This document shows, one piece after another, positions 1 to 64,000 of a stretch of DNA of 64,000 nt (position 1 is its first letter; each line of letters begins with the position of its first letter). The DNA comes from Collimonas sp. OK607. Lineage in GTDB: Bacteria; Pseudomonadota; Gammaproteobacteria; Burkholderiales; Burkholderiaceae_D. The position numbers were made by a program, and so were the translations under genes. The stretch is taken from the NCBI RefSeq assembly GCF_900111995.1, contig NZ_FOKF01000020.1, positions 1-64,000 on the forward strand, read 5' to 3'. The notes below the pieces were generated by a model. It had not been told where the DNA came from. It worked only from the letters and a program-made list of their open reading frames with translations, and did no database searches.

Positions 1-227
1 AAGCCGAGATCATCGAGCACTTCACTGATGGACTTGTGACGATATAGCGCCAATGCCACCATGAGCCAGACCACTTGCTCGGCAGGCAGGCGGCGATGGC
101 GGATGCTCGTTGCGTCGGTGCGCTGCACGGCCTGTTCAATCCATTCGACAGGCAAATGCTCTCCTAGCCGACGCCAGTCAGGCGCTTCGAGGTGGTTTGC
201 AAGGAAATGGAGAGTGTCATCGAGCAT
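1..227 (-). CDS. IS4-family transposase, N-terminal part (runs off window)
   Basis: Reading the complement from 227 gives a protein starting MLDDTLHFLANHLEAP and continuing with WRRLGEHLPVEWIEQAV and LPAEQVVWLMVALALYRHKS. This is the layout of the N-terminal domain of IS4-family DDE transposases. The catalytic domain would lie left of the window, so only about 75 codons are visible. The element cuts into the monooxygenase gene at 308-991, whose N-terminal half is missing on this side. The family is assigned from motif resemblance only. Confidence 0.75.
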   Translation of the reverse strand, partial: MLDDTLHFLANHLEAPDWRRLGEHLPVEWIEQAVQRTDATSIRHRRLPAEQVVWLMVALALYRHKSISEVLDDLG

Positions 228-278
228 CGACACGCAGGTTAACAGCTGGCCCGAACGTTTACAAGCCCAAAATAAAAA

Positions 279-306
279 TGCCGTCCAGTCTTAACTGAAC
301 GGCATT
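279..306. repeat. IS4-type element terminal inverted structure
   Basis: Near-perfect 28-bp palindrome (arms ATGCCGT...ACGGCAT) lying between the transposase start and the truncated monooxygenase. It marks the right end of the insertion element. The exact last base and any target duplication cannot be fixed because the left end is outside the window. Confidence 0.55.
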
Positions 307-307
307 A

Positions 308-991
308 GGTGCCCTGTGGGGTATGTTTGACGTCGAGGAATGGGGTGGCGAGCGCATCCTGGAACAACGATATCGAACCACCCGAAAAATGTTTGGACTC
401 ATGCCGACCGAGCGCGGAGATGGCAAGGTGAGGCTGTCGCTCTTTTGGAGCTTGCCGCGCGATGCCTACGCAGGGTGGAAAGCGACTGCTTTGAATAGCT
501 GGAAAAACGAACTGCTCGAATTGTGGCCCGAAGCTGCGCCCGTCGTGAACCAGATTACATCGCACGACCAACTGACGTTCGCAACCTATTATCATGCGCA
601 CCCGACACGGCTGGCTAAACCGCCTGTTTGCATTCTTGGAGACGCCGCCCACGCGATGAGTCCACAACTGGGATTAGGCGCCACGCTGGCCGTACAAGAT
701 GCCTTGGCGCTGGCCACCCTGGTCGACCAACATGGTGCCGCCTCGGGCTCGGTTCTGTTTTCCAAGAAGCGCCTGCGCACCGTGCGCACCTATCAAGCGT
801 TGAGTCGACTGTTGACGCCATGCTTTCAAGCCGATGGTGGCGGCGTGTGGCGCGACTTGCTATTTGCATCCGGGTTATACGTTCCCGGAGTTCAGCAGTT
901 GATGTATCGAGCTGTTGCCGAGCCCACCGCGACACGGAATTCTAATTCAAGTAGATTTGTAAGTGAGGAAAGCCAGACCCTTGGTCGGTGA
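308..991 (+). pseudogene. FAD-dependent monooxygenase, C-terminal fragment truncated by IS
   Basis: The reading frame is open from the IS border and contains the late FAD-binding motif of PHBH-type flavin monooxygenases: CILGDAAHAMSPQLGLGATLAVQDALALA, seen in two adjacent stretches near residues 100-128 counted from the ATG at 323. The N-terminal Rossmann GxGxxG and the DG motif are absent, so about half of a usual 380-400 residue protein is missing. The frame continues upstream of 323 to the IS border at about 306, which indicates that the IS inserted inside the gene. The ATG at 323 is internal. A functional product is unlikely. Substrate cannot be told. Confidence 0.75.
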
Positions 992-1118
992 GTGGATTTG
1001 CGGTGTGCCAAATAATCGGTTCTTTGAACTCGCCGCAGGTTTCAGGTTACTGCCTTTCGCGCCCGCTCTAAAATTGATAGGCTTATCTAAAAAACTGGTA
1101 CGTAGTCGCAAAGGAAAT

Positions 1119-1919
1119 ATGTTCTCTATATTCAAAAAGAAGGAATCTCCGCTGCTCATCGTGAAAGCTGACGGAAAGGAGCTATGTCGAGTATTTTTGG
1201 GTGACGTTCCATGTGAGAAGAACCCGTCGGCGAAAATCGAGCAAAATGGAACCATTGAGTTCGTAGACGCACAAGGCATTAGCCATTTGCACGGGGCCGG
1301 ACTGCATAGCGGTTGGTTTCACTTTTCGGTTCGGGCTCATCCCAATTTAGCATGCCAGTCGGATTGTGTGATTACCCAGTCAGAGAAATATGACTCCGAA
1401 GCCTTTGGCAGAGGCGATGCCATTGGCATCAGATTTCAGCCGTTCTTCCTTTCCGGAGCGGAGATAAAGAATGAAAGTTTGTATGGGAAAGGTCTCTTTG
1501 CACGGGGACTCCATTTCAGCGGCACGGTGACAAGTGGGAACGTTATCCTTTCCTGCGAGTGTGACCACTGCAAGAAATCATTTCAGATACGCTCATACCA
1601 CGCTGGATTTAGTAATTCAGGATATTTTTACTCGGACTCTGGTAAGTACACTATTACGGTAGATGACCAAGTTTCGGGGTGTCCCGCTGCCCTGGCCGTA
1701 CCTAATCCATTAGAGCTTGCAGCGTTGGAAGCGGCGCTGCCAGTAGCACCAGATGGCACGCGTTATAGATACACAAATCCGTTCCGCTGCCCGCACTGCT
1801 CGACACCTTACATTGATTTTTCTTCAAATCCCAATGAGAGGCCAAGGGAGTACTACGGAAATTACTTTGTCGATTCGAAGTTACTTCGTTATGAGCCTGT
1901 TATGGACATATCTAGTTAG
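1119..1919 (+). CDS. hypothetical protein with CxxC zinc-ribbon-like pairs
   Basis: 266 residues from the ATG at 1119, preceded by AAAGGAA; the longer in-frame extension from 963 would overlap the monooxygenase fragment and has no ribosome site. No signal peptide or membrane segment is seen. Two cysteine pairs, CECDHCKK in the middle and CPHCSTPY near the C-terminus, look like metal-binding knuckles. I do not recognise the family. Its base composition is more AT-rich than the housekeeping genes further right, fitting an accessory origin. It is followed closely by a membrane-protein gene. Confidence 0.7.
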   Translation: MFSIFKKKESPLLIVKADGKELCRVFLGDVPCEKNPSAKIEQNGTIEFVDAQGISHLHGAGLHSGWFHFSVRAHPNLACQSDCVITQSEKYDSEAFGRGDAIGIRFQPFFLSGAEIKNESLYGKGLFARGLHFSGTVTSGNVILSCECDHCKKSFQIRSYHAGFSNSGYFYSDSGKYTITVDDQVSGCPAALAVPNPLELAALEAALPVAPDGTRYRYTNPFRCPHCSTPYIDFSSNPNERPREYYGNYFVDSKLLRYEPVMDISS

Positions 1920-1932
1920 GCCTCAATCAACT

Positions 1933-2364
1933 ATGCAGCTTTCGCCAAATCGATTTTTCATTGCCGGCGCAGCCTTGAGCTGTGTTGCAGCGTTGGCGCA
2001 TCTCGGTTGCATTTTTTTCGGCGCTTCATGGTACCGCTTCCTCGGCGCAGGTGAGCCCATGGCACAAATGGCTTCGGCCGGACATTGGTATCCGACTGCA
2101 GTCACCTCAGCCGTTGTGGTGGTTCTGTTCATTTGGGCGCTGTATGCGCTTTCAGGCGCTGGTGTCATTCGCAAGCTCCCGCTGCTACGTGTTGCGTTGT
2201 GCGCCATCACTGCACTCTATCTTGTACGCGGTCTAGCATTTGTCGTACTCATGCCGATTTTTCCTGGCAATAGCCTGTTGTTCTGGCTAGTCAGCTCTGG
2301 CATCTGTCTGGCATTTGGCATTATTCACTTTGCTGGCATGCGCAAAGCTTGGGCTCATCTGTGA
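1933..2364 (+). CDS. small four-helix integral membrane protein
   Basis: 143 residues with four hydrophobic helices (about residues 7-28, 52-75, 84-105, 112-134) and almost no polar loops. It starts 13 bp after the stop of the zinc-ribbon-like protein, so the two are probably co-transcribed. An in-frame ATG at 1891 is a possible longer start overlapping the upstream gene. No family is recognised with certainty and no active-site motif is visible. Confidence 0.65.
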   Translation: MQLSPNRFFIAGAALSCVAALAHLGCIFFGASWYRFLGAGEPMAQMASAGHWYPTAVTSAVVVVLFIWALYALSGAGVIRKLPLLRVALCAITALYLVRGLAFVVLMPIFPGNSLLFWLVSSGICLAFGIIHFAGMRKAWAHL

Positions 2365-2509
2365 CGTGTTGCATCCACCGGTTGAATCCACAGCTAAAAG
2401 TCGACGGTCGAGGTTACGCCTATTTAATATTTCTTTGGCAATATTTTTATGGCGCGATGGTAATCAAATTTCGGCGCGGACCGTTGACGTTAAATGAGGA
2501 GATTAGTTA

Positions 2510-3124
2510 GTGGAGAAAATTTCTTATACTGGTGGCTCGATGGTGGGATGGGTGAATGCTTCATGGCCGTTGGCGAAGTTAACAATATCTTCCGAACATA
2601 TTTTTCTCTCGACTTTCGGAAAATATGAATTTACCCCTGAACAGGTCATTTCAATTGAGCCTTATGGAGCGATACCACTTTTGGCTAGCGGCATTCGAAT
2701 CAATCACAATCGTCCGGACTATCCTCGTCAAGTAGTGTTTTGGTGCGTGGGTGGACGAAAAAAAGTCCTCGCAAGCTTCGAGAAATTCGGTTTCCTTCCG
2801 CAAGGAATAGCTAGTCAGAGACCTTCGGGATTTGCATTTCGCTGGAGCGCGATACTGGCATTTTTGGTGATTTGGAATGCACTTTTTCTGTTTGGCATGT
2901 CGTCTCACAATGGTCCTCATGATGGTCCCGGTCCTTTTGAACTAATTGCGCTTATATCCGCGTTTGTGTTCTCGACAGCCGTTCAAAAATCGCCAGTGCT
3001 CCAAAATCTTATACTACGAGATGGCCATCACATCGGCGAAATCAAACAAGTTCTACGGCTCTTGCAACTTGTAACGGGAATACTATTTCTTGGATTTAGT
3101 ATTGTTTATTTTCTTGGCAGATAG
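2510..3124 (+). CDS. hypothetical membrane protein
   Basis: 204 residues from a GTG start with a good GAGGAGA site 8 bases upstream (an ATG at 2540 is the alternative). The first 100 residues are soluble, with a beta-rich pattern resembling PH-like or DUF304-type domains (a resemblance, not a match). Three hydrophobic helices follow, near residues 110-128, 142-158 and 180-200. It lies in the AT-richer accessory segment between two insertion-sequence remnants. Function unknown. Confidence 0.65.
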   Translation: MEKISYTGGSMVGWVNASWPLAKLTISSEHIFLSTFGKYEFTPEQVISIEPYGAIPLLASGIRINHNRPDYPRQVVFWCVGGRKKVLASFEKFGFLPQGIASQRPSGFAFRWSAILAFLVIWNALFLFGMSSHNGPHDGPGPFELIALISAFVFSTAVQKSPVLQNLILRDGHHIGEIKQVLRLLQLVTGILFLGFSIVYFLGR

Positions 3125-3160
3125 GCGCATCACTGGATATCGGCCGACTATTCTTTGCCA

Positions 3161-3394
3161 TCATGGGAAGGTCAAGTCCAAACCGAGCATCCTGGCAAGG
3201 ACGAAGGTGACGAGCCCCAGGCCCAGGAGCGATAGCACGAAGACTGCGGCCACCTTGCCGCCCGCGCGTAGCACCGCGCGCTTCTTCTTCTCCTTCTTCC
3301 CTTGATCGTAATGCCACTTGATGGCGAAGAACATGCCCGTGCCGAGCACGAGAACCTTGAACGTAACGAAGACTATAGGGATCCAATCCATCAT
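3161..3394 (-). CDS. small two-helix membrane protein
   Basis: 77 residues starting MMDWIPIVF. Two transmembrane segments (about 4-22 and 49-70) flank a basic linker, DQGKKEKKKRAVLRAGGK. It converges with the membrane-protein gene ending at 3124. No enzyme motif is visible. The start at 3394 or 3391 is preferred to the upstream GTG at 3427 because the hydrophobic segment begins there. Confidence 0.55.
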   Translation of the reverse strand: MMDWIPIVFVTFKVLVLGTGMFFAIKWHYDQGKKEKKKRAVLRAGGKVAAVFVLSLLGLGLVTFVLARMLGLDLTFP

Positions 3395-3674
3395 TTTGAG
3401 TATTTCCAGGCTATTACTTGACACCATCTATCGTGAGGAGAACTACCTTAAAACGCTGCTTCAGCAGCTTCATTTTTTGTTCAAACCATCCCCTCAGGCA
3501 TCCTGCTTGAATCTTTCATTACATCTACCTATGAAATAAGAATGGCATCCAGCGGAGTGATTTGCCGAATGCAGATGAGAGAGGAGAAAACGTCAACGAC
3601 TGCCATGCAAGGATGGTGTTGCTGCACGTCCTGAGACATACTACTTAAAAGCAATTTCCATACATTGAGACAAA

Positions 3675-5075
3675 ATGTCCCAGTTGAAAAACATACAAGA
3701 TGAAAATTTGCCAATCTGGTTGCCGCGATTGGCCGTTCACGGCGGGCCACGTTTTTTGCAGATTGCGGATGCGTTGCAGGCGGCGATGGTAGAAGGATCG
3801 CTGAAACCGGGTGACCGTCTGCCTCCGCAGCGCCAGTTGGCAGCACAGCTGGACGTCGACCTGACGACGATCACGCGCGCATACGACGAAGCCAGACGCC
3901 GCAACTTGTTGGAGGGCCGCGGCGCTCGAGGCACTTATGTCGCGGCGCCGAAAGTCGAATTGACCTCGATTCTCGACCTGAGCATGAATACCCCGCCACC
4001 GCCGGATGGCGTGGACTTCGACGACATGTTGAAACAAGGTTTGTCTCAAGTACTGATGAGGGCAGATAATGAATTGCTGATGACTTACCACTTGGCCGGG
4101 GGAAGCGACTCCGACCGTAAGGCTGGAGCCAAGTGGCTCGAACCGATGTTTGGACATCTGGATTCTCTACAGGTTGTTGTCTGTCCGGGTGCGCAAGCGG
4201 CGATCGCCGCATTGATCCTTGCGCTGACGGAGCCTGGCGATGTCATCCTGGCAGAACCAATGAGTTATCCCGGCTTGCGTGCCGCAGCGACCCAATTCGG
4301 CCGGCACATCATTGCGGTGGAAGCGGACAAGCACGGGATGGTGCCTGAGATGCTTGAGGAAGCGTGCCGCCAGCACAAGCCTGCGCTGGTCTACCTCAAT
4401 CCGACATTACAGAACCCGACCGCCATCACCATTCCGGAACGCCGGCGCAAGGAGCTCGCCAGCATCGCGAAGCGCTGCAATGTACGCATCGTCGAGGACG
4501 ATCCCTACTGGCTTCTTGCCGATGCCCCGCCACCACCTATCGCCACGTTTGCCCTGGAACAGGTGTACTACATCTCAACCCTGTCGAAATGCCTGACGCC
4601 CGGCTTGCGTGTCGCCTTCGTGCTAATACGCGCCCCGCACGAACGCGAACGTTTCCTGGTCGCGCTAAGATCATTTGCGCTGATGGTCGCTCCTCTGACG
4701 GGCGCACTGGCCACTCAGTGGATCCTCGACGGTTCGGCCGACGGATTGATGGAAGGCGTACGCAACGAGGCGCGCCTGCGCCACTGGATGGCTCGGGATA
4801 TTCTGGCGGGGCGGTACAGCGGCGCCGGAGACGGCCTGCATGTATGGCTCGAGTTGCCGGCGTATTGGAACTCCTCACAGTTTGCGCGTGCAGCCGACAG
4901 CGAGGGCATCGCAGTCACGCCGGCGGAGGCATTCGCAACTGGCAGCGGATCAGTGAATGCAATTCGGATCTCTTTGGGTAGCATCAAGGACCGTGGACGC
5001 TTACAGGCGGGTCTTCAACGGCTGTCTCATCTGCTTGCGCAACGGCCCGAGTCGTTCAGCGCTGCTGTGGTTTAA
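3675..5075 (+). CDS. MocR/PdxR-type GntR regulator with aminotransferase domain
   Basis: 466 residues. An N-terminal winged helix (about 25-90) carries the GntR pattern LKPGDRLPPQRQLAAQL. A long linker leads to a fold-type I aminotransferase domain (about 130-455). The PLP-binding lysine is seen in STLSKCLTPGLR (K305), and the cofactor aspartate region is VEDDPYWLL. MocR proteins sense PLP or an amino compound and regulate a nearby target. No divergent partner is clear here: the neighbours are a small membrane protein and an IS remnant, so the regulon cannot be inferred. Confidence 0.9.
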   Translation: MSQLKNIQDENLPIWLPRLAVHGGPRFLQIADALQAAMVEGSLKPGDRLPPQRQLAAQLDVDLTTITRAYDEARRRNLLEGRGARGTYVAAPKVELTSILDLSMNTPPPPDGVDFDDMLKQGLSQVLMRADNELLMTYHLAGGSDSDRKAGAKWLEPMFGHLDSLQVVVCPGAQAAIAALILALTEPGDVILAEPMSYPGLRAAATQFGRHIIAVEADKHGMVPEMLEEACRQHKPALVYLNPTLQNPTAITIPERRRKELASIAKRCNVRIVEDDPYWLLADAPPPPIATFALEQVYYISTLSKCLTPGLRVAFVLIRAPHERERFLVALRSFALMVAPLTGALATQWILDGSADGLMEGVRNEARLRHWMARDILAGRYSGAGDGLHVWLELPAYWNSSQFARAADSEGIAVTPAEAFATGSGSVNAIRISLGSIKDRGRLQAGLQRLSHLLAQRPESFSAAVV

Positions 5076-5235
5076 CTGTCCAGGAAACACTGTGCTTCAT
5101 CCGGGAGTTCTCTCAATGTGGTCGCACATTGGTTTGCTGCCTCAGTGTTTATTTATCGTGAGATCACGCGCGAAAGTGAACAGACTGAAAGAAAGCTACG
5201 TTAGCCGTGCAGCACGACGTCCGCTTGGGGGCGGA

Positions 5236-5867
5236 GGCCGCTGCTCACTTAAGATGGAGGCAATTTTTTCCTTCAGATGCGAGACGCGGGCCTCAGGCAC
5301 TAACTCCGGCTGGCGGTCGGCACGATCAAGCTCCTCGAGGTAGCGTGCAATGTTGGCTTCGAGTTGCTCGATTCGTGCCTGAAGCTTCCTGTCGGTAAAG
5401 TTCTTATCGCGATTGTTGACCGCCTTGAACTTGCTGCCATCGATGGCGATATCGGTATTGGCAAACAGGTCGAGATTGCGACACATCAGAACAAATTGAC
5501 GACAGACCTTGCTGATCGCTGGCCCGTTGTTCTTGCGGAAGTCTGCAATGGTCTTGAAGTCCGGCGTCAGGCGACTCGTCAGCCACATGACCTCGATGTT
5601 GCGTTGTGCCTCGCGTTCCAGGCGCCGGCTCGATTGGACTCGGTTGAGGTACCCGTAGATATAAATCTTCAGCAGCACGCTAGGATGATAAGACGGCCGT
5701 CCGGTTTGCGCTGGCTTCGCGCCGCTGAAACCCAGCGATCCAAGATCAAGCGAGTCGACAAAGACATCGATGACTCTGACAGGGTTATCTTCACTGACGT
5801 AATCTTCGAGCTGCTCTGGTAGCAGGATGCTCTGCGTGCGATTCGTTCCCTGGACAAAGCGTTTCAT
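5236..5867 (-). pseudogene. IS1182-family transposase, 3'-truncated remnant
   Basis: From MKRFVQGTNRTQ the frame gives about 210 residues of a DDE transposase. It has the DUF772-type N-terminal region (GRPSYHPSVLLKIYIYGYLN), then WLTSRLTPDFKTIADFRK and IAIDGSKFKAVNNRDKNF. Full-length relatives have about 450-480 residues. Here the sequence leaves the family near 5236 and runs into an unrelated RPPPPSGRRAARLT tail, so the distal catalytic part is lost. The element is not expected to be active. Confidence 0.85.
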
Positions 5868-5882
5868 CGAAGCCTCGATCAA

Positions 5883-6087
5883 ATATGCGATGTCGATTTG
5901 ATGCTTGTATCGAGAAATAGTTTACTAACTGGATGCGTTTTCACACAGCCTCGGTCGATTCCGGCCGGTCATAAACGGGCATCCGTGGACTTGATCTGGC
6001 ACTGACTGTCAAATCAAGTTTGAGCTAGTACAAACACATCGGGACGGCGCCCATGAATCGGAACAGGGCGTCCATCCCTGGATACAA
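5883..6087. other. intergenic: IS1182 upstream end and imperfect hairpin after cusF
   Basis: The part next to the transposase remnant (about 5930-5990) resembles the non-coding end of IS1182 elements. About 6040-6082 contains an imperfect inverted repeat (GGACGCCC and GGGCGCCGTCC on the minus strand) that could terminate the cus operon, but it lacks a clear T tract. Confidence 0.3.
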
Positions 6088-6462
6088 TTACTTCACACTG
6101 CTAACAACATAATCCGTGCCTTGTTTGGCGAAATCGATGGTCACTTTCTTGTCGACTGCGAGTTTATCGAAGAACATCTTGTCCTTCACAACGAAGGTCA
6201 TCGTCATGGCCGGCCAATTCAAACTCTTGACAGGTCCGTGCGCCAGCGTCACCGTGCCTGTGGTCATATCAACGGCCTTCACCACACCGGTCGCCTGATG
6301 GGTGGCTACCTTGGCAGCGGCGCTGGAACTCATGTTGTCCATCGGCATGGTCTTCATGTCCATACCTTTCATATCCATGTTTTTCGTGCCGGTAGATTGC
6401 GCGAGTGCTGCTCCGGATGCGGACAGTGCCAGAAGCAAGGAGAGGATTGCGATCGGTTTCAT
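6088..6462 (-). CDS. cusF: CusF-like periplasmic Cu(I)/Ag(I)-binding protein
   Basis: 124 residues from the ATG at 6462. A signal peptide (MKPIAILSLLLALSASGAALA) is followed by a Met-rich linker (MDMKGMDMKTMPMDNM) and a CusF domain. The CusF signature is visible as ATGVVKAVD, then AHGPVKSLNWPAMTMTF, which supplies the His, Trp and two Met metal ligands. CusF hands monovalent copper or silver to the CusB-CusA pump in the periplasm. It is the last gene of the cus operon, 115 bp after cusA; in Escherichia coli cusF instead lies between cusC and cusB. Confidence 0.92.
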   Translation of the reverse strand: MKPIAILSLLLALSASGAALAQSTGTKNMDMKGMDMKTMPMDNMSSSAAAKVATHQATGVVKAVDMTTGTVTLAHGPVKSLNWPAMTMTFVVKDKMFFDKLAVDKKVTIDFAKQGTDYVVSSVK

Positions 6463-6577
6463 GCTTATTTCCTTTTTCAAGTTGAGAGTGGTGACCCGAA
6501 ACAGATTGCACACGTCCGTTAGATAGATACCGAACGGCTAGGTGCCGCGTCTGCATTCATGCGCGTTTATTGTGATT

Positions 6578-9500
6578 TCAATGGCGATTAACAATCTGAC
6601 GCCGGCGTAACAGCAGATATACCGCCGGGACTACAAACATCGATAGCAACGGCGCAGTGATCATCCCGCCCACCATCGGTGCGGCAATGCGCTGCATGAC
6701 TTCCGATCCGGTACCGGTGCCCAGCATGATCGGCACCAGGCCGGCGATAATGACGGCTACCGTCATCGCCTTGGGACGTACTCGCAATACCGCGCCTTCG
6801 CGTATCGCGTCGAGCAGGTCGGCTTCGCTGCCTTTACCGCTGGCCAGCCGTTCTTCCCAGGCTTGTTTTAAATACAGCAGCATGATCACGCCGAATTCCG
6901 CCGATACGCCGGCCAGTGCAATGAAGCCGACGCCGCCGGCGACCGACAGGTGATAGTCGAGCAGCCACAACAGCCAGATTCCGCCTGCTAGCGCAAATGG
7001 CAACGTGGCCATGATCAATGCCGCTTCGTCGAAGCGCTTGAAGGTCAGGTAGAGCAGGATAAAAATTATCAGCAAGGTAGCGGGGACCACGATCTTGAGT
7101 TTGGCGGTGGCGCGTTCCAGATACTCGAACTGTCCCGACCAGGCGATGGAGTAACCCGCCGGCAACTTGACTTCCTTCGCCACGACTTGCTGCATGTCGT
7201 GGACGGTGGAGCTCAGGTCGCGATCACGGATATCGACATAAACCCAACCCGATAAACGTGCATTTTCGCTTTTGAGCATCGGCGGGCCGTCGTTGATGCG
7301 AATCGCCGCGACGTCGCCTAAGTGGATCTGGGCGCCGCGCTCCGTCAACACAGGCAGCTGGCGTAATTTCTCGACCGAGTCGCGTACCTCGCGTGGATAC
7401 CGGACATTAATGGGGAAACGCTGCAATCCCTCAACGGTTTCGCCGATGTTGTCACCACCGATCGCTGCCGATACAACGCTTTGCACGTCAGAAATATTCA
7501 TGCCGTAGCGGGCCGCTGCATCGCGGTCGATGTCTACATCGATATATCGGCCGCCGTTCAAACGCTCGGCGAGGGCAGACGACACACCGGGTACATGCTT
7601 GACGGCGCGTTCGATATTACCGGTAATGCGATCGATTTCCTGCAGGCTGACCCCTGCGACCTTGATACCGACCGGGCTTTTGATGCCGGTGGCCAGCATG
7701 TCGATCCGGTTGCGTATCGGCGGGACCCAGATGTTCGAGAGTCCGGGTACCTTGACGATACGGTCCAGTTCCTGGATCAGCTTTTCGGGTGTCATGCCGG
7801 GGCGCCACTGGTCGTGCGGCTTGAACTGGATCATGGTTTCAAACATTTCCAGCGGCGCCGGATCGGTGGCGCTCTCGGCGCGGCCAGCTTTGCCGAACAC
7901 GCTTTGCACTTCGGGCACAGTTTTAATCAACCGATCAGTCTGCTGCAACAATTGTTGCACCTTACCGGCCGACAACCCAGGCAGAGCGGACGGCATATAT
8001 AAGACGTCGCCTTCATCCAGCGGTGGCATGAATTCGCCGCCGAGCTGCGTCATGGGCCAGATCGTTAAAGTGGCCACCAACGCTGCGGCCAGCACGGTGA
8101 CTTTCGGGAATCTCAGCACTAAATCGAGCAAAGGACGATACAGCGCGATCAGGAAGCGATTGAGCGGATTTTTTTGCTCATCCGGAATCCGGCCACGAAT
8201 CAAATAACCCATCAAGACCGGAATCAGCGTCACTGCCAACCCTGCAGCGGCCGCCATGGCATAGGTTTTGGTAAAAGCCAGCGGCGAGAACAGCCGTCCT
8301 TCCTGGGCTTCCAGCGTAAACACCGGAATGAACGAGAGCACAATGATCAACAGCGAGAAGAACAGCGCCGGCCCCACCTCGGCCGCGGCGTCGCCGATTA
8401 CGCGCCAATGGTCATTGCCTTTCAGTTTTTCACCAGGATGGGCGTGGTTCCAGGCTTCGATATGCTTGTGGGCGTTTTCGATCATCACCACGGCGGCATC
8501 GACCATGGCGCCGACCGCAATCGCAATCCCGCCCAGCGACATGATGTTGGCGTTGACTCCCTGGTAGTACATCACGATAAAGGCAATCAGGATGCCGATC
8601 GGTAGCGTGATGATGGCGACCAGCGCCGAGCGGATGTGGAACAGGAAGATGGCGCACACCACGGCGACCACGACGAATTCCTCGATCAGCTTTTCTTTCA
8701 GGTTGGTGACAGCGCGCTTGATCAGGTTCGAGCGGTCATAGGTAGGAACGATCTCGACACCGGGTGGCAAGCTCGCTTTCAATATCTTCAGCTTGGCTTT
8801 CACTGCATCGATGGTTTCCAGTGCGTTTTTACCGGAGCGCATGATGATTACACCGCCGGCGACTTCGCCTTCACCGTTCAGCTCGGCAATTCCGCGCCGC
8901 ATTTCCGGTCCCACCTGGACGCGGGCGACATCGCCCAGCCGCACCGATACGCCGGCGTCGGTCGTCATCAACGGAATCTTGCGGAAGTCGTCCAGCGATT
9001 TCAGATACCCGGATGCGCGCACCATGTATTCGGCCTCGCCCAGTTCCAGCACGGAACCACCGGTTTCCTGGTTGGCTTTTTGCACCGCGTCGATGATCTT
9101 GCCGTGCGGGATGTCATAGGCGCGCATCTTGTCCGGATCCAGCACGATCTGATATTGACGCACCATGCCGCCGATACTGGCGACCTCCGAAACATTCGGC
9201 ACGGCTTTCAACTCGTACTTGAGAAACCAGTCCTGCAAGGCGCGCAACTGCGACAGATCCATCTTGCCGCTATGATCGACCAGCGCATATTCGTAGACCC
9301 AGCCGACGCCGGTAGCATCCGGTCCGAGCGCGGTTTTAGCTTGCGGCGGCAGGCGCGACTGTACCTGGTTCAGGTATTCAAGTACCCGAGAACGTGCCCA
9401 ATACGGGTCGGTGCCATCTTCGAACAGGATATAGACAAAGGAATCGCCAAAGAACGAGTAGCCGCGCACGATCTTCGCTCCCGGCACCGACAGCATAGTG

Positions 9501-9712
9501 GTGGTCAGCGGATACGTGACCTGGTTCTCGACTATCTGCGGCGCCTGGCCGGGATAGCTGGTGCGGATAATGACTTGCACATCCGATAAATCCGGAATGG
9601 CGTCCAGCGGCGTGCGCGCCAGCGACCAGATACCCCAGGCGGTCACGAGCAGCGTCGCTAGCAGCACCAGGAAGCGGTTGGCTATGGACCAGCGGATCAG
9701 CTTGGCGATCAT
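6578..9712 (-). CDS. cusA: CusA-type heavy-metal RND efflux pump
   Basis: 1044 residues, the usual length for HME-RND pumps. Twelve membrane helices and two large periplasmic loops can be traced. The methionines that form the copper/silver relay in E. coli CusA are conserved in context: [16 protein letters not shown] and RIDMLATG. Conserved helix-IV acidic residues lie near [13 protein letters not shown]. It exports Cu(I) or Ag(I) with proton antiport in a tripartite complex with CusB and CusC. Its start overlaps the cusB stop by 4 bp, so the two are translationally coupled. Confidence 0.95.
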
Positions 9713-10986
9713 TGCGCAGCTCCCGGTGGGGTGGTCATGCCTTCCATCCGTTTTTCGGTACCCTTCAGACTGGCTTCGGAATCGATCAGGAACTGGCCGG
9801 AGACGACGACCTCTTGTCCGGCATCCAATCCCCTGCGGATTTCGGTCTGGCCGTTGGCTTCAGCGCCAATTTCGACATCGGCCGGAATAAACTTGCCGTT
9901 ACCTTGCGCCACCATGACGACACTGCGGGTTCCGGTCTGAATCACGGCTTCGGTCGGCACCAGCAAAATATCCTTGCGCGCGGCGGATGAAAAATTAATC
10001 GTTGCAAACATACCCGGCACCAGCTGGCCGGACGGATTGGCTAATTCGATGCGCGCCTTGAGCGTGCGGGTTGCAGGGTTCACATCCGGCAGTATCGCGC
10101 TGACCTTGCCTTTAAATACCGTTCCCTGCAGTGCCGGCGTGCGCGCTTCGACCGTATTTCCCGGACGTACCTGTGCCGCCAGATTCTCCGGCACATCCGC
10201 ATTGATCCAAACCGTGCCGACGCCGTTGATTTTGAACATCGGTGCACCAGCCATCACGGTCATGCCTTCACGCACGGCCAGTTCAGAGGCCACGCCGCCG
10301 ATGGGAGCGAAAACGGTCATGCGGGCTTGCACCTTGCCACTCGATTCCACCAGGTGTATCTGGTCATCCGTCATGCCGGCCAGACGCATGCGCTGGCGCG
10401 CGCCGTCAAGCAAGCTTTCCGTGCCGTTTCCCTGCATGTGCCTGACTGACAGATATTCTTCCTGCGCCGCCACCCACTCCGGCACATACAGTTCGGCCAA
10501 AGCTTGTCCCTTGCGCACCGGGTCTAGCGGGGCGCGTACATACAGCCGTTCGACAAATCCATTGCTGCGTGCCTGCACCAGGGCGACATCGCGTTCGTTG
10601 TACGCCACGCTGCCGACGGCAACAACCGCCGAAGCCATATCACCCCTGGTCACTTCAACGGTACGAATGCCGAGATTTTGCTGCACGCGCGAACTGATAT
10701 TGACCTTACTGTCGTCGCCGGCATCGTCAGCATCGGTGGCATAGACCGGGACCAATTCCATATCCATGAACGGCGACTTGCCTGGCTTGTCGAATTTTTG
10801 GGCGGGCACCATCGGGTCGTGCCAATACAGCACTTTTTTGCCGGAGTCGCCGGCTTCCGGTTCGTTGGTCCGGGTTGACGTTGTCATCTTCTGGCCGTGA
10901 TTCATGCCAGCCCGATACAGGCCGTAGCCGCTGGTTCCGAGGACAGCGGCAATAGTAGCGGCCACGAATAGTTTCTTGTTCTTCAT
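9709..10986 (-). CDS. cusB: CusB-type periplasmic adaptor
   Basis: 425 residues from the ATG at 10986; the longer extension to 11058 runs into cusC. An N-terminal membrane anchor or signal ([21 protein letters not shown]) precedes the heavy-metal-binding domain [29 protein letters not shown]. The lipoyl, beta-barrel and membrane-proximal domains of the membrane-fusion family follow. Met residues in the early segment fit the CusB copper site. It links CusA to CusC. The start overlaps the cusC stop as ATGA. Confidence 0.94.
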
Positions 10987-12332
10987 TGCGAGTCCTTGTT
11001 CATCCCCGAACGCATTGCTACATCGTCGGCGGGAAAGAGAAAATTGAGTTGCGCCCACAGACGGTCGGTTTCGGTCGCCAGTTGCAATGCCTGGATGCGG
11101 ACGTCAATCACATTGCGACGCGCCGTAAGCACCTCGGCCAGACTGGCTTTGCCGCCGCGGTAAGCTGTGATCGCGGCCAGCGTGCGTTGATTGGCCAGCG
11201 GGATCAGTTCACGTTCATAACGGGCATACCGCTCGCGGTCGTTTTGCCATTCATCGATCATGGTGCGTGTTTCGGCTACATGCGCGCGCAGCATGTCTTC
11301 GCGCTCGGCCTTGGCCTGTTCCACCAGCGCCAGCCTGGAAGTGAGTTCACGGTCCTGGCGGTTCTTGCGATCCCACTGAAGCGGGATCGACAGGCCGACG
11401 GACACCATGTTGGAATAAGTTGCACCACGTTGCTGGAACGCCATTTCCACGGTCCAGTCGGCTTTTTCGTTGGCTTTCGCCAGTTTTGCTTCGGTCTCGG
11501 CCGCATCGACCTTTTTGGTCAGGACGGCAATTTCCGGATGATGGGCAAGATCGCTGTCGAGTGTTGCGGGATCAAGCCGGATGGTGTCGGTAGCGGGTTT
11601 GTCGGCCAAGGAAAGATCAGAGACGTTGCCGATCCAGCGGGCCAGCATGGTATTGGCACTGCGCACACGACGCCGGATTTCGCTGGCGCGATCGTCAAAC
11701 GCCGCCTGTGCGGTCTGTGCCGCGAAAACGTCAGCCTGATTGCCACGGCCGGCTCGGTATGCACCTTCGGCCGATTGCATTTCGAGTTTGGCCTGGTCGC
11801 CTTGTTCCGCGATGACTGCCGCCATCGCATCCGCGTAATAGCGGTCGAGCCAGGCCAAGGCAGTATCGCGCTCGATGGCGGCGGTTGCCACGGCCTTCTC
11901 GGCCAGGGTCTTTTGCGCTTCAAGCTCGAAGCGGCTGGAACGCAGCCGGCGTTTGTCAGAGCGCGTGATTTCCTGCATCACGCCCACCCGGCGCATGGTC
12001 ATGAAATCGTCGTTGAGATTGCCACGGTCACGGCCTGTGACCGGCAAGTTGTCGATGCCGACCTTCAATACCGGATCAGGCAACTGGCCTGCGGCGACCG
12101 CCATATCGCGTGAAGCAGCGACAGAAAAATCTTGTGCTGTAAGTTGACGCGAACGCTCTACGGCGCGACGCTGAGCCTCGGCTAGGGTCAATGGTGCTTC
12201 AACCGCGTAGGTATTGGCCACCAGCATCAGCGACCCGGTTAGCGCAACGAGGCTGGATTTCAGGAAAAAACGAAGAACCGCATTGCGCACCGGATAGTGC
12301 GCAACATGCGGAAATGACAGCAGGGATGACAT
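10983..12332 (-). CDS. cusC: CusC-type outer-membrane efflux channel (TolC family)
   Basis: 449 residues from the ATG at 12332, chosen because GGAGG lies just upstream. A signal peptide ends near VANTYAVEAP; no lipobox cysteine is seen, unlike E. coli CusC. Two outer-membrane-efflux repeats form the long alpha-helical barrel (LTLAEAQRRAVERS near the start, LAEVLTARRNVIDVRIQAL near the end). It is the exit duct for the Cus pump and the first pump gene of the operon, followed by cusB with a 4-bp overlap. Confidence 0.9.
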   Translation of the reverse strand: MSSLLSFPHVAHYPVRNAVLRFFLKSSLVALTGSLMLVANTYAVEAPLTLAEAQRRAVERSRQLTAQDFSVAASRDMAVAAGQLPDPVLKVGIDNLPVTGRDRGNLNDDFMTMRRVGVMQEITRSDKRRLRSSRFELEAQKTLAEKAVATAAIERDTALAWLDRYYADAMAAVIAEQGDQAKLEMQSAEGAYRAGRGNQADVFAAQTAQAAFDDRASEIRRRVRSANTMLARWIGNVSDLSLADKPATDTIRLDPATLDSDLAHHPEIAVLTKKVDAAETEAKLAKANEKADWTVEMAFQQRGATYSNMVSVGLSIPLQWDRKNRQDRELTSRLALVEQAKAEREDMLRAHVAETRTMIDEWQNDRERYARYERELIPLANQRTLAAITAYRGGKASLAEVLTARRNVIDVRIQALQLATETDRLWAQLNFLFPADDVAMRSGMNKDSQ

Positions 12333-12407
12333 GAAACCTCCAGATAGCAATAGACAACATCGGACGTGCACATGGCGCGACGATGGCGGACTAGGCGATC
12401 TGGGGAG

Positions 12408-12812
12408 TTAAATGCGGAAACAGCAGTTGCGTATGGATAGCGGCGGCGCGGTGGAGCGCGCCAGAAGAACGTGGTTGGGCTGGACGTCGCTGGAATGGTC
12501 GACGATCTCGATATTCTGGAATACCAGTGTTAATGCTGCAGCCATAAAGGGCTGCACATGTGGCGCAGATGGCCTGTCCAGAGATTGATTACCCGCCTGG
12601 TCATTGGCGTGGCAGAGACTGGGTTGCTCCTTGTCCACACCCGCGCAATCGCTCATCGCCTGGTCACTATCCACGTACATCGACACCGATTCGTCGATTT
12701 GCCCTATGTTGAAACTCGGGCAGGCGTAACCCGCCACAGCAAGCTGCATGAACAGCATGCTGACCAGCACGATAAGTGCGGCGATCAGGCGGGACGGGCG
12801 GGAAAGTTTCAT
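12408..12812 (-). CDS. secreted Cys-containing protein heading the cus operon
   Basis: 134 residues. A signal peptide (about 1-28, ending MLFMQLAVAG) is followed by YACPSF, SDCAGVD, SLCHAND and a C-terminal NCC. No known domain is recognised. Its position 75 bp upstream of cusC on the same strand, together with its cysteines and histidines, suggests a periplasmic metal-stress accessory protein. That role is inferred only from context. Confidence 0.7.
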   Translation of the reverse strand: MKLSRPSRLIAALIVLVSMLFMQLAVAGYACPSFNIGQIDESVSMYVDSDQAMSDCAGVDKEQPSLCHANDQAGNQSLDRPSAPHVQPFMAAALTLVFQNIEIVDHSSDVQPNHVLLARSTAPPLSIRNCCFRI

Positions 12813-13046
12813 TGTTTGTAATTTTTGCTTTATTTATAGTACGTAGCAACGACATTTGTTGTCAAGCGAGCGCATTGTCAGGGTTGCCCCTGTAGGAAGG
12901 TCAAGAACTATTTGGTTTCCACTAGCAACTATTTAGAGAAGTCTGTAAAAACCAGGCCGATTGACTAGAATGGTTGTTCCAGGCTGCTCAGTTGAGGCTC
13001 TGCACACAGAGTTTGGCAAGCCCATCACACATAACGGAGGCTGAAA

Positions 13047-13700
13047 ATGACAATTCGCATAGGTGACGTAGCGCCCGATTTTACTGCCGAAACCACTGAA
13101 GGGAAGATCAACTTTCATGAGTGGATCGGGGATCAGTGGGCTATCCTGTTTTCCCACCCGAAAGATTTCACCCCTGTTTGTACTACCGAGCTAGGTTACA
13201 TGGCTCGCCTGAAACCTGAGTTCGACAAACGCAACACCAAGATCATGGGGCTGAGTGTGGATCCAGTCAGCGACCACAATGCCTGGGCCAAGGATATCGA
13301 GGAGACGCAAGGCAGCGCGGTCAACTATCCGATGATCGGCGATGCCGATCTGACGGTGGCGAAACTCTACGACATGATTCATCCCAACGCCAGCGGCGGG
13401 CAGCGCAGCGCGGCTGACAACGCTACCGTGCGCTCGGTATTCATCGTCGGACCGGACAAGAAGGTCAAGGCGATGCTGGTCTATCCGATGAGTTCGGGCC
13501 GCAATTTCGATGAGGTGCTGCGTTTGCTGGATTCGATTCAGCTGAACGCAAAGCACACCGTGGCGACGCCGGTCAATTGGAAGCCCGGTGAGGACGTCAT
13601 CATTCCCACCTCGGTTTCCGATGAGGACGCTAAAAAGAAATACCCGCAGGGATTCAAGACATTGAAACCGTATTTACGGGTCGTGTCGCAACCCAAGTAA
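13047..13700 (+). CDS. 1-Cys peroxiredoxin (Prx6 type)
   Basis: 217 residues with the AhpC/TSA fold. The peroxidatic cysteine is C45 in DFTPVCTTELG, and the long C-terminal dimerisation domain typical of Prx6-type enzymes (VATPVNWKPGEDVIIP) is present. No resolving cysteine is visible, hence 1-Cys. It reduces hydrogen peroxide and organic hydroperoxides in the cytoplasm. GGAGG precedes the ATG. It is transcribed divergently from the cus operon, across about 230 bp that should hold both promoters. Confidence 0.94.
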   Translation: MTIRIGDVAPDFTAETTEGKINFHEWIGDQWAILFSHPKDFTPVCTTELGYMARLKPEFDKRNTKIMGLSVDPVSDHNAWAKDIEETQGSAVNYPMIGDADLTVAKLYDMIHPNASGGQRSAADNATVRSVFIVGPDKKVKAMLVYPMSSGRNFDEVLRLLDSIQLNAKHTVATPVNWKPGEDVIIPTSVSDEDAKKKYPQGFKTLKPYLRVVSQPK

Positions 13701-13749
13701 GGGATCTGGCGAATTGGCGAGCCGTAGCGCATAAGCGCGGCACATAAGC

Positions 13750-14808
13750 TCAATGGCTATGCCGGTGATGTATGTCCGGGTAATGCGCGTGGCTATGGCT
13801 GATGGGCAGGTGGCGGTGAGGGTGGCTGTGCGGTTCGCTGCCGTCCCAGTCGAAGTCGTGCTGGTGCTGGTGGTGGGGGTCATGCGGTGCGTGCCGGTGG
13901 CTGTGCGCATGCTCGGTTTCTTCATGCGTGTGCGGATGCTGGTGGCGTTCAGTCAGGTGCAGCCAGATGCCGACTCCCATCAGTCCTGCGGCCAGCCAGA
14001 ACAAGCCGTCCACCGTGTCTTGCAACACCAGCAGGGAAATTGCGGCGCCGATGAATGGGGCTGCCGAAAAATAGGCGCCGGTCCTGGCGCTGCCCAAGTG
14101 GCGCAACGCCAAAACGAATAGCACCAGGCTGACGCCGTACCCGCAAAAACCGATGAGCGCTGCGGCGCCGATACTGGTGATCGCAGGCAATTGCGCACCC
14201 AGCAGCAAGGCCAGGCTCAGGTTGACGACACCCGCGACCAAGCCTTTGAGCGCGGCGATCTGGACCGCATCGCTGGCGGAGATTCTGCGCGTCAGATTAT
14301 TGTCGATTGCCCAGCACAGGCAGGCCGCAAGAATCGCCAAAGGCCCCCATGGAACGCCAAACTCCGGTACTTGCTGCCATGACAGCAGAACCCCGGCCAG
14401 TACGATGACGAACATGCCCAGTACAATCCGGCGATCGAAATTTTCCTTGAAAACAAACCATGCAAGGGCCGCCGTCAGGACGCCTTCCATATTCAACAGT
14501 AAGGAAGCACTGGAGGCCGGAGTGACCGAGAGGCCTAGCATCAGAAGTATCGGTCCGCAGATCCCGCCGCTTAAAATCGCTGCGCCGAGCCAGGGCAAGT
14601 CAGCTTTGGACAATCCGCCAACGCCAGCTTGATTACCTGCAAGCGCACGTCGTAACCCGTACCAGAGCGACAAGCCAAGGCCGCTGCCGAGATACAGCAG
14701 GCCGGCTAGCATGACCGGTGAGACTTGCCCCACCAGCAGCTTGGAAAAAGGTGTGCTGGCGCCAAACAACGCCGCCGCCAGCAATGCGAAGAACACACCT
14801 TGATGCAT
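13750..14808 (-). CDS. EamA/DMT-family exporter with long His-rich tail
   Basis: 352 residues. Residues about 1-285 form the ten helices of a drug/metabolite transporter built from two EamA repeats (FGASTPFSKLLVG; then a second repeat from about 155). The last 64 residues are hydrophilic and contain 24 histidines in HxH and HHxH runs. This tail is not part of EamA and looks like a cytoplasmic metal-binding extension. Substrate unknown; divalent-metal involvement is inferred from the tail only. The gene is 39 bp upstream of, and co-directional with, the ArsR regulator gene. Confidence 0.85.
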   Translation of the reverse strand: MHQGVFFALLAAALFGASTPFSKLLVGQVSPVMLAGLLYLGSGLGLSLWYGLRRALAGNQAGVGGLSKADLPWLGAAILSGGICGPILLMLGLSVTPASSASLLLNMEGVLTAALAWFVFKENFDRRIVLGMFVIVLAGVLLSWQQVPEFGVPWGPLAILAACLCWAIDNNLTRRISASDAVQIAALKGLVAGVVNLSLALLLGAQLPAITSIGAAALIGFCGYGVSLVLFVLALRHLGSARTGAYFSAAPFIGAAISLLVLQDTVDGLFWLAAGLMGVGIWLHLTERHQHPHTHEETEHAHSHRHAPHDPHHQHQHDFDWDGSEPHSHPHRHLPISHSHAHYPDIHHRHSH

Positions 14809-14847
14809 GGATTTTTCCTTAAGTTTTACATTGGTTTGCCGCGCTGC

Positions 14848-15537
14848 TTACTCTTGGTGCAGCGCGATTCCGAACTGTTCCGCCAAGGCCGTGCGGCCTT
14901 CAGGCGTGATGCCAACTACGCGTGAATTCTTGGTCCTGGTCAGCCAGCCGAGCTCGATCATGCGCTTCGCCAGCGTTGCTCCCAGGGCGCCGGCCAGATG
15001 ATCCCTGCGTTCGCTCCAATCGAGGCAAGGATAAGCGAACTGGCGGCGGCTCTTCTGCAATTCCGCAGTATTGATACCAAGGCCGTTGAACCAGGTTTCG
15101 CCCTGCGCCGACAATGAAAACACCCCGTCGTCGGCATTCAGCAATCCGCGTTCAATCAGCACCTCGGTCAACCGGGTGCCGAGTTTCCCTGCCAGGTGAT
15201 CGTAGCAAAAGCGTGCGGTGCAGATGGCGTCGTTGCCGGTAGCCGGGCCGATACGCTTGCGTTTCGGCGCGAACACCATCAACGATTCGATCAGGCGCGC
15301 CACCTCCGGCGAAGCCAGGCGAAAATACTTGTGCCGGCCTTGGGTGGTCATGTCGAGCAGCTTGTCGTCCAGCAGCTGGCGCAAATGCGCGGTCGCGGTT
15401 GCGGGCTTGATTTCGGTGCCGTATGCCAGCTCTTTGGCGGTCAGGGCGCGGCCTTCCATCAGCAGCGACAGCATGCGGATACGCGTCGGATCGCCGATGG
15501 TGCGGGCGAGTCGGCTGAGATCGGGTTCGTCGTTCAT
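14848..15537 (-). CDS. ArsR-family transcriptional regulator
   Basis: 229 residues from MNDEPDLSRL. An ArsR winged helix occupies about residues 5-80 (ARTIGDPTRIRMLSLLMEGRALTAKEL, then TATAHLRQLLDDKLL). The rest is a longer effector domain with CTARFCYDHLAGKLG and an HTH-like C-terminal part. Position and orientation, divergent from a DHA2 efflux pump 92 bp away and upstream of an EamA exporter, suggest it represses one or both. The signal is unknown. Confidence 0.88.
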   Translation of the reverse strand: MNDEPDLSRLARTIGDPTRIRMLSLLMEGRALTAKELAYGTEIKPATATAHLRQLLDDKLLDMTTQGRHKYFRLASPEVARLIESLMVFAPKRKRIGPATGNDAICTARFCYDHLAGKLGTRLTEVLIERGLLNADDGVFSLSAQGETWFNGLGINTAELQKSRRQFAYPCLDWSERRDHLAGALGATLAKRMIELGWLTRTKNSRVVGITPEGRTALAEQFGIALHQE

Positions 15538-15629
15538 AGTTTGATGGTAACCGTACTGTTGTAGTGTGACAAGCGGCCGCAACTGGCTCAGAATCGGAAC
15601 TTGCTCACTTATGCAATGGAGTCGCTGCA

Positions 15630-17054
15630 ATGACATCTCCCCAACCGGTACAAGTATTGGACAACGCCGCCGCCGTTGCGGAAGTGCCAACGCCGGCAGT
15701 CGGCTGGACCATCGCGGCCAGCAGTTTCGCTTTTATCATCGTGCAGCTGGATATCACCATCGTCAACGTTGCATTGCCACAGATCGGCGCCGATTTGAAC
15801 GCGCGCGTCTCGGCCTTGCAGTGGGTGGTGGATGCCTACACTCTCGGTTTTGCCGTGTTTCTATTATCGGCCGGTGCCTTGAGCGACAAATTCGGTTCCA
15901 AGCGGTTGTTCCTGGCAGGTTTTCTGTTGTTTGCCCTGGCTTCGGCCGCCTGCGGGTTGTCACCCAATGCCACCTTTCTGAATATCGCCCGGGCAATCCA
16001 GGGAATCGGCGCGGCGTTGCTGGTGCCCAGTTCTTTGGCGATCCTGAACGGTGCCTGTGCTCACGACAAGAAATTACTGGCCAAAGCGATCGGACTGTGG
16101 ACCGCGGCCGGCGGAGTCTCGATTGCCGCCGGCCCGGTGCTAGGCGGTTTATTGTTAGCCGTCGCCGGATGGCGCAGTATTTTTTGGGTGAATATTCCGA
16201 TTTGCATTCTGGGTTTCATACTGACCATGCGTGTGGTGCCAGCCATGGCAGCCAAACAACACACACATTCCTTCGATTTCCTGGGGCAGATACTGGCTAT
16301 TTTTGCGCTGACCGGACTGGTTGGCGCGGTGATCGAGCTTCACCCCTCAGGCTTTGGGCACCCGCTGGTATTGTCCGGATTCTGCCTGGCGCTGGTCGCC
16401 GGTGTTGCATTCATCATGGTAGAAAAGAAGGTGGTGCATCCGATGCTGCCTTTGAATTTTTTTCACCAGACCAGTTTCACCGCAGCCGTCCTGTTTGGGG
16501 TGTTTGTGAATTTTTCCTACTACGGCGTGATTTTCGTGATCAGTTTTTATCTGCAAAAAGTGCAGGGCTACAATCCGATGCAAGCAGGACTGGCGTTTTT
16601 GCCGTTGACTGGCACGTTCATTCTTTCGAACCTGGTCAGCGGCTGGCTGATCGGGCGTGCCGGCATACGTTTGCCGATGGTGCTGGGCGGCTTCATCGGC
16701 GCCTTGGGGTACGGTTTACTCGGATCTGTCGGGATTGCGACAGATGCCAGCTTCTTGCAGATGCTGCCGGGTTTCGTGCTGATCCCGGCCGGCATGGGAC
16801 TAGCCGTACCGGCCATGACGACCTCGATATTATCCAGTGTCGAAAAGGCTCGGGCCGGGACCGCATCCGCAGTACTCAATACCGCCAGGCAGGTCGGCGG
16901 CGCGTTCGGGGTGGCTGTGTTTGGTGCGCTGGTCAGCGACAGTTTCGGCGGGGATGCGATTGTCGGCGTCAAAATTGCGATGTTGACGGCCACTATCCTG
17001 CTATTGATCGCGGCGGGGATGGGTTATCTGGTACGACCTGTAAGCGGAAAATAA
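15630..17054 (+). CDS. DHA2-family MFS drug efflux transporter
   Basis: 474 residues with 14 predicted helices, the EmrB/QacA layout. DHA motifs are visible: motif A-like GALSDKFGSKRLF in loop 2-3, LDITIVNVALPQI in helix 1 and GPVLGGLL (motif C) in helix 5. A proton-driven exporter of hydrophobic compounds is expected. The GGAG site at 15618 supports the start. It is divergent from the ArsR-type regulator, a common regulator-pump pair. Confidence 0.9.
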   Translation: MTSPQPVQVLDNAAAVAEVPTPAVGWTIAASSFAFIIVQLDITIVNVALPQIGADLNARVSALQWVVDAYTLGFAVFLLSAGALSDKFGSKRLFLAGFLLFALASAACGLSPNATFLNIARAIQGIGAALLVPSSLAILNGACAHDKKLLAKAIGLWTAAGGVSIAAGPVLGGLLLAVAGWRSIFWVNIPICILGFILTMRVVPAMAAKQHTHSFDFLGQILAIFALTGLVGAVIELHPSGFGHPLVLSGFCLALVAGVAFIMVEKKVVHPMLPLNFFHQTSFTAAVLFGVFVNFSYYGVIFVISFYLQKVQGYNPMQAGLAFLPLTGTFILSNLVSGWLIGRAGIRLPMVLGGFIGALGYGLLGSVGIATDASFLQMLPGFVLIPAGMGLAVPAMTTSILSSVEKARAGTASAVLNTARQVGGAFGVAVFGALVSDSFGGDAIVGVKIAMLTATILLLIAAGMGYLVRPVSGK

Positions 17055-17130
17055 GTGGCCCCGGGCGTTTTGGCGTACATTGTTCGTTAGTCAGCAGAGC
17101 GAGTATGTACAACCGTCCAGGAGCGTCGAC

Positions 17131-17937
17131 ATGATCAATCCATTCGATTTCAACGGCAAGACAGTGTTCGTTTTCGGCGGCACCAGTGGTATCAACCTGG
17201 GCATTGCTCACGCTTTCGCGGAACAGGGTGCGAGAGTGGCAGTCGCCAGCCGTTCGCAAGACAAGGTTGATGCAGCGGTATCCGCATTGTCGGCACACGG
17301 AGGCAAGGTTGCCGGTTTCTGTGCGGATGTGCGCAATTCCGATGCGGTTGCCGCGGCATTCTCCGGTGCGAGTCAGGCATTCGGCCAGATAGACGTGCTG
17401 GTGTCCGGTGCGGCTGGAAATTTTCCGGCAACGGCACTCGGCATGTCGCCAAATGGCTTCAAGTCGGTGGTCGACATCGACCTGCTAGGTTCATTCCACG
17501 TGCTGCGTGCGTCCTATCCCTACCTTACCAAACCAGGTGCAACGATCATCAATATCTCGGCGCCCCAGGCATTCCTTCCGATGGAGTTGCAGGCGCATGT
17601 GTGTGCGGCAAAGGCTGGTGTCGATATGCTGACGCGAGTCCTGGCGATGGAGTGGGGCGAGCAGGGCGTGCGTGTCAATTCGATTGTGCCGGGGCCGATT
17701 GGCGGTACGGAAGGCATGGAACGGCTGGCGCCGACTCCTGCGCTGAAAGCGAGGATTGCTTCCACCGTGCCTTTGCGAAGGGAGGGAACGCCGCGCGACA
17801 TTGCCAATGCCGCCATATTCCTCGCTTCACCGCTGGCCAGTTATATTTCGGGCGTGGTGTTGCCGGTGGATGGCGGCTGGTCGCTGGGTGGCGCTACCGC
17901 GTTCATGATGGAGGTAACTGCAGCGATCAAGCACTGA
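17131..17937 (+). CDS. SDR oxidoreductase, 2,4-dienoyl-CoA reductase-like
   Basis: 268 residues with a Rossmann fold; the nucleotide motif is GGTSGINLG near residues 16-24. The usual SDR YxxxK is replaced by VCAAKAGVD: the lysine is present, but the tyrosine position is Val. This substitution, together with the later GPIGGTEGMERL, matches NADPH-dependent 2,4-dienoyl-CoA reductases of the SDR family (DECR type), where the active site differs from the classical one. It would act in beta-oxidation of unsaturated fatty acids. CAGGAG lies upstream of the start. Confidence 0.85.
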   Translation: MINPFDFNGKTVFVFGGTSGINLGIAHAFAEQGARVAVASRSQDKVDAAVSALSAHGGKVAGFCADVRNSDAVAAAFSGASQAFGQIDVLVSGAAGNFPATALGMSPNGFKSVVDIDLLGSFHVLRASYPYLTKPGATIINISAPQAFLPMELQAHVCAAKAGVDMLTRVLAMEWGEQGVRVNSIVPGPIGGTEGMERLAPTPALKARIASTVPLRREGTPRDIANAAIFLASPLASYISGVVLPVDGGWSLGGATAFMMEVTAAIKH

Positions 17938-17982
17938 CCCAGCTGCGCAGAACGCAGCGCGAGCCAGTGTTTCTGCCGCAAA

Positions 17983-18204
17983 TTATTTTTTCATTTCGTC
18001 TTTGTGTTCTTCTGCGTGATGGTGCTTCTTTGGAGCCTTGCGGTGATGCTTGGCAGGCCCGTGCTTATAGTCGCCCGGGTGGGTTTCCATCTGGCGGTCG
18101 TTGCGGGCGTCGGGATGTCCGGCCAAAGGGTCGCCCGAGTTCTGGGCTTGTGCGAATGGTGTCAATGCGAAGAGGAGAGCGGCGATACCAAATAGCTTTT
18201 TCAT
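17983..18204 (-). CDS. small secreted His/Lys-rich protein
   Basis: 73 residues. A signal peptide (MKKLFGIAALLFALTPFAQA) is followed by a short hydrophilic chain ending in a His/Lys cluster (KHHRKAPKKHHHAEEHKDEMKK). No fold is recognised. The mature part has about 50 residues and could bind metal or polyanions, judged from composition alone. The start at 18204 fits the signal peptide. Confidence 0.65.
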   Translation of the reverse strand: MKKLFGIAALLFALTPFAQAQNSGDPLAGHPDARNDRQMETHPGDYKHGPAKHHRKAPKKHHHAEEHKDEMKK

Positions 18205-18386
18205 ATTGATTCCTTCCGTTGATTGGGTTTCACAATCCCGGTTGACAGCGGGATTTCTTATAAACGCCGTGGGGGATATTCGGTTGACAACGATGGTGTT
18301 GTTCATTCGTAACTTGATGTAGCATTCACTCGTTCGGCATTCACCCGGTCTGCATTCGGCAGACCATCTTTGTTACGGAGCATTGA

Positions 18387-19001
18387 ATGAAAAAACGCCA
18401 GTTTCTGTCGACTGCCACCGCTTCGATTGCGGGTGCCATGGGAATGCTTGCGGTATCGCCTGATTTGAGAGCCGCTGCCAAAGGCACGTCCCAAACCGCA
18501 GCACCGACAGTATTAACAATTACCGGTGCAATTGAGCGCAGCAATCGCGGTCCGACAGATCCGGTGATCGACCAGATGATGCATAAGCAGAACGTGAAGT
18601 TCAGCAGCGCGTTTGCCTTCGACCTTGCCGCACTAGCCAAGCTGCCAGCGGTAACCATCAATCCGACCATGGAGTACGACAGCAAGCAGCATCAGCTGCG
18701 CGGCCCACGCCTGGCAGATGTGCTGGACATGCTGGGCGCCAGCAAAGCGCCGGAGACGCAGATTGTGTTTCATTCGGTCGACGGCTATATGCCGCAGTTG
18801 AGTTTTTCGCAACTGCGGAAGTACGGCTATATCCTGGCAACCCATATCGATGGCAAGCCGATGGCGATCGGCGGGTTCGGTCCCATCTTCGCGATCTATG
18901 ACGCCGATCGTATCGCCGAGCAGGCGCAAAAACCGTTGGACCAACGCTTCACGCTTTGTCCCTGGGGTTTGTACTGCATAGAGGTAGTCGGCGGAAAGTG
19001 A
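18387..19001 (+). CDS. exported molybdopterin-binding-domain-like protein
   Basis: 204 residues. An N-terminal export signal (MKKRQFLSTATASIAGAMGMLAV) precedes a domain resembling the short oxidoreductase molybdopterin-binding family. Visible features are VLTITGAIERSN, LAALAKLPAVTINPTMEYD, LRGPRLADVLDMLGA and a C-terminal LCPWGLYCIEV. The cysteine that ligates Mo in sulfite oxidase is not apparent at its usual place, so a binding or degenerate role is possible. It is probably periplasmic. Confidence 0.75.
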   Translation: MKKRQFLSTATASIAGAMGMLAVSPDLRAAAKGTSQTAAPTVLTITGAIERSNRGPTDPVIDQMMHKQNVKFSSAFAFDLAALAKLPAVTINPTMEYDSKQHQLRGPRLADVLDMLGASKAPETQIVFHSVDGYMPQLSFSQLRKYGYILATHIDGKPMAIGGFGPIFAIYDADRIAEQAQKPLDQRFTLCPWGLYCIEVVGGK

Positions 19002-19114
19002 TTTGGCGCCGGTATCCAGTCAAACAATCTGCCAATCCCCGGTATTCTCATTTGCAGTTGTATTCCCGGCATGCGGCAAGAGTTCCCACTCAAACGCCAT
19101 GGAAAATATTTATT

Positions 19115-19143
19115 TTGCTAAGGCTTTAAAAACTTGTTACTAT
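19115..19143 (+). promoter_or_regulatory. possible sigma-70 promoter for the lipoprotein pair
   Basis: TTGCTA (19115-19120) and TACTAT (19138-19143) are separated by 17 bp; each matches four of six consensus bases. It lies upstream of a structured leader and two lipoprotein genes on the same strand. Based on pattern only. Confidence 0.3.
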
Positions 19144-19251
19144 TTTGCAATATGTTTCGCATGGCAACATCCTGTTCCTTCAGTCCGGGCATGGGCAATG
19201 TGAATCTGTAGGGAGCTGCAAAGTACATAAGAATAAGTTTTGCAAGGAATA

Positions 19252-19350
19252 CCGGTAAAAGGCCGCTCTTTTTAAGCATGGCCTCCCCGGTAAAAGATAC
19301 CCAGGTAACCGAGTAAGCGCAGCGGCCAGATTTTCTCTGGCCGTTTGTTT
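19252..19350 (+). promoter_or_regulatory. attenuator-like structured leader ending in a terminator hairpin
   Basis: GGCCGCT (19261-19267) can pair with AGCGGCC (19321-19327). The latter overlaps the left arm of a second hairpin, CGGCCAG (19323-19329) with CTGGCCG (19337-19343), which is followed by TTTGTTT. The two stems exclude each other, the design of a transcription attenuator or riboswitch. A 10-bp direct repeat CCGGTAAAAG occurs at 19252 and 19287. No known riboswitch class is recognised. A plain terminator is the simpler alternative. Confidence 0.4.
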
Positions 19351-19425
19351 GCGTAGTCATGCGCATCGTTGTCGGGGATAAAAATAACATGGCAGTTTTT
19401 TTTAACGCAAGGGGAGTGTTTCAAA

Positions 19426-19989
19426 ATGCATTGTTTTCGCGCCTTACTTCTATCTTTATCCGCAGCCGTTCTGACCACTGGCTGCTCGCTCATGGCGCCG
19501 CAGTATTCTGCATCGATTGATAACGTACAAAAACTAAAAGATGCAGGCAATTACACGGCGAAGGTCGGGGAATTCGCTTCCGGCCAGGGCCGGGGAAACG
19601 TCAATCCGATATCGCTGCGCGGGAGTTCGATGAGTTCTCCTTACCAGAGTTCCTACTCGAAATACGTGGCAGAAGCGATCAAGCAAGAATTGTCGCTGGC
19701 CGATAAATTTGCGCCGAACGCAGATGTAGAAGTGTCGGGCACGTTGCTGAAAAATGATCTGGACGCCTCTGGTTTCAATACCGGTACGGGAGAAATAGAA
19801 GCGCGTTTTATTGTAAAGAAAAGCGGGCAGATTCTATATGACCAGGTGAAATCGGCCCATCAGGAGTGGCCATCGTCGTTTGCCGGCGCTATCGCCATTC
19901 CACGCGCGGTTCAAGAGTATTCGAACCTTGTGCAGAAACTGTTGGCGTCGCTATATGCGGACAATGCTTTTCTTAACGCTCTGAAATAA
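19426..19989 (+). CDS. outer-membrane lipoprotein, first of a pair
   Basis: 187 residues from the ATG at 19426, supported by AAGGGGA at 19409. A type II signal peptide with lipobox LTTGC (cysteine near residue 19) is followed by a soluble domain of about 165 residues. No DUF is recognised with confidence; the pattern SPYQSSYSKYVAEAIKQELSLAD, followed by an antiparallel-strand region, resembles YajG/LptE-like envelope lipoproteins. It is followed 41 bp later by a second lipoprotein and preceded by a structured leader. Confidence 0.75.
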   Translation: MHCFRALLLSLSAAVLTTGCSLMAPQYSASIDNVQKLKDAGNYTAKVGEFASGQGRGNVNPISLRGSSMSSPYQSSYSKYVAEAIKQELSLADKFAPNADVEVSGTLLKNDLDASGFNTGTGEIEARFIVKKSGQILYDQVKSAHQEWPSSFAGAIAIPRAVQEYSNLVQKLLASLYADNAFLNALK

Positions 19990-20030
19990 TTTCAACCTGC
20001 CTGCGTGCAATTAAACGAACACAATAAAAA

Positions 20031-20621
20031 ATGAAAATCATAAAACTGATCAGTGCCGTCTCTATCGTCCTCGCGTTGGCTGCTTGCGCCCATCCGCTGA
20101 CCATCAATCCTGACGTAAGCAAAATTGGATTGAGTACAACCAGTCAGCCTATCAACAAAAATGTGGGCTATTACATCCCCGACGCAATGCGTAGCAAGGA
20201 AGTAACGACTCCCGGCGGCGGTGGAGACAAGATAACCTACAGCCCTTACCGCGATATCGAACTGGCTTTCTACAAGATGCTGTCGAGTACTTTTTCCAGC
20301 GTCACCAAACTGAACGCGAAAAACGATAAAGATGCGATCGAAAAGAATAAGATCGACTACGTTATCACTCCTGATTTACTCACGAACTCGTCGTCATCAA
20401 GTGCATTGACCTGGCCCCCTACCCAGTTCAGCGTCGACATGACTTGCGATGTTAGCGACGCTAACGGCAATCTGCTTTTCTCCAAAAAAGCGGTGGGAGA
20501 AGGGCATGCAGAATTTAGCGAATTCAGGAAGGATTTCGCGCTGGCAGGAAAGCGTGCCACGGAAGATGTATTGGTGAAGATGCAGCGTACTTTGCTTGAT
20601 ACGCAAGAATTGCGTCAGTAG
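20031..20621 (+). CDS. outer-membrane lipoprotein, second of a pair
   Basis: 196 residues. The signal peptide ends in the lipobox LAAC (MKIIKLISAVSIVLALAAC). The mature domain contains SPYRDIELAFYKMLSSTFSSV and IDYVITPDLLT, a layout like its upstream neighbour: a helix carrying an aromatic motif, then strands. The two genes are probably an operon of related envelope lipoproteins. Function unknown. It converges with dinB. Confidence 0.75.
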   Translation: MKIIKLISAVSIVLALAACAHPLTINPDVSKIGLSTTSQPINKNVGYYIPDAMRSKEVTTPGGGGDKITYSPYRDIELAFYKMLSSTFSSVTKLNAKNDKDAIEKNKIDYVITPDLLTNSSSSSALTWPPTQFSVDMTCDVSDANGNLLFSKKAVGEGHAEFSEFRKDFALAGKRATEDVLVKMQRTLLDTQELRQ

Positions 20622-20662
20622 GACAGGCAACAGAGGGTGACACGTTCGGTGGCAGTGGGAAG

Positions 20663-21820
20663 CTACTCGCCGCCGAACAATTCTCCCTGAGTCAATGCCG
20701 GAGTGTTTGCGGCAAGGTCTTTTCTGGAAAGCGCCGTAGCCCTGACACCAAGCAACCTCAAACGCTTGTCCAATGCGACCCGGCGCAGGCATTCGCCGGC
20801 CGCTTGCCGGATCGCGGCGGCGTCGTCCGTCGCATTGGGTAATGTCAGATCCCGGGTGACGATGCGGAAGTCGGAGAAGCGCAATTTGATCCCTATCGTG
20901 CGCGCAACATAGCCTTTTCTTTGCAGGTCGCCGGCAAGCCGTACGCACAGGTCCGTGAACATGGGGGTGAGCGTGTCGCGGTCCAGCCTGGCGTGGAGAT
21001 CTCTTTCAAAAGTCGATTCGCGGCTGATCGATTTGGTTTCCGAGCTGGTCACCACCGGACGATCGTCCAGGCCGATGGCGGTACGCATCAGCCATTCGCT
21101 ATAGGTGCGCCCGAAATTTTCTTGCAGCACGGCCGGATCGGCGGCGGCCAATTCACCGATGGTATGCAGCCCGAGAGCCGTCAATTTTTCGGCAGTCTTG
21201 GGGCCGATGCCGTTGACCTTACGTGCCGCCAGCGGCCAGATGCGCGACTGGATATCGGCCTCGGTGATGACGGTGAGGCCATTCGGCTTGTCAAGTTCCG
21301 AGCTGATCTTGGCCAGCAGTTTGTTGGGTGCGACGCCGATAGAACACGACAATCCCGTGGCCTCGCGAACGGCATCCTTGATCCGTTGCGCCAGTATCCG
21401 GACCTCGTCCTGGTGCTGGCTCAGGTCGATATAGATTTCATCGATGCCGCGATCTTCTATCAACGGTGCGATCCCGGCCACTGCAGCTTTGAACAGCCGG
21501 GAGTAATGACGGTAAGACTCGAAGTCAGTCGGCAGCAGAATCGCGTCAGGTGCCAGTTTGGCAGCCTTCATCATGCCCATGGCGGAAAACACACCCAAGG
21601 CGCGCGCCTCGTAAGTGGAGGTGGTCACGACACCGCGGCCGACATAGTCGCGCAGTTTGGAATAGACGAGTTGACCGTCTTCGCCAGGTTCCGGCTTGTG
21701 CCGGGAGCCGCCGCCGATCACCACCGCCTGGCCGCGCAGCTCCGGGTAGCGCAGCAGCTCCACCGACGCGTAGAAAGCGTCCATATCCAGATGTGCGATA
21801 CGACGAATTGGCGAAGGCAT
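20663..21820 (-). CDS. dinB: DNA polymerase IV (Y-family)
   Basis: 385 residues. The catalytic carboxylates are in AHLDMDAFYASVE (D12) and DRGIDEIYIDLS (D127, E128). Thumb HhH motifs (VNGIGPKTAEKLTALGLHTIGELA) and a little-finger domain follow, and the C-terminus ends in a clamp-binding-like QGELFGGE. Residues about 38-60 form an insertion absent from the ~350-residue E. coli enzyme. It performs translesion synthesis and is SOS-induced here, as a LexA box lies upstream. Confidence 0.95.
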   Translation of the reverse strand: MPSPIRRIAHLDMDAFYASVELLRYPELRGQAVVIGGGSRHKPEPGEDGQLVYSKLRDYVGRGVVTTSTYEARALGVFSAMGMMKAAKLAPDAILLPTDFESYRHYSRLFKAAVAGIAPLIEDRGIDEIYIDLSQHQDEVRILAQRIKDAVREATGLSCSIGVAPNKLLAKISSELDKPNGLTVITEADIQSRIWPLAARKVNGIGPKTAEKLTALGLHTIGELAAADPAVLQENFGRTYSEWLMRTAIGLDDRPVVTSSETKSISRESTFERDLHARLDRDTLTPMFTDLCVRLAGDLQRKGYVARTIGIKLRFSDFRIVTRDLTLPNATDDAAAIRQAAGECLRRVALDKRLRLLGVRATALSRKDLAANTPALTQGELFGGE

Positions 21821-21864
21821 GAAGTCAAGGAATAGTGATATTTAATACGGCCATAGGATACCAC

Positions 21865-21884
21865 TACTGTATATAAATACAGTC
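21865..21884 (-). promoter_or_regulatory. LexA-binding SOS box of dinB
   Basis: TACTGTATATAAATACAGTC matches the LexA consensus TACTGTATATATATACAGTA at nearly every position, with perfect CTGT/ACAG half-sites. It lies 45 bp upstream of the dinB start, the place expected for repression of that promoter. Confidence 0.9.
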
Positions 21885-21950
21885 ACGTAAACGTGAGCCC
21901 AAATCAAATATTTAGTTGCCTTTTAAGTAATTAATTTGATTTGTCTGACT

Positions 21951-23372
21951 TTACAGCACAGGGCTAAGCAGGCGCGCGACATGAATCAGCACCCGGTACA
22001 AATAGTGCAACCGGCTATAGTCACTTACATCAATTTCGACCGCTTGCTCGAAATCCGCTACCAGCATCTGTTCGACTTCCGCAGCGAATGCCGTATCGAT
22101 ATTCAATGCGGTGATTTCGAAATTAAGGCGAAGTGAACGGTTATCCAGGTTCATGCTACCGACCGCTGCCGTGTCGTCATCAACCAGAAGCACTTTTTGA
22201 TGTGTAAACCCCGGCTGATAGCGAAATACGCGTATGCCGGCACGTACCGATTCATGCGCGTACAAGGTCGATGCCAGGAAGACGGTGCGATGATCCGGAA
22301 TGGCCGGGATCAGGATGCGCACATCGACCCCGCGGAACACCGCCAGCTGCAAGGCAGCCATGACCGCAGAGTCTGGCACCAGGTAGGGCGTGGTCAGCCA
22401 TAACCGGTGACAGGCGGCGTGTATCGCCTGCACGAAAAATAGCGAACAGGTCTCCTGGGCGTCGGCTGGTCCGGTCGCTGCGATCAGGCTGGTGGCCTCG
22501 CCGCCGCTGACGCGTGGCGCCAGCAAAGTCAGCGGCTGGCCGGTGATCCATTGCCAGTTTTCATCGAAGGCCAGCTGCAAATCGGCGACCGCCGGCCCTT
22601 GCAATTCCATGTGGGTATCGCGCCATGGCGCCAGGGGCGGCTTGCGGCCAAGGTATTCGTCGCCGACATTCAGGCCGCCGACAAAGCCGCGCCAGCCGTC
22701 CACCACTACTACCTTGCGATGATTGCGGAAGTTCAGCTGGAAACGGTTGCGCCAGCGGCGAGTGGCGAAGCGATGGATATGGACACCACCGGCACGTAGG
22801 ATCGCGCTATATGTGGCGGGCAGGTCGTGGCTGCCGACGCCGTCGTAGAGTACATGTACGTTGACGCCGGCGGCGGCACGTTCTAGCAGCGCGGCTTGCA
22901 GCCGGCGGCCAAGTTCATCGTCGTGGATGACGAAGAATTGCACCAGCACATAATGTTCAGCGCCGGCGATCGCAGCGAACATTGCTTCAAAACTGGCGGC
23001 GCCATTGACCAGCAGGCGCAAACGATGGCCGCTCAGGAACGGTACGCCGAGCATTTTGCTGATGGCTTGATAACGCTGCGCCCCGACATGCGGCGGGTAT
23101 TCGGCAGACAGGGCTAGCTGAACCGGATCGTCCAGCTGGCGCAGGCGCGCCAGCCGCGAGTGATGCAGTTCGGTATAACCGGAGAAGCGCTTACTGCCCA
23201 GGAACAGATAGGGCAGCAGGGTAAAGTAAGGCAGCAGCACCAGCCCGAACACCCAGGCTACCGCGCCCTGTGGGGTGCGGGTGTGCATCAGGGCATGGAT
23301 TGCGGCGATGACGCCGGCGGCATGCAACAGCAGAACGACAATCGAAATCAGGGCAAACGGCAAATGCGGCAT
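21951..23372 (-). CDS. cls: cardiolipin synthase (phospholipase D superfamily)
   Basis: 473 residues. Two N-terminal membrane helices (about 5-27 and 37-58) precede two phospholipase D domains. The HKD signatures are HRKVVVVD (H218, K220, D225) and HQKVLLVD (H391, K393, D398), the second followed by GSMNLDNRS. It condenses two phosphatidylglycerol molecules (or PG and PE) into cardiolipin at the inner membrane. Length and anchors fit the ClsA group. Confidence 0.93.
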   Translation of the reverse strand: MPHLPFALISIVVLLLHAAGVIAAIHALMHTRTPQGAVAWVFGLVLLPYFTLLPYLFLGSKRFSGYTELHHSRLARLRQLDDPVQLALSAEYPPHVGAQRYQAISKMLGVPFLSGHRLRLLVNGAASFEAMFAAIAGAEHYVLVQFFVIHDDELGRRLQAALLERAAAGVNVHVLYDGVGSHDLPATYSAILRAGGVHIHRFATRRWRNRFQLNFRNHRKVVVVDGWRGFVGGLNVGDEYLGRKPPLAPWRDTHMELQGPAVADLQLAFDENWQWITGQPLTLLAPRVSGGEATSLIAATGPADAQETCSLFFVQAIHAACHRLWLTTPYLVPDSAVMAALQLAVFRGVDVRILIPAIPDHRTVFLASTLYAHESVRAGIRVFRYQPGFTHQKVLLVDDDTAAVGSMNLDNRSLRLNFEITALNIDTAFAAEVEQMLVADFEQAVEIDVSDYSRLHYLYRVLIHVARLLSPVL

Positions 23373-23436
23373 TCAGAAAACTCCGAATCTCATGGGCAGC
23401 TTGCATGTTAGCCAATAATCGCGGCTCCCGGCCTGC

Positions 23437-24069
23437 TTATTTTTTTGCCTGCAGTGCAATCCTTACAGCCAGGCCTGCGAGGACAGTGCCCATCAGCCAG
23501 CGCTGGATCAGCAGCCAGCTGGGCCGGCTGCCCAGTACGCCGGCAATCGAACCGGCGGCCAGCGTGACCATCGAGTTGACCGTGATGCTGACCACAATCT
23601 GGATCACGCCAAGTACCAGCGACTGCACCAGGATGCTGGCGCCGTTCGGATCGATAAATTGCGGCAACAAGGCCAGATACAGCAGGGCGACCTTGGGGTT
23701 GAGCAGATTGGTGAACAAGCCCATCAGGAATAGCTTGCGGTTGCTGTCGGCGGGCAGGTCGCGCACAGCAAACGGTGAACGGCCACCGGGCTTTACCGCT
23801 TGCCATGCAAGGTAAAGCAAGTAGGCGGCGCCGCCGAAGCGCAGTACATCATATGCCAGAGGTATCGCAAATAGCAGGGCGGTGATCCCGAACGCCGCAC
23901 ACAGCATGTAAAACACAAAACCGGTTGCCACTCCGGCCAGCGACACGAAGCCGGCTTTAGGACCTTGGCAAATCGAACGCGAAATCAGATAAACCATGTT
24001 CGGGCCAGGCGTCAGCACCATGCCGAACGCGACCAGTGCAAAACCGAGCAGTAAATTAAGATTTGGCAT
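23437..24069 (-). CDS. LysE/RhtB-family amino-acid exporter
   Basis: 210 residues starting MPNLNLLLGFALVAFGMVLTPGPNMVYLISRS, the conserved first helix and PGPN signature of the RhtB branch. Six helices can be traced, with GFVSLAGVATGF after helix 1. These proteins export amino acids or homoserine lactones by proton exchange. The start at 24069 is preferred to the GTG at 24087 because family members begin at this methionine; no strong ribosome site decides it. Confidence 0.9.
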   Translation of the reverse strand: MPNLNLLLGFALVAFGMVLTPGPNMVYLISRSICQGPKAGFVSLAGVATGFVFYMLCAAFGITALLFAIPLAYDVLRFGGAAYLLYLAWQAVKPGGRSPFAVRDLPADSNRKLFLMGLFTNLLNPKVALLYLALLPQFIDPNGASILVQSLVLGVIQIVVSITVNSMVTLAAGSIAGVLGSRPSWLLIQRWLMGTVLAGLAVRIALQAKK

Positions 24070-24311
24070 ATTTGGCACCCGAGGCACACAAAGGATTGTT
24101 AGGAAACCCGTTCAGGGAGAGCCTGCGTATTTTGAGGTAAAACTTGCTGCTTTGCACAGTTAAACGATAAATGACTTTTATTTGTGCCTGGGTGGCACAA
24201 GTGTTGTTCTGATTCCGTGGATTGTAATGATTGCTGGAATAAATGATAGTAAGCGTACGTACCGGCAATCAACGTTTGACTCGATTGACACCAACATACC
24301 GAGGCAAAACC

Positions 24312-24584
24312 ATGAAATCAGAAAACATAGGCCACCTGCTGACCCGTGAACATACCCACGACGTCGTCTACCTTGCCGAGGATCAGACCATTTCGATTCA
24401 GAAAGCCTTGAAGCAAGGTGAGAGAATCAAGTGCCTGAGCGGCCTGTTATGGATCACCGCGGAAAATTTCAAAGGCGATATTTTCTTGAACGAGAATAAG
24501 GACGTTGAAATGCATGGCGCAAAACATATCGTGATCACCGCCCTGAAATCTTCCAGTTTCACCTATGAGCAGACGATGGCGTAA
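24312..24584 (+). CDS. DUF2917-type small protein
   Basis: 90 residues starting MKSENIGHLL. The pattern LKQGERIKCLSGLLWITAENFKGDIFLNENKDVEMHGAKHIVITAL is that of DUF2917, a small cupin-like beta protein common in Burkholderiales. There is no signal peptide. Function unknown. It lies 64 bp upstream of gor on the same strand and might share its transcript. Confidence 0.7.
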   Translation: MKSENIGHLLTREHTHDVVYLAEDQTISIQKALKQGERIKCLSGLLWITAENFKGDIFLNENKDVEMHGAKHIVITALKSSSFTYEQTMA

Positions 24585-24648
24585 GATTTGGCATTGCTCG
24601 CCGCTTTGAGCGAGTGCTTCGGCCTGCTCAAGGCCATGGAGAATGCCT

Positions 24649-26007
24649 ATGTCTTTCGATGTCGACCTGTTTGTGATCGGAGCCGGTTCCGGCGGTGTGC
24701 GCGCTGCGCGTTTTTCGGCCGGATTCGGCGCCCGCGTGGCAGTGGCGGAAAGTCGTTACCTGGGAGGCACTTGCGTCAATGTCGGCTGCGTGCCGAAGAA
24801 ATTCCTGGTCTACGGCGCCCATTTCAGCGACGATTTCGACGTCGCATCCAGTTTTGGCTGGAGCGTTGGCAAGCCGCAATTCGACTGGACCACGCTGATC
24901 GCTAACAAGAATCGTGAGATCCATCGGCTCAACGAGGTCTATCGCGGCTTGTTGCTCAACAGTGGCGTTGCCCTGCACGAAGGCCACGCCAGATTGCTCG
25001 ACAAGCACACTGTTGAGATTAACGGCCAGCGCATAAGCGCAGCTAACATCCTGATAGCTACCGGCAGCTGGCCGCAGGTGCCGGACATTCCGGGCAAAGA
25101 ATTTGCGATTACCTCCAATGAAGCTTTTTTCCTAAAGGAATTGCCGCGCCGCGTACTGGTGATCGGCGGCGGGTATATTGCGGTCGAATTCGCTTCGATT
25201 TTCCACGGCCTCGGTGCGCAGACCAGCTTGCTGTATCGCGGCGATCTGTTCCTGCGCGGTTTCGACCATGGCGTGCGCCAGCATCTCAATGACGAATTCC
25301 AGAAAAAGGGCGTAGACCTGCAATTCAATGCCGATATCGCCAGCATAGCCAAGCTGGCCGACGGCAGTTTGAAGGTAACCCTGAAAGGTGGCCGGGTGCT
25401 CGATACCGACTGCGTGTTCTACGCCACCGGCAGGCGGCCGATGCTGGACGGCCTGGGCCTGGAGAATGTCGACGTGGCGCTGGACGCTAAAGGGTTTATC
25501 AAAGTCGATCAGGAATACCGCAGCTCGGAACCAAGCATCCTGGCCTTGGGCGATGTCATCGGTAAAGTGCAACTCACTCCGGTGGCGCTGGCCGAAGGCA
25601 TGGCCGTGGCGCGGCGCTTGTTCCGTCCCGAGGAGTATCGTCCGGTGGACTATCAGCTGATTCCGACCGCGGTATTCAGCTTGCCCAACATCGGTACGGT
25701 CGGCCTGACAGAAGAGCAAGCGCAAAAGGCCGGGCACAAGCTGAAAATCTTCGAGACCGGGTTCCGGCCGATGAAGCTGAGTCTTGGCGACTACCACGAA
25801 AAAACCATGATGAAGCTGGTGGTCGATGCCGATAGCGACAAAGTGCTCGGCTGCCACATGGTGGGTCCGGATGCTGGCGAAATCATCCAGGGCATTGCCG
25901 TGGCTCTGCGTGCCGGCGCAACCAAGCGTGTATTCGACGACACCATCGGTATCCACCCGACCTCAGCGGAAGAATTCGTCACACTGAGAACGGCGCGCCC
26001 GGATTGA
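24649..26007 (+). CDS. gor: glutathione-disulfide reductase
   Basis: 452 residues from the ATG at 24649, chosen over the ATG at 24643 because GGAGA at 24638 is correctly spaced only for the later one. FAD motif GAGSGG is near residue 12. The redox disulfide lies in [14 protein letters not shown] (C42, C47), the NADPH motif is [17 protein letters not shown], and the C-terminal dimer motif [12 protein letters not shown] carries the catalytic His-Glu pair. It reduces GSSG with NADPH in the cytoplasm. Confidence 0.94.
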
Positions 26008-26067
26008 CAAGCCTCTGGTAAAAGATGAACACTTTAAAATTAACGCTCGCTGCCAACATGACAAGCC

Positions 26068-27759
26068 ATGAATGAAAATGAAAATGAAAAGCCGGAATTA
26101 ACAGAGGCACATGACGACGAAACCGCGGGCTTCACGCGGCGCCGCTTCCTGGGTAGCGTAGTTGCAGTAGGCGCCAGCCTGGCGTTATCCGACTGCGCCA
26201 GCGATGGCAACCAGCAAATAGCGGATGCAACCCGGGAAAAGCTGCTGGATCAGCAATTACGGTCTGCCATCAAGCATGTGGTGGTGATCTACGCCGAGAA
26301 TCGTAGCTTCAACAATTTGTACGGGAATTTCCCGGGTGTACAAAGACCGTTGGCGGAGGCGATGCAGCAGGGACGCTACACGCAGCTGGATCGCGACGGC
26401 AAGACCCCGCTGGCGCAGTTGCCCAAGATCTGGGGCGGGCTGGTGCCGCAGGCGCAGCAAGTCAACGGCCAGCGCTACGTGATCGCAGAGGGGCAGATTA
26501 CGGGTCTGCCGAACGCCCCGTTCAAGTTGAGTGACCAGCAAGGAAAGCCGTTGCCGCAGGGAGTGATCACGCGCGATTTGTGGCACAAGTTTTACCAAAA
26601 CCAGATGCAGATCAATGGCGGCAAAAACGATCAGTTTGTCGCCTGGGCCGATTCCGGAGCGCTGACCATGGGACACTATGGCGAGACCGCCAGCAAGCTG
26701 CGCCTATGGAAACTGGCCGAGCAATATACCTTGTGCGACAATTTTTTCATGTCGGCTTTCGGCGGCTCTTATCTCAACCATATCTTCCTGATTTCCGGGC
26801 AGACGCCTTTCTATCCAGACGTCCACAACAGTCCGGCCCGGCACAATGTGTCGACCGTGGAAGGGGACGATCCGAAAGGCACGCGCTTGAAGCTGGATGA
26901 CAAGAATCCAGCTTCGGCGATCGATGGGCCGCCAAAATTCCTGCGCGACCGCGCCATCACGCCGGACGGTTATGCCGTCAATACGATGGCGCCGCCGTAT
27001 CAGCCAAGTTTTGTCAAACCGCCGCAAGGTGGCGATGCCGCTTATGCGGACGCCGGCGATCCGATGGTGCTGCCGCCGCAAACCTATCCGACCATTGGCG
27101 ACCGGCTATCGGAAAAGGGTGTCAGCTGGGCCTGGTACTCCGGCGCATGGCAAGCGGCGCTGGACGGTACGGCAAACAGCGATGCGGTGCCCAATTTCCA
27201 ATATCATCATCAGCCCTTCAACTATTTCAAGAGTTTCGCCCCCGGAACCGCATTACGCGAGGCGCATTTGAAAGATGCCGGGACAGGCGACGATCCGAAC
27301 ACCAATAAATTCCTGGCGGAGGTAGATGCAGGGCGCTTGCCGCAGGTCAGTTTCTATAAGCCGCAGGGTAACCTGAACCTGCATGCGGGTTATGCCGACG
27401 TCGAGTCCGGCGACCGTCACATTGCCAATGTCATCGCGCATCTGCAACGCGGGCCGCAATGGCAAGACATGGTGGTGATCATCACGCATGATGAGAACGG
27501 CGGCTGGTGGGACCATGTAGCGCCGCCGAAGGGCGACCGCTGGGGGCCGGGCTCAAGGATACCTGCCACTGTCATCTCGCCGTATGCCAAGAAAGGTTTC
27601 GTCGATCATACCGTCTACGACACGACTTCCATCATGCGTTTCATTACCCGCCTGCACGGATTGCGCAAGCTGGATGCATTGGTTGCGCGCGATGAAGCGT
27701 TCAAGGAAAACGGCCAGGCACCGCTTGGCGATTTGAGCAATACCCTGGATCTGGCATAG
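26068..27759 (+). CDS. Tat-exported phosphoesterase (AcpA/phospholipase C family)
   Basis: 563 residues. The twin-arginine signal FTRRRFLGSVVAVGASLALS ends at DCAS, so a lipobox cysteine is possible. The domain is the phosphoesterase family shared by phospholipase C and acid phosphatase AcpA, with VVIYAENRSFNNLYGNFPG at the front and ITHDENGGWWDHVAPP at the metal site. It probably hydrolyses phosphomonoesters or phospholipid head groups in the periplasm or outside. The closer relation seems to acid phosphatases because the PLC C-terminal repeats are missing. Confidence 0.88.
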   Translation: MNENENEKPELTEAHDDETAGFTRRRFLGSVVAVGASLALSDCASDGNQQIADATREKLLDQQLRSAIKHVVVIYAENRSFNNLYGNFPGVQRPLAEAMQQGRYTQLDRDGKTPLAQLPKIWGGLVPQAQQVNGQRYVIAEGQITGLPNAPFKLSDQQGKPLPQGVITRDLWHKFYQNQMQINGGKNDQFVAWADSGALTMGHYGETASKLRLWKLAEQYTLCDNFFMSAFGGSYLNHIFLISGQTPFYPDVHNSPARHNVSTVEGDDPKGTRLKLDDKNPASAIDGPPKFLRDRAITPDGYAVNTMAPPYQPSFVKPPQGGDAAYADAGDPMVLPPQTYPTIGDRLSEKGVSWAWYSGAWQAALDGTANSDAVPNFQYHHQPFNYFKSFAPGTALREAHLKDAGTGDDPNTNKFLAEVDAGRLPQVSFYKPQGNLNLHAGYADVESGDRHIANVIAHLQRGPQWQDMVVIITHDENGGWWDHVAPPKGDRWGPGSRIPATVISPYAKKGFVDHTVYDTTSIMRFITRLHGLRKLDALVARDEAFKENGQAPLGDLSNTLDLA

Positions 27760-27808
27760 ACCGCAGTCAATATCCGTCGTAAATATTATTTCTGAAAGGA
27801 GCAGTAAT

Positions 27809-28489
27809 TTGGATCAGGTAGAGATGATTATCCGGCTGTTGATCGCCGCCGCCTTAGGTAGCGTCATCGGCTTCGACCGTGAGCGTTTGTCGTGGGCGGC
27901 TGGTTTACGTACACACATGCTGGTATGCGTCGGTTCGGCGCTGGTGATGATCGTATCGGCATACGGTTTCCAGGATGTGGTGGGCAAGCCGGGATTTGCG
28001 CTTGATCCGTCGCGAATGGCGGCGCAAGTCGTCTCCGGTATCGGTTTTCTCGGAGCCGGTTCGATCCTGCTGCGCGGCGAGGTGATTCGCGGCCTGACCA
28101 CGGCAGCCAGTTTATGGTCGGTAGCTGCAGTCGGGTTGGCTGTAGGTGGCGGTTTGTATATTGCCGCAGCTGCGGCGACGTTGATCATCTTGATCATCCT
28201 GGCCGGTCTCAAACCCTTGGAAAAACGTTTCTTCATCGCCCGGCAGCGCCGTGAAGTGCGTCTGGTGGTGCGGCGGGGCGCCATGACTTTCCAGATGTTC
28301 GGCCAGTTGCTGGACAAGGGCACTGCGCAAATCGAACAATTCGTCGTCGAGCAGAATGCCAGTGATGCTGAGATCGAAGAGGTTACGGTGGCGTTATTGC
28401 GTATGTTGCCCAGCGAATTCGACGCCATCCTGGTCAAGTTGAAGGCGGTGCCGGATGTGCATGAGGTGAGCGAAATCCGTTTGCCGTAA
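27809..28489 (+). CDS. MgtC/SapB-family membrane protein
   Basis: 226 residues from a TTG start with AAAGGA 8 bases upstream. The conserved MgtC block is visible: LGSVIGFDRERL, LRTHMLVCVGSALVMI, GIGFLGAGSI and GLTTAASLW. Five helices are followed by a C-terminal ACT-like soluble domain (about 145-226). MgtC proteins modulate F1Fo-ATPase and growth at low magnesium; whether this member does so is unknown. Confidence 0.9.
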   Translation: MDQVEMIIRLLIAAALGSVIGFDRERLSWAAGLRTHMLVCVGSALVMIVSAYGFQDVVGKPGFALDPSRMAAQVVSGIGFLGAGSILLRGEVIRGLTTAASLWSVAAVGLAVGGGLYIAAAAATLIILIILAGLKPLEKRFFIARQRREVRLVVRRGAMTFQMFGQLLDKGTAQIEQFVVEQNASDAEIEEVTVALLRMLPSEFDAILVKLKAVPDVHEVSEIRLP

Positions 28490-28653
28490 ATCCTGGATTC
28501 CGGCCACTTTTCCAATAGCTGCGTATCCTTGTCAATGTGCCAATTTATGGCGCTGCCGCAGAAGTTGAGGAAACCTTCGAGTAAACGCCGGTCTGTGGCA
28601 ATACGCGATGTGCTTTAATTGCTGGATATAAATGACATTGTCAAAGGCAAGCC

Positions 28654-30096
28654 ATGAACACATTGATGACCTCAGTCGAGACCGGGTTTGATCAGACCCG
28701 CCAGGAGATCCAGCGCGTATTCATTGCTCAGGCAGCTACTGCTTTGCGTCTGCGGCAGTCGAGCAAGGCTGAGCGCCTGCTGAAAATCAAGAAATTGAAG
28801 AGCGCGCTGCTGGCACATCGGGATGAGGTGATTGCCTGCGGTTTTGCCGATTTTGGCAAACCTGCCGCCGAAGTTGAACTGACCGAAATCCTGCCGGTGA
28901 TCGCCGAGGCCAACGACGCCATCCGTAAATTGGGTGGCTGGATGAAGCCGAAGAAAGTCTGGCCTTCGCGCATGATGGTCGGTACATCGGCTTATACCCA
29001 ATACGAACCCAAGGGCAGGGTTTTGATCGTGGCGCCATGGAACTACCCGGTGAACCTGAGCCTGGGGCCGCTGGTTTCGGCGCTGGCGGCAGGCAATACC
29101 GTGATCATCAAGCCGTCGGAAATGACGCCGCACGCTTCAGCCGTCATCGGCAAGATCATCCGTGCGGTATTTGACGAGAATGAAGTGGCGTTGTTCGAAG
29201 GCGACGCGCCGATCGCGCAGGCATTGCTGGACTTGCCTTTCGATCATATCTTTTTCACCGGCTCGCCGGCGGTCGGCAAGATCGTGATGGCGGCGGCGGC
29301 CAAAAATCTGACCAGCGTCACGCTGGAGCTGGGCGGCAAATCGCCTACGATTGTCGATGAGACCGCCGATCTGCAAGCGGCTGCGCAAAATATTCTGTGG
29401 GCAAAATTCACCAACAATGGTCAGACCTGCATCGCGCCTGATCACATTTACGTCCACGCTAGCGTCAAGGAGGCTTTTCTGGGCCATTGCGTGACGGCGC
29501 TGGAGAGTGCCTATGGCAAAGGCGCGCAGCAAATCGACAGTACCAGCCTGGCGCGTATCGTCAATCAGCGCCATACCGCGCGCGTCAAAACCCTGCTGGA
29601 TGACGCCACGGCGCGCGGTGCACGGATAGTCACCGGCGGCGTGGTGGATGAAGTCCAGCGCTACATCGCGCCAACCTTGCTGGACGGCATTCCGGATGAA
29701 GCGAAAATCATGAGCGAAGAGATCTTCGGGCCGTTGTTGCCGATTATCAGCTATGAGCAACTGGATACGGTGATCGCCCGCATCAACGCCGAACCGAAGC
29801 CGCTGGCTCTGTACGTCTGGAGCCGCAAGCAGGAAAATATCGCCAAGGTCATGCAACAGACAACCTCGGGCGGCGCTTGTATCAACCATTGTGTGGTGCA
29901 GTTCTTGCACGGCAACCTGCCTTTCGGTGGCGTCAACAATTCCGGCATCGGCAGTGCCCACGGCCATCATGGTTTCCTGGCGTTTTCGCACGAGAGGGCG
30001 GTGGTGCGCAATCGCATCATGCTCGCCAAAATGTTCTATCCGCCTTACACGGGTTTTACACGCAAGCTGATCGCCTTGTTCGTCAAGACCGTTTGA
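28654..30096 (+). CDS. coniferyl-aldehyde-dehydrogenase-like ALDH
   Basis: 480 residues. Catalytic cysteine C259 lies in NNGQTCIAPDH and the general base E225 in TLELGGKSP. The nucleotide region is GNTVIIKPSEMTPHAS and FTGSPAVGK. The C-terminus (FGGVNNSGIGSAHGHHGF followed by an extra hydrophobic tail) matches the class 3-like subgroup that contains coniferyl aldehyde dehydrogenase. It oxidises aromatic or long-chain aldehydes with NAD(P). The lack of catabolic neighbours leaves the substrate open. Confidence 0.9.
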   Translation: MNTLMTSVETGFDQTRQEIQRVFIAQAATALRLRQSSKAERLLKIKKLKSALLAHRDEVIACGFADFGKPAAEVELTEILPVIAEANDAIRKLGGWMKPKKVWPSRMMVGTSAYTQYEPKGRVLIVAPWNYPVNLSLGPLVSALAAGNTVIIKPSEMTPHASAVIGKIIRAVFDENEVALFEGDAPIAQALLDLPFDHIFFTGSPAVGKIVMAAAAKNLTSVTLELGGKSPTIVDETADLQAAAQNILWAKFTNNGQTCIAPDHIYVHASVKEAFLGHCVTALESAYGKGAQQIDSTSLARIVNQRHTARVKTLLDDATARGARIVTGGVVDEVQRYIAPTLLDGIPDEAKIMSEEIFGPLLPIISYEQLDTVIARINAEPKPLALYVWSRKQENIAKVMQQTTSGGACINHCVVQFLHGNLPFGGVNNSGIGSAHGHHGFLAFSHERAVVRNRIMLAKMFYPPYTGFTRKLIALFVKTV

Positions 30097-30193
30097 ATTC
30101 GGGGATTGCTGCCAACTGATCGTTGCAATACATCTGTCTGCAAATGGCGCACAATACCTGTATGTGATGCACAGGTAGCGTCAGGAGGATGGC

Positions 30194-30625
30194 ATGTACA
30201 AGAAAATTTTGGTGGCCTATAACGGCACGCCGGAAAGTCAGTCAGCTCTGCACGAATGTATCCATATGAATCCGCCGCCTTCGACGGAAGTCCATTTGCT
30301 GGCGGTGGTTCAGCTTTCTCCGCATGGTATGGCTGGCGGCTATGCGCCGGATATCGCATTCACTACCGAACGGGAAATGATGGAACAGGAGCTGGAGCGC
30401 GGGCGCGCGTTGATGGCAGCTGCCGGATTGAACGTGGTGCCCCATCTTCAGCTGGGCGAGCCGGTCGAGGTTATCGGTGCATTGTCTGATGTACTGGGGA
30501 TCGACCTGATTATTGTCGGCCATCCTCGCCATAAGACATTTGCCATGCGCTGGTGGCGCGGTTCGATGGACGCGTTGCTGATTGAGAGGGTTAAAGCCAG
30601 CATACTGGTTGCCGTACGTTGCTGA
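30194..30625 (+). CDS. universal stress protein (UspA family)
   Basis: 143 residues, one Usp domain: MYKKILVAYNGTPESQSALHE at the front and LIIVGHPRHKTFAMRWWRGSMDALL at the back, corresponding to the ATP-binding G2xG9xG(S/T) region. AGGAGG lies 6 bases before the ATG. Cytoplasmic; a stress-protective nucleotide-binding role is known for the family. Confidence 0.9.
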   Translation: MYKKILVAYNGTPESQSALHECIHMNPPPSTEVHLLAVVQLSPHGMAGGYAPDIAFTTEREMMEQELERGRALMAAAGLNVVPHLQLGEPVEVIGALSDVLGIDLIIVGHPRHKTFAMRWWRGSMDALLIERVKASILVAVRC

Positions 30626-30673
30626 TGTGCCGGCAGCACGAGCAGTACAGTGCAACAAAAACGCCTGGATTGC

Positions 30674-30907
30674 CTAGTCTGATTCTACGATTATCTGTGT
30701 GAATTTCCGAACCAGAGGCGTCACGAATTGCGCCACAATAAAAGAAAAAGGAAATGAGAATTGCCAGGCACCCAGGAATTTCATTAAAAAGCCGCTTGAA
30801 AATCCATCTTCATAAAAAACGATGAAAAATGATAGGACACCAGACATCAATACCGACATTAGCGCTGCAAATACGAACGTAAAATATTTTTTGTTTAATC
30901 TTTTCAT
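30674..30907 (-). CDS. DUF2798 small membrane protein
   Basis: 77 residues with two transmembrane helices (about 8-30 and 43-64). The pattern KKYFTFVFAALMSVLMSGVLSFFIVF...FLMKFLGAWQFSFPFSFIVAQFVTPLVRKF is typical of DUF2798. Function unknown. It converges with the usp gene. Confidence 0.75.
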   Translation of the reverse strand: MKRLNKKYFTFVFAALMSVLMSGVLSFFIVFYEDGFSSGFLMKFLGAWQFSFPFSFIVAQFVTPLVRKFTQIIVESD

Positions 30908-31011
30908 GAAGCTCTGAACACTTTAATCAGCGTACCAATGAAGCATACAAGAACCGTATAAATACCGATATTTATACGGTTTTTTCGAATACACACTAAA
31001 TTTGCCAGAGA

Positions 31012-31563
31012 CTACCCGGCAGTAGAAAATACCACTAGCTGATACCTGTTTTGCTCATGCTTGAACGGGGTCAAGGCCGTCATTTTCAAACCTTCGACGT
31101 GAACCGCCAGCGAGTGGGGATTACGGTCGTCGACAAACGCTGCACCGACTTCGTAGCTCGGACGGGTAAATTCCTTTACTGCGACGAACAGCTTTTTCGC
31201 AATTCCCTGGCCCCGCCACGCTTTGCCGACACACACCGGACCATAGACAAAAACGCGTTGCTGCTGCAAAGTTTTACCGCCAAACTGCTGTTCTGGAAAT
31301 GTCTGGAGCATTGCATCAACTACCGGGTGGCGTGGGGGTGGCGCATCAGATGGCGCCATGCACAGGAAACCGGCAAGCCGTTCGCCGTCCATGGCGACCA
31401 GGATACCCAGGGCCTGATTGATAGCGGCCACCTTTTGTGTGTCCATGGCCGAGACGATAAAACCTTGCAGTCGTTCTTCTTCACTTAGATTATCTGCCGT
31501 GTTTTCCAGTTGCAACGCGATGATTTTTTCGTAGTCTTCCGGGGTTGCCCGTCGAATTTCCAT
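31012..31563 (-). CDS. GNAT-family N-acetyltransferase
   Basis: 183 residues. GNAT fold with MEIRRATPEDYEKIIALQ at the start, the acetyl-CoA loop VCVGKAWRGQGIAKKLF (R/Q-x-x-G-x-G/A), and FVDDRNPHSLAVHVEGLKMT as the late motif. Single-domain, cytoplasmic. Substrate cannot be predicted. The gene stands alone between DUF2798 and the CYTH-CHAD gene. Confidence 0.88.
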   Translation of the reverse strand: MEIRRATPEDYEKIIALQLENTADNLSEEERLQGFIVSAMDTQKVAAINQALGILVAMDGERLAGFLCMAPSDAPPPRHPVVDAMLQTFPEQQFGGKTLQQQRVFVYGPVCVGKAWRGQGIAKKLFVAVKEFTRPSYEVGAAFVDDRNPHSLAVHVEGLKMTALTPFKHEQNRYQLVVFSTAG

Positions 31564-31725
31564 AGTGCTTTCCTTATCGTTGCTGTATTTTTTTGCAAGT
31601 GAATATTGTAGGGTCTATTCAATCAGATAGGGCGAGCAACTTTTAAAACTGCGTCCGATACCACTCGCATTAGAGCAATAAAACAATAATTGATCGAACA
31701 TGCCGCTTGGAAGTATGCTTGAGCT

Positions 31726-33285
31726 ATGGAAATCGAACTAAAACTATTGCTGAATCCAAGTGATGTCAGCAGCTTCAAACGTCATCCCTTGTTAAAGCAC
31801 TATGCGATAGGCAAACCGCAATCGCGGCAGCTAATCAGCATTTACTTCGATACGCCCGATCTGTATCTGCAGAAAAATCACACTGCGTTGCGGGTGCGCA
31901 AAGTAGGAGCACGCTGGGTCCAGACGTGTAAGAGCGGCGGCCAGGCTACCGCGGGCTTGCATCAACGGCCGGAATGGGAGTCGGATATCGGCGGAGCGGC
32001 GCCCGATTTGCCTGCCTTGCAGGGGCTGTTGCCGTCTGGCACTCCGGTGGCCCAGTTGTTGTCTGCCCCGGGCCTTGCCGACCGTTTGCAACCGATATTC
32101 ACTACGCAATTTCAGCGCACCATCTGGCTGCTGCGGTCACTGGCAGGCGACGAGGTGGAACTGGCCCTGGATCAGGGTGAAATCCTCCATGGCGACAGCA
32201 GTTTGCCGATCAGTGAAATCGAACTGGAGCTTAAGTCCGGCGCGGCGGCGAGCCTGTTTGAATTGGCGCTCGGATTGCAACATACGGTGCCATTACGCGC
32301 CGCCAATGCTAGCAAGGCCGAGCGCGGCTATGGCCTGCATTCGCCGCAGGCACCTGCCGTCGTGAAAGCGCAGCCAGTCGCTTTGTCTTCCGAGTTGACG
32401 GTGGAGCAGGGATTCCAGATTTTGCTCGGCAACTGCCTGGCACATATGCAAGGTAACGAAGATGGCGTAGTGCATGGCGTCGATCCGGAAAACCTGCATC
32501 AGATGCGGGTCGGATTGCGGCGCTTGCGCGCAGTGCTCGGCCTGTTCAAAAAAATCATTCCGGTTCCGCCGGAAATATCGAATCAGCTCGACTGGTTGGG
32601 AGGCACACTGGGGCCGGCACGTGACTGGGAAGTGCTGGCAGTCGCCACGCTGGCCGATGCGGTAAGGCGCTGCCCGAACCCGGCGCAGCTGGATAATTTG
32701 CGGCAGCTTGCCTTCAGCGAGGCAGGCCGGCATCGCAATGTCGCCGCAACTGCGGTCGAATCTCGTGCTTATACACGATTGTTATTGATGCTTGGAAGTT
32801 GGATCGAGGGGCGGCGGTGGCGTGAGGGACTGGGCACGGAACAGATTGCAGCGCTATCCTCGCCTTTGAAGAAATTCGCAGTCAAGAAACTGGCAGGCTT
32901 GCAGAGAAAGTTGTTGAAGCGTGGCCGTCGCATCAAACAGCATGATGCCGCCAGGCGCCATCGGATCAGGATCGCCGCCAAAAAAATACGCTATGCCACA
33001 GAATTTTTTGAAGTATATTTGCCGCCTAAACGTAGCCATGCCTATGTCACCGCTCTAGGCGACCTGCAAGATGATTTGGGTGCCGCTAATGATCGCAGCG
33101 TGGCCGACAGACTGCTGCAACAGATTGCCGATTCGCATCCCGAAATGGCGCCGGGACTGGCCGAATCCTGCAATCTGGCTCGCGAGCTGATGGATGATGG
33201 TCGAAAACACAATAAATCTGAAGCTGCCAGATTATGGCAACGATTTGTCGCGCTGAAGCCGCCGGTGAAGGTCCATTCGTCCTGA
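31726..33285 (+). CDS. CYTH-CHAD domain protein (YgiF-like triphosphatase)
   Basis: 519 residues. The N-terminal CYTH domain (about 1-205) starts with the ExExK motif MEIELKLLL and forms the triphosphate tunnel; LISIYFDTPD and LRVRKVG are further conserved strands. The C-terminal CHAD domain (about 225-510) is helical and basic with repeated His/Arg, for example HQMRVGLRRLRAVLGLF and RHRIRIAAKKIRYATEFF, and binds polyphosphate. The pair is found in E. coli inorganic triphosphatase YgiF. Confidence 0.92.
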   Translation: MEIELKLLLNPSDVSSFKRHPLLKHYAIGKPQSRQLISIYFDTPDLYLQKNHTALRVRKVGARWVQTCKSGGQATAGLHQRPEWESDIGGAAPDLPALQGLLPSGTPVAQLLSAPGLADRLQPIFTTQFQRTIWLLRSLAGDEVELALDQGEILHGDSSLPISEIELELKSGAAASLFELALGLQHTVPLRAANASKAERGYGLHSPQAPAVVKAQPVALSSELTVEQGFQILLGNCLAHMQGNEDGVVHGVDPENLHQMRVGLRRLRAVLGLFKKIIPVPPEISNQLDWLGGTLGPARDWEVLAVATLADAVRRCPNPAQLDNLRQLAFSEAGRHRNVAATAVESRAYTRLLLMLGSWIEGRRWREGLGTEQIAALSSPLKKFAVKKLAGLQRKLLKRGRRIKQHDAARRHRIRIAAKKIRYATEFFEVYLPPKRSHAYVTALGDLQDDLGAANDRSVADRLLQQIADSHPEMAPGLAESCNLARELMDDGRKHNKSEAARLWQRFVALKPPVKVHSS

Positions 33286-33388
33286 TTGCTTGGTCCTTCG
33301 CCCTATTTGGTGCAAAATACGCTCGCCAAGCTCTTCCTGTAACACCGTGGATGAAGGTGAGCGGGGCAAGAAACACCGGAGTGAAATC

Positions 33389-33613
33389 ATGACCTACGAA
33401 GAATACCTGGACGAAGTCACCACCTTGATGGTCGAGTTATACGATCTGAAAGATGAAGCCGCGATCAAATACGTGATGCGGGCGCAAGCAGCGGATTTTT
33501 TTACCTTGCATGACGACGATCCCGCCATGCGTACGCTGGAGCGCGCGCGCGAAGATGCCAAGACGATTTACGAACAGCGCAACAAGTCGCGGCCTGAACT
33601 GTATCGTAAATAA
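33389..33613 (+). CDS. conserved small hypothetical protein
   Basis: 74 residues starting MTYEEYLDEVTTLMVELYDL. It is acidic and helical, without a signal or membrane segment. The extension to 33290 has no support. It lies between the CYTH-CHAD gene and the pseudouridine synthase gene on the same strand. Family not named; coding is judged from codon pattern and start context. Confidence 0.65.
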   Translation: MTYEEYLDEVTTLMVELYDLKDEAAIKYVMRAQAADFFTLHDDDPAMRTLERAREDAKTIYEQRNKSRPELYRK

Positions 33614-33709
33614 GTTTGACCAATAAGTCAGGCTGCAGGCGGTTACAATAGCCATCCGCGATTTTCTCGCAGTTCCTCTGCGCAGTTCTCTAGTTTACAG
33701 ATCTCATAC

Positions 33710-34444
33710 ATGACCGAATCCATCCGCCTTGCAAAACATCTCGCCAACCTGATTTCCTGCTCCCGCAGTGAAGCAGAACAATATATCGAGGGCGGTTGGG
33801 TCAAGGTCGATGGCAAAGTGGTTGAGGAGCCAGGGGTACGCATCGGGCCGCAGCAACAGGTCGAACTGATGGCGGGCGCGACACTGGAGCCGCAAGACCC
33901 GGTGACCATCCTGTTTCATAAACCGGCTGGCCTCGATCTGTATGCCGGTCCGGCGCTGAGCGAGTTGGCGTCACAGTTGATTGTGCCAGAGAAGCGCGCC
34001 ACCGACGACCGCGCCGAATTACGTTTCCTGAAGCACCACCTGGCCAATCTGAACCTGATCGAACCGTTGGAAACCCTGGCCAGCGGTTTGCTGGTTTTCA
34101 CTCAGGATTGGCGGATTACCCGCAAACTGGTTGACGATGCCGCCAAGATCGAGCATGAATTCATTGTCGAAGTGGCTGGCGATATCATTCCTGACGGCCT
34201 CAAGCTGCTGAATCACGGCCTGAGCTTCAACCGCAAGCCGCTGCCGCCGATCAAGGTCAGCTGGCAAAATGAAAAACGCTTGCGTTTCGCTCTCAAAGCA
34301 CCGCCGCGTGGCCTGATCGTGCACATGTGCGAACAGGTCGGATTGCAGGTGGTCGCCAGCAAACGCATCCGCATCGGCCGCCTGCCGATGGCTAGCCTGG
34401 CGGTCGGCGAATGGCGTTATCTGCTAGGTTACGAACGGTTCTAA
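33710..34444 (+). CDS. RsuA/RluB-type pseudouridine synthase, catalytic Asp replaced
   Basis: 244 residues. An S4 RNA-binding domain (about 5-65: RLAKHLANLISCSRSEAEQYIEGGWVKVDG) precedes an RsuA-type synthase domain. Where the family has G-R-L-D-x-x-T-x-G-L-L, this protein reads E-P-L-E-T-L-A-S-G-L-L, so the catalytic aspartate is a glutamate. Later motifs (EHEFIVEV, RIRIGRLPMASLAVGEWRYL) are kept. It may be catalytically inactive, altered, or an RNA-binding relative. A strong terminator follows. Confidence 0.85.
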   Translation: MTESIRLAKHLANLISCSRSEAEQYIEGGWVKVDGKVVEEPGVRIGPQQQVELMAGATLEPQDPVTILFHKPAGLDLYAGPALSELASQLIVPEKRATDDRAELRFLKHHLANLNLIEPLETLASGLLVFTQDWRITRKLVDDAAKIEHEFIVEVAGDIIPDGLKLLNHGLSFNRKPLPPIKVSWQNEKRLRFALKAPPRGLIVHMCEQVGLQVVASKRIRIGRLPMASLAVGEWRYLLGYERF

Positions 34445-34509
34445 CGCTCTTTCCGGATTTGTTTTTTTCGGCGGCAACAGTCCGCTTCGGCGATGAAATA
34501 GGGGCAGGG

Positions 34510-34550
34510 TGATTTTCGCAAAACCGCGAAAATCACCCTGGCCTTTTTTT
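34510..34550 (+). terminator. rho-independent terminator after the pseudouridine synthase
   Basis: Perfect 13-bp stem GGGTGATTTTCGC / GCGAAAATCACCC with a short AAAACC loop, then TGGCC and a T7 run. It ends the plus-strand group 31726-34444. Confidence 0.92.
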
Positions 34551-34903
34551 ACGCACTTCTTCTTGGACTACTGAGTACATAGCGTTCGCGTTTGTTGTTC
34601 GTTTGTTGTTGGTTTGATGTTAGCTACTCTGATTGCTATTTCATGGATGCTAATTTCGAGGTAACTCAGTTTCGGCGTGGGGTTAAGTCCAGCCTTAAAA
34701 TCCGCTCCTACTTGACACAATGATTACATTTTACAGCAATCTACGTATGGAGCTATTCCTTAGCTCTGGCGCGATGGCTTGTTAAAAAATCTCTCTGTCA
34801 AACTAGCTAACTCCGCTTAGCAAGACTTCAGCGCCAAATTAAATATGGCAAATTACGCTTCTATGAGGCGCCAATTATTTGTCACCTATTCAGGAGATTC
34901 GCG
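34551..34903. other. AT-rich intergenic region upstream of the amine oxidase gene
   Basis: No open frame of note. TTGACA occurs at about 34713, but a matching -10 at the right spacing is not evident. The ribosome site CAGGAGA precedes the ATG at 34904. The region presumably holds the amine oxidase promoter. Confidence 0.4.
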
Positions 34904-35940
34904 ATGTCTGCAATTCCCTCACGCAATCGTTACACACCAAAAACACGCGGTGTTGATATCACCGCTCTCATACCAGATTTCCCCTTTGATTATGGCAATT
35001 TTCTGGAAACCGCCAAGAGCAAAGGTACAGCCCTTTTCGAGATACCAGCCGCAGGCAAAGGTAAAAAGGTACTGGTCGTTGGCGCCGGCGCTTCTGGCAT
35101 GGCGGCTGCCTATGAACTGTTGCGGATGGGTTTACATCCTGTGGTGGTTGAAGCATCGGATCGTATCGGCGGCCGTCTAAATTCTCATCGTCTGGGCAAT
35201 GTTAGTAACCAAAGTCTTGCAGAGCTAGGTGCGATGCGCTTCCCCGCGTCCGGTAAAACCGGGATGCACTATTTCAGCAAGCTTGGGATGCTGTCAAACT
35301 CTGCGCCGTTTCCGAATCCAGGTAGCGAATCGGCAGTCAGCACAGTGGTTGATTATGAAGGCAAAATAACCTATTACGAAAACCGTGGTGAGGGTATATC
35401 TAATCCTTTTCCACCACCAAAAGAGTATCTTGATCTGGAGGATGACCTGTTTGGTCCAGACGGCTTTCTTAATGAAGATCCGATAAATTACGACGAATTT
35501 CAGAGAGCACTACTAGCTGGCAATACGGACTGGGAAGAAATCAAAAGAATCTGTGATGCGCTACTGGTTGCGCACAAATGGGATAACCTCAGTTTCCATT
35601 CCGCTTTGGTTGAAGTGGCAAAATGGGATACCAAAAAAATCAATCTTTTTGGCCAAATTGGCTTCGGTACCGGCGGATGGAATACCGACTATCCGAATGT
35701 TTTTTTGGAGGTGTTGCGCGTACTTTACACCGGTCTGGACGTAGATCATCAATTGATGTACGACGGAGCAGAAACGTTGCCGCAAGGTTTAATGAATAAA
35801 TCGCCGCGTGAGCTGGGTGACGCTTCCGATCCGATCACCATTGATGCCACTGTTAACGATTTGAGTGAGGCAATTCTTGGAATATATTTTAGTGATAATC
35901 CAAGCGTTACTCAAAAAGAAGTACGTCATCTTCAGCGCAA

Positions 35941-35945
35941 CACAG
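35941..35945. repeat. target-site duplication of IS21 element, left copy
   Basis: CACAG directly before the element; the same five bases follow its right end at 38551-38555. Five bp is within the range known for IS21. Confidence 0.8.
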
Positions 35946-36100
35946 CCCCGTTGGCCGGTCAAATTACCCCACTTCTGGCCAGGTTAAATTACCCCACCCC
36001 GTGAGTAGCTGACATTGCCGTAAGGCCCGGTCAGCGTTCATCGTGAACATCCTGTTGGCAGGACGTTATCTTCTTCCCTCGATAGTCGAGGGAGTTCGGA

Positions 36101-37684
36101 GTGTACGTCTTGAAGCAGCATCTACAAACTACAGTCATCACATTGCTTGCGGCCGGCAAGAGCCAGCGCGAAATTGAGCGCATCACCGGCGTCAATCGCA
36201 AGACCATTCGCAGTCTGGCGCAACGTACTGACGCTGACGTTTCAAATTACCCCGGGGTGGCCACCGGCTCAGACCCGCAAATTACCCCACCCCGGCCACC
36301 GACTATTTCCAGTGGACCGGTGTCGGCGTGCGAGCCACACCGAGCCTTCATCGAGGCCCAGCTACGCCTGCGCCGCAACTACACGGCGATTTACCAAGAC
36401 CTGGTTGACCAGTTCGGCTTTACTGCCGCCTACAACAGCGTCAAACGCTTTGCCGGCACGCTGGTGGCGCGCGAACCGGAACAGTTCGATCGGCTTGAGT
36501 TCGCGCCCGGCGAAGAGGTACAGGTCGACTACGGCGAAGGCGCCATGACGCGCGTGCCAGGCAGCGACCAATATCGACGCCCTCGACTATTCGTGATGAC
36601 CCTGCGGTACTCCCGGCGCTGCTTTCGCCGGGTCGTGTGGAAATCCAGCCAGGAAACCTGGGCACGACTGCACGAAGAGGCCTGGCGCTACTTCGGCGGA
36701 TGCCCTAGTTATGTGGTCCTCGACAATCTCCGGGAAGGCGTCATCAAGCCTGATCTGTACGAGCCGGAACTGAACCCGGTCTACAGCGCCATGCTCGCCC
36801 ACTATGGCGTGGTGGCCGACCCGGCGCGGGTGCGAGATCCGAACCGCAAGGGCACCGTCGAGAATGCTATCCAGCATACCCAGAGCACCGCGCTCAAAGG
36901 CCGGCGCTTCGAATCGATCGAAGAACAGAATGCCTTCCTCGAACGGTGGGAAACCAAGTGGGCTGCGCTGCGTATCCACGGCAGTGTCAGGCGGCAGGTC
37001 GAGGCCATGTTCCAGGAAGAACGTACCCACCTGAAACCGTTGCCGCTGCAAGGCTTCCAGTATTTCACGGAGTGCGAGCGCACGGTCGCCGACGACACCT
37101 GCATACGGATCGACCACAGCAGCTACGCGGCGCGTCCGGCCATGATCGGCAGCCGCGTATTGGTGCGACTGTTCGAGCATCATATTGAGATTCGCAACCG
37201 CCACACCCATGCTGTGCTGCGTACCCATCCGCGCGCCCAGCGCCCAGGCAGCGTGCTCCTGCCTGACGATGAACGGCCCTTTAATCCTTCACGCGAGACA
37301 CGCCGCATCCTGGCCCAGGCCGAAGATATCGGTCCAGACACCCTGCGACTATGTCAGCAATGGTTCGACAAAGAAGGTCGAGTCGGCCAGCGCAAGCTGT
37401 GGGGCATCGTCAACCTGGTCAAACGTTACCCGCGCCGCCTGATAGATCAGGCCTGCGCCCAAGCCTTGCGCGAGAACGTGTGTAGCTATAAATCGATCCA
37501 GATCCTGACCGAGCGCTTACTTGTCGCTGCGTTGGCGGAAATCGACGCGCCGGTTCAGGGCGAGTTGGATTTGACGCAGCAGCATCCCCTGATCCGGGAC
37601 GGCGACGACTACGCCGACCTGTTCACCCTCGGCGCCCAGAACAGCGCCGCTTTACCACCCACTAAGGAACCATCCCCATCATGA
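36101..37684 (+). CDS. istA: IS21 transposase IstA
   Basis: 527 residues from a GTG start. An N-terminal HTH (TTVITLLAAGKSQREIERITGVNRKTIRSLAQ) is followed by a DDE integrase core (EEVQVDYGEG, then VLDNLREGVIKP, then NRKGTVENAIQ), the order of the catalytic acids in IS21 transposases. The C-terminal part binds DNA ends and IstB. The stop overlaps istB by 4 bp. Terminal-repeat copies lie inside its 5' coding region (36243-36298). Confidence 0.95.
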   Translation: MYVLKQHLQTTVITLLAAGKSQREIERITGVNRKTIRSLAQRTDADVSNYPGVATGSDPQITPPRPPTISSGPVSACEPHRAFIEAQLRLRRNYTAIYQDLVDQFGFTAAYNSVKRFAGTLVAREPEQFDRLEFAPGEEVQVDYGEGAMTRVPGSDQYRRPRLFVMTLRYSRRCFRRVVWKSSQETWARLHEEAWRYFGGCPSYVVLDNLREGVIKPDLYEPELNPVYSAMLAHYGVVADPARVRDPNRKGTVENAIQHTQSTALKGRRFESIEEQNAFLERWETKWAALRIHGSVRRQVEAMFQEERTHLKPLPLQGFQYFTECERTVADDTCIRIDHSSYAARPAMIGSRVLVRLFEHHIEIRNRHTHAVLRTHPRAQRPGSVLLPDDERPFNPSRETRRILAQAEDIGPDTLRLCQQWFDKEGRVGQRKLWGIVNLVKRYPRRLIDQACAQALRENVCSYKSIQILTERLLVAALAEIDAPVQGELDLTQQHPLIRDGDDYADLFTLGAQNSAALPPTKEPSPS

Positions 37685-38475
37685 CCATGAGCGAAATCGA
37701 ACGAGCATTATGCGCTTTGCGCCTGTCCGGCATCCGCGCCACACTGGAAACCCGCATCCTGCAGGCGCAAGCCAACCAGGAACCCTTCCTCGACACCTTC
37801 TCGCTGATTCTGCAAGACGAGCTGGACCGGCGCCGTTCCCGTCTGATGGATCGACGCTACCAGCAAAGTGGCCTGGACGAACGCCTCACTCTGGCCGATC
37901 TGGACTGGCGCTTCAACCCGAAGCTGCCGCGCGCCGCCTGCTTCGAGCTGCACACGCTCAAGTTCATCACCGAAGGGCAGAACGGACTCATCATCGGCAA
38001 ACCTGGAACGGGCAAGAGTCATGTCGCCAAGGCGATTGCCTATCAGGCCACGCTGCAGGGACTCAATGTCCGCTACCTGGAGGCCGACAGCGCGTTTGCC
38101 AAGTATGCGCTGGGCAACGATGCCGAGCAGCGCAAACAGCTGCGCACGTTGCTCGACGCTGACCTGCTGGTTCTTGACGATCTATTCCTGGCCCGCCGCA
38201 TCAGCGACGCCGCCAGCGAGATGTTGCAATCGCTGGTGCACCAGCGTTACAAGCTCAGACGCAGCATCGTGGTCACCTCCAACCGCGTCGTGCAGGACTG
38301 GGGGAAATACCTCCACGATAACACCATGGCCACCACCATCCTGGACCGTCTCATGCATCGCGCGCATCTGCTTGAATTTGAGGGGAAGAGCTATCGACTG
38401 AAAGAAGCTGCCAGCCGTTTGACTGGTTTGACTGCACAAGAAACTATAAAAACCGACAGCACCAAGAACGATTAA
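37681..38475 (+). CDS. istB: IS21 ATPase helper IstB
   Basis: 264 residues. AAA+ ATPase with Walker A GKPGTGKSHVAKAIAYQA near residue 104 and Walker B LLVLDDLFLARR. The arginine-finger region is near RRSIVVTSNR. IstB selects targets and stimulates IstA. Full length and intact. Confidence 0.95.
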   Translation: MTMSEIERALCALRLSGIRATLETRILQAQANQEPFLDTFSLILQDELDRRRSRLMDRRYQQSGLDERLTLADLDWRFNPKLPRAACFELHTLKFITEGQNGLIIGKPGTGKSHVAKAIAYQATLQGLNVRYLEADSAFAKYALGNDAEQRKQLRTLLDADLLVLDDLFLARRISDAASEMLQSLVHQRYKLRRSIVVTSNRVVQDWGKYLHDNTMATTILDRLMHRAHLLEFEGKSYRLKEAASRLTGLTAQETIKTDSTKND

Positions 38476-38550
38476 TCTACAATCTGTCATGTCCTGCCTG
38501 GGGTAATTTGACCTGGCCAAGGGCGGGGTAATTTAACATGGCCAACGGGG

Positions 38551-38555
38551 CACAG
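38551..38555. repeat. target-site duplication of IS21 element, right copy
   Basis: CACAG directly after the right end, identical to 35941-35945. Confidence 0.8.
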
Positions 38556-39397
38556 TAGACAACACACTGACAGTTTCCATTACCGATACCACCAACGGTA
38601 GACAACAGGATATTATCTTTGACGCGGTCATCTACACCCCGCATGTCAGGATTCTCGACAAATTTCGTCATTACGGAACTCCTGAACAATATAAGCAGAC
38701 CACCGCTCTTTTCGAGCACAGCACTTGGGAAGCGATCGAATACACCCACTACATGCAATCGGCAAAAATTTTCATGGCTACCAGAGAAGCGTTCTGGAAA
38801 GAGCGCGACCCTCTGGATGGCAAGCAGAAGATGAGTATCACGCTATCCGATCGCCTCACCCGTGGAACCTATTTGGTGGATTATGCTGATAACCAGGGGG
38901 CTGACAGGGGTTCCGGCATTTTCCTCTCCTATACCTGGAACGACGATTCCCTGAAATTCCTGGGCGATCGAGAAAATGAAAATGGATTACTGGTGCATGC
39001 AAACATGTGTCGTCAAGTTCTGAAAGACATTTATCCCAAAGTTGATCTCGCAGACTATGCGATATCAGGAAATACTGGAGAAGTGGAGATTAATTGGGAA
39101 AATGAACCGCTATACCTGGGGGCATTTAAGATGAACCTGCCGGGTCAATACGATTACCAGCGTATTCTTTTTTCACAATTCATGACAGGCGTCAAAGAGG
39201 GAAATCCCCATCCCATGGTGCTCGCCGGTGATGATATATCCTGGGTTGCGGGGTGGGTGGAAGGTGCCCTTACCACCAGCATAAATGCTGTAAATAAAGT
39301 TGCTGTTGTCTTTGGCGGAGGAGATTTTGCTGGCAATGAAGGGCCGATTACCAGGTGGGATGATCTGAAGCCAGTGATTATTTGATTGTCGCTCTTG

Positions 39398-39425
39398 TGG
39401 CGCTACTGCAACCGCACTAGCGCCA
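39398..39425. terminator. possible bidirectional terminator between convergent genes
   Basis: Perfect 8-bp stem TGGCGCTA / TAGCGCCA with a 12-base loop, between the ends of the amine oxidase gene (plus) and the NCS1 gene (minus). No T tract, so only moderately likely. Confidence 0.4.
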
Positions 39426-39524
39426 ATAACATTGCACATTATCCTGAGTTTACAAAAAAACTCATGGCGTGTAGCGAAGGAGGTCCAAGGATATTTGCAC
39501 TTCCTTCGATACCGTGCAACGCAT

Positions 39525-41033
39525 CTATTTAAGTTTCAAATCCTTTTCACTTTGCGCAATAAACGGCTGCTCCGCTTTTAAATCAAGTGAGCGTGCGAAT
39601 AAATAATAAGCGCCGCCAGAGACGATCAAACCAATCAGCCAGCCTATGTCAATTCCACCTAAGGCTTTGGCAATTGGGCCTTCATAAAAATCTCCTGCAA
39701 TAATAAAAGGAATCATTGCGACAAAGCCGATCAGGTACGCCCCTATCCCGCGCCATTCCCATGCACCATAAATGCCATCGGGCGTAAAGAAATGCGTAAT
39801 TGCATAATGACCACGGCGCACAAAGAAATAGTCCACAAGATTGACTGCAGTCCAAGGTACCAAAAAGTACAGCATGATTGCCAGGAATCCTTCAAGCAAG
39901 TGCAACGCTTCGCCGCTTAACGCCAGAGTGAATGCCAACCAGATAGCGGCAATCGCGATCGTGGTGGTGATTCGCGTGCCACGCGTCGGGTGAATTTTGC
40001 GGATCGAATCAACGCCAGTCAACACCGTTAATACACCGCTGTAGGCGTTTAACCCCATTACTGATACCAGCGAAATTACCGATGTGATTACCACCAGATA
40101 ACCAAAGCCGGGCAACACGTTAGTGCCCGCCTGATACAACGCAACCAATGCATCCGTGCCACCCAGGCGGGTTGCTAACCATGCACCCAAAGCAATCATC
40201 CAAATGCCGGAAAATGAAGCGCCACCGGCAATTGCTGTAATTAAAGCCGATGAACGTGTTTTACGAGGTAAATAGCGCGAGTAATCGGAGACATACGGGG
40301 CGTATGAAATATTGTAGCTTGCACCTGCAGCAAATTGCGTCAGGAACGCGACCCAGCCGAAAGCCGCGGTGTTGGCACCGTGGCTTACAATATCCGTTGT
40401 GGTGGCATCGGAATTGTTTGCAAATCCCAGCAACGCCGCCAGCGTCAGCACGGCATACACCGGTACGCTGATCATGAATGAGTACTTGAACACCTTGTGC
40501 AACAGGTCATGTCCATATATCGCCAGCACCGCTGCAATGACAGTCGCAACAATGGCGACCACGCTGCTTTGCCAGCCAAACAAACTCTGCAAACCACTAC
40601 CCAGCAACGCGCCATTGACGACATTGAAGCCGACAAACACCAGCAAAGTTCCGAGCAGAGCCAGCACCACACCGCGATAGCCAAATTGTGCGCGTGACTG
40701 AATCATTTGCGGCAAGCCCAATTGCGGTCCTTGTGAACCGTGAAGTGCCATGAACAAGGTGCCAAACAAAATTCCCAAGCCACCTGCAAGTGCACTCCAC
40801 CCAGCCGTTAATCCCATTGACGGGCCGATAAAGCCGATGGATACCGTGAAAAAATGAAAGTTACCCAAGAACCAGAATGGGCCCTGATCTCGCACCTTTG
40901 ATGTGCGTTCATCGTCGGGAATGTAATCTATCGAATGCGCTTCAATAGAATTGTGGCGTGCTGCTGCACCCGCGTCAATGGCCTGGGTATTCGCTGTCAT
41001 GTCTTCTCCTGGTTTATTCTGATTCGATCGCAC
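39525..41033 (-). CDS. NCS1-family permease (cytosine/purine/hydantoin type)
   Basis: 502 residues with 12 helices. NCS1 features: an N-terminal hydrophilic lead ending DERTSKVRDQGPFWFLGNFHFFTVSIGFIGPSMGL, QLGLPQMIQSRAQFGYRG, and a late YFFVRRGHYAI segment. These proteins import nucleobases, hydantoins or related amides with a proton or sodium ion. It follows the nitrilase-type gene by 19 bp on the same strand, so it likely takes up that enzyme's substrate or a precursor. It could start slightly downstream, at MTANTQAIDAG. Confidence 0.9.
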   Translation of the reverse strand: MRSNQNKPGEDMTANTQAIDAGAAARHNSIEAHSIDYIPDDERTSKVRDQGPFWFLGNFHFFTVSIGFIGPSMGLTAGWSALAGGLGILFGTLFMALHGSQGPQLGLPQMIQSRAQFGYRGVVLALLGTLLVFVGFNVVNGALLGSGLQSLFGWQSSVVAIVATVIAAVLAIYGHDLLHKVFKYSFMISVPVYAVLTLAALLGFANNSDATTTDIVSHGANTAAFGWVAFLTQFAAGASYNISYAPYVSDYSRYLPRKTRSSALITAIAGGASFSGIWMIALGAWLATRLGGTDALVALYQAGTNVLPGFGYLVVITSVISLVSVMGLNAYSGVLTVLTGVDSIRKIHPTRGTRITTTIAIAAIWLAFTLALSGEALHLLEGFLAIMLYFLVPWTAVNLVDYFFVRRGHYAITHFFTPDGIYGAWEWRGIGAYLIGFVAMIPFIIAGDFYEGPIAKALGGIDIGWLIGLIVSGGAYYLFARSLDLKAEQPFIAQSEKDLKLK

Positions 41034-41052
41034 CCGGCCTTGCTGTGCGTCG

Positions 41053-41880
41053 TTATGATTTTTTTATGCGCTGGGCTTGAGTGTGCTGATTGCCGATGTC
41101 TACTTCTTCCATCGCCAGCTTCACCTGACGTTGATCGAGATAACAATATTCTTTCCGACTTTCGTGCACTGCCGAGAAATCCAATTGCGCCGTCAGGGTG
41201 GAAGCACCGTTATTTGCTTGCAAAACGATATCGCCATAGGGATTGATCACCATGCTGCCACCGGCAAACGATTCGCCGGCGGCATCCGTTTCGCAGCGAT
41301 TTACAAGAATCGAGAACACTTGATTCTCCATGGAGCGTGCGGTCAGCGCGCGTTGGTGCACCACGCCATGGGGATGCATCAGACCATCGCTGACGATAAT
41401 CAGTTCTGCACCCAAACTGGCGAGCGCGCGTGCCGACTCCGGAAATTCAATATCGAAACAGATTAATAATCCAATCTGACGGCCGTTCCACTGCGCAGTT
41501 GTAAAACAATCGCCGGGGCTGAAAATGCCGGTATCGGCCGACCACAAATGTACTTTGCGGTGATGCAAGACAATTTCACCTGCAGCATCGATCAATACAC
41601 TCGCATTGAAAAATTGATCGTCGCTCACTTCAGCGAAGCCGAGTGCAACCGCGATTTCATACTGCCGTGCTGCTGCGCAAACTTGAGCGATCATTTCGCC
41701 GCTGACGGCTTGCGCCAATACGGCCACATTATCTGCGTCCGGGAACCCACTGAAAACAGTTTCTGGAAATACCATGAGCTGCGTGCCGATACAGCGTTGT
41801 GATATTTTTTCCAGAACCGTCGCTAAATTGATGGCGAGTGCGCCATCTACAATCGCTACTTGAGCTAATTCGATTTGCAT
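41053..41880 (-). CDS. nitrilase-superfamily carbon-nitrogen hydrolase (amidase)
   Basis: 275 residues. The catalytic triad is visible: E40 in VFPE, K109 in HHRKVHLW and C141 in LLICFDIEFPE. The sequence HRKVHLWSADTGIFSPGD and the length resemble the DavA/omega-amidase side of the superfamily rather than true nitrilases. It would hydrolyse a small amide to acid plus ammonia. It lies between a 39-aa ORF (6 bp gap) and the NCS1 permease, opposite the interrupted amine monooxygenase gene, whose product could be its amide substrate. That link is inference. Confidence 0.88.
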   Translation of the reverse strand: MQIELAQVAIVDGALAINLATVLEKISQRCIGTQLMVFPETVFSGFPDADNVAVLAQAVSGEMIAQVCAAARQYEIAVALGFAEVSDDQFFNASVLIDAAGEIVLHHRKVHLWSADTGIFSPGDCFTTAQWNGRQIGLLICFDIEFPESARALASLGAELIIVSDGLMHPHGVVHQRALTARSMENQVFSILVNRCETDAAGESFAGGSMVINPYGDIVLQANNGASTLTAQLDFSAVHESRKEYCYLDQRQVKLAMEEVDIGNQHTQAQRIKKS

Positions 41881-41886
41881 CGCAGC

Positions 41887-42006
41887 TCAGATTTCTGAGT
41901 TTTGCGTTTGTGATGCATAGAAATCACAAGCAATGCCCGCGTCACGGCAAATCACGGCATTTTTGCGCTGATCCATACCGACATTCTTGAAGCTGATGTT
42001 TTCCAT
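41887..42006 (-). CDS. 39-aa Cys-pair peptide, DUF1059-like core
   Basis: The minus strand from 42006 reads MENISFKNVGMDQRKN and then AVICRDAGIACDFYASQ, ending at a TGA 6 bp before the amidase gene. CRDxGxxCDF is the signature of DUF1059 proteins, which are usually about 55-60 residues with a C-terminal His segment absent here. A weak GCGGGA site precedes the ATG. It may be a short member, a truncated one, or coincidence; the exact motif and tight operon spacing argue for a real gene. Confidence 0.5.
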   Translation of the reverse strand: MENISFKNVGMDQRKNAVICRDAGIACDFYASQTQNSEI

Positions 42007-42313
42007 TGCAATCCCGCAAGTATTGATATGAACGAAGTTTATATGTTAACTAAAAATCAATATTACGGGTATTGCGGCACTATCATATAGTGCCAATCTG
42101 ATTTTTTTTGACGGAGCCACTTTACGCGTGGCACCGCTTGCGGATCTTAATTTATAGATCGCCAACCTGTAGGAAATATCGAGGTTGTTCAGTTTCGCGA
42201 GAATGATTTCGCGCTCTTTGAACAGGCCAGGCGCGGACGCTAGCATTCGAGATTGCTGGTCGCAATCAAGATCGATTTTCTCGTATTACTGGTTACGTCA
42301 GACCTAAAATTCG
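42007..42313. other. intergenic region upstream of the amidase-permease operon
   Basis: AT-rich stretch between pqiC and the small DUF1059-like ORF. It should hold the operon promoter and the end of the pqi transcript. A perfect 8-bp dyad is annotated separately. A 66-codon minus-strand frame (42046-42246) overlaps the dyad and shows no recognisable protein. Confidence 0.4.
42076..42094. promoter_or_regulatory. perfect dyad, operator or terminator
   Basis: GGCACTATCATATAGTGCC has two 8-bp arms around CAT. On the plus strand it is followed by AATCTGATTTTTTTT, which would suit a terminator, but no plus-strand gene ends here. Relative to the minus-strand operon it lies about 70 bp upstream of the first start, fitting an operator for an unknown regulator. 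Confidence 0.4.
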
Positions 42314-42937
42314 TCAGGTTTTGCAGCTCGATGTCATATTGGCCTTGAATGCCGTGACATTTGCAGCGATACCATCGGCCGCATCGGCAACCGTGCGCTG
42401 CACGCCGAGCACCAAGGCATCGATACCCGGCATCACCGCTTCGGTTACGCTTAACTGGCAAGCGCTGCTACGGTTACTGTCGGAGCGGGTGATGGTCCAG
42501 CCGTAGGTGGCTTGTACCTTTTCCCCAGGTACGGCGTCAAATTCACGCAACTCAACAGCAATCCGATAGACAGGTTGATCTGTCGGCCGGCCGCTGCGGC
42601 TGACGTCGATCGCGCCCAGCCGATTGGCGATGGCGCTAGCCAATGCATCCCGCAATTCATTGTTGAACGGCGCCGACCAGCGCTCCTGTTCCAGGATGTC
42701 GATCCGCGCGCTGGAAGCGCTGCCGGCGCTTCTGACTACCAGCTGCGGCCGCGCCAGGCGTTCCGGCAAGGTGACCGGCGCGACGTCGATGAATGTTCGC
42801 GTATTCTGGATTGCCGGCGCAGGTACGGTTAGGGCCGGCGCCGAGAGCGTATAAAAGCGCGTCGGGGGAGAAGCGCAGCCGGCCAGCAGCAGTGCAACGG
42901 CGATAGCGCTGAAACGCGCCGATAAGATCGATGTCAT
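42314..42937 (-). CDS. pqiC: PqiC outer-membrane lipoprotein
   Basis: 207 residues. The lipobox LLAGC lies near residue 20, followed by ASPPTRFYTLSAPA, the start of the ABC-type transport auxiliary (PqiC/DUF330) domain. The segment LERLARPQLVVRS and the later DISRSG-like part follow the family. PqiC forms the outer-membrane end of the PqiABC lipid-transport bridge. The ATG shares one base with the pqiB stop. Confidence 0.9.
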   Translation of the reverse strand: MTSILSARFSAIAVALLLAGCASPPTRFYTLSAPALTVPAPAIQNTRTFIDVAPVTLPERLARPQLVVRSAGSASSARIDILEQERWSAPFNNELRDALASAIANRLGAIDVSRSGRPTDQPVYRIAVELREFDAVPGEKVQATYGWTITRSDSNRSSACQLSVTEAVMPGIDALVLGVQRTVADAADGIAANVTAFKANMTSSCKT

Positions 42938-44571
42938 TATTTATTTTCCTCTTGCTTGCCCCGGATCAGTGCTTCCGGATGGCGTTCCAGGTAATCGGTC
43001 AAGACCCGTACCGATGCAGCCGAGCGTGTCAGTTCCTGCAAGGTCTGGCGGATGTCTTGTTGCAACGGCGCATTGTCGGACAGGGTGCGGTTAGCGTTGT
43101 CCAGCGTGGTGCGGACATCTTTCATTGCAGCCTTGATTTCCGGTGCGACATCGTTATTCAAGCTTTTGGTCAGTTGCTCTGCATTGAGCAAGGTACGGTT
43201 CAAAGTGCCCAGCGTTGTCTGCAAATCGGCAGCTATCTTGTCGAACGGCACTTTGCTCAGGTTTTTGGCGATTTCAGCGAGCTGCGACTGGATTTCATCC
43301 AGGCTGTTCGGGATGGTGGGCAACTCAATCACAGAGGTTGAGGTATCAAGGGTGACCGGCGGCGCTTTCGGGAAAAAATCAAGCGCGATATACAGCTGGC
43401 CGGTCAACAGGTTGCCGGTCCGCAGTTGCGCCCGCAAACCACGGCTGACCATGTATTGCAGACGCTGTTTGGGGGTATAGCTTGTATGCGTGTCGTCTTC
43501 CGCGTACTTGCGTCCCAGCCGTTGCGGATAAATCTGCACGGCCACCGGCATACTGAATTCGCGGCGTTTGGTATCGTATTCCAGGCCGATCGATTTCACT
43601 TCACCCAGGACTACGCCGCGGAAATCGACGGTGGTGCCAGGCGTCAAGCCGCGCAGAGACTGGTTGAAATACAGCACCACGGTTTCAGAGGGGCCGTCGG
43701 GTTGTTTCATGGCGGTTTCCTGGTCTGTCGCCAGGTCGAAGGTAGTGTTTTCCTTGGCCTTCATGCCCAGGTCGTCATCCGGCGACTGGAACGCTATGCC
43801 GCCCAGCACCACGGTTGCCAGCGATTGCGTACGCAGCTTGAAGCCGCTGGCATTGATCTGCATGTCGAAACCGCTGGCGTGCCAGAAGCGGGTGTTGACG
43901 CCGATGAATTTGTCGTAAGGCGCATCGATGAAAATGCGCAAGGTGACGCCTTTGCCGTCGGCATCCAGATCGTAAGCGGCCAGCTGGCCGACTTTGATCC
44001 GGCGGAAATAGATCGGCGAGCCGATATCCAGCGAGCCGATGTCGGCGGCATGCAGCATGTATTGCTTGCCCGAGGCGTCGTGTGTGACAATCGGCTGTAC
44101 TTCCAGCCCGGTAAACGCGTGTTTTGTTTCCTCGGAGGTGCCGGCGTCGGCGCCGATATACGCGCCCGACAGCAAGGTTCCCAGACCCGAAACGCCGGAA
44201 GCTGCTACCCGTGGCCGGACTACCCAAAAGCGCGTATCGGCGGAAGTGAAGCTTTCAGCTTCTTTCGATAGCTGTACATTAGCCAGGACGTGCGAACGAT
44301 CTTTGCTCAGGGTGATGGTCTGCACCAGCCCGATATCGACATCCTTGTATTTGACCTTGGTTTTTCCAGCCTCCAAGCCTTCCGCCGTGTGGAAAGTGAT
44401 GGTGATGGATGGCCCGCGTTCGACCAGGATCTTGACCACCAGCGTCAAACCGACCACCGCGGCGACAATCGGGATCAACCAGATCAGGGAAGGTAGCCAA
44501 TCGCGTTTGCGGCTCAACTTGGGTTCCGGCAAAGGCGGCAACGTGGGAGGCAGTCCGTTTTCATCACTCAT
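42937..44571 (-). CDS. pqiB: PqiB, MCE-domain intermembrane lipid-transport tunnel
   Basis: 544 residues. One N-terminal helix (about 27-49) is followed by three MCE/MlaD repeats (starts near ITFHTAEGLEAGKTKVKY, VQPIVTHDASGKQYMLHA and TVVLYFNQSLRGLTPGTTVDFRG). A long C-terminal helical region from about 420 forms the needle. It spans the periplasm and moves lipids between membranes. It overlaps the upstream pqiA gene by 4 bp. Confidence 0.93.
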   Translation of the reverse strand: MSDENGLPPTLPPLPEPKLSRKRDWLPSLIWLIPIVAAVVGLTLVVKILVERGPSITITFHTAEGLEAGKTKVKYKDVDIGLVQTITLSKDRSHVLANVQLSKEAESFTSADTRFWVVRPRVAASGVSGLGTLLSGAYIGADAGTSEETKHAFTGLEVQPIVTHDASGKQYMLHAADIGSLDIGSPIYFRRIKVGQLAAYDLDADGKGVTLRIFIDAPYDKFIGVNTRFWHASGFDMQINASGFKLRTQSLATVVLGGIAFQSPDDDLGMKAKENTTFDLATDQETAMKQPDGPSETVVLYFNQSLRGLTPGTTVDFRGVVLGEVKSIGLEYDTKRREFSMPVAVQIYPQRLGRKYAEDDTHTSYTPKQRLQYMVSRGLRAQLRTGNLLTGQLYIALDFFPKAPPVTLDTSTSVIELPTIPNSLDEIQSQLAEIAKNLSKVPFDKIAADLQTTLGTLNRTLLNAEQLTKSLNNDVAPEIKAAMKDVRTTLDNANRTLSDNAPLQQDIRQTLQELTRSAASVRVLTDYLERHPEALIRGKQEENK

Positions 44572-45275
44572 CTTGTACTTTCGTTACTTTTGCTTTTAGT
44601 CTTATCAATATCATGATCGCTGCTGTCCCAGCTCAGGCGCGGATCGAAGCTGAGCGCGGCCAGCATCGTCAATACCACCACGGAAGCAAACGCCAGCACG
44701 CCAAAGCCAGCGGTAATCCTGGCGAATCCCTCAATCTGCACCAGGCCGGCCAGCAGCGATACCACGAATACGTCCAGCATCGACCAGCGGCCGATGATCT
44801 CCACCAGCCGATACAATTTGGCGCGCTCCAGGCGGCGCCAGCGGCTGCGTTTTTGCGCCGTCCACGTCAGTAAAATCAATGACGCCAGTTTGAACAGCGG
44901 CACCAGGAAGCTGGCAATGAAAATGATCGCAGCCAGTTCCCAGGCGCCGGACACCCAGAAATAGATGACGCCGCTCATGATCGTGTCTTCCTGCACGCCA
45001 AGCAAGGTCTTGGTAATCATCACCGGCATCAGGTTGGCGGGGATGTACATGATGCACGCAGCAATCAGGAAAGCCCAGCTGCGCCCGATGCTATCCGGCT
45101 TGCGCTGATGCAGTGCGGTGCTGCAGCGTTCGCAGTGTTCATGTTCGCGGACTTCTTGCCAGACCGTACCGCAATGATGGCAGGACATCATGCCGAGCCC
45201 CGCAGCTGTCTGTACCGCCAGGTCTTCGTCGGCGGCGGGCACGGAAGCTGTGACGGTGGCGGTGTCGGCGCTCAT
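44568..45275 (-). CDS. pqiA: PqiA-domain membrane protein, second
   Basis: 235 residues from the ATG at 45275. A zinc-ribbon-like start (SCHHCGTVWQEVREHEHCERCSTAL) is followed by four helices of the PqiA fold. In E. coli PqiA is one protein with two such modules; here the modules are two genes, this being the second. Inner-membrane partner of PqiB. Start and stop overlap its neighbours as ATGA. Confidence 0.9.
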   Translation of the reverse strand: MSADTATVTASVPAADEDLAVQTAAGLGMMSCHHCGTVWQEVREHEHCERCSTALHQRKPDSIGRSWAFLIAACIMYIPANLMPVMITKTLLGVQEDTIMSGVIYFWVSGAWELAAIIFIASFLVPLFKLASLILLTWTAQKRSRWRRLERAKLYRLVEIIGRWSMLDVFVVSLLAGLVQIEGFARITAGFGVLAFASVVVLTMLAALSFDPRLSWDSSDHDIDKTKSKSNESTR

Positions 45276-45898
45276 GCGGAGCCTTCCTGGTTGTGCTCCG
45301 AATAAGCCATTTGCCAGAAATACCGGGGATTGAAGGAAATCACTGCGGTCAGCAATACCGTCAGCACCCCGAACGCCCATAGGGCAACGCCGGGGATCAC
45401 GGTCGCCATGTTCGACAGCTTGACTATCGCCACCAGCACACCCAGCAGGAACACTTCAACCATGCCCCAGGGCCGCAGGCTTTGCATGGCGCGTACCAAC
45501 CAGCTAAAGCCGGGCGGGCGGCGCTGCTTTGTCAGCGAGACCAGCAGATAAAACAGGAACAGCAGCTGTAACAGCGGAAACAGGATGGTGGTGGCAAGCA
45601 CCAGCAGAGCCACCAGCGACATGCCCTCGGCGCTCAGCGACATCACGGCGCCGAACAAGGTGGTACGGCTGCTCAAGCCTTGCAACTCGATTTCGACGAT
45701 CGGGAAGCCGTTGGCAAGCACAAACATGATCAGGCTGGCCACGGTCAGCGGCAAAATCCGCTCACGCTGCCGGCCGGGATCACGTTCCAGTTCAGTGCCG
45801 CAACGCGGGCAGTGGGCAATCTCCCCGCGACGTAGCTGCACCTTGCGATACAGCGCATCGCATCCTTCGCAGGCAATCAGGTCGGGGACTTCGCGCAT
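45272..45898 (-). CDS. pqiA: PqiA-domain membrane protein, first
   Basis: 208 residues from the ATG at 45898 (GTG at 45904 possible). It starts MREVPDLIACEGCDALYRKVQLRRGEIAHCPRCG, a CxxC pair module, then four helices including LTVASLIMFVLANGFPIVEIEL. It corresponds to the first half of E. coli PqiA and heads the pqi operon. No SoxS-type site could be identified upstream. Confidence 0.9.
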   Translation of the reverse strand: MREVPDLIACEGCDALYRKVQLRRGEIAHCPRCGTELERDPGRQRERILPLTVASLIMFVLANGFPIVEIELQGLSSRTTLFGAVMSLSAEGMSLVALLVLATTILFPLLQLLFLFYLLVSLTKQRRPPGFSWLVRAMQSLRPWGMVEVFLLGVLVAIVKLSNMATVIPGVALWAFGVLTVLLTAVISFNPRYFWQMAYSEHNQEGSA

Positions 45899-46103
45899 AA
45901 ACACTTAAAAATTGAGTAGATGAGATTCTAACAATAATCTGCATCACGGCTAGTAATAACCGGCAGATAGTTTGCATGGTGCATCATCTTCACCAGATTT
46001 TAGGTCAGAGTTCAGACGCGTCACACGTATTTTTTCGAATGCTCGTAAAATGACGGTTGAATTAAACGATGCTAAAACTAAAACGCGCTGAAACGCACGT
46101 TAC

Positions 46104-46137
46104 AGGCATGTCATTTATGTAATTACATGCCTTTTAT
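46104..46137 (+). promoter_or_regulatory. hairpin in the ribA leader
   Basis: AGGCATGT (46104-46111) and ACATGCCT (46125-46132), with inner ATT/AAT pairing, are followed by TTTATT and then the ribA start 18 bp on. It could be an intrinsic terminator for read-through or a translational control stem. No FMN-riboswitch sequence is present. Confidence 0.4.
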
Positions 46138-46155
46138 TCACCGAAAATTTATCAA

Positions 46156-46830
46156 ATGAGCACCACTAACAATAAAAGCAGTTTACCTGCCGCCTTGACT
46201 GATCAAAAACTGGAGTACGTGACTTCCTGCGCGCTGCCGACGCCGTGGGCTACCTTCCAGTTGCATGCTTTTATCGAACACGCCACCGGCAAAGAACATC
46301 TTGCCCTGACTTTGGGCGAAGTCAACGACGGCGAGCCAGTGCTGGCGCGCGTCCATTCCGAATGCCTGACCGGCGATGCCTTGTTCAGCCAGCGTTGCGA
46401 TTGCGGCGCGCAGCTGGAAGGCGCCCTGCAAAGAATCGCTACGGAAGGGCGTGGCGCCATTCTGTATTTGCGCCAAGAGGGTCGCGGCATCGGCTTGATC
46501 AACAAGATTCGTGCGTATCATATTCAAGACGGTGGCGCCGACACGGTGGAAGCCAACCAGCAATTGGGCTTTGCCGCCGATTTGCGTGACTACAGCATTT
46601 GCGAAACCATGCTTGAACATCTGGATATCACGGCCTTGCGCCTGATGACCAATAATCCGCGCAAGGTGGCGGCTTTGCAGAAAATCGGCGTCACCGTGGT
46701 CGAGAGGATCCCGTTGATTCTGAATCGCAATCCATTCAATACCCGTTACCTCGATACCAAGGCCGCGAAACTGGGCCACCTGTTGCCGGTTGACGGTCTG
46801 GAACACGATCTGGACGAAAACGAGTTGTAG
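46156..46830 (+). CDS. ribA: GTP cyclohydrolase II
   Basis: 224 residues. The zinc ligands C70, C81 and C83 lie in [38 protein letters not shown] carries the catalytic Arg/Gly segment, and [12 protein letters not shown] is the late motif. It opens GTP to the pyrimidine precursor of riboflavin. Stand-alone enzyme (no DHBP synthase domain). Confidence 0.94.
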
Positions 46831-46859
46831 GGCCCGGCCGTAAATTAAATACTGGCATC

Positions 46860-46984
46860 GTAGGGTGGGCACGCCTTTGTGCCCACGCGTGAACTCACTT
46901 CACGTACATACCTATTTCCGTACCACGAGGTTCCGCACTCCGGTTATCGCGGTCACGCGTGGGCATTCGTGCCCACCCTACGGT
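46860..46984. repeat. REP-like inverted doublet
   Basis: Two inverted copies of TAGGGTGGGCAC...GTGCCCACGCGTGA, at 46860-46893 and 46951-46983. Each folds into its own hairpin (GTGGGCAC/GTGCCCAC; TGGGCA/TGCCCA). This is the layout of an extragenic REP doublet between convergent genes, here ribA and fusA. Confidence 0.8.
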
Positions 46985-46994
46985 TGCCTTGACA

Positions 46995-49112
46995 TCAATG
47001 TTTCGACGCTACATGCTTGGAGTTCACCACCGCATCGGTCACATTGGCGGGGGCTTCCGCATAGTGTTTGAATTCCATCGTATAGGTCGCCCGTCCCTGG
47101 GTCAGCGAACGTAGCGTGGTGGAGTAGCCGAACATTTCGGCCAGCGGTACCTCCGCCCGGACAATCTTGCCGACCCCGCCCGGGATGTCGTCCATGCTCT
47201 GGATCATGCCGCGCCGCGACGACAGGTCGCCGATGACATCGCCCATTTTTTCTTCCGGCATCTCGACTTCCACCGCCATCATCGGCTCCAGCAGAGCCGG
47301 GCTGGCTTTGCGGCAGCCGTCCTTGAAGGCCATCGAAGCCGCCATCCGATACGCATTTTCGTTGGAATCGACGTCGTGTGATGAACCGAAAAACAGGGTG
47401 ACCTTGACGTCGACCACCGGATAACCCGCCAGGACGCCGGTAGCCAGGGTTTCGCGCACGCCTTTTTCGACCGCTGGAATATATTCGCGCGGCACGGTGC
47501 CGCCCTTGATGGCATCGACGAATTCGAAACCTTTGCCGGGCGCCTGCGGTTCCAGTTTCAACACTACGTGGCCGTATTGCCCGCGGCCTCCCGATTGCTT
47601 GATGAATTTACCTTCGCTGGATTCGCAGATTTTGCGTATGGTTTCACGGAAGGCCACCTGCGGTTTGCCGACCGTGGCATCGACGCCGAACTCGCGCCGC
47701 ATGCGTTCCACCAATACTTCCAGATGCAACTCGCCCATGCCGGAAATGATGGTCTGGCCCGACTCGTCATCGGTTTTTACCCGGAACGACGGATCTTCCT
47801 CGGCCAGGCGGCTAAGCGCAACGCCCATTTTTTCCTGGTCGACCTTGGTCTTGGGCTCCACCGCCTGCGAGATCACGGTATCCGGGAATACCATTTTTTC
47901 CAGCGTAATGATGCTGCCAGGATCGCACAGGGTATCGCCGGTGCTGGCTTCCTTGAGGCCGACCGCGGCGGCGATGTCGCCAGCGTATACTTCGCTGATT
48001 TCGGTGCGGTGGTTGGCATGCATTTGCAATACGCGGCCGATTCTTTCTTTTTTGCCTTTATTCGGATTGAACACCGTATCGCCGGAAATCAGTACGCCCG
48101 AATAAACCCGGAAGTAGCTCAGGTGGCCGACAAACGGATCGGTCATGATCTTGAAGGTGAGGGCGGAGAATTTTTCATCGTCGCTGGCGCGCCTTTCGAC
48201 AATCAGGTCGTCCTGATCATGGCCTTTGACCGGCGCAATATCGGTCGGCGCCGGCAAGAAATCGATCACGGCGTCCAGCAATGCCTGCACGCCGCGATTC
48301 TTGAAGGCGCTGCCGCACAGCATCGGCACGATCTCGCCGGCGATGGTGCGTTGGCGCAGGGCCGCCTTGATTTCATCTTCGCTGATATCGGCGCCATCCA
48401 GGTATTTTTTCATCATGGCGTCGCTGGCGTCGGCGGCCGCTTCTATCATGCGGCCGCGCCACTCCTGGGCGCTGGCTTGCAACGCCGCTGGAATCTCGAT
48501 GTATTCGAACTTGACGCCCTGGCTGGCGTCGTCCCACATGATGGCCTTCATCTTGATCAGGTCGACCACGCCGTGGAAATTATCTTCGGCGCCGACCGGA
48601 ATCTGCACCAGCACCGGATTACCCTTGAGCCGGTCGCGGATTTGCTGGTGCACGCGGAAGAAATCGGCACCGACCCGATCCATCTTGTTGACGAACGCCA
48701 GCCGCGGCACGGTATATTTGTTGGCCTGGCGCCAGACGGTTTCGGATTGCGGCTGGACTCCGCCGACGGCATCGTAGACCATGCAGGCACCGTCCAGCAC
48801 CCGCATCGACCGTTCGACTTCAATCGTAAAGTCGACGTGACCCGGGGTGTCGATGATATTGATCCGATGGATCGGATAATTGCCGGCCATGCCTTGCCAG
48901 AAGCAGGTCGTGGCGGCCGAGGTGATTGTGATGCCGCGTTCCTGCTCCTGTTCCATCCAGTCCATGGTGGCGGTGCCGTCGTGCACTTCGCCGATCTTGT
49001 GGCTGACGCCGGAATAAAACAGGATACGCTCGGTGGTGGTGGTCTTGCCGGCGTCGATATGGGCGCTGATGCCGATATTGCGGTAGCGCTCAATGGGTGT
49101 TTTGCGGGTCAT
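46995..49112 (-). CDS. fusA: elongation factor G, stand-alone copy
   Basis: 705 residues. GTPase motifs: [15 protein letters not shown] (G1), [11 protein letters not shown] (G2), DTPGHVDF (G3) and [10 protein letters not shown] (G4). Domains II-V follow at the usual spacing, ending [33 protein letters not shown]. It drives ribosomal translocation and recycling. No str-operon neighbours (rpsL, rpsG, tuf) are present, so this is likely a second fusA copy, as many Burkholderiales have. Confidence 0.93.
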
Positions 49113-49326
49113 GACGATTTCCTCTAAGAGAAATTATGATGATCAGATTTTTGCAGCTGCTGTGACGTGTGAGCTTACTCGTTTTTTTGATTGTCAGTGG
49201 CGGCCGATGCAAAGCACCGCTTTTTGCCTCGCGGTGGTATGCTTGTGGGCTTAACGGTAAGCGACTAAATCTACCCGAATTAGTCCATCCAAATCGTCTC
49301 GTATTGTTTATCCTACACCGACCTCT

Positions 49327-51150
49327 ATGAACGCCAGAACTTTTTCCCAGAATACCGCCGCTCAGCGCATTCAACAATTGCGCACCGCAATGCAAAATCA
49401 CAACGTTGACGCCTGCCTGATTCCTTCGGCCGATCCGCATTTATCCGAATATTTGCCGGGGCGCTGGAAGGGCCGCGAATGGATGTCGGGATTCACCGGT
49501 TCCGTCGCCAATCTGATCATTACCGCCGACTTCGCCGGCCTGTGGGCTGACAGCCGTTATTGGTCGCAGGCGGAGGCGGAACTTGCGGGCACTGAAATCG
49601 TGCTGATGAAAACACCGACTGGCAGCAGTTTGTTGCATCTGGACTGGCTGGGTGCCAATCTGTCCGCTGGCCAGACATTGGCTGTCGACGGCGCCGTGTT
49701 GGGACTGGCCACGGCCCGTGCACTGGAACAGGCGTTGACCAAAGGCGGCAGTAAATTGCGCACCGATCTCGACGTGCTGGGTGAAATCTGGAGCGAACGG
49801 CCGGGCTTGCCGATGGCTGAGGTGTATCAGCACGAAGCATCGCATGCGCCGCTGTCGCGTGCCGCCAAGCTGGAACAGTTACGCCAGGCGATGCAACAGC
49901 ACGGCGCACAATGGCACTTCATTTCCACGCTGGACGATATTGCCTACCTGTTCAATTTGCGTGGCGCCGACGTCAATTACAATCCGGTGTTCGTGGCCCA
50001 CGCACTGATCGGACCGAAACAAAGCACGTTGTTCGTCGCCGACGGCAAAGTGCCACCGGCCTTGCGCGATCTTCTCAGCCAGGACAACGTCACGCTGGCG
50101 CCCTATGAGCAGGCATCCCAATCGTTGGCGGCCTTGCCTGCCGGCGCCACCTTGCTGCTCGATCCGCGCCGCGTCACGCTGGGCTTGCGGCAAGCCGTGC
50201 CAGGCACCGTTCCGGGAGCCGTCAAAGTGGTCGAAGCAATCAATCCCACCACGTTTGCCAAGTCGCGTAAAAGCGTCGACGAGATAACGCATGTGCGGGC
50301 TGCGATGGAGCAGGACGGCGCCGCGCTTTGCGAATTCTTTGCCTGGCTGGAGCAGGCTGTGGATAAGGAAACCGTTACCGAAGTGATGGTCGATACGCAT
50401 ATCACGGCAGCGCGGGCGCGCCGCCCGGGTTTTGTCAGCCCGAGTTTTGCCACTATTGCCGGCTTCAATACCAACGGCGCCATGCCGCATTACAAGGCTA
50501 GCGCTGAATCCCACGCCACCATCAGCGGTGACGGTTTGCTGCTGATCGACTCCGGCGGCCAATACGTGGGCGGCACCACCGACATTACGCGTATGGTGGC
50601 GATCGGCCAGCCGTCGGCAGCGCAAAAACGTGATTGCACGCTGGTGTTGAAAGGCGTGATTGCACTCTCTTCGGCGCAGTTCCCGCGTTCTATCAAATCG
50701 CCCTTGCTGGACGCCATTGCGCGGGCGCCGATCTGGGCTGCCGGTATCGACTACGGCCACGGCACCGGTCATGGCGTCGGCTACTTCCTGAATGTGCATG
50801 AAGGCCCGCAAGTCATTTCCGGCAGCGCCGCGCCGGATCCGCATACAGCGATGGAGCCGGGTATGATTACCTCGATCGAGCCGGGTATCTATCGTCCCGG
50901 CCACTGGGGTGTGCGGATTGAAAACCTGGTGCTGAACCAGCCAGCGGAGATCAGCGAATTCGGCGAGTATCTGCGGTTCGAGACGCTGACCTTATGCCCG
51001 ATCGATAGCCGTTGCCTGGATCTCGGTTTGCTGCGTAGCGACGAGATCGACTGGCTTAATGCTTATCATGCCGAGGTCAGGAAACGCTTGTCGCCGCATG
51101 TCAGAGGCGAAGCCAGGCAGTGGCTGGAGAGCCGGACCGAAGCGCTCTGA
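49327..51150 (+). CDS. pepP: Xaa-Pro aminopeptidase (M24B)
   Basis: 607 residues, the long three-domain aminopeptidase P form. Two creatinase-like N-terminal domains precede the pita-bread catalytic domain. Metal ligands are visible: LIDSGGQY, GTTDITR, GHGTGHGVG, SIEPGIYR and RIENLVL. It removes N-terminal residues ahead of proline. Cytoplasmic (no signal). The symbol is used in the family sense. Divergent from fusA. Confidence 0.92.
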   Translation: MNARTFSQNTAAQRIQQLRTAMQNHNVDACLIPSADPHLSEYLPGRWKGREWMSGFTGSVANLIITADFAGLWADSRYWSQAEAELAGTEIVLMKTPTGSSLLHLDWLGANLSAGQTLAVDGAVLGLATARALEQALTKGGSKLRTDLDVLGEIWSERPGLPMAEVYQHEASHAPLSRAAKLEQLRQAMQQHGAQWHFISTLDDIAYLFNLRGADVNYNPVFVAHALIGPKQSTLFVADGKVPPALRDLLSQDNVTLAPYEQASQSLAALPAGATLLLDPRRVTLGLRQAVPGTVPGAVKVVEAINPTTFAKSRKSVDEITHVRAAMEQDGAALCEFFAWLEQAVDKETVTEVMVDTHITAARARRPGFVSPSFATIAGFNTNGAMPHYKASAESHATISGDGLLLIDSGGQYVGGTTDITRMVAIGQPSAAQKRDCTLVLKGVIALSSAQFPRSIKSPLLDAIARAPIWAAGIDYGHGTGHGVGYFLNVHEGPQVISGSAAPDPHTAMEPGMITSIEPGIYRPGHWGVRIENLVLNQPAEISEFGEYLRFETLTLCPIDSRCLDLGLLRSDEIDWLNAYHAEVRKRLSPHVRGEARQWLESRTEAL

Positions 51151-51173
51151 CCGCAATCGTCACTATTGCGTAA

Positions 51174-51383
51174 TCAGTAATGCGGCGGCCGGTCATTGAC
51201 GGGCTGGCCCGCATTATTGTTATCGGCAGTATCTTTGATGCGCCGCGCCAAAGCCGCGCACAAGGTTTCAAGTTGCTCAATCTTTAACTGTTGCCGATAC
51301 ACCAGCTTGTTCAACTCGTCCAGCATGTCATCTTGCTGGGTAAGCTTGATTTCGATATCGACCATGCGTTCTTCTTGATTCAT
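51174..51383 (-). CDS. slyX: SlyX-family protein
   Basis: 69 residues from MNQEERMVDIEIKLTQQDDMLDELNKLVYRQQ. A short coiled coil ends in the family's typical RPPHY. Function unknown in general; it converges with pepP. Confidence 0.88.
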   Translation of the reverse strand: MNQEERMVDIEIKLTQQDDMLDELNKLVYRQQLKIEQLETLCAALARRIKDTADNNNAGQPVNDRPPHY

Positions 51384-51485
51384 TTTCCGGTTTCCTTGGT
51401 GTTTCATTATTTGTTGCAGGGCAGATGGTAGCGCAATAGTGCCGTCTGCCCCGCGGCATATGCCATCTCATAGCGAAGTCGCTGA

Positions 51486-51528
51486 GCGGAAATCCGCAAT
51501 CTCCCGCAGCATGATTCCGGATTTCCGC
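51486..51528. promoter_or_regulatory. paired dyads, likely enhancer sites for the sigma-54 activator
   Basis: GCGGAAATCCGC (51486-51497) and CCGGATTTCCGC (51517-51528). Each is a near-palindrome, and each matches the reverse complement of the other in 11 of 12 bases. Their centres are 31 bp apart, about three helical turns, and they lie about 77-120 bp upstream of the -24 element. This is the expected arrangement for a NtrC/DctD-type activator. Confidence 0.6.
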
Positions 51529-51604
51529 GCAAAAATCGCCAGGGAATCATCTTTGCCATATGATTATCCCCAGTAAATCAAGCACTTAGATTTCTTTCCT
51601 GCGC

Positions 51605-51620
51605 TGGCACGAAGTCTGCA
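51605..51620 (+). promoter_or_regulatory. sigma-54 (-24/-12) promoter of the transporter operon
   Basis: TGGCACGAAGTCTGCA holds GG and GC separated by exactly 10 bases; the -24 half is a perfect TGGCACG and the -12 half is CTGCA. It precedes the MFS gene, whose operon encodes a sigma-54 activator. Confidence 0.7.
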
Positions 51621-51657
51621 ATGTCTCTCATAAAAATATAACCAACTGGAGACAAAA

Positions 51658-51723
51658 ATGCGCCGCAAAACAGCCGTGCTTTCCCGCTTCAAACCGGTCG
51701 CCTTGCATTCCGTCCGGCTATAA
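51658..51723 (+). CDS. possible 21-codon leader ORF
   Basis: ATG at 51658 with CTGGAG six bases upstream, encoding MRRKTAVLSRFKPVALHSVRL, then TAA. It sits in the leader between the sigma-54 promoter and the transporter gene. It could be a leader peptide or a chance ORF. Confidence 0.3.
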   Translation: MRRKTAVLSRFKPVALHSVRL

Positions 51724-51848
51724 CCATCGTCAGCTAATCCCCTTTGCCACTTATGCCATCTGAATGGCATGATGTAACTTGCATACAAGCTACAGATGCA
51801 CGGTGATTGCCGGGATTGTATAAAAAACACTAAAATCAGGAGATATCC

Positions 51849-53207
51849 ATGTCCGCTCTTCATCCGTCCGACCAGGCTACTCATGCCGCCGCCGACACCC
51901 GAAAACGCATCTTTGCCATCGTCGGCGCCTCGTCCGGCAATCTGGTCGAGTGGTTCGATTTCTACATTTACTCGTTTTGTTCGATTTATTTTGCGCCGAT
52001 GTTTTTCCCTAGCGGGAGTCCAACCACGCAATTAGCCAATACCGCAGCCATATTTGCAGTTGGCTTTTTCATGCGGCCGGTCGGCGGCTGGTTATTTGGA
52101 CGGATTGCAGATAAACGCGGCCGGCGCACCGCAATGATGATCTCGGTGCTGATGATGTGCGGCGGCTCGTTGATGATCGCCTGCCTGCCGACATTTGCCA
52201 GTATCGGTTACGCGGCGCCGGCACTGTTGCTGCTGGCGCGCCTGTTCCAGGGTTTATCGGTGGGCGGCGAATACGGGACCAGCGCCACCTACATGAGTGA
52301 AGTCGCGCTGGAAGGGCGGCGCGGCTTTTTTGCTTCGTTCCAGTACGTGACCCTGATCGGCGGCCAATTGCTGGCAGTGCTGGCGCTGGTCATCTTGCAG
52401 CAACTCCTGACGACCGAACAATTGCACGCCTGGGGCTGGCGTATTCCTTTCGTTTTAGGTGCGATAGCAGCCTTGGTTGCACTTTATTTACGTAAATCGC
52501 TGAGCGAAACCTCGACTGCGGAGACGCGCAAGAACAAGGATGCAGGCACCTTGGCCGGCTTGATGAAGCATAAGAGAGCATTTCTGACGGTGGTTGGTTT
52601 CACTGCCGGCGGCTCCCTGATTTTCTATACCTTCACCACCTACATGCAAAAATACCTGGTGAACACTGCCGGCATGAGCGCGAAAACCGCCAGTACCGTG
52701 ATGACTGTGGCTCTCCTTGTCTACATGTTGATGCAACCGTTGTTCGGCGCGCTCTCCGACAAGATCGGCCGTCGTACGTCAATGCTCTGGTTCGGTGCGC
52801 TGGCAGCTGTGGCGACTGTACCGATTTTGCATGCTCTCAAAGATGTGACGGATCCTTATGCCGCGTTCGGTTTGATCATCCTGGCATTGGCGATCGTGAG
52901 TTTTTATACGTCCATCAGCGGTTTGATCAAGGCAGAAATGTTTCCGACGGAAGTGCGCGCATTGGGTGTAGGTTTGTCATACGCAGTGGGGAATGCTTTG
53001 TTCGGCGGGACAGCAGAGTATGTCGCGCTCGAACTGAAGAAGGCGGGTACGGAATCCACTTTCTACTGGTACGTGTCGGCGATGTGCGCATTGGCATTCG
53101 TCGTGGCCTACAAGATGCGTGACCCGGAGAAGGAAGGTCTTCTCAAAGACGTTCCGCTTGAAGCGTCGAAATACACCTCGGATGCCCAGGTTGCCGCTGC
53201 ACGTTAG
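51849..53207 (+). CDS. MHS-family MFS dicarboxylate (alpha-ketoglutarate-type) permease
   Basis: 452 residues with 12 helices. MHS-family features: [16 protein letters not shown] in helix 1, [14 protein letters not shown] (motif A) and [19 protein letters not shown]. The closest style is KgtP, the proton symporter for alpha-ketoglutarate. AGGAGATATCC precedes the start. A sensor kinase and sigma-54 activator follow, as around the MifSR-regulated alpha-ketoglutarate transporter of Pseudomonas aeruginosa; substrate is inferred from these links. Confidence 0.88.
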
Positions 53208-53222
53208 AGGCCGGCCGACGTT

Positions 53223-55046
53223 ATGACTGCAAGAAAACCGCTGCTATGGACTGTGCTGGCGATCGCCTGCGTCATTGCAGTGGTGTTGAGCACCTACGTC
53301 ATGGCCAGCAGAAAGGCCAGCGGCGATATCGGTGAAGCCAGCGAACGGCAGTTGCAAATCATTGCGCTCGACCTCGAATCCGTATTGCAGAAATTCGAGA
53401 CGCTGCCGTTTGCCCTTGGTTTCCAAACGGATGTGTTGCATGCGCTGGCGCAGCCGGACGATCAGCGCAATATTCAACGCCTGAACCAGACATTGCAATT
53501 GATTCAGCGGCAATCGAAGGTGGTGGCGATTTACGTGCTGGATCGTAAAGGCCTGACGCTGGCTTCCAGCAACTGGGATACGCCGACCAGCTTTGTCGGC
53601 CGGGATTTCGGTTTCCGCCCTTATTTCCGCGAAGCGATCAAAGGTAATGCCGGGCGTTTTTACGGCATCGGCAATGCTACCAATGTGCCCGGTTACTTCA
53701 TCGCCCAGCCTGTCTATGCCAGTGCGGCAGAAAACGGTACGAACGGCACAAAGGGTGCAACGGGGGCAAAGGCCGCAGTAGGCGTGATGGTAGTCAAGAT
53801 AGACCTGACCGAGTTCGAGCATACCTGGAGCAGCAGCGAAGAGCCGATTACGCTGGTCGACAGCAGCGGGGTGGTGTTCTTGAGTAATCGCCCAGCCTGG
53901 AAATACCACAGCCTGTATCCGCTGAATGGCGCGATACAGCAAGACCTGACCGGCACCCATCAGTACGCGGATCAGGCGATTACGCCGGTGGCGTCGCTGC
54001 CGAAGCTGCAAAGGGCGGAATTCGGCCAGCACGTGACACGTGGCGTCGGCCGCCTCGGATGGCAGCTCATGTTATTTCCTTCGCAAGCGCGGATTGCCCG
54101 TATCGCCATGCTGTGGACGTTGGCCGCAGTGTTATTACTGGCGATTGCCGGAATCTCCTTGTGGGCGCTATATCAACGCCGGCGGCGGCTGGAGGAGCGG
54201 TTAGTATCGGCCGAATACCTGGATCGGACCATCGCCCAACGAACCCAGGAACTGCGGGTGGCGAATCAAACGCTGGAAGCCAAGTACGCCAAATTGAAAG
54301 AAACCGAGCACTTGCTGCGTTCAACCCAGAACACGCTGATCCAGGCTGGCAAGCTGGCCATGCTGGGACAAATGGCGGCTGGCATTGCCCACGAGTTGAA
54401 CCAGCCGCTGGCAGCGATCCGTGCTTTTGCCGACAATGCCATGACTTTCCTGACCCGCGGGCAAGCTGATAAAGCTACTGAAAATCTAAGTCACATCAGC
54501 AATGCCAGCGCCCGTATGGGCAAGATAGTCGGGCAACTCAACGGTTTTTCCAGGAAAAGCCATGAGACGGTGGCTGTCATAGATTTGCCGAAATCCATAG
54601 AGGCGGCGGCATTGTTATTGAACAATGAATTCCAGACGCATGACGCCAAACTGCAAATCGATATCCGCCACCCGGCCCAGGTGGTTGGCGATTCGGTGCG
54701 GACCGAGCAGGTGCTGATCAACCTGTTGCGCAACGCGCTGGACGCGGTGGATAATGCCGAACAAAAAAACGTCTCGCTGCTGCTGGAATGTGAAGCAGGC
54801 GAGGCGGTGATCCGGATCCGCGACTCCGGGCCCGGCATTCCGGCGCAGGTCGCTTTGCATCTGTTCGAGCCGTTTTTTACTACCAAACCGTCCGGCAAGG
54901 GCCTGGGGCTGGGCCTGGCTATTTCATCTTCCATCGTGCAGGCGATGAACGGCCGTCTGACGGCGAATAATCATAAAGATGGCGGCGCCGAATTCGTGTT
55001 GTATTTTCCTTTGCTCGAATCGGTCGAATCATCGGTGGAATCTTGA
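53223..55046 (+). CDS. DctB/MifS-type sensor histidine kinase
   Basis: 607 residues. Helix 1 (about 8-28), a periplasmic double-Cache sensor domain (about 35-275; FVGRDFGFRPYFREAIKGNAGRFYGIGNATNVPGYF), helix 2 (about 290-310), a coiled coil, then HisKA with H390 in GIAHELNQPLAAIRAFADN. HATPase motifs follow (LINLLRNALDAVDNA, IRDSGPGIP, GKGLGLGLAIS). It senses a carboxylate outside and phosphorylates the regulator encoded next. It begins 15 bp after the permease stop. Confidence 0.93.
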   Translation: MTARKPLLWTVLAIACVIAVVLSTYVMASRKASGDIGEASERQLQIIALDLESVLQKFETLPFALGFQTDVLHALAQPDDQRNIQRLNQTLQLIQRQSKVVAIYVLDRKGLTLASSNWDTPTSFVGRDFGFRPYFREAIKGNAGRFYGIGNATNVPGYFIAQPVYASAAENGTNGTKGATGAKAAVGVMVVKIDLTEFEHTWSSSEEPITLVDSSGVVFLSNRPAWKYHSLYPLNGAIQQDLTGTHQYADQAITPVASLPKLQRAEFGQHVTRGVGRLGWQLMLFPSQARIARIAMLWTLAAVLLLAIAGISLWALYQRRRRLEERLVSAEYLDRTIAQRTQELRVANQTLEAKYAKLKETEHLLRSTQNTLIQAGKLAMLGQMAAGIAHELNQPLAAIRAFADNAMTFLTRGQADKATENLSHISNASARMGKIVGQLNGFSRKSHETVAVIDLPKSIEAAALLLNNEFQTHDAKLQIDIRHPAQVVGDSVRTEQVLINLLRNALDAVDNAEQKNVSLLLECEAGEAVIRIRDSGPGIPAQVALHLFEPFFTTKPSGKGLGLGLAISSSIVQAMNGRLTANNHKDGGAEFVLYFPLLESVESSVES

Positions 55047-55057
55047 TGGAGGTAACG

Positions 55058-56392
55058 GTGGCGACACTGGAAGCAATACTGATCGAGGACGAACAAGCGG
55101 TGCGAGAGGCGATCGCCCAGACGCTGGAACTGGGTGGTTTCATCGTCCACGCCTGCGATAGCGTAGAGCAGGCGCAGTCGTGGCTGACTTCCGGATTTGG
55201 CGGCGTGATCGTCACTGACGTGCGCTTGCCCGGCCGCTCCGGCCTGGAGCTGTTGACGCAAGTTGCAACGTTGGATCCCGATCTGCCGGTGATTGTCGTC
55301 ACCGGCCATGGCGATGTCAGCATGGCGGTGGATGCGATGCGCGCCGGCGCCTACGACTTCATCGAAAAGCCGTTTGCCGCTGAACGCCTGATGGAGGCAG
55401 CTCACCGGGCCCAGGAAAAGCGTAGCCTGATTATTGAGAATCGGCGTCTGAAAGCCGCCTGGGTGGCGCATCCGGATATGCCGAGCCTGATCGGCCAGTC
55501 GAGCGCAATCGAGCGCGTCCGAACCATGATCCGCAGCGTCGGGCCGAGCATGGTCGATATCCTGATCAACGGCCAGACCGGCAGCGGCAAGGAAGTGGTG
55601 GCGCGTCAGCTGCATGTCGCCAGCGGCCGCACAGGCCCGTTTGTCGCTATCAATTGCGGCGCATTACCGGAAACAATATTCGAAAGCGAGATTTTCGGCC
55701 ATGAGGCCGGGGCCTTCACCAGTGCCCAGAAAAGACGCATCGGCAAACTGGAATATGCCAAAGGCGGCACGGTATTTCTCGATGAAATTGAAAGCATGCC
55801 TTTGGCGCTGCAGGTCAAATTGCTGCGCGTGCTGCAAGAACGCAGGCTGGAGCGGCTCGGCGGCAATGAAGCGATTGCCATCGATTGCCGCATCATCGCC
55901 GCCAGCAAGGCCAATCTGCTGCAGATGAGTGCGCAGGGCAGTTTTCGCGAGGATTTGTACTACCGCATTGGCGTGGTCAGCATCGACCTGCCGCGCCTGA
56001 ACGAGCGGCGCGAAGATATTCCGTTGTTGCTGGCCCATTTCATCCAGGGCGCGGCTATTCGTTATCAGCGGCCGTTGCCGCAATGGACGCTGGCGCAAAT
56101 GGCGCAATGGCAAACCCGCGACTGGCCAGGCAATGTACGCGAGTTGCGCAATTTCGCCGACCGGCTGGTGCTTGGAGTGGCGGAGGGGGTAGCCGATCTT
56201 GCAGGTCAGGGCGATGGCGCTACCAGTGTGCCGCTGCCACAGCAAATGGATAGCTATGAGCGCATGTTGATCTCGGAAATGTTGAATTCGAGTAACGGCA
56301 ATGTGGCCATCGCAGCGGATCGACTGGGCCTTCCCAAGAAAACCCTGTACGACAAAATCAAGAAATATCAGCTGGCTGCAGGCAAGGCATAA
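55058..56392 (+). CDS. DctD/MifR-type sigma-54 response regulator (GAFTSA variant)
   Basis: 444 residues from the GTG at 55058, chosen because GGAGGT (55048) is ideally placed. The receiver domain has D54 in VTDVRLPGRSG. The AAA+ domain has Walker A GQTGSGKE and GTVFLDEIES. The sigma-54 contact loop, normally GAFTGA, reads GAFTSA. A Fis-type HTH ends the protein (GNVAIAADRLGLPKKTLYDKIKKY). It activates the -24/-12 promoter upstream of the permease. The gene overlaps or abuts the kinase stop. Confidence 0.93.
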   Translation: MATLEAILIEDEQAVREAIAQTLELGGFIVHACDSVEQAQSWLTSGFGGVIVTDVRLPGRSGLELLTQVATLDPDLPVIVVTGHGDVSMAVDAMRAGAYDFIEKPFAAERLMEAAHRAQEKRSLIIENRRLKAAWVAHPDMPSLIGQSSAIERVRTMIRSVGPSMVDILINGQTGSGKEVVARQLHVASGRTGPFVAINCGALPETIFESEIFGHEAGAFTSAQKRRIGKLEYAKGGTVFLDEIESMPLALQVKLLRVLQERRLERLGGNEAIAIDCRIIAASKANLLQMSAQGSFREDLYYRIGVVSIDLPRLNERREDIPLLLAHFIQGAAIRYQRPLPQWTLAQMAQWQTRDWPGNVRELRNFADRLVLGVAEGVADLAGQGDGATSVPLPQQMDSYERMLISEMLNSSNGNVAIAADRLGLPKKTLYDKIKKYQLAAGKA

Positions 56393-56511
56393 GGCCGGGC
56401 CGGATAAATCATATTTTTCCGACAACAAGTTGTTGAAAGTGGGAGATGTTACAAAACATTATTCCACTGGACAAGCGCGCATGAATCTTTATCATTGGCA
56501 TCTTTTTTAAG

Positions 56512-57678
56512 ATGGATGTCACAATGAGCGCTTCATCGCTGCCTTCAGCCTCATTCAAAGCACCAGACCGCAGTTCCAATTTTCAATTCGGTTTTATCGA
56601 CCTGTTAAAGGTCATCGCTGCGCAATTGATTGTCTTGCACCATCTGGCGTTCTACGGCCCGATGTCTGATCACGTCCGTCCGATCGCACCGACGCTGATC
56701 GGCTGGCTGGACGATTACGCCCGCATCGCGGTCCAGGTGTTCCTGGTGGTCGGTGGTTTCCTGGCGGCCAAGTCACTCTCACCGCAAGGCACTTCAACCG
56801 TTTCCGATCCTCTGCGCGTCATGTGGCGTCGCTACATGAAGCTGGTGCCGCCGTTCCTGGTGGCGACCGTGCTGGCAGTCGGCGCTTCAGCCTGGGCCGG
56901 ATTGTGGATGACGCATTACTCCATCTCGGCAATGCCGACCGCAATGCAACTGGCCGCCCACGCGCTGTTGCTGCATTCAATATTAGGGTATGAATCGATC
57001 TCGGCCGGAGCCTGGTATGTCGCCATCGACTTCCAGCTATACGCGTTGCTGACCATGCTGCTGTGGCTGAGCGGCGGCGTTGCCAAGCGTCACGCCATGC
57101 CGTGGCTGGCGCCAGTGCTGGTGGTGATCGGCGTTAGCGTATCGCTGCTGTACTTCAATCGCGATGCCTCCTGGGACGCCTGGGCGCCATATTTCTTTGG
57201 CAGTTATGGCTTGGGGGCGATTGCCTGGTGGGCCCGTGACCTGGGTCGTCGGCCGGCAGTGGTAGCGCTACTGATGGCGGCAATACTGTTGCCGACCTTG
57301 TACGCATTGGCCATCGATTTCCGCAGCCGTATCGCAGTCGCACTGATGGTGGCTTGCGTACTGGTGCTGGTAAGCCGACGCGGTATATTGCTGTCGCGCC
57401 AGCGTTTTGCCTGGGTCCGTGCTTTCGGACGGATCTCTTACTCGATCTTCCTGGTGCATTTCCCGGTCTGCCTGATCGTCAACGCCGCCTTCGTCAAATT
57501 CGTGCCGGCACGGCCGCTGTTGCAGGCGGGCGGCATGGTACTGGCCTGGGCTGCCAGCCTGGCCGCAGGTGCGATTTTCTATCGTTGGGTTGAAATCCCG
57601 CTAAGCCGTCTTTCAGCACGGGCATCCGGTCAGAGTCTGGCGTTGCAGGCTCCGGCCACGGCTCAGTTTAGTCGGTAA
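56512..57678 (+). CDS. acyltransferase-3 family membrane protein (OafA-like)
   Basis: 388 residues, ten helices. The family start FGFIDLLKVIAAQLIVLHHLAFYGPM holds the conserved His pair, and RYMKLVPPFLVATVLAVG is the second conserved part. It transfers acyl groups to a glycan or other envelope component at the inner membrane. An in-frame ATG at 56524 is an alternative start. No polysaccharide genes are adjacent. Confidence 0.88.
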   Translation: MDVTMSASSLPSASFKAPDRSSNFQFGFIDLLKVIAAQLIVLHHLAFYGPMSDHVRPIAPTLIGWLDDYARIAVQVFLVVGGFLAAKSLSPQGTSTVSDPLRVMWRRYMKLVPPFLVATVLAVGASAWAGLWMTHYSISAMPTAMQLAAHALLLHSILGYESISAGAWYVAIDFQLYALLTMLLWLSGGVAKRHAMPWLAPVLVVIGVSVSLLYFNRDASWDAWAPYFFGSYGLGAIAWWARDLGRRPAVVALLMAAILLPTLYALAIDFRSRIAVALMVACVLVLVSRRGILLSRQRFAWVRAFGRISYSIFLVHFPVCLIVNAAFVKFVPARPLLQAGGMVLAWAASLAAGAIFYRWVEIPLSRLSARASGQSLALQAPATAQFSR

Positions 57679-57705
57679 CAACGCTTGTAAGCGCCGCTAG
57701 GGCGC

Positions 57706-58995
57706 TTACAGCATATCTTCCATCTCCTGTTTGCTGTTGGCAGGCACAAGCTCCGTACGCTGGCGCCGTTGACGCCGGAAATGCAGGAACGCCAGCACCA
57801 GTGCTGCCAATTGCAAGGCTGCGCAAAAATAAAACGGCGCGCCAATCCGCCAGTCGCCCTTCGGCAAATGCGACACCATTCCCAGCAGCGGCGCGCCAAT
57901 GACCGGTGCGATCACTGCCATCAGGCTATTGAGCGAACTGACCGCTCCCAGTGTCTGGCCCTGGCTGTGCGAATCCACAGCGCCCGACATGATGCTCTGA
58001 ATCGATGCGTTCACGGTAGCGCCGAATACATTTGCGAAAATAACCGCATACATCATCCATGACTGGCTGGCAGCACCCCACAAGAGGTAGGCCGCGGTAG
58101 AGGAAAGCAGTCCGATAACTGCTAGCCGTTGCGGACTGAAACGCTTCAACAACGGCCCCAGCAACAAGCCTTGCACAATCACCGACATGATACCTACCGC
58201 CGCCAGCGACTGGCCGTTTTCCTGCGGCCCCCAGCCAAACTTGAACGTGGTGTACAGCACCCAGGTGGTATACAACACGAATTGCGCCAGACCGTTACAG
58301 GCAATCACCGCCACCAGCGGACCGACTGCTTTCAAGCGCGATAGTGCACGCAGTGAAGTCAGCGGGTTGGCGGCCTTCCAGCCAAATGCGCGACGGCGGT
58401 CAAGCGGCAGCGACTCCGGCAGGACGAAATAGCCGTACATCAGATTAAGCAACGCCAGACTGCCGGCAACGATAAATGGCAATCGCAAATTGATCGCACC
58501 CAGCAAACCGCCCATCACCGGCCCGACGATAAAACCGACGCCGAACATCGCACCGATCATGCCGAAACGTTTGGCGCGCTGCTCCGGCGCGGTGATATCG
58601 GCCACATAAGCATTGCAAACAGCAGCGTTAGACTGCATCGCACCGCCGACCAGGCGCACCACAATCAGCATCCACAGTGCAGTGGAAAAAGCAGTCGCAA
58701 AAAAATTCAACGCCAGGCCGCAGAACCCCAATAACAGCACCGGTCGCCGGCCGTATTGATCGGACAGCGCACCGAGAATCGGTGAGCCGAAAAAGTTGGC
58801 GATGCCGAACGCAAAGGCGATTGCGCCGTACCAGAATGCCTGGTCGGCTTGCGAACCGGTGAAGTTCCCGACCAGCGCCGGTAGCACCGGAACGATCAGC
58901 CCGATTGAAATCATGTCGATTAATACGGTCAGCATGATGAAGGGCATGGCGGCGGTGCGGCCGCGACTCTGCGCTGGAGGTTTGTAATTTGTCAC
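57706..58995 (-). CDS. TetA-like DHA1-family MFS transporter
   Basis: 429 residues with 12 helices. Motif A is GALSDQYGRRPVLL, helix 1 is LTVLIDMISIGLIVPVLPALV, motif C is GFIVGPVMGGLLG. This is the TCR/Tet group of proton-driven exporters; some members export tetracycline, but most have unknown substrates and resistance cannot be claimed. A diverged relic of a related gene lies at 61985-62083. Confidence 0.9.
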   Translation of the reverse strand: MTNYKPPAQSRGRTAAMPFIMLTVLIDMISIGLIVPVLPALVGNFTGSQADQAFWYGAIAFAFGIANFFGSPILGALSDQYGRRPVLLLGFCGLALNFFATAFSTALWMLIVVRLVGGAMQSNAAVCNAYVADITAPEQRAKRFGMIGAMFGVGFIVGPVMGGLLGAINLRLPFIVAGSLALLNLMYGYFVLPESLPLDRRRAFGWKAANPLTSLRALSRLKAVGPLVAVIACNGLAQFVLYTTWVLYTTFKFGWGPQENGQSLAAVGIMSVIVQGLLLGPLLKRFSPQRLAVIGLLSSTAAYLLWGAASQSWMMYAVIFANVFGATVNASIQSIMSGAVDSHSQGQTLGAVSSLNSLMAVIAPVIGAPLLGMVSHLPKGDWRIGAPFYFCAALQLAALVLAFLHFRRQRRQRTELVPANSKQEMEDML

Positions 58996-59259
58996 GCGTC
59001 GTTATTCCGATAGGTAGTTCGGTGTAGTGCGACAGGTCGGGGCGGCCTGATTGCATTTGTGATGATATCCAAAAGGTAGTCCAGATGTTTACTGCTTGTA
59101 GACATTAGTGTTGGCCGACAAGTGCGTTGTTATTCAGCAACTAATTGCAAGGGAGTATGTTAATTATTGTAAAAAGATACAATTCAGACACATTTTCAAT
59201 TATAAAGCTTGGTTTTCTATCTATAATTTCCGCAAGGGAAAATATATAGAAAGCAACAG
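58996..59259. other. AT-rich intergenic region
   Basis: Divergent gap between the MFS gene and the secretion pseudogene. It is distinctly AT-rich from about 59100, marking the left edge of the degraded segment. No gene or clear site seen. Confidence 0.5.
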
Positions 59260-60066
59260 ATGTCGAAAAACACCTTCGCGGACAAAGGTGATGGTCGTTT
59301 ATTGTGTTTTGCAAAGGGGATCGGTTTAACTATCTTGTTAGCTGCGACCATGCAGAATGGGATAGCACAAACAGCCGTAACCGAGCGAGATGCCTCGGAG
59401 GGACTGCGCCGGCAAGAAGAACGCACGCGCGAGCAGCAAATGCAGCTGCAGCCCAAGGCCGACGTCCTGAGTCCTCCCACTTCCACCAAGATTTCTATCG
59501 ATCTGCCGGTTGAGTCGCCATGTTTCGTGATTCGCGAAGTGACCCTGAGCGGGAAGAGTATTGGGCGCTTTAGCTAGTTGCAGGATGCCGCTTTGCCATT
59601 CCTGAATCGCTGCGTCGGTGTTGAGGGGTTGCGCCGGATTGCCTCGACACTGGATGCCAAACTGATCGAGCTTGGCTACGCCACCACGCGCGTCAGCTTG
59701 CCGCAACAAAATCTGCACAACGGTACTTTGGAACTTGCCTTGCATGTCGGTCGCATTAACGAAGTACGCATGGTCAAGGCCGGCGATGCCAAGCAGGCGG
59801 CGGATGATAGCTGGGGAACCTGGCGCAATGCGTTCCCTGGCATTCCGTCATTGGGGCCGGGTGACATCCTGAATATTCGCGATCTGGAGCAGGGCGTCGA
59901 GCAAATGAAACGCCTGCCGAGCCAGGCAGCCGCCACACGCATCGAACCGGGTGCGGAAGCGGATACCAGCGTGATTTATATTGAGCGGCAAAGCGGCAGT
60001 TTCGGCGAGCGAGTCCGAGGCGGCATTACGCTCGATAATTCGGGTACCGTACGAGTGAGAAATTAA
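59260..60066 (+). pseudogene. TpsB/ShlB/CdiB-type secretion protein, amber codon and lost barrel
   Basis: One frame with a single TAG at 59575-59577. Before it: a signal peptide region, the helix-1-like ERDASEGLRRQEERTREQQMQ and FVIREVTLSG (start of POTRA 1). After it: LPFLNRCVGVEGLRRIASTLDAKLIELGYATTRVSLPQQNL, a POTRA domain, and GERVRGGITLDNSGT, the beginning of the beta-barrel. It then stops, where about 300 more residues should follow. TpsB proteins export large adhesins or contact-dependent toxins. This copy is dead by nonsense and truncation. Confidence 0.88.
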
Positions 60067-60827
60067 TGAAAACGCCTGACATTAGGTTATGGATCGCGGC
60101 AAGAGCAGTCCAGGCCGTAAGCATTGAGAAACGCCATGAGCAAGTGCTGGAGCGGATGTCACAGATCGGCCCACCGCTAGGGTTTGCTGGCTTGGAGTTA
60201 CCTTCCGCTCCTGATTGTGGTGACGGGTTGGCCGCAACCTATGGGGTCAAATTGCCGATCCGAGGATTGAAATTTGCGGGCGATTACATATTTCGTGGCG
60301 AGCGTTTCAATTATCAGGATAACGGTCGATTTGACGATTATTTACGTTTTGGTTTTAAGGTTTCAAACAGAGCATTAAATTACAAGGAGATCGTGCATGA
60401 GCACTTTCCGAGGGTTATAGATGCGTTTCGCGGATATCGTGCTTTCTTGGCCTACGGGGAGTACTACTCCGCATATTGTGGCGGTTATGTACCGTCTGAT
60501 GACGGTTCAACTGCGTTTGATGCGCAGGGAAACGCTGTTCTGAATAATCTGACCTATAACTGTTTGCTTGCGGATAAAACCATTGATCTTGATGGACGGA
60601 ATAACATCTATGTGTTGAGTCCGGCAGTGTATTGGGATAATGAACTTTGTCAGCGCGCTCTAGGATATGGGCCGGATGAAGTCATTCGTCGACTCAATGG
60701 TTTGGTGCCTAAGGTCGAGTTTCTATCAGACGGAGTCTATATCGTTTTTAACGATGACCATGAACTGAGCTTCGAAGCATTTTTATTCATTAACGAATAT
60801 TTCAAACCAGTCCTCGGATTGATTTGA
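60066..60827 (+). CDS. hypothetical protein fused next to the truncated TpsB gene
   Basis: 253 residues, soluble and without signal peptide. Segments such as NNIYVLSPAVYWDNELCQRALGYGPDEVIRRLNGLVPKVEFLSDGVYIVFND suggest a stable alpha/beta protein, but I do not recognise the family. Its ATG overlaps the stop of the TpsB fragment (TTAATG), so a deletion may have joined them and the true N-terminus may be lost. Being next to a two-partner-secretion gene, an immunity-protein role is possible but unproven. Confidence 0.6.
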   Translation: MKTPDIRLWIAARAVQAVSIEKRHEQVLERMSQIGPPLGFAGLELPSAPDCGDGLAATYGVKLPIRGLKFAGDYIFRGERFNYQDNGRFDDYLRFGFKVSNRALNYKEIVHEHFPRVIDAFRGYRAFLAYGEYYSAYCGGYVPSDDGSTAFDAQGNAVLNNLTYNCLLADKTIDLDGRNNIYVLSPAVYWDNELCQRALGYGPDEVIRRLNGLVPKVEFLSDGVYIVFNDDHELSFEAFLFINEYFKPVLGLI

Positions 60828-60920
60828 ACGAGGGCTGGGATTGTAGCCGTTGGTAATGCAGGTTAGTGCATCAGAAGCCGTTAATAAACTCTTAAACCGT
60901 CAAACATCTTTCTCACAAAA

Positions 60921-61203
60921 ATGAAAGTAAAAATAGTACGAAATTTATCTAGATTTTTTTACTATTGGCTATTTTTTTACTGCTATTAACTGTAGTAGTT
61001 CCGACTTGATCGGACAGTAAGGCCTTGCCAAAGGGTGGGGTTACCCGAATCCCTACGCTTTTGATAAAACCACGGTCTCGCTTAACGATCGCGCAAAGAT
61101 GTTTGTGTGCATGAAAAAAAGAGGATTCATCTATGACAGCGATTTTGATTTCTGCACTGACCGCAAGCAACAAAATCTCTCAGCCTGTCAATCTGCCCAA
61201 TAG
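60921..61203 (+). pseudogene. small Cys-rich lipoprotein gene, frameshifted and with a stop
   Basis: ATG at 60921 begins MKVKIVRNLSRFF. After a shift near a T7 run (about 60954-60960) another frame gives TAINCSSSDLIGQ, a lipobox-like end, then TAA at 61018. The same frame continues GLAKGWGYPNPYAFDKTT, NDRAKMFVCMKKRGFIYDSD and FCTDRKQQNLSACQ to the TAG at 61201. The CGYPNPY-type segment and cysteine spacing resemble short Burkholderiales lipoproteins I have only a general memory of. Broken twice. Confidence 0.55.
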
Positions 61204-61355
61204 TTTTAGAACCTGAAGATCTTTATATGAAGTCTCGGCTTACGTCGATGACAGTAGCAGGATATTTGGTTTTCCTCCGCCATTTGTGTCCGCAATTCGA
61301 TCGCCATGTACTCCGATGTGACGGGGGTTATTTCGTATTTTTAAACAGGATCCTT

Positions 61356-61883
61356 ATGCTTCGTGCGACCCGTTTCGCACTTCTTGTCGCATCTTTAGTT
61401 CTCCTCTCCGCCTGCGCAACGCCAGCGTCTGGCCCACGACCTGGCGTACCGGAGATTCCAGACAACGTGCCGCTTGCAACCATCGTGTTGGAGGCACCTT
61501 ACACCGATACGAGGCTCTTTTTGCGAGCCCCGCTTCATTGCGCCAGCTTTTTGGGACTGCCTTCGAATAACAGGGGTGGCAGACTCATCGCATCCATTCC
61601 GCGCCACAATCGTAGTGGTGAGATCCAGCAGGCAAGAGTGACAGCTGGATCTCATATAGTGTTTGGAGTGATGCAACCAGGCGCAAGCGCCAACGTAGAG
61701 AGTCAACAAGATTGGGTTATGCCTGTCGAGGCCGGTGCAACGTATAACGTGGAAGTCAAACCTCCCTCAGGATTTTTTAATCTTGGCGGTTTTAAATTAA
61801 CTGTAACCAAAGATGGGATTCCAGTACCAATAAAAGTGTTGCCGCTCCCTAGAAACAGCACCTGTCCAGAGGATTTGACGTAA
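61356..61883 (+). CDS. hypothetical lipoprotein
   Basis: 175 residues from the ATG at 61356, with CAGGA five bases upstream. Lipobox LLSAC (cysteine near residue 20). The mature part is beta-rich (DNVPLATIVLEAPYT; QDWVMPVEAGATYNVEVKPPSGFFNLGGFKLTVTKDG). Family not recognised. The extension to 61227 has no signal peptide logic and is rejected. Confidence 0.7.
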   Translation: MLRATRFALLVASLVLLSACATPASGPRPGVPEIPDNVPLATIVLEAPYTDTRLFLRAPLHCASFLGLPSNNRGGRLIASIPRHNRSGEIQQARVTAGSHIVFGVMQPGASANVESQQDWVMPVEAGATYNVEVKPPSGFFNLGGFKLTVTKDGIPVPIKVLPLPRNSTCPEDLT

Positions 61884-62420
61884 AAATCACCTCGTTCGTT
61901 ACAGCGCATTTTCAGCCGCCATATGGCGATACTTGCCTTCTGCTATATAGACCAGCTAGACCAGCGGTCTAACGCGTGCGTCCCCCCGACCTGGCAAACC
62001 ATGGTCAGCACCCACAGCGCCGCGGAAAAAATACCGGAATGATCATGCCGATCGACACCATATCGATCAGTACTGTCTGCTCATCCGTTTTCTGCGGAGC
62101 TATTCCTACGACACTTCGTGCCAAAAATCTAACACTGATCAATGCGTGTTGTGGCTTGGCAACGCAACTATCAATAATTGCCGCCCGTACATTTTGTAAC
62201 ACTTTTGCATTATCAGGCTGACATGTTGCTGTGTAGTATTCACCCCCAGCTGTATCAAGAAAACAATACGAATGCTTAAGCGGGGAGTGCTATGGAGACA
62301 CCGGATAACGCTACCGGCTGGCGCCGACAAAAAAGCAACTTGTTACCGAGCTGTCCGTATCGATCTTTTTGATGCCCCATGTAGTTCAATTTATCGAAAT
62401 TTAAATTGCAAAGGTTATTC
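61884..62420. other. degraded intergenic region with MFS relic
   Basis: No intact gene. Holds the MFS relic annotated at 61985-62083. The rest, AT-rich and without clear ORFs, presumably includes the promoter of the lipoprotein starting at 62421. Confidence 0.5.
61985..62083 (-). pseudogene. relic of a TetA-like MFS gene 5' region
   Basis: On the complement, TVLIDMVSIGMIIPVF matches LTVLIDMISIGLIVPVL of the MFS gene at 57706-58995. The plus-strand bases also align with 58886-58930 and then, after skipping roughly 200 bp, with 58648-58690. It is a diverged, internally deleted copy, not a recent duplication. Confidence 0.7.
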
Positions 62421-63455
62421 ATGAAGATATACCCATGTACCGTTACCCTGTTAACTCTCGCGCTGGCAGGTTGCGGTGGCGGCGGTTCTTCCAGTACGCC
62501 TGCACCAAGTACGCCAGCAGTGAGTGAGGCCCAAAAAAACTATGAAAGCGTGGCGCTTTCCTCAAATGGCGGCTTACATTATTTGACTGGTAGACTGGGA
62601 TTTACAACGTCGTCTTCAGGCGTACTCTCAATCAGTCCCGGCAGTTACTTTTATACGGACGATTCGAGCATCCCGCAGAGCGCTGCCACTGGCGCACAGA
62701 CGGTTTCCGTCGCTTTCAATACCGCAGCCAAGACGCTGGCATTGCCGGCGTTGAGCGGAAACAGCAGAATTGTGGTCAATGGAACGGTTTATGTTCAGGC
62801 CTTCCCCAATCAGCCCCAGGTCACTTATTCGGGGGCTAACGTCCAGGAAAGTTATCTGGCAACGGATGGCAAAACCGTTGTACGCACGTTTCTTGGCACT
62901 AGCTATAGCACGACGGCACTGTCAGGACTGATCAGCAGTTCGCCCGCGGAACTCTTCACCGGCAGTATGCTTGGGCTCATCACCAATACCATCAACGGTA
63001 ACTCGCTATACAACCAACAGGCCAGTTGGCAATCCGGTGCGGCATATCTGAAGGTGGTGAGGCAGTATGTCGGCGATACGTTGTTTACCGGCGATTGTGC
63101 TGCGCCGACGACTACCGGGCCGAACATGACTCATTGTTCCACCACGGTTGCGGCTCTCGAAGGATTCTTCCCGCGCGTGAGTACTGCCGATGGCGTAACG
63201 TATCAGATCGGCGACGGCCAGATCGTGACACTTGCCGGTGTCCGTGCCTGGGTTGCCACTGCACCTGTTCAGAACACAGCTATACCGCAATACCGCGTTT
63301 TCTATCAGAGCAACGGCGCTATCGATGTCGGAACACTGATAAAAGATGGAACGCCGCTTCAAATACCCGCGCTCGGCGGAGGGGCGGCTCAGAATTTCTA
63401 CATTTTCCTGAACAATGCGGCGCTGCAGTCGGTCAAGTCAGCAGTCAATTTCTAA
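62421..63455 (+). CDS. Ser/Thr-rich exported lipoprotein
   Basis: 344 residues from the ATG at 62421 (AAAGG upstream). Lipobox LALAGC followed by GGGGSSSTPAPSTPAV, a linker often seen on outer-membrane lipoproteins of this order. The remainder is beta-strand-rich with one potential disulfide pair (GDCAAPTTTGPNMTHCS). No domain is recognised. A perfect hairpin follows the stop. Confidence 0.75.
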   Translation: MKIYPCTVTLLTLALAGCGGGGSSSTPAPSTPAVSEAQKNYESVALSSNGGLHYLTGRLGFTTSSSGVLSISPGSYFYTDDSSIPQSAATGAQTVSVAFNTAAKTLALPALSGNSRIVVNGTVYVQAFPNQPQVTYSGANVQESYLATDGKTVVRTFLGTSYSTTALSGLISSSPAELFTGSMLGLITNTINGNSLYNQQASWQSGAAYLKVVRQYVGDTLFTGDCAAPTTTGPNMTHCSTTVAALEGFFPRVSTADGVTYQIGDGQIVTLAGVRAWVATAPVQNTAIPQYRVFYQSNGAIDVGTLIKDGTPLQIPALGGGAAQNFYIFLNNAALQSVKSAVNF

Positions 63456-63757
63456 AATGGTTTAACGATACGGCGAATGACGCCCAGGTGGCGTCATTCG
63501 CCATATCAAGATAACTTCGGCCCAGATTTATTTGTGCGTATCGTTACTTTCGTCTTTTCCAGAAAAAGTCCCAGAAATACCGCGCCTGAATATCAGTGAT
63601 TCATGGCGACATGACTGAAGAAACACTCGAATCGTAACCCTTCGAAACCAGTAGCAGCCTGCCGGATTAAGGTTCAGAATCAATTCGTCTTCAGTTCATT
63701 TTCGCTGGTATCCAAGATGAACTGGTGGATATTTATTGTCGATAAAAAGGATGGCGT
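63456..63757. other. intergenic region between lipoprotein and YbjQ-type gene
   Basis: Contains the hairpin at 63472-63502 and the ribosome site AAAAGG at 63745. Otherwise nothing recognisable. Confidence 0.5.
63472..63502 (+). terminator. strong hairpin after the lipoprotein gene
   Basis: Perfect 13-bp stem GGCGAATGACGCC / GGCGTCATTCGCC with a CAGGT loop, 17 bp after the stop codon. There is no T run, so it may act with Rho or as an mRNA end protector. Confidence 0.7.
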
Positions 63758-64000
63758 ATGGCTAAAGTAACTGGTTTATCCGGGAATGAGATTTTCTGCC
63801 TGGCGTTAAAGAATTATTCGGCAGGTGAAATCGTAGTAGGCAACAGCGTCAATTCGATGGGCTTTCTTGGTGGGATCGGCGCCGGTTTGAAAAACATGCT
63901 TGGCGGCGAGATCTCGCAAGTGACTGCGGCGATTCACGAAGGCCGCGCCAATGCATTCGAACGCATGACCAAGGAAGCAATGCAAGCAGGAGCCTCAGGC
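63758..64000 (+). CDS. YbjQ/DUF74 heavy-metal-binding-domain protein (partial)
   Basis: The frame MAKVTGLSGNEIFCLALKNYSAGEIVVGNSVNSMGF runs to the window edge. Then GGIGAGLKNMLGGEISQVTAAIHEGRANAFERMTKEAM matches the conserved core of the YbjQ/UPF0145 family, pentameric beta proteins of unknown role once proposed to bind metals. A longer N-terminal lead than in E. coli YbjQ is seen. C-terminal end not in the window. Confidence 0.8.
   Translation, partial: MAKVTGLSGNEIFCLALKNYSAGEIVVGNSVNSMGFLGGIGAGLKNMLGGEISQVTAAIHEGRANAFERMTKEAMQAGASG

Follow-up and report, generated by a model that had tools for sequence, protein, structure and literature searches.

A flavin monooxygenase gene, an NCS1-type permease gene, a nitrilase-superfamily amidase gene, and a 39-codon open reading frame (ORF) lie together in the window analyzed here (64,000 nt of Collimonas sp. 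OK607), which raises the question of whether they form a pathway leading from an amino acid through an amide to an acid and, if so, which amino acid enters it. The original prediction had proposed such a pathway and had named an auxin-type acid and the catabolism of lysine or arginine as possible outcomes.

Gene content and distribution of the locus

All genes named in the original prediction were found where it had placed them (Table 1), and the monooxygenase gene is split by an IS21-family element. The two monooxygenase ORFs, 34904–36004 (366 aa; its last stretch, up to 36004, lies inside the IS element) and 38558–39385 (275 aa, without a start codon of its own), both matched PF01593 (2.7e-19 for the 5′ half and 2e-16 for the 3′ half) and shared their two best PDB matches, namely 3we0, an L-amino acid oxidase/monooxygenase (6.6e-48 and 8.1e-48), and the Trp 2-monooxygenase 4iv9. 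An intact copy is present in another genome of the genus (G002), to which the 5′ half (348 codons) and the 3′ half (275 codons) are each 92% identical. Between the halves lie genes for an IstA-type transposase (NCBIfam IS21 model, 261.4 bits; cut-off 160) and for IstB (214.6 bits; cut-off 200); the element ends at 35946 and 38550, and the repeated CACAG at 35941–35945 and 38551–38555 represents the target duplication, which in IS21 elements is 4–8 bp long. With istA, istB, terminal repeats, and a short target duplication, the element agrees with the IS21 family, and no difference was noted. The original prediction had already spoken of a "repaired" monooxygenase, and its break can now be attributed to IS21; because of this break, at most uptake and hydrolysis remain in this strain.

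Table 1. Features of the locus, with positions in the window.
Feature	Position	Strand	Evidence and details
5′ part of monooxygenase gene	34904..35945	+	PF01593, PDB 3we0; comparison with G002
IS21-family element	35946..38550	+	2,605 bp; istA 36101–37684, istB 37681–38475; CACAG on both sides
3′ part of monooxygenase gene	38558..39385	+	PF01593, PDB 3we0; comparison with G002
NCS1-type permease	39525..41033	-	PF02133
Nitrilase-superfamily amidase, E40-K109-C141	41053..41880	-	PF00795
39-codon remnant of gabT 5′ end	41887..42006	-	Matches to GabT start; neutral divergence
gabT-type operator, putative	42073..42125	-	Direct box pair at 25-bp spacing plus an inverted box; palindrome 42076–42094

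In this genus, the gene set forms an island between rluF and pqiC, which is absent from 11 of the 11 other genus genomes inspected; the rluF–pqiC gap measures 0.6–1.35 kb in five genomes. The linkage that had been proposed is borne out, and the lack of co-occurrence in relatives that would have spoken against it is not observed, since the set recurs in the same layout in G002 and in another order in two Pseudomonas genomes (loci L032 and L033), although a further genome of the genus (G011) carries the permease and amidase pair without the monooxygenase. The permease and amidase genes adjoin each of the three intact monooxygenase genes found in the window's clade (G002, L032, and L033). A scan of genome contigs yielded at least 80 homologue loci; among the matches listed, an NCS1 permease gene was present in two of 80 named loci, exactly the two from Pseudomonas, and a carbon-nitrogen hydrolase gene was near the monooxygenase homologue in 77 of 80. 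The monooxygenase itself is rare, being found, with its own genome counted each time, in four of 100 relatives (E ≤ 1e-15), in five of 399 genomes of the order (E ≤ 1e-30), and in two of 398 genomes of the phylum (E ≤ 1e-80), the last two with at most three candidates scored per genome; four plasmid records, of which one was viewed, matched it at E ≤ 1e-40 with 31–37% identity. A literature search covering titles and abstract openings, with subscription journals largely outside its scope, found nothing on this gene set and nothing on an amidase–NCS1 pair within a GabR regulon.

The permease matched PF02133 over residues 37–468 of 502 (1.6e-47) but falls outside the named subfamily (TIGR00800, 82 bits vs. 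a cut-off of 353.1); it is 91% identical to its counterparts in G002 and G011 and 44% and 43% identical to those of the Pseudomonas loci. The amidase (PF00795, 5.1e-45; 87% identity to G002 and G011) carries E40, K109, and C141 in the expected motifs, as predicted, and so shares with DavA the nitrilase superfamily and the Glu-Lys-Cys triad. In the strict sense the designation "DavA-like" is unsupported: in the tree, the amidases encoded next to DavB form a 15-row DavA group (85/97, moderate support) to which the window amidase does not belong. The window and Pseudomonas amidases do not group together either; this, along with the frequency of hydrolase genes at the listed homologue loci, is as expected if the monooxygenase product is an amide.

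The control region upstream of the amidase gene

The 39-codon ORF is real and has a copy of the same length in G002 with 67% identity. Its 26 identical residues out of 39 compare with 26.9 expected for 20 random changes, the frame remained open in 56% of simulations, and dN/dS was 0.50; with this neutral divergence and no Pfam match at E ≤ 0.1, a peptide-encoding gene was ruled out. A search with the G002 copy as query hit the start of GabT in 14 of the 15 genomes of the genus. By this similarity, the ORF is the leftover 5′ end of gabT, which encodes a GABA aminotransferase, and the original prediction's view of the mini-peptide as a separate component is therefore unsupported; the ORF shows no sign of coding constraint.

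Across the 5.37-Mb genome the operator palindrome was found twice, once upstream of gabT and once upstream of the amidase gene of the island (control, 0). A 43-bp form of the operator was found in 16 places in 15 genus genomes (control, 0), 14 of them before gabT and two before the amidase gene (G002 and G011). A point against the proposed regulation is that the box spacing of the window's operator is one base longer (25 vs. 24). The box layout is as described for GabR of Proteobacteria in PMC5320631. An operator was looked for, and none was found, before the monooxygenase gene or in the Pseudomonas loci, and the regulatory link therefore concerns the amidase and permease genes in this genus only. 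No sigma-70-like site was found in 41850–42330. The gabT cluster includes a gene for a GabD-type dehydrogenase, and a MocR-type regulator is encoded divergently from gabT; this regulator scored below the GabR cut-off (319.7; cut-off 600) and above that of PdxR (449.7; cut-off 320), which weighs against the proposed regulation, and reached 489.5 with rhizopine MocR (cut-off 650). The control region before the amidase gene is homologous to that of gabT and rare in the genome, consistent with capture of the gabT control region; its binding by the regulator is a prediction from sequence.

Likely substrate, proposed pathway, and alternative explanations

The monooxygenase has a flavin amine-oxidase fold with an FAD-binding motif (PF01593 and NAD_binding_8, with 3we0 as best PDB match), and Asp238, Arg102, Tyr416, Trp235, Trp418, Phe473, and Trp516 are kept in the alignment in all three clade members; the same stretches are readable in the window halves, where Asp238 is kept as well. 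According to PMC5832979, Asp238 of the solved enzyme binds the charged end of Lys, Orn, or Arg, Arg102 and Tyr416 bind the alpha group, and Phe473 and Trp516 form the cage, while the Trp 2-monooxygenase (TMO) has Val247 at the position of Asp238 and Phe at that of Trp235. The conserved cation-binding Asp238 makes it more likely that the enzyme acts on a basic amino acid, in agreement with the lysine or arginine catabolism originally proposed. Seventeen DavB-type rows group together in the tree (100/98) with the window clade outside, and identity to three DavB-type proteins is 37–39%, which places the monooxygenase as a sister of the lysine/arginine-type DavB; a caveat for this tree is its very long outgroup branch.

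We lean towards the reading that the island represents a variant of the amino acid to amide to acid route with a connection to the gab genes. If intact, the monooxygenase would convert a basic L-amino acid, presumably Lys, Orn, or Arg, to an amide one carbon shorter. From this amide, or from a similar one that the NCS1 permease imports, the amidase would release an omega-amino acid (probably 5-aminovalerate, GABA, or 4-guanidinobutyrate) by hydrolysis, and the chromosomal gabT–gabD cluster could degrade it. The amidase and permease genes would be read from the captured gabT control region, comprising operator, start region, and 39 codons, with the operator putatively bound by the MocR-type regulator encoded divergently from gabT. 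Only tentatively, and with more doubt than belief, do we propose that a one-step capture of the gabT 5′ end wired the amide operon into the GABA regulon, that the NCS1 permease carries omega-amino amides, and that the monooxygenase is a dispensable feeder, which together would give the gab system an amide branch of its own. We know of no NCS1 protein that carries omega-amino amides.

Other readings concern the first enzyme. An auxin-type pathway from Trp through indole-3-acetamide to indole-3-acetate, as the original prediction had allowed, would fit the superfamily resemblance to TMO (4iv9, the second-best PDB match), but this reading is unsupported because Asp238 is kept where TMO has Val; Trp235 is also kept where TMO has Phe, and together with the gabT control region these residues render it hardly credible. 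The first enzyme might instead release a keto acid, with the amidase acting on a different compound. Cys254 and Gln258 of the AIU 813 enzyme are replaced by Leu and His in all three clade members (among 82 other genes aligned, Cys was found at 254 in three and Gln at 258 in four), and the C254I exchange in the AIU 813 enzyme raised oxidase activity and abolished monooxygenase activity (PMC5832979); with Leu at this position, a keto acid is therefore conceivable. Among the matches listed, however, 78 of 78 other named homologues also have Ala instead of Cys254, and an amidase gene lies next to nearly all of them; Leu254 was accordingly dropped as proof of an oxidase, and we regard release of a keto acid as highly doubtful.

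Further explanations start from the permease. It might import trimethyllysine or a similar betaine, which the monooxygenase and amidase would turn into delta-valerobetaine, with the gabT region serving as a mere promoter. This conversion of trimethyllysine by DavB and DavA is reported in PMC11773067, Asp238 would fit the trimethyllysine cation, and the Pseudomonas set adjoins gbcA and gbcB (NCBIfam equivalogs, L032), a site that may yet be a mere insertion site. Among relatives of the permease on plasmids (16 records matched, 12 viewed, including one unannotated and two representing the same B. multivorans locus), choline or carnitine genes adjoin two of the 12 (betA in Azoarcus and a carnitine 3-dehydrogenase gene in Novosphingobium). 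These neighbors are a hint that the substrate carries a trimethylammonium group, in which case it would be of no use to GabT. The other relatives viewed have unrelated neighbors; the B. multivorans locus was not counted with choline or carnitine because neither its Rieske oxygenase nor the reductase had an NCBIfam match at E ≤ 1e-60. Since the gabT operator indicates a primary omega-amine rather than trimethyllysine, we consider this route distinctly improbable. Alternatively, permease and amidase may take up and hydrolyze an external amide, the monooxygenase being accidental or dispensable. The pair without a monooxygenase in G011, the broken monooxygenase gene in the window, and dN/dS values against G002 of 0.09 (permease) and 0.16 (amidase) speak for such scavenging, as does the closest named amidase outside the genus, from B. 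cenocepacia (45.6% identity), whose gene is directly followed by one for an APC-type permease. Against it, the monooxygenase gene again accompanies the pair in Pseudomonas, though in a different arrangement, and its two halves in the window have dN/dS values of 0.10 and 0.07; scavenging alone appears unlikely.

If the gab-linked pathway proposed above is correct, it would extend the amino acid to amide to acid routes, which serve 5-aminovalerate and, with trimethyllysine, delta-valerobetaine, by a permease and by a link at the level of regulation. It would also provide a clean case of regulon recruitment through a captured control region, with the mini-ORF as the visible scar, and the shared operator would allow a direct test of whether the product belongs to the GabT substrates.

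Comparison with known systems

The island shares with IaaM–IaaH the superfamily of the first enzyme and an amide intermediate; unlike in that system, its substrate-selecting residue is that of enzymes acting on basic amino acids, and its amidase is a nitrilase-superfamily protein, in contrast to IaaH, which belongs to the amidase-signature enzymes. Arginine-type loci, found in Geminicoccus and some actinobacteria, combine a monooxygenase gene with an agmatinase-like gene and, in Geminicoccus, also gabT; they resemble the island in His258, Gly515, and a product putatively meant for GabT, but belong to another clade and have no NCS1 permease gene, while the island contains no ureohydrolase gene, with three arginase-family genes located elsewhere in the genome. 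Compared with the GabR regulon of Proteobacteria, in whose description (PMC5320631) the word "amidase" does not occur in the main text, the island has a second operator, before the amidase–permease pair.

The closest parallel is DavB–DavA, which converts lysine to 5-aminovalerate (Pseudomonas sp. AIU 813 L-AAO/MOG, 3we0). Both systems pair a flavin amino-acid 2-monooxygenase with a nitrilase-superfamily amidase, keep the cation-binding Asp and the residues binding the alpha group, and putatively yield a product of the class used by GabT and GabD. They differ in that the island monooxygenase belongs to a sister group with Leu, His, and Gly at positions 254, 258, and 515, that its amidase lies outside the DavA group, and that an NCS1 permease gene and a captured gabT control region have been added, suggesting that the island is a new variant of a DavBA-type pathway with substrates predicted to be of the classes given above.

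Gene set between rluF and pqiC

The features named in the original prediction were present where claimed, namely a flavin amine-oxidase-type gene split in two and, on the opposite strand, genes for an NCS1 permease and a carbon-nitrogen hydrolase (the amidase) and a 39-codon ORF. An IS21 element separates the two halves; the insertion (2,605 bp) has inverted ends and is flanked on each side by CACAG, and the break in this monooxygenase gene is a plain transposition. The halves align without gaps to the gene of G002, a genome of the same genus, over 348 and 275 codons (dN/dS = 0.10 and 0.07, respectively, as compared to 0.09 for the permease, 0.16 for the amidase, and 0.07 for the neighbouring rluF); the gapless alignment and low dN/dS of both halves fit a recent break. 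No further monooxygenase relative was found (E ≤ 1e-15) in the genome containing the window (5.37 Mb, 90 contigs), and in this strain the uptake-and-hydrolysis half alone is predicted to be able to work.

Features of the island, its flanks, and two loci in other genomes
Feature	Location	Strand
CYTH-CHAD protein and rluF-like pseudouridine synthase (flank, one side)	window 31726-34444	
Inverted repeat, then T run	window 34508-34549	
Monooxygenase halves	window 34904-35945, 38558-39385	+
Permease	window 39525-41033	-
Amidase	window 41053-41880	-
Mini-ORF	window 41887-42006	-
pqiC/pqiB-like genes (flank, other side)	window 42314-44571	
Amino-acid-oxidase-like protein	L031 (G011) 9565-11736	
Agmatinase-like gene, DavB-type monooxygenase, gabT	L092 (Geminicoccus flavidas) 1-3922	

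Among 100 genomes searched, own included, close amidase copies (87% identical) were found in G002 and in G011, also of this genus, and matches of 29–32% (E ≤ 1e-20) in five further genomes; of the 15 genus genomes, three (this one among them) have a close permease. In G002 the complete set has the identical layout and the monooxygenase gene (623 aa) is intact, and G011 carries the permease and amidase without a monooxygenase beside the pair. In all 11 other genus genomes with this stretch inspected, rluF and pqiC are adjacent (gap of 26–70 bp in six and 0.6–1.35 kb in five) with no monooxygenase, permease, or amidase found between them; the gene set is therefore an island at a single site. The one remaining genus genome, G001 (1.7 Mb), lacks an rluF match.

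G001, about one third of its congeners' size and given as 99% complete, also showed no match to the gabT operator (see below), the arginase family, or the island, and is perhaps a reduced symbiont. The inverted repeat 3′ of rluF (GGTGATTTTCGC...GCGAAAATCACC), also present in G002, is likely a terminator. G011 encodes a distant 723-aa amino-acid-oxidase-like protein, 24–33% identical to the monooxygenase.

Monooxygenase substrate and product

In the solved L-amino acid oxidase/monooxygenase of Pseudomonas sp. AIU 813 (PDB 3we0), Asp238 binds the charged end of lysine, ornithine, and arginine, and tryptophan 2-monooxygenase has Val at this position, as described in a passage of PMC5832979. All three clade members retain Asp238 along with the remaining binding residues, which, at the level of sequence, speaks for a basic amino acid rather than tryptophan as the substrate; the auxin-type product envisaged in the original prediction thus finds no support. 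At positions 254, 258, and 515 the clade has Leu, His, and Gly, whereas the AIU 813 enzyme has Cys, Gln, and Ala; 78 other named homologues, among the matches listed, have Ala and His at positions 254 and 258. Because monooxygenase activity of the AIU 813 enzyme was lost upon C254I substitution (same passage of PMC5832979), an amide product is not certain; the recurring amidase neighbour favours an amide.

Control region shared with gabT

The DNA upstream of the mini-ORF matches that upstream of the GABA aminotransferase gene gabT (76–78% over 51–70 bp in the window; 84–86% over 47–51 bp for the G002 copy), with the match ending 74 bp before the island start codon and 76 bp before that of gabT in the same genome; this final stretch is shorter in some congeners. 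The palindrome GGCACTATNNNATAGTGCC (≤2 mismatches) has two sites in the genome, upstream of the amidase (0 mismatches) and of gabT (2 mismatches), and its reversed-pattern control does not occur there. A 43-bp form of this operator (≤3 mismatches) was found 16 times in the 15 genus genomes: 14 genomes have it ahead of gabT, and G002 and G011 have a second copy ahead of the amidase (control pattern: 0 in 15 genomes); the window's island copy escapes this pattern through one extra base between the boxes. Searches before the monooxygenase and in two Pseudomonas loci did not find the operator. The gabT cluster includes a PotA-like ATPase and a GabD-type dehydrogenase (NCBIfam, 867.6 vs. cut-off of 828), and the gene divergent from gabT encodes a MocR-type protein with GntR and aminotransferase domains, its kind not fixed by NCBIfam models.

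The mini-ORF, originally proposed as a pathway component, is instead a scar of the gabT 5′ end, which points to how the amidase-permease pair may be regulated. It matches an NCBIfam GABA aminotransferase model weakly (E = 0.0036), and the G002 copy, used as query, matched the GabT start in 14 of 15 genus genomes (E = 3e-5 to 3.2e-4) and also recovered two island copies; the common letters include QRKNA, CDFYAS, and N.EI. No coding constraint was detected (26/39 residues identical vs. 26.9 expected from 20 random base changes), and this neutral-like divergence speaks against a functional peptide. G011 has lost the 39 codons, the cut running from one start codon to the other; the two stretches GCAATGAAAA and GCGATGCAAA are similar, and a deletion between them would account for the loss. 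The 6-bp gap between mini-ORF stop and amidase start would allow termination-reinitiation coupling. We infer that the amidase and permease may be controlled together with gabT and may pass an omega-amino acid to GabT, the amide being either made by the monooxygenase or taken up from outside.

Homologues outside the genus and the DavBA pathway

A scan of named genomes with the monooxygenase gave at least 80 loci. Two of the enzymes, from Pseudomonas fluorescens ISL-62 and P. proteolytica DSM 15321, share 55% and 53% identity with that of G002, and the other 78, among the matches listed, share 36–40%. Both Pseudomonas have a permease beside the monooxygenase (44% and 43% identical to the window permease) and an amidase, in a different order: the monooxygenase is divergent from the permease-amidase pair, whose genes overlap at their ends by a few bases. 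The set thus recurs in G002 and, reordered, in two Pseudomonas, bearing out the proposed linkage. Among the 80 listed loci, a carbon-nitrogen hydrolase was found in the inspected stretch of 77 and an NCS1 permease in that of two, some stretches being short.

The three adjacent L092 genes of Geminicoccus flavidas resemble an arginine 2-monooxygenase-to-GABA cluster; a search of their 6.6-kb contig did not find a carbon-nitrogen hydrolase. In Haloechinothrix halophila (L052) and an Actinophytocola MAG (L101), DavA-like, DavB-like, and agmatinase-like genes share one locus, which suggests arginine as substrate for part of the actinobacterial group.

The substrate of the permease and pathway may also be a trimethylammonium compound. 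One Pseudomonas set (L032) is bordered on one side by genes for glycine betaine monooxygenase (NCBIfam equivalogs) and on the other by glyA/sox-like genes (assigned by eye), 2 of the 12 related permeases viewed have a gene for choline or carnitine dehydrogenase as neighbour, and a passage of PMC11773067 reports conversion of trimethyllysine to delta-valerobetaine by DavB and DavA. Other permease relatives adjoin nitrile hydratase, urea-carboxylase-associated, and further genes; gene neighbourhood therefore does not pin down the permease substrate. The two relatives of the window permease with choline or carnitine neighbours are NCS1 "cytosine permeases" (L143 and L147): in Azoarcus the adjoining gene encodes choline dehydrogenase, and in Novosphingobium the adjoining genes encode carnitine 3-dehydrogenase and a phosphocholine phospholipase.

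The monooxygenase tree separates 17 DavB-type rows from the enzymes of G002 and Pseudomonas (100/98), with a very long outgroup branch that drew a tool warning. For the amidases, the tree has a DavA group of 15 rows (85/97) that leaves out the window enzyme and the Pseudomonas one, which do not group together, the deep branching being unresolved. Compared with the lysine-to-5-aminovalerate enzymes DavB and DavA, the gene set is a new form of DavBA-type pathway.
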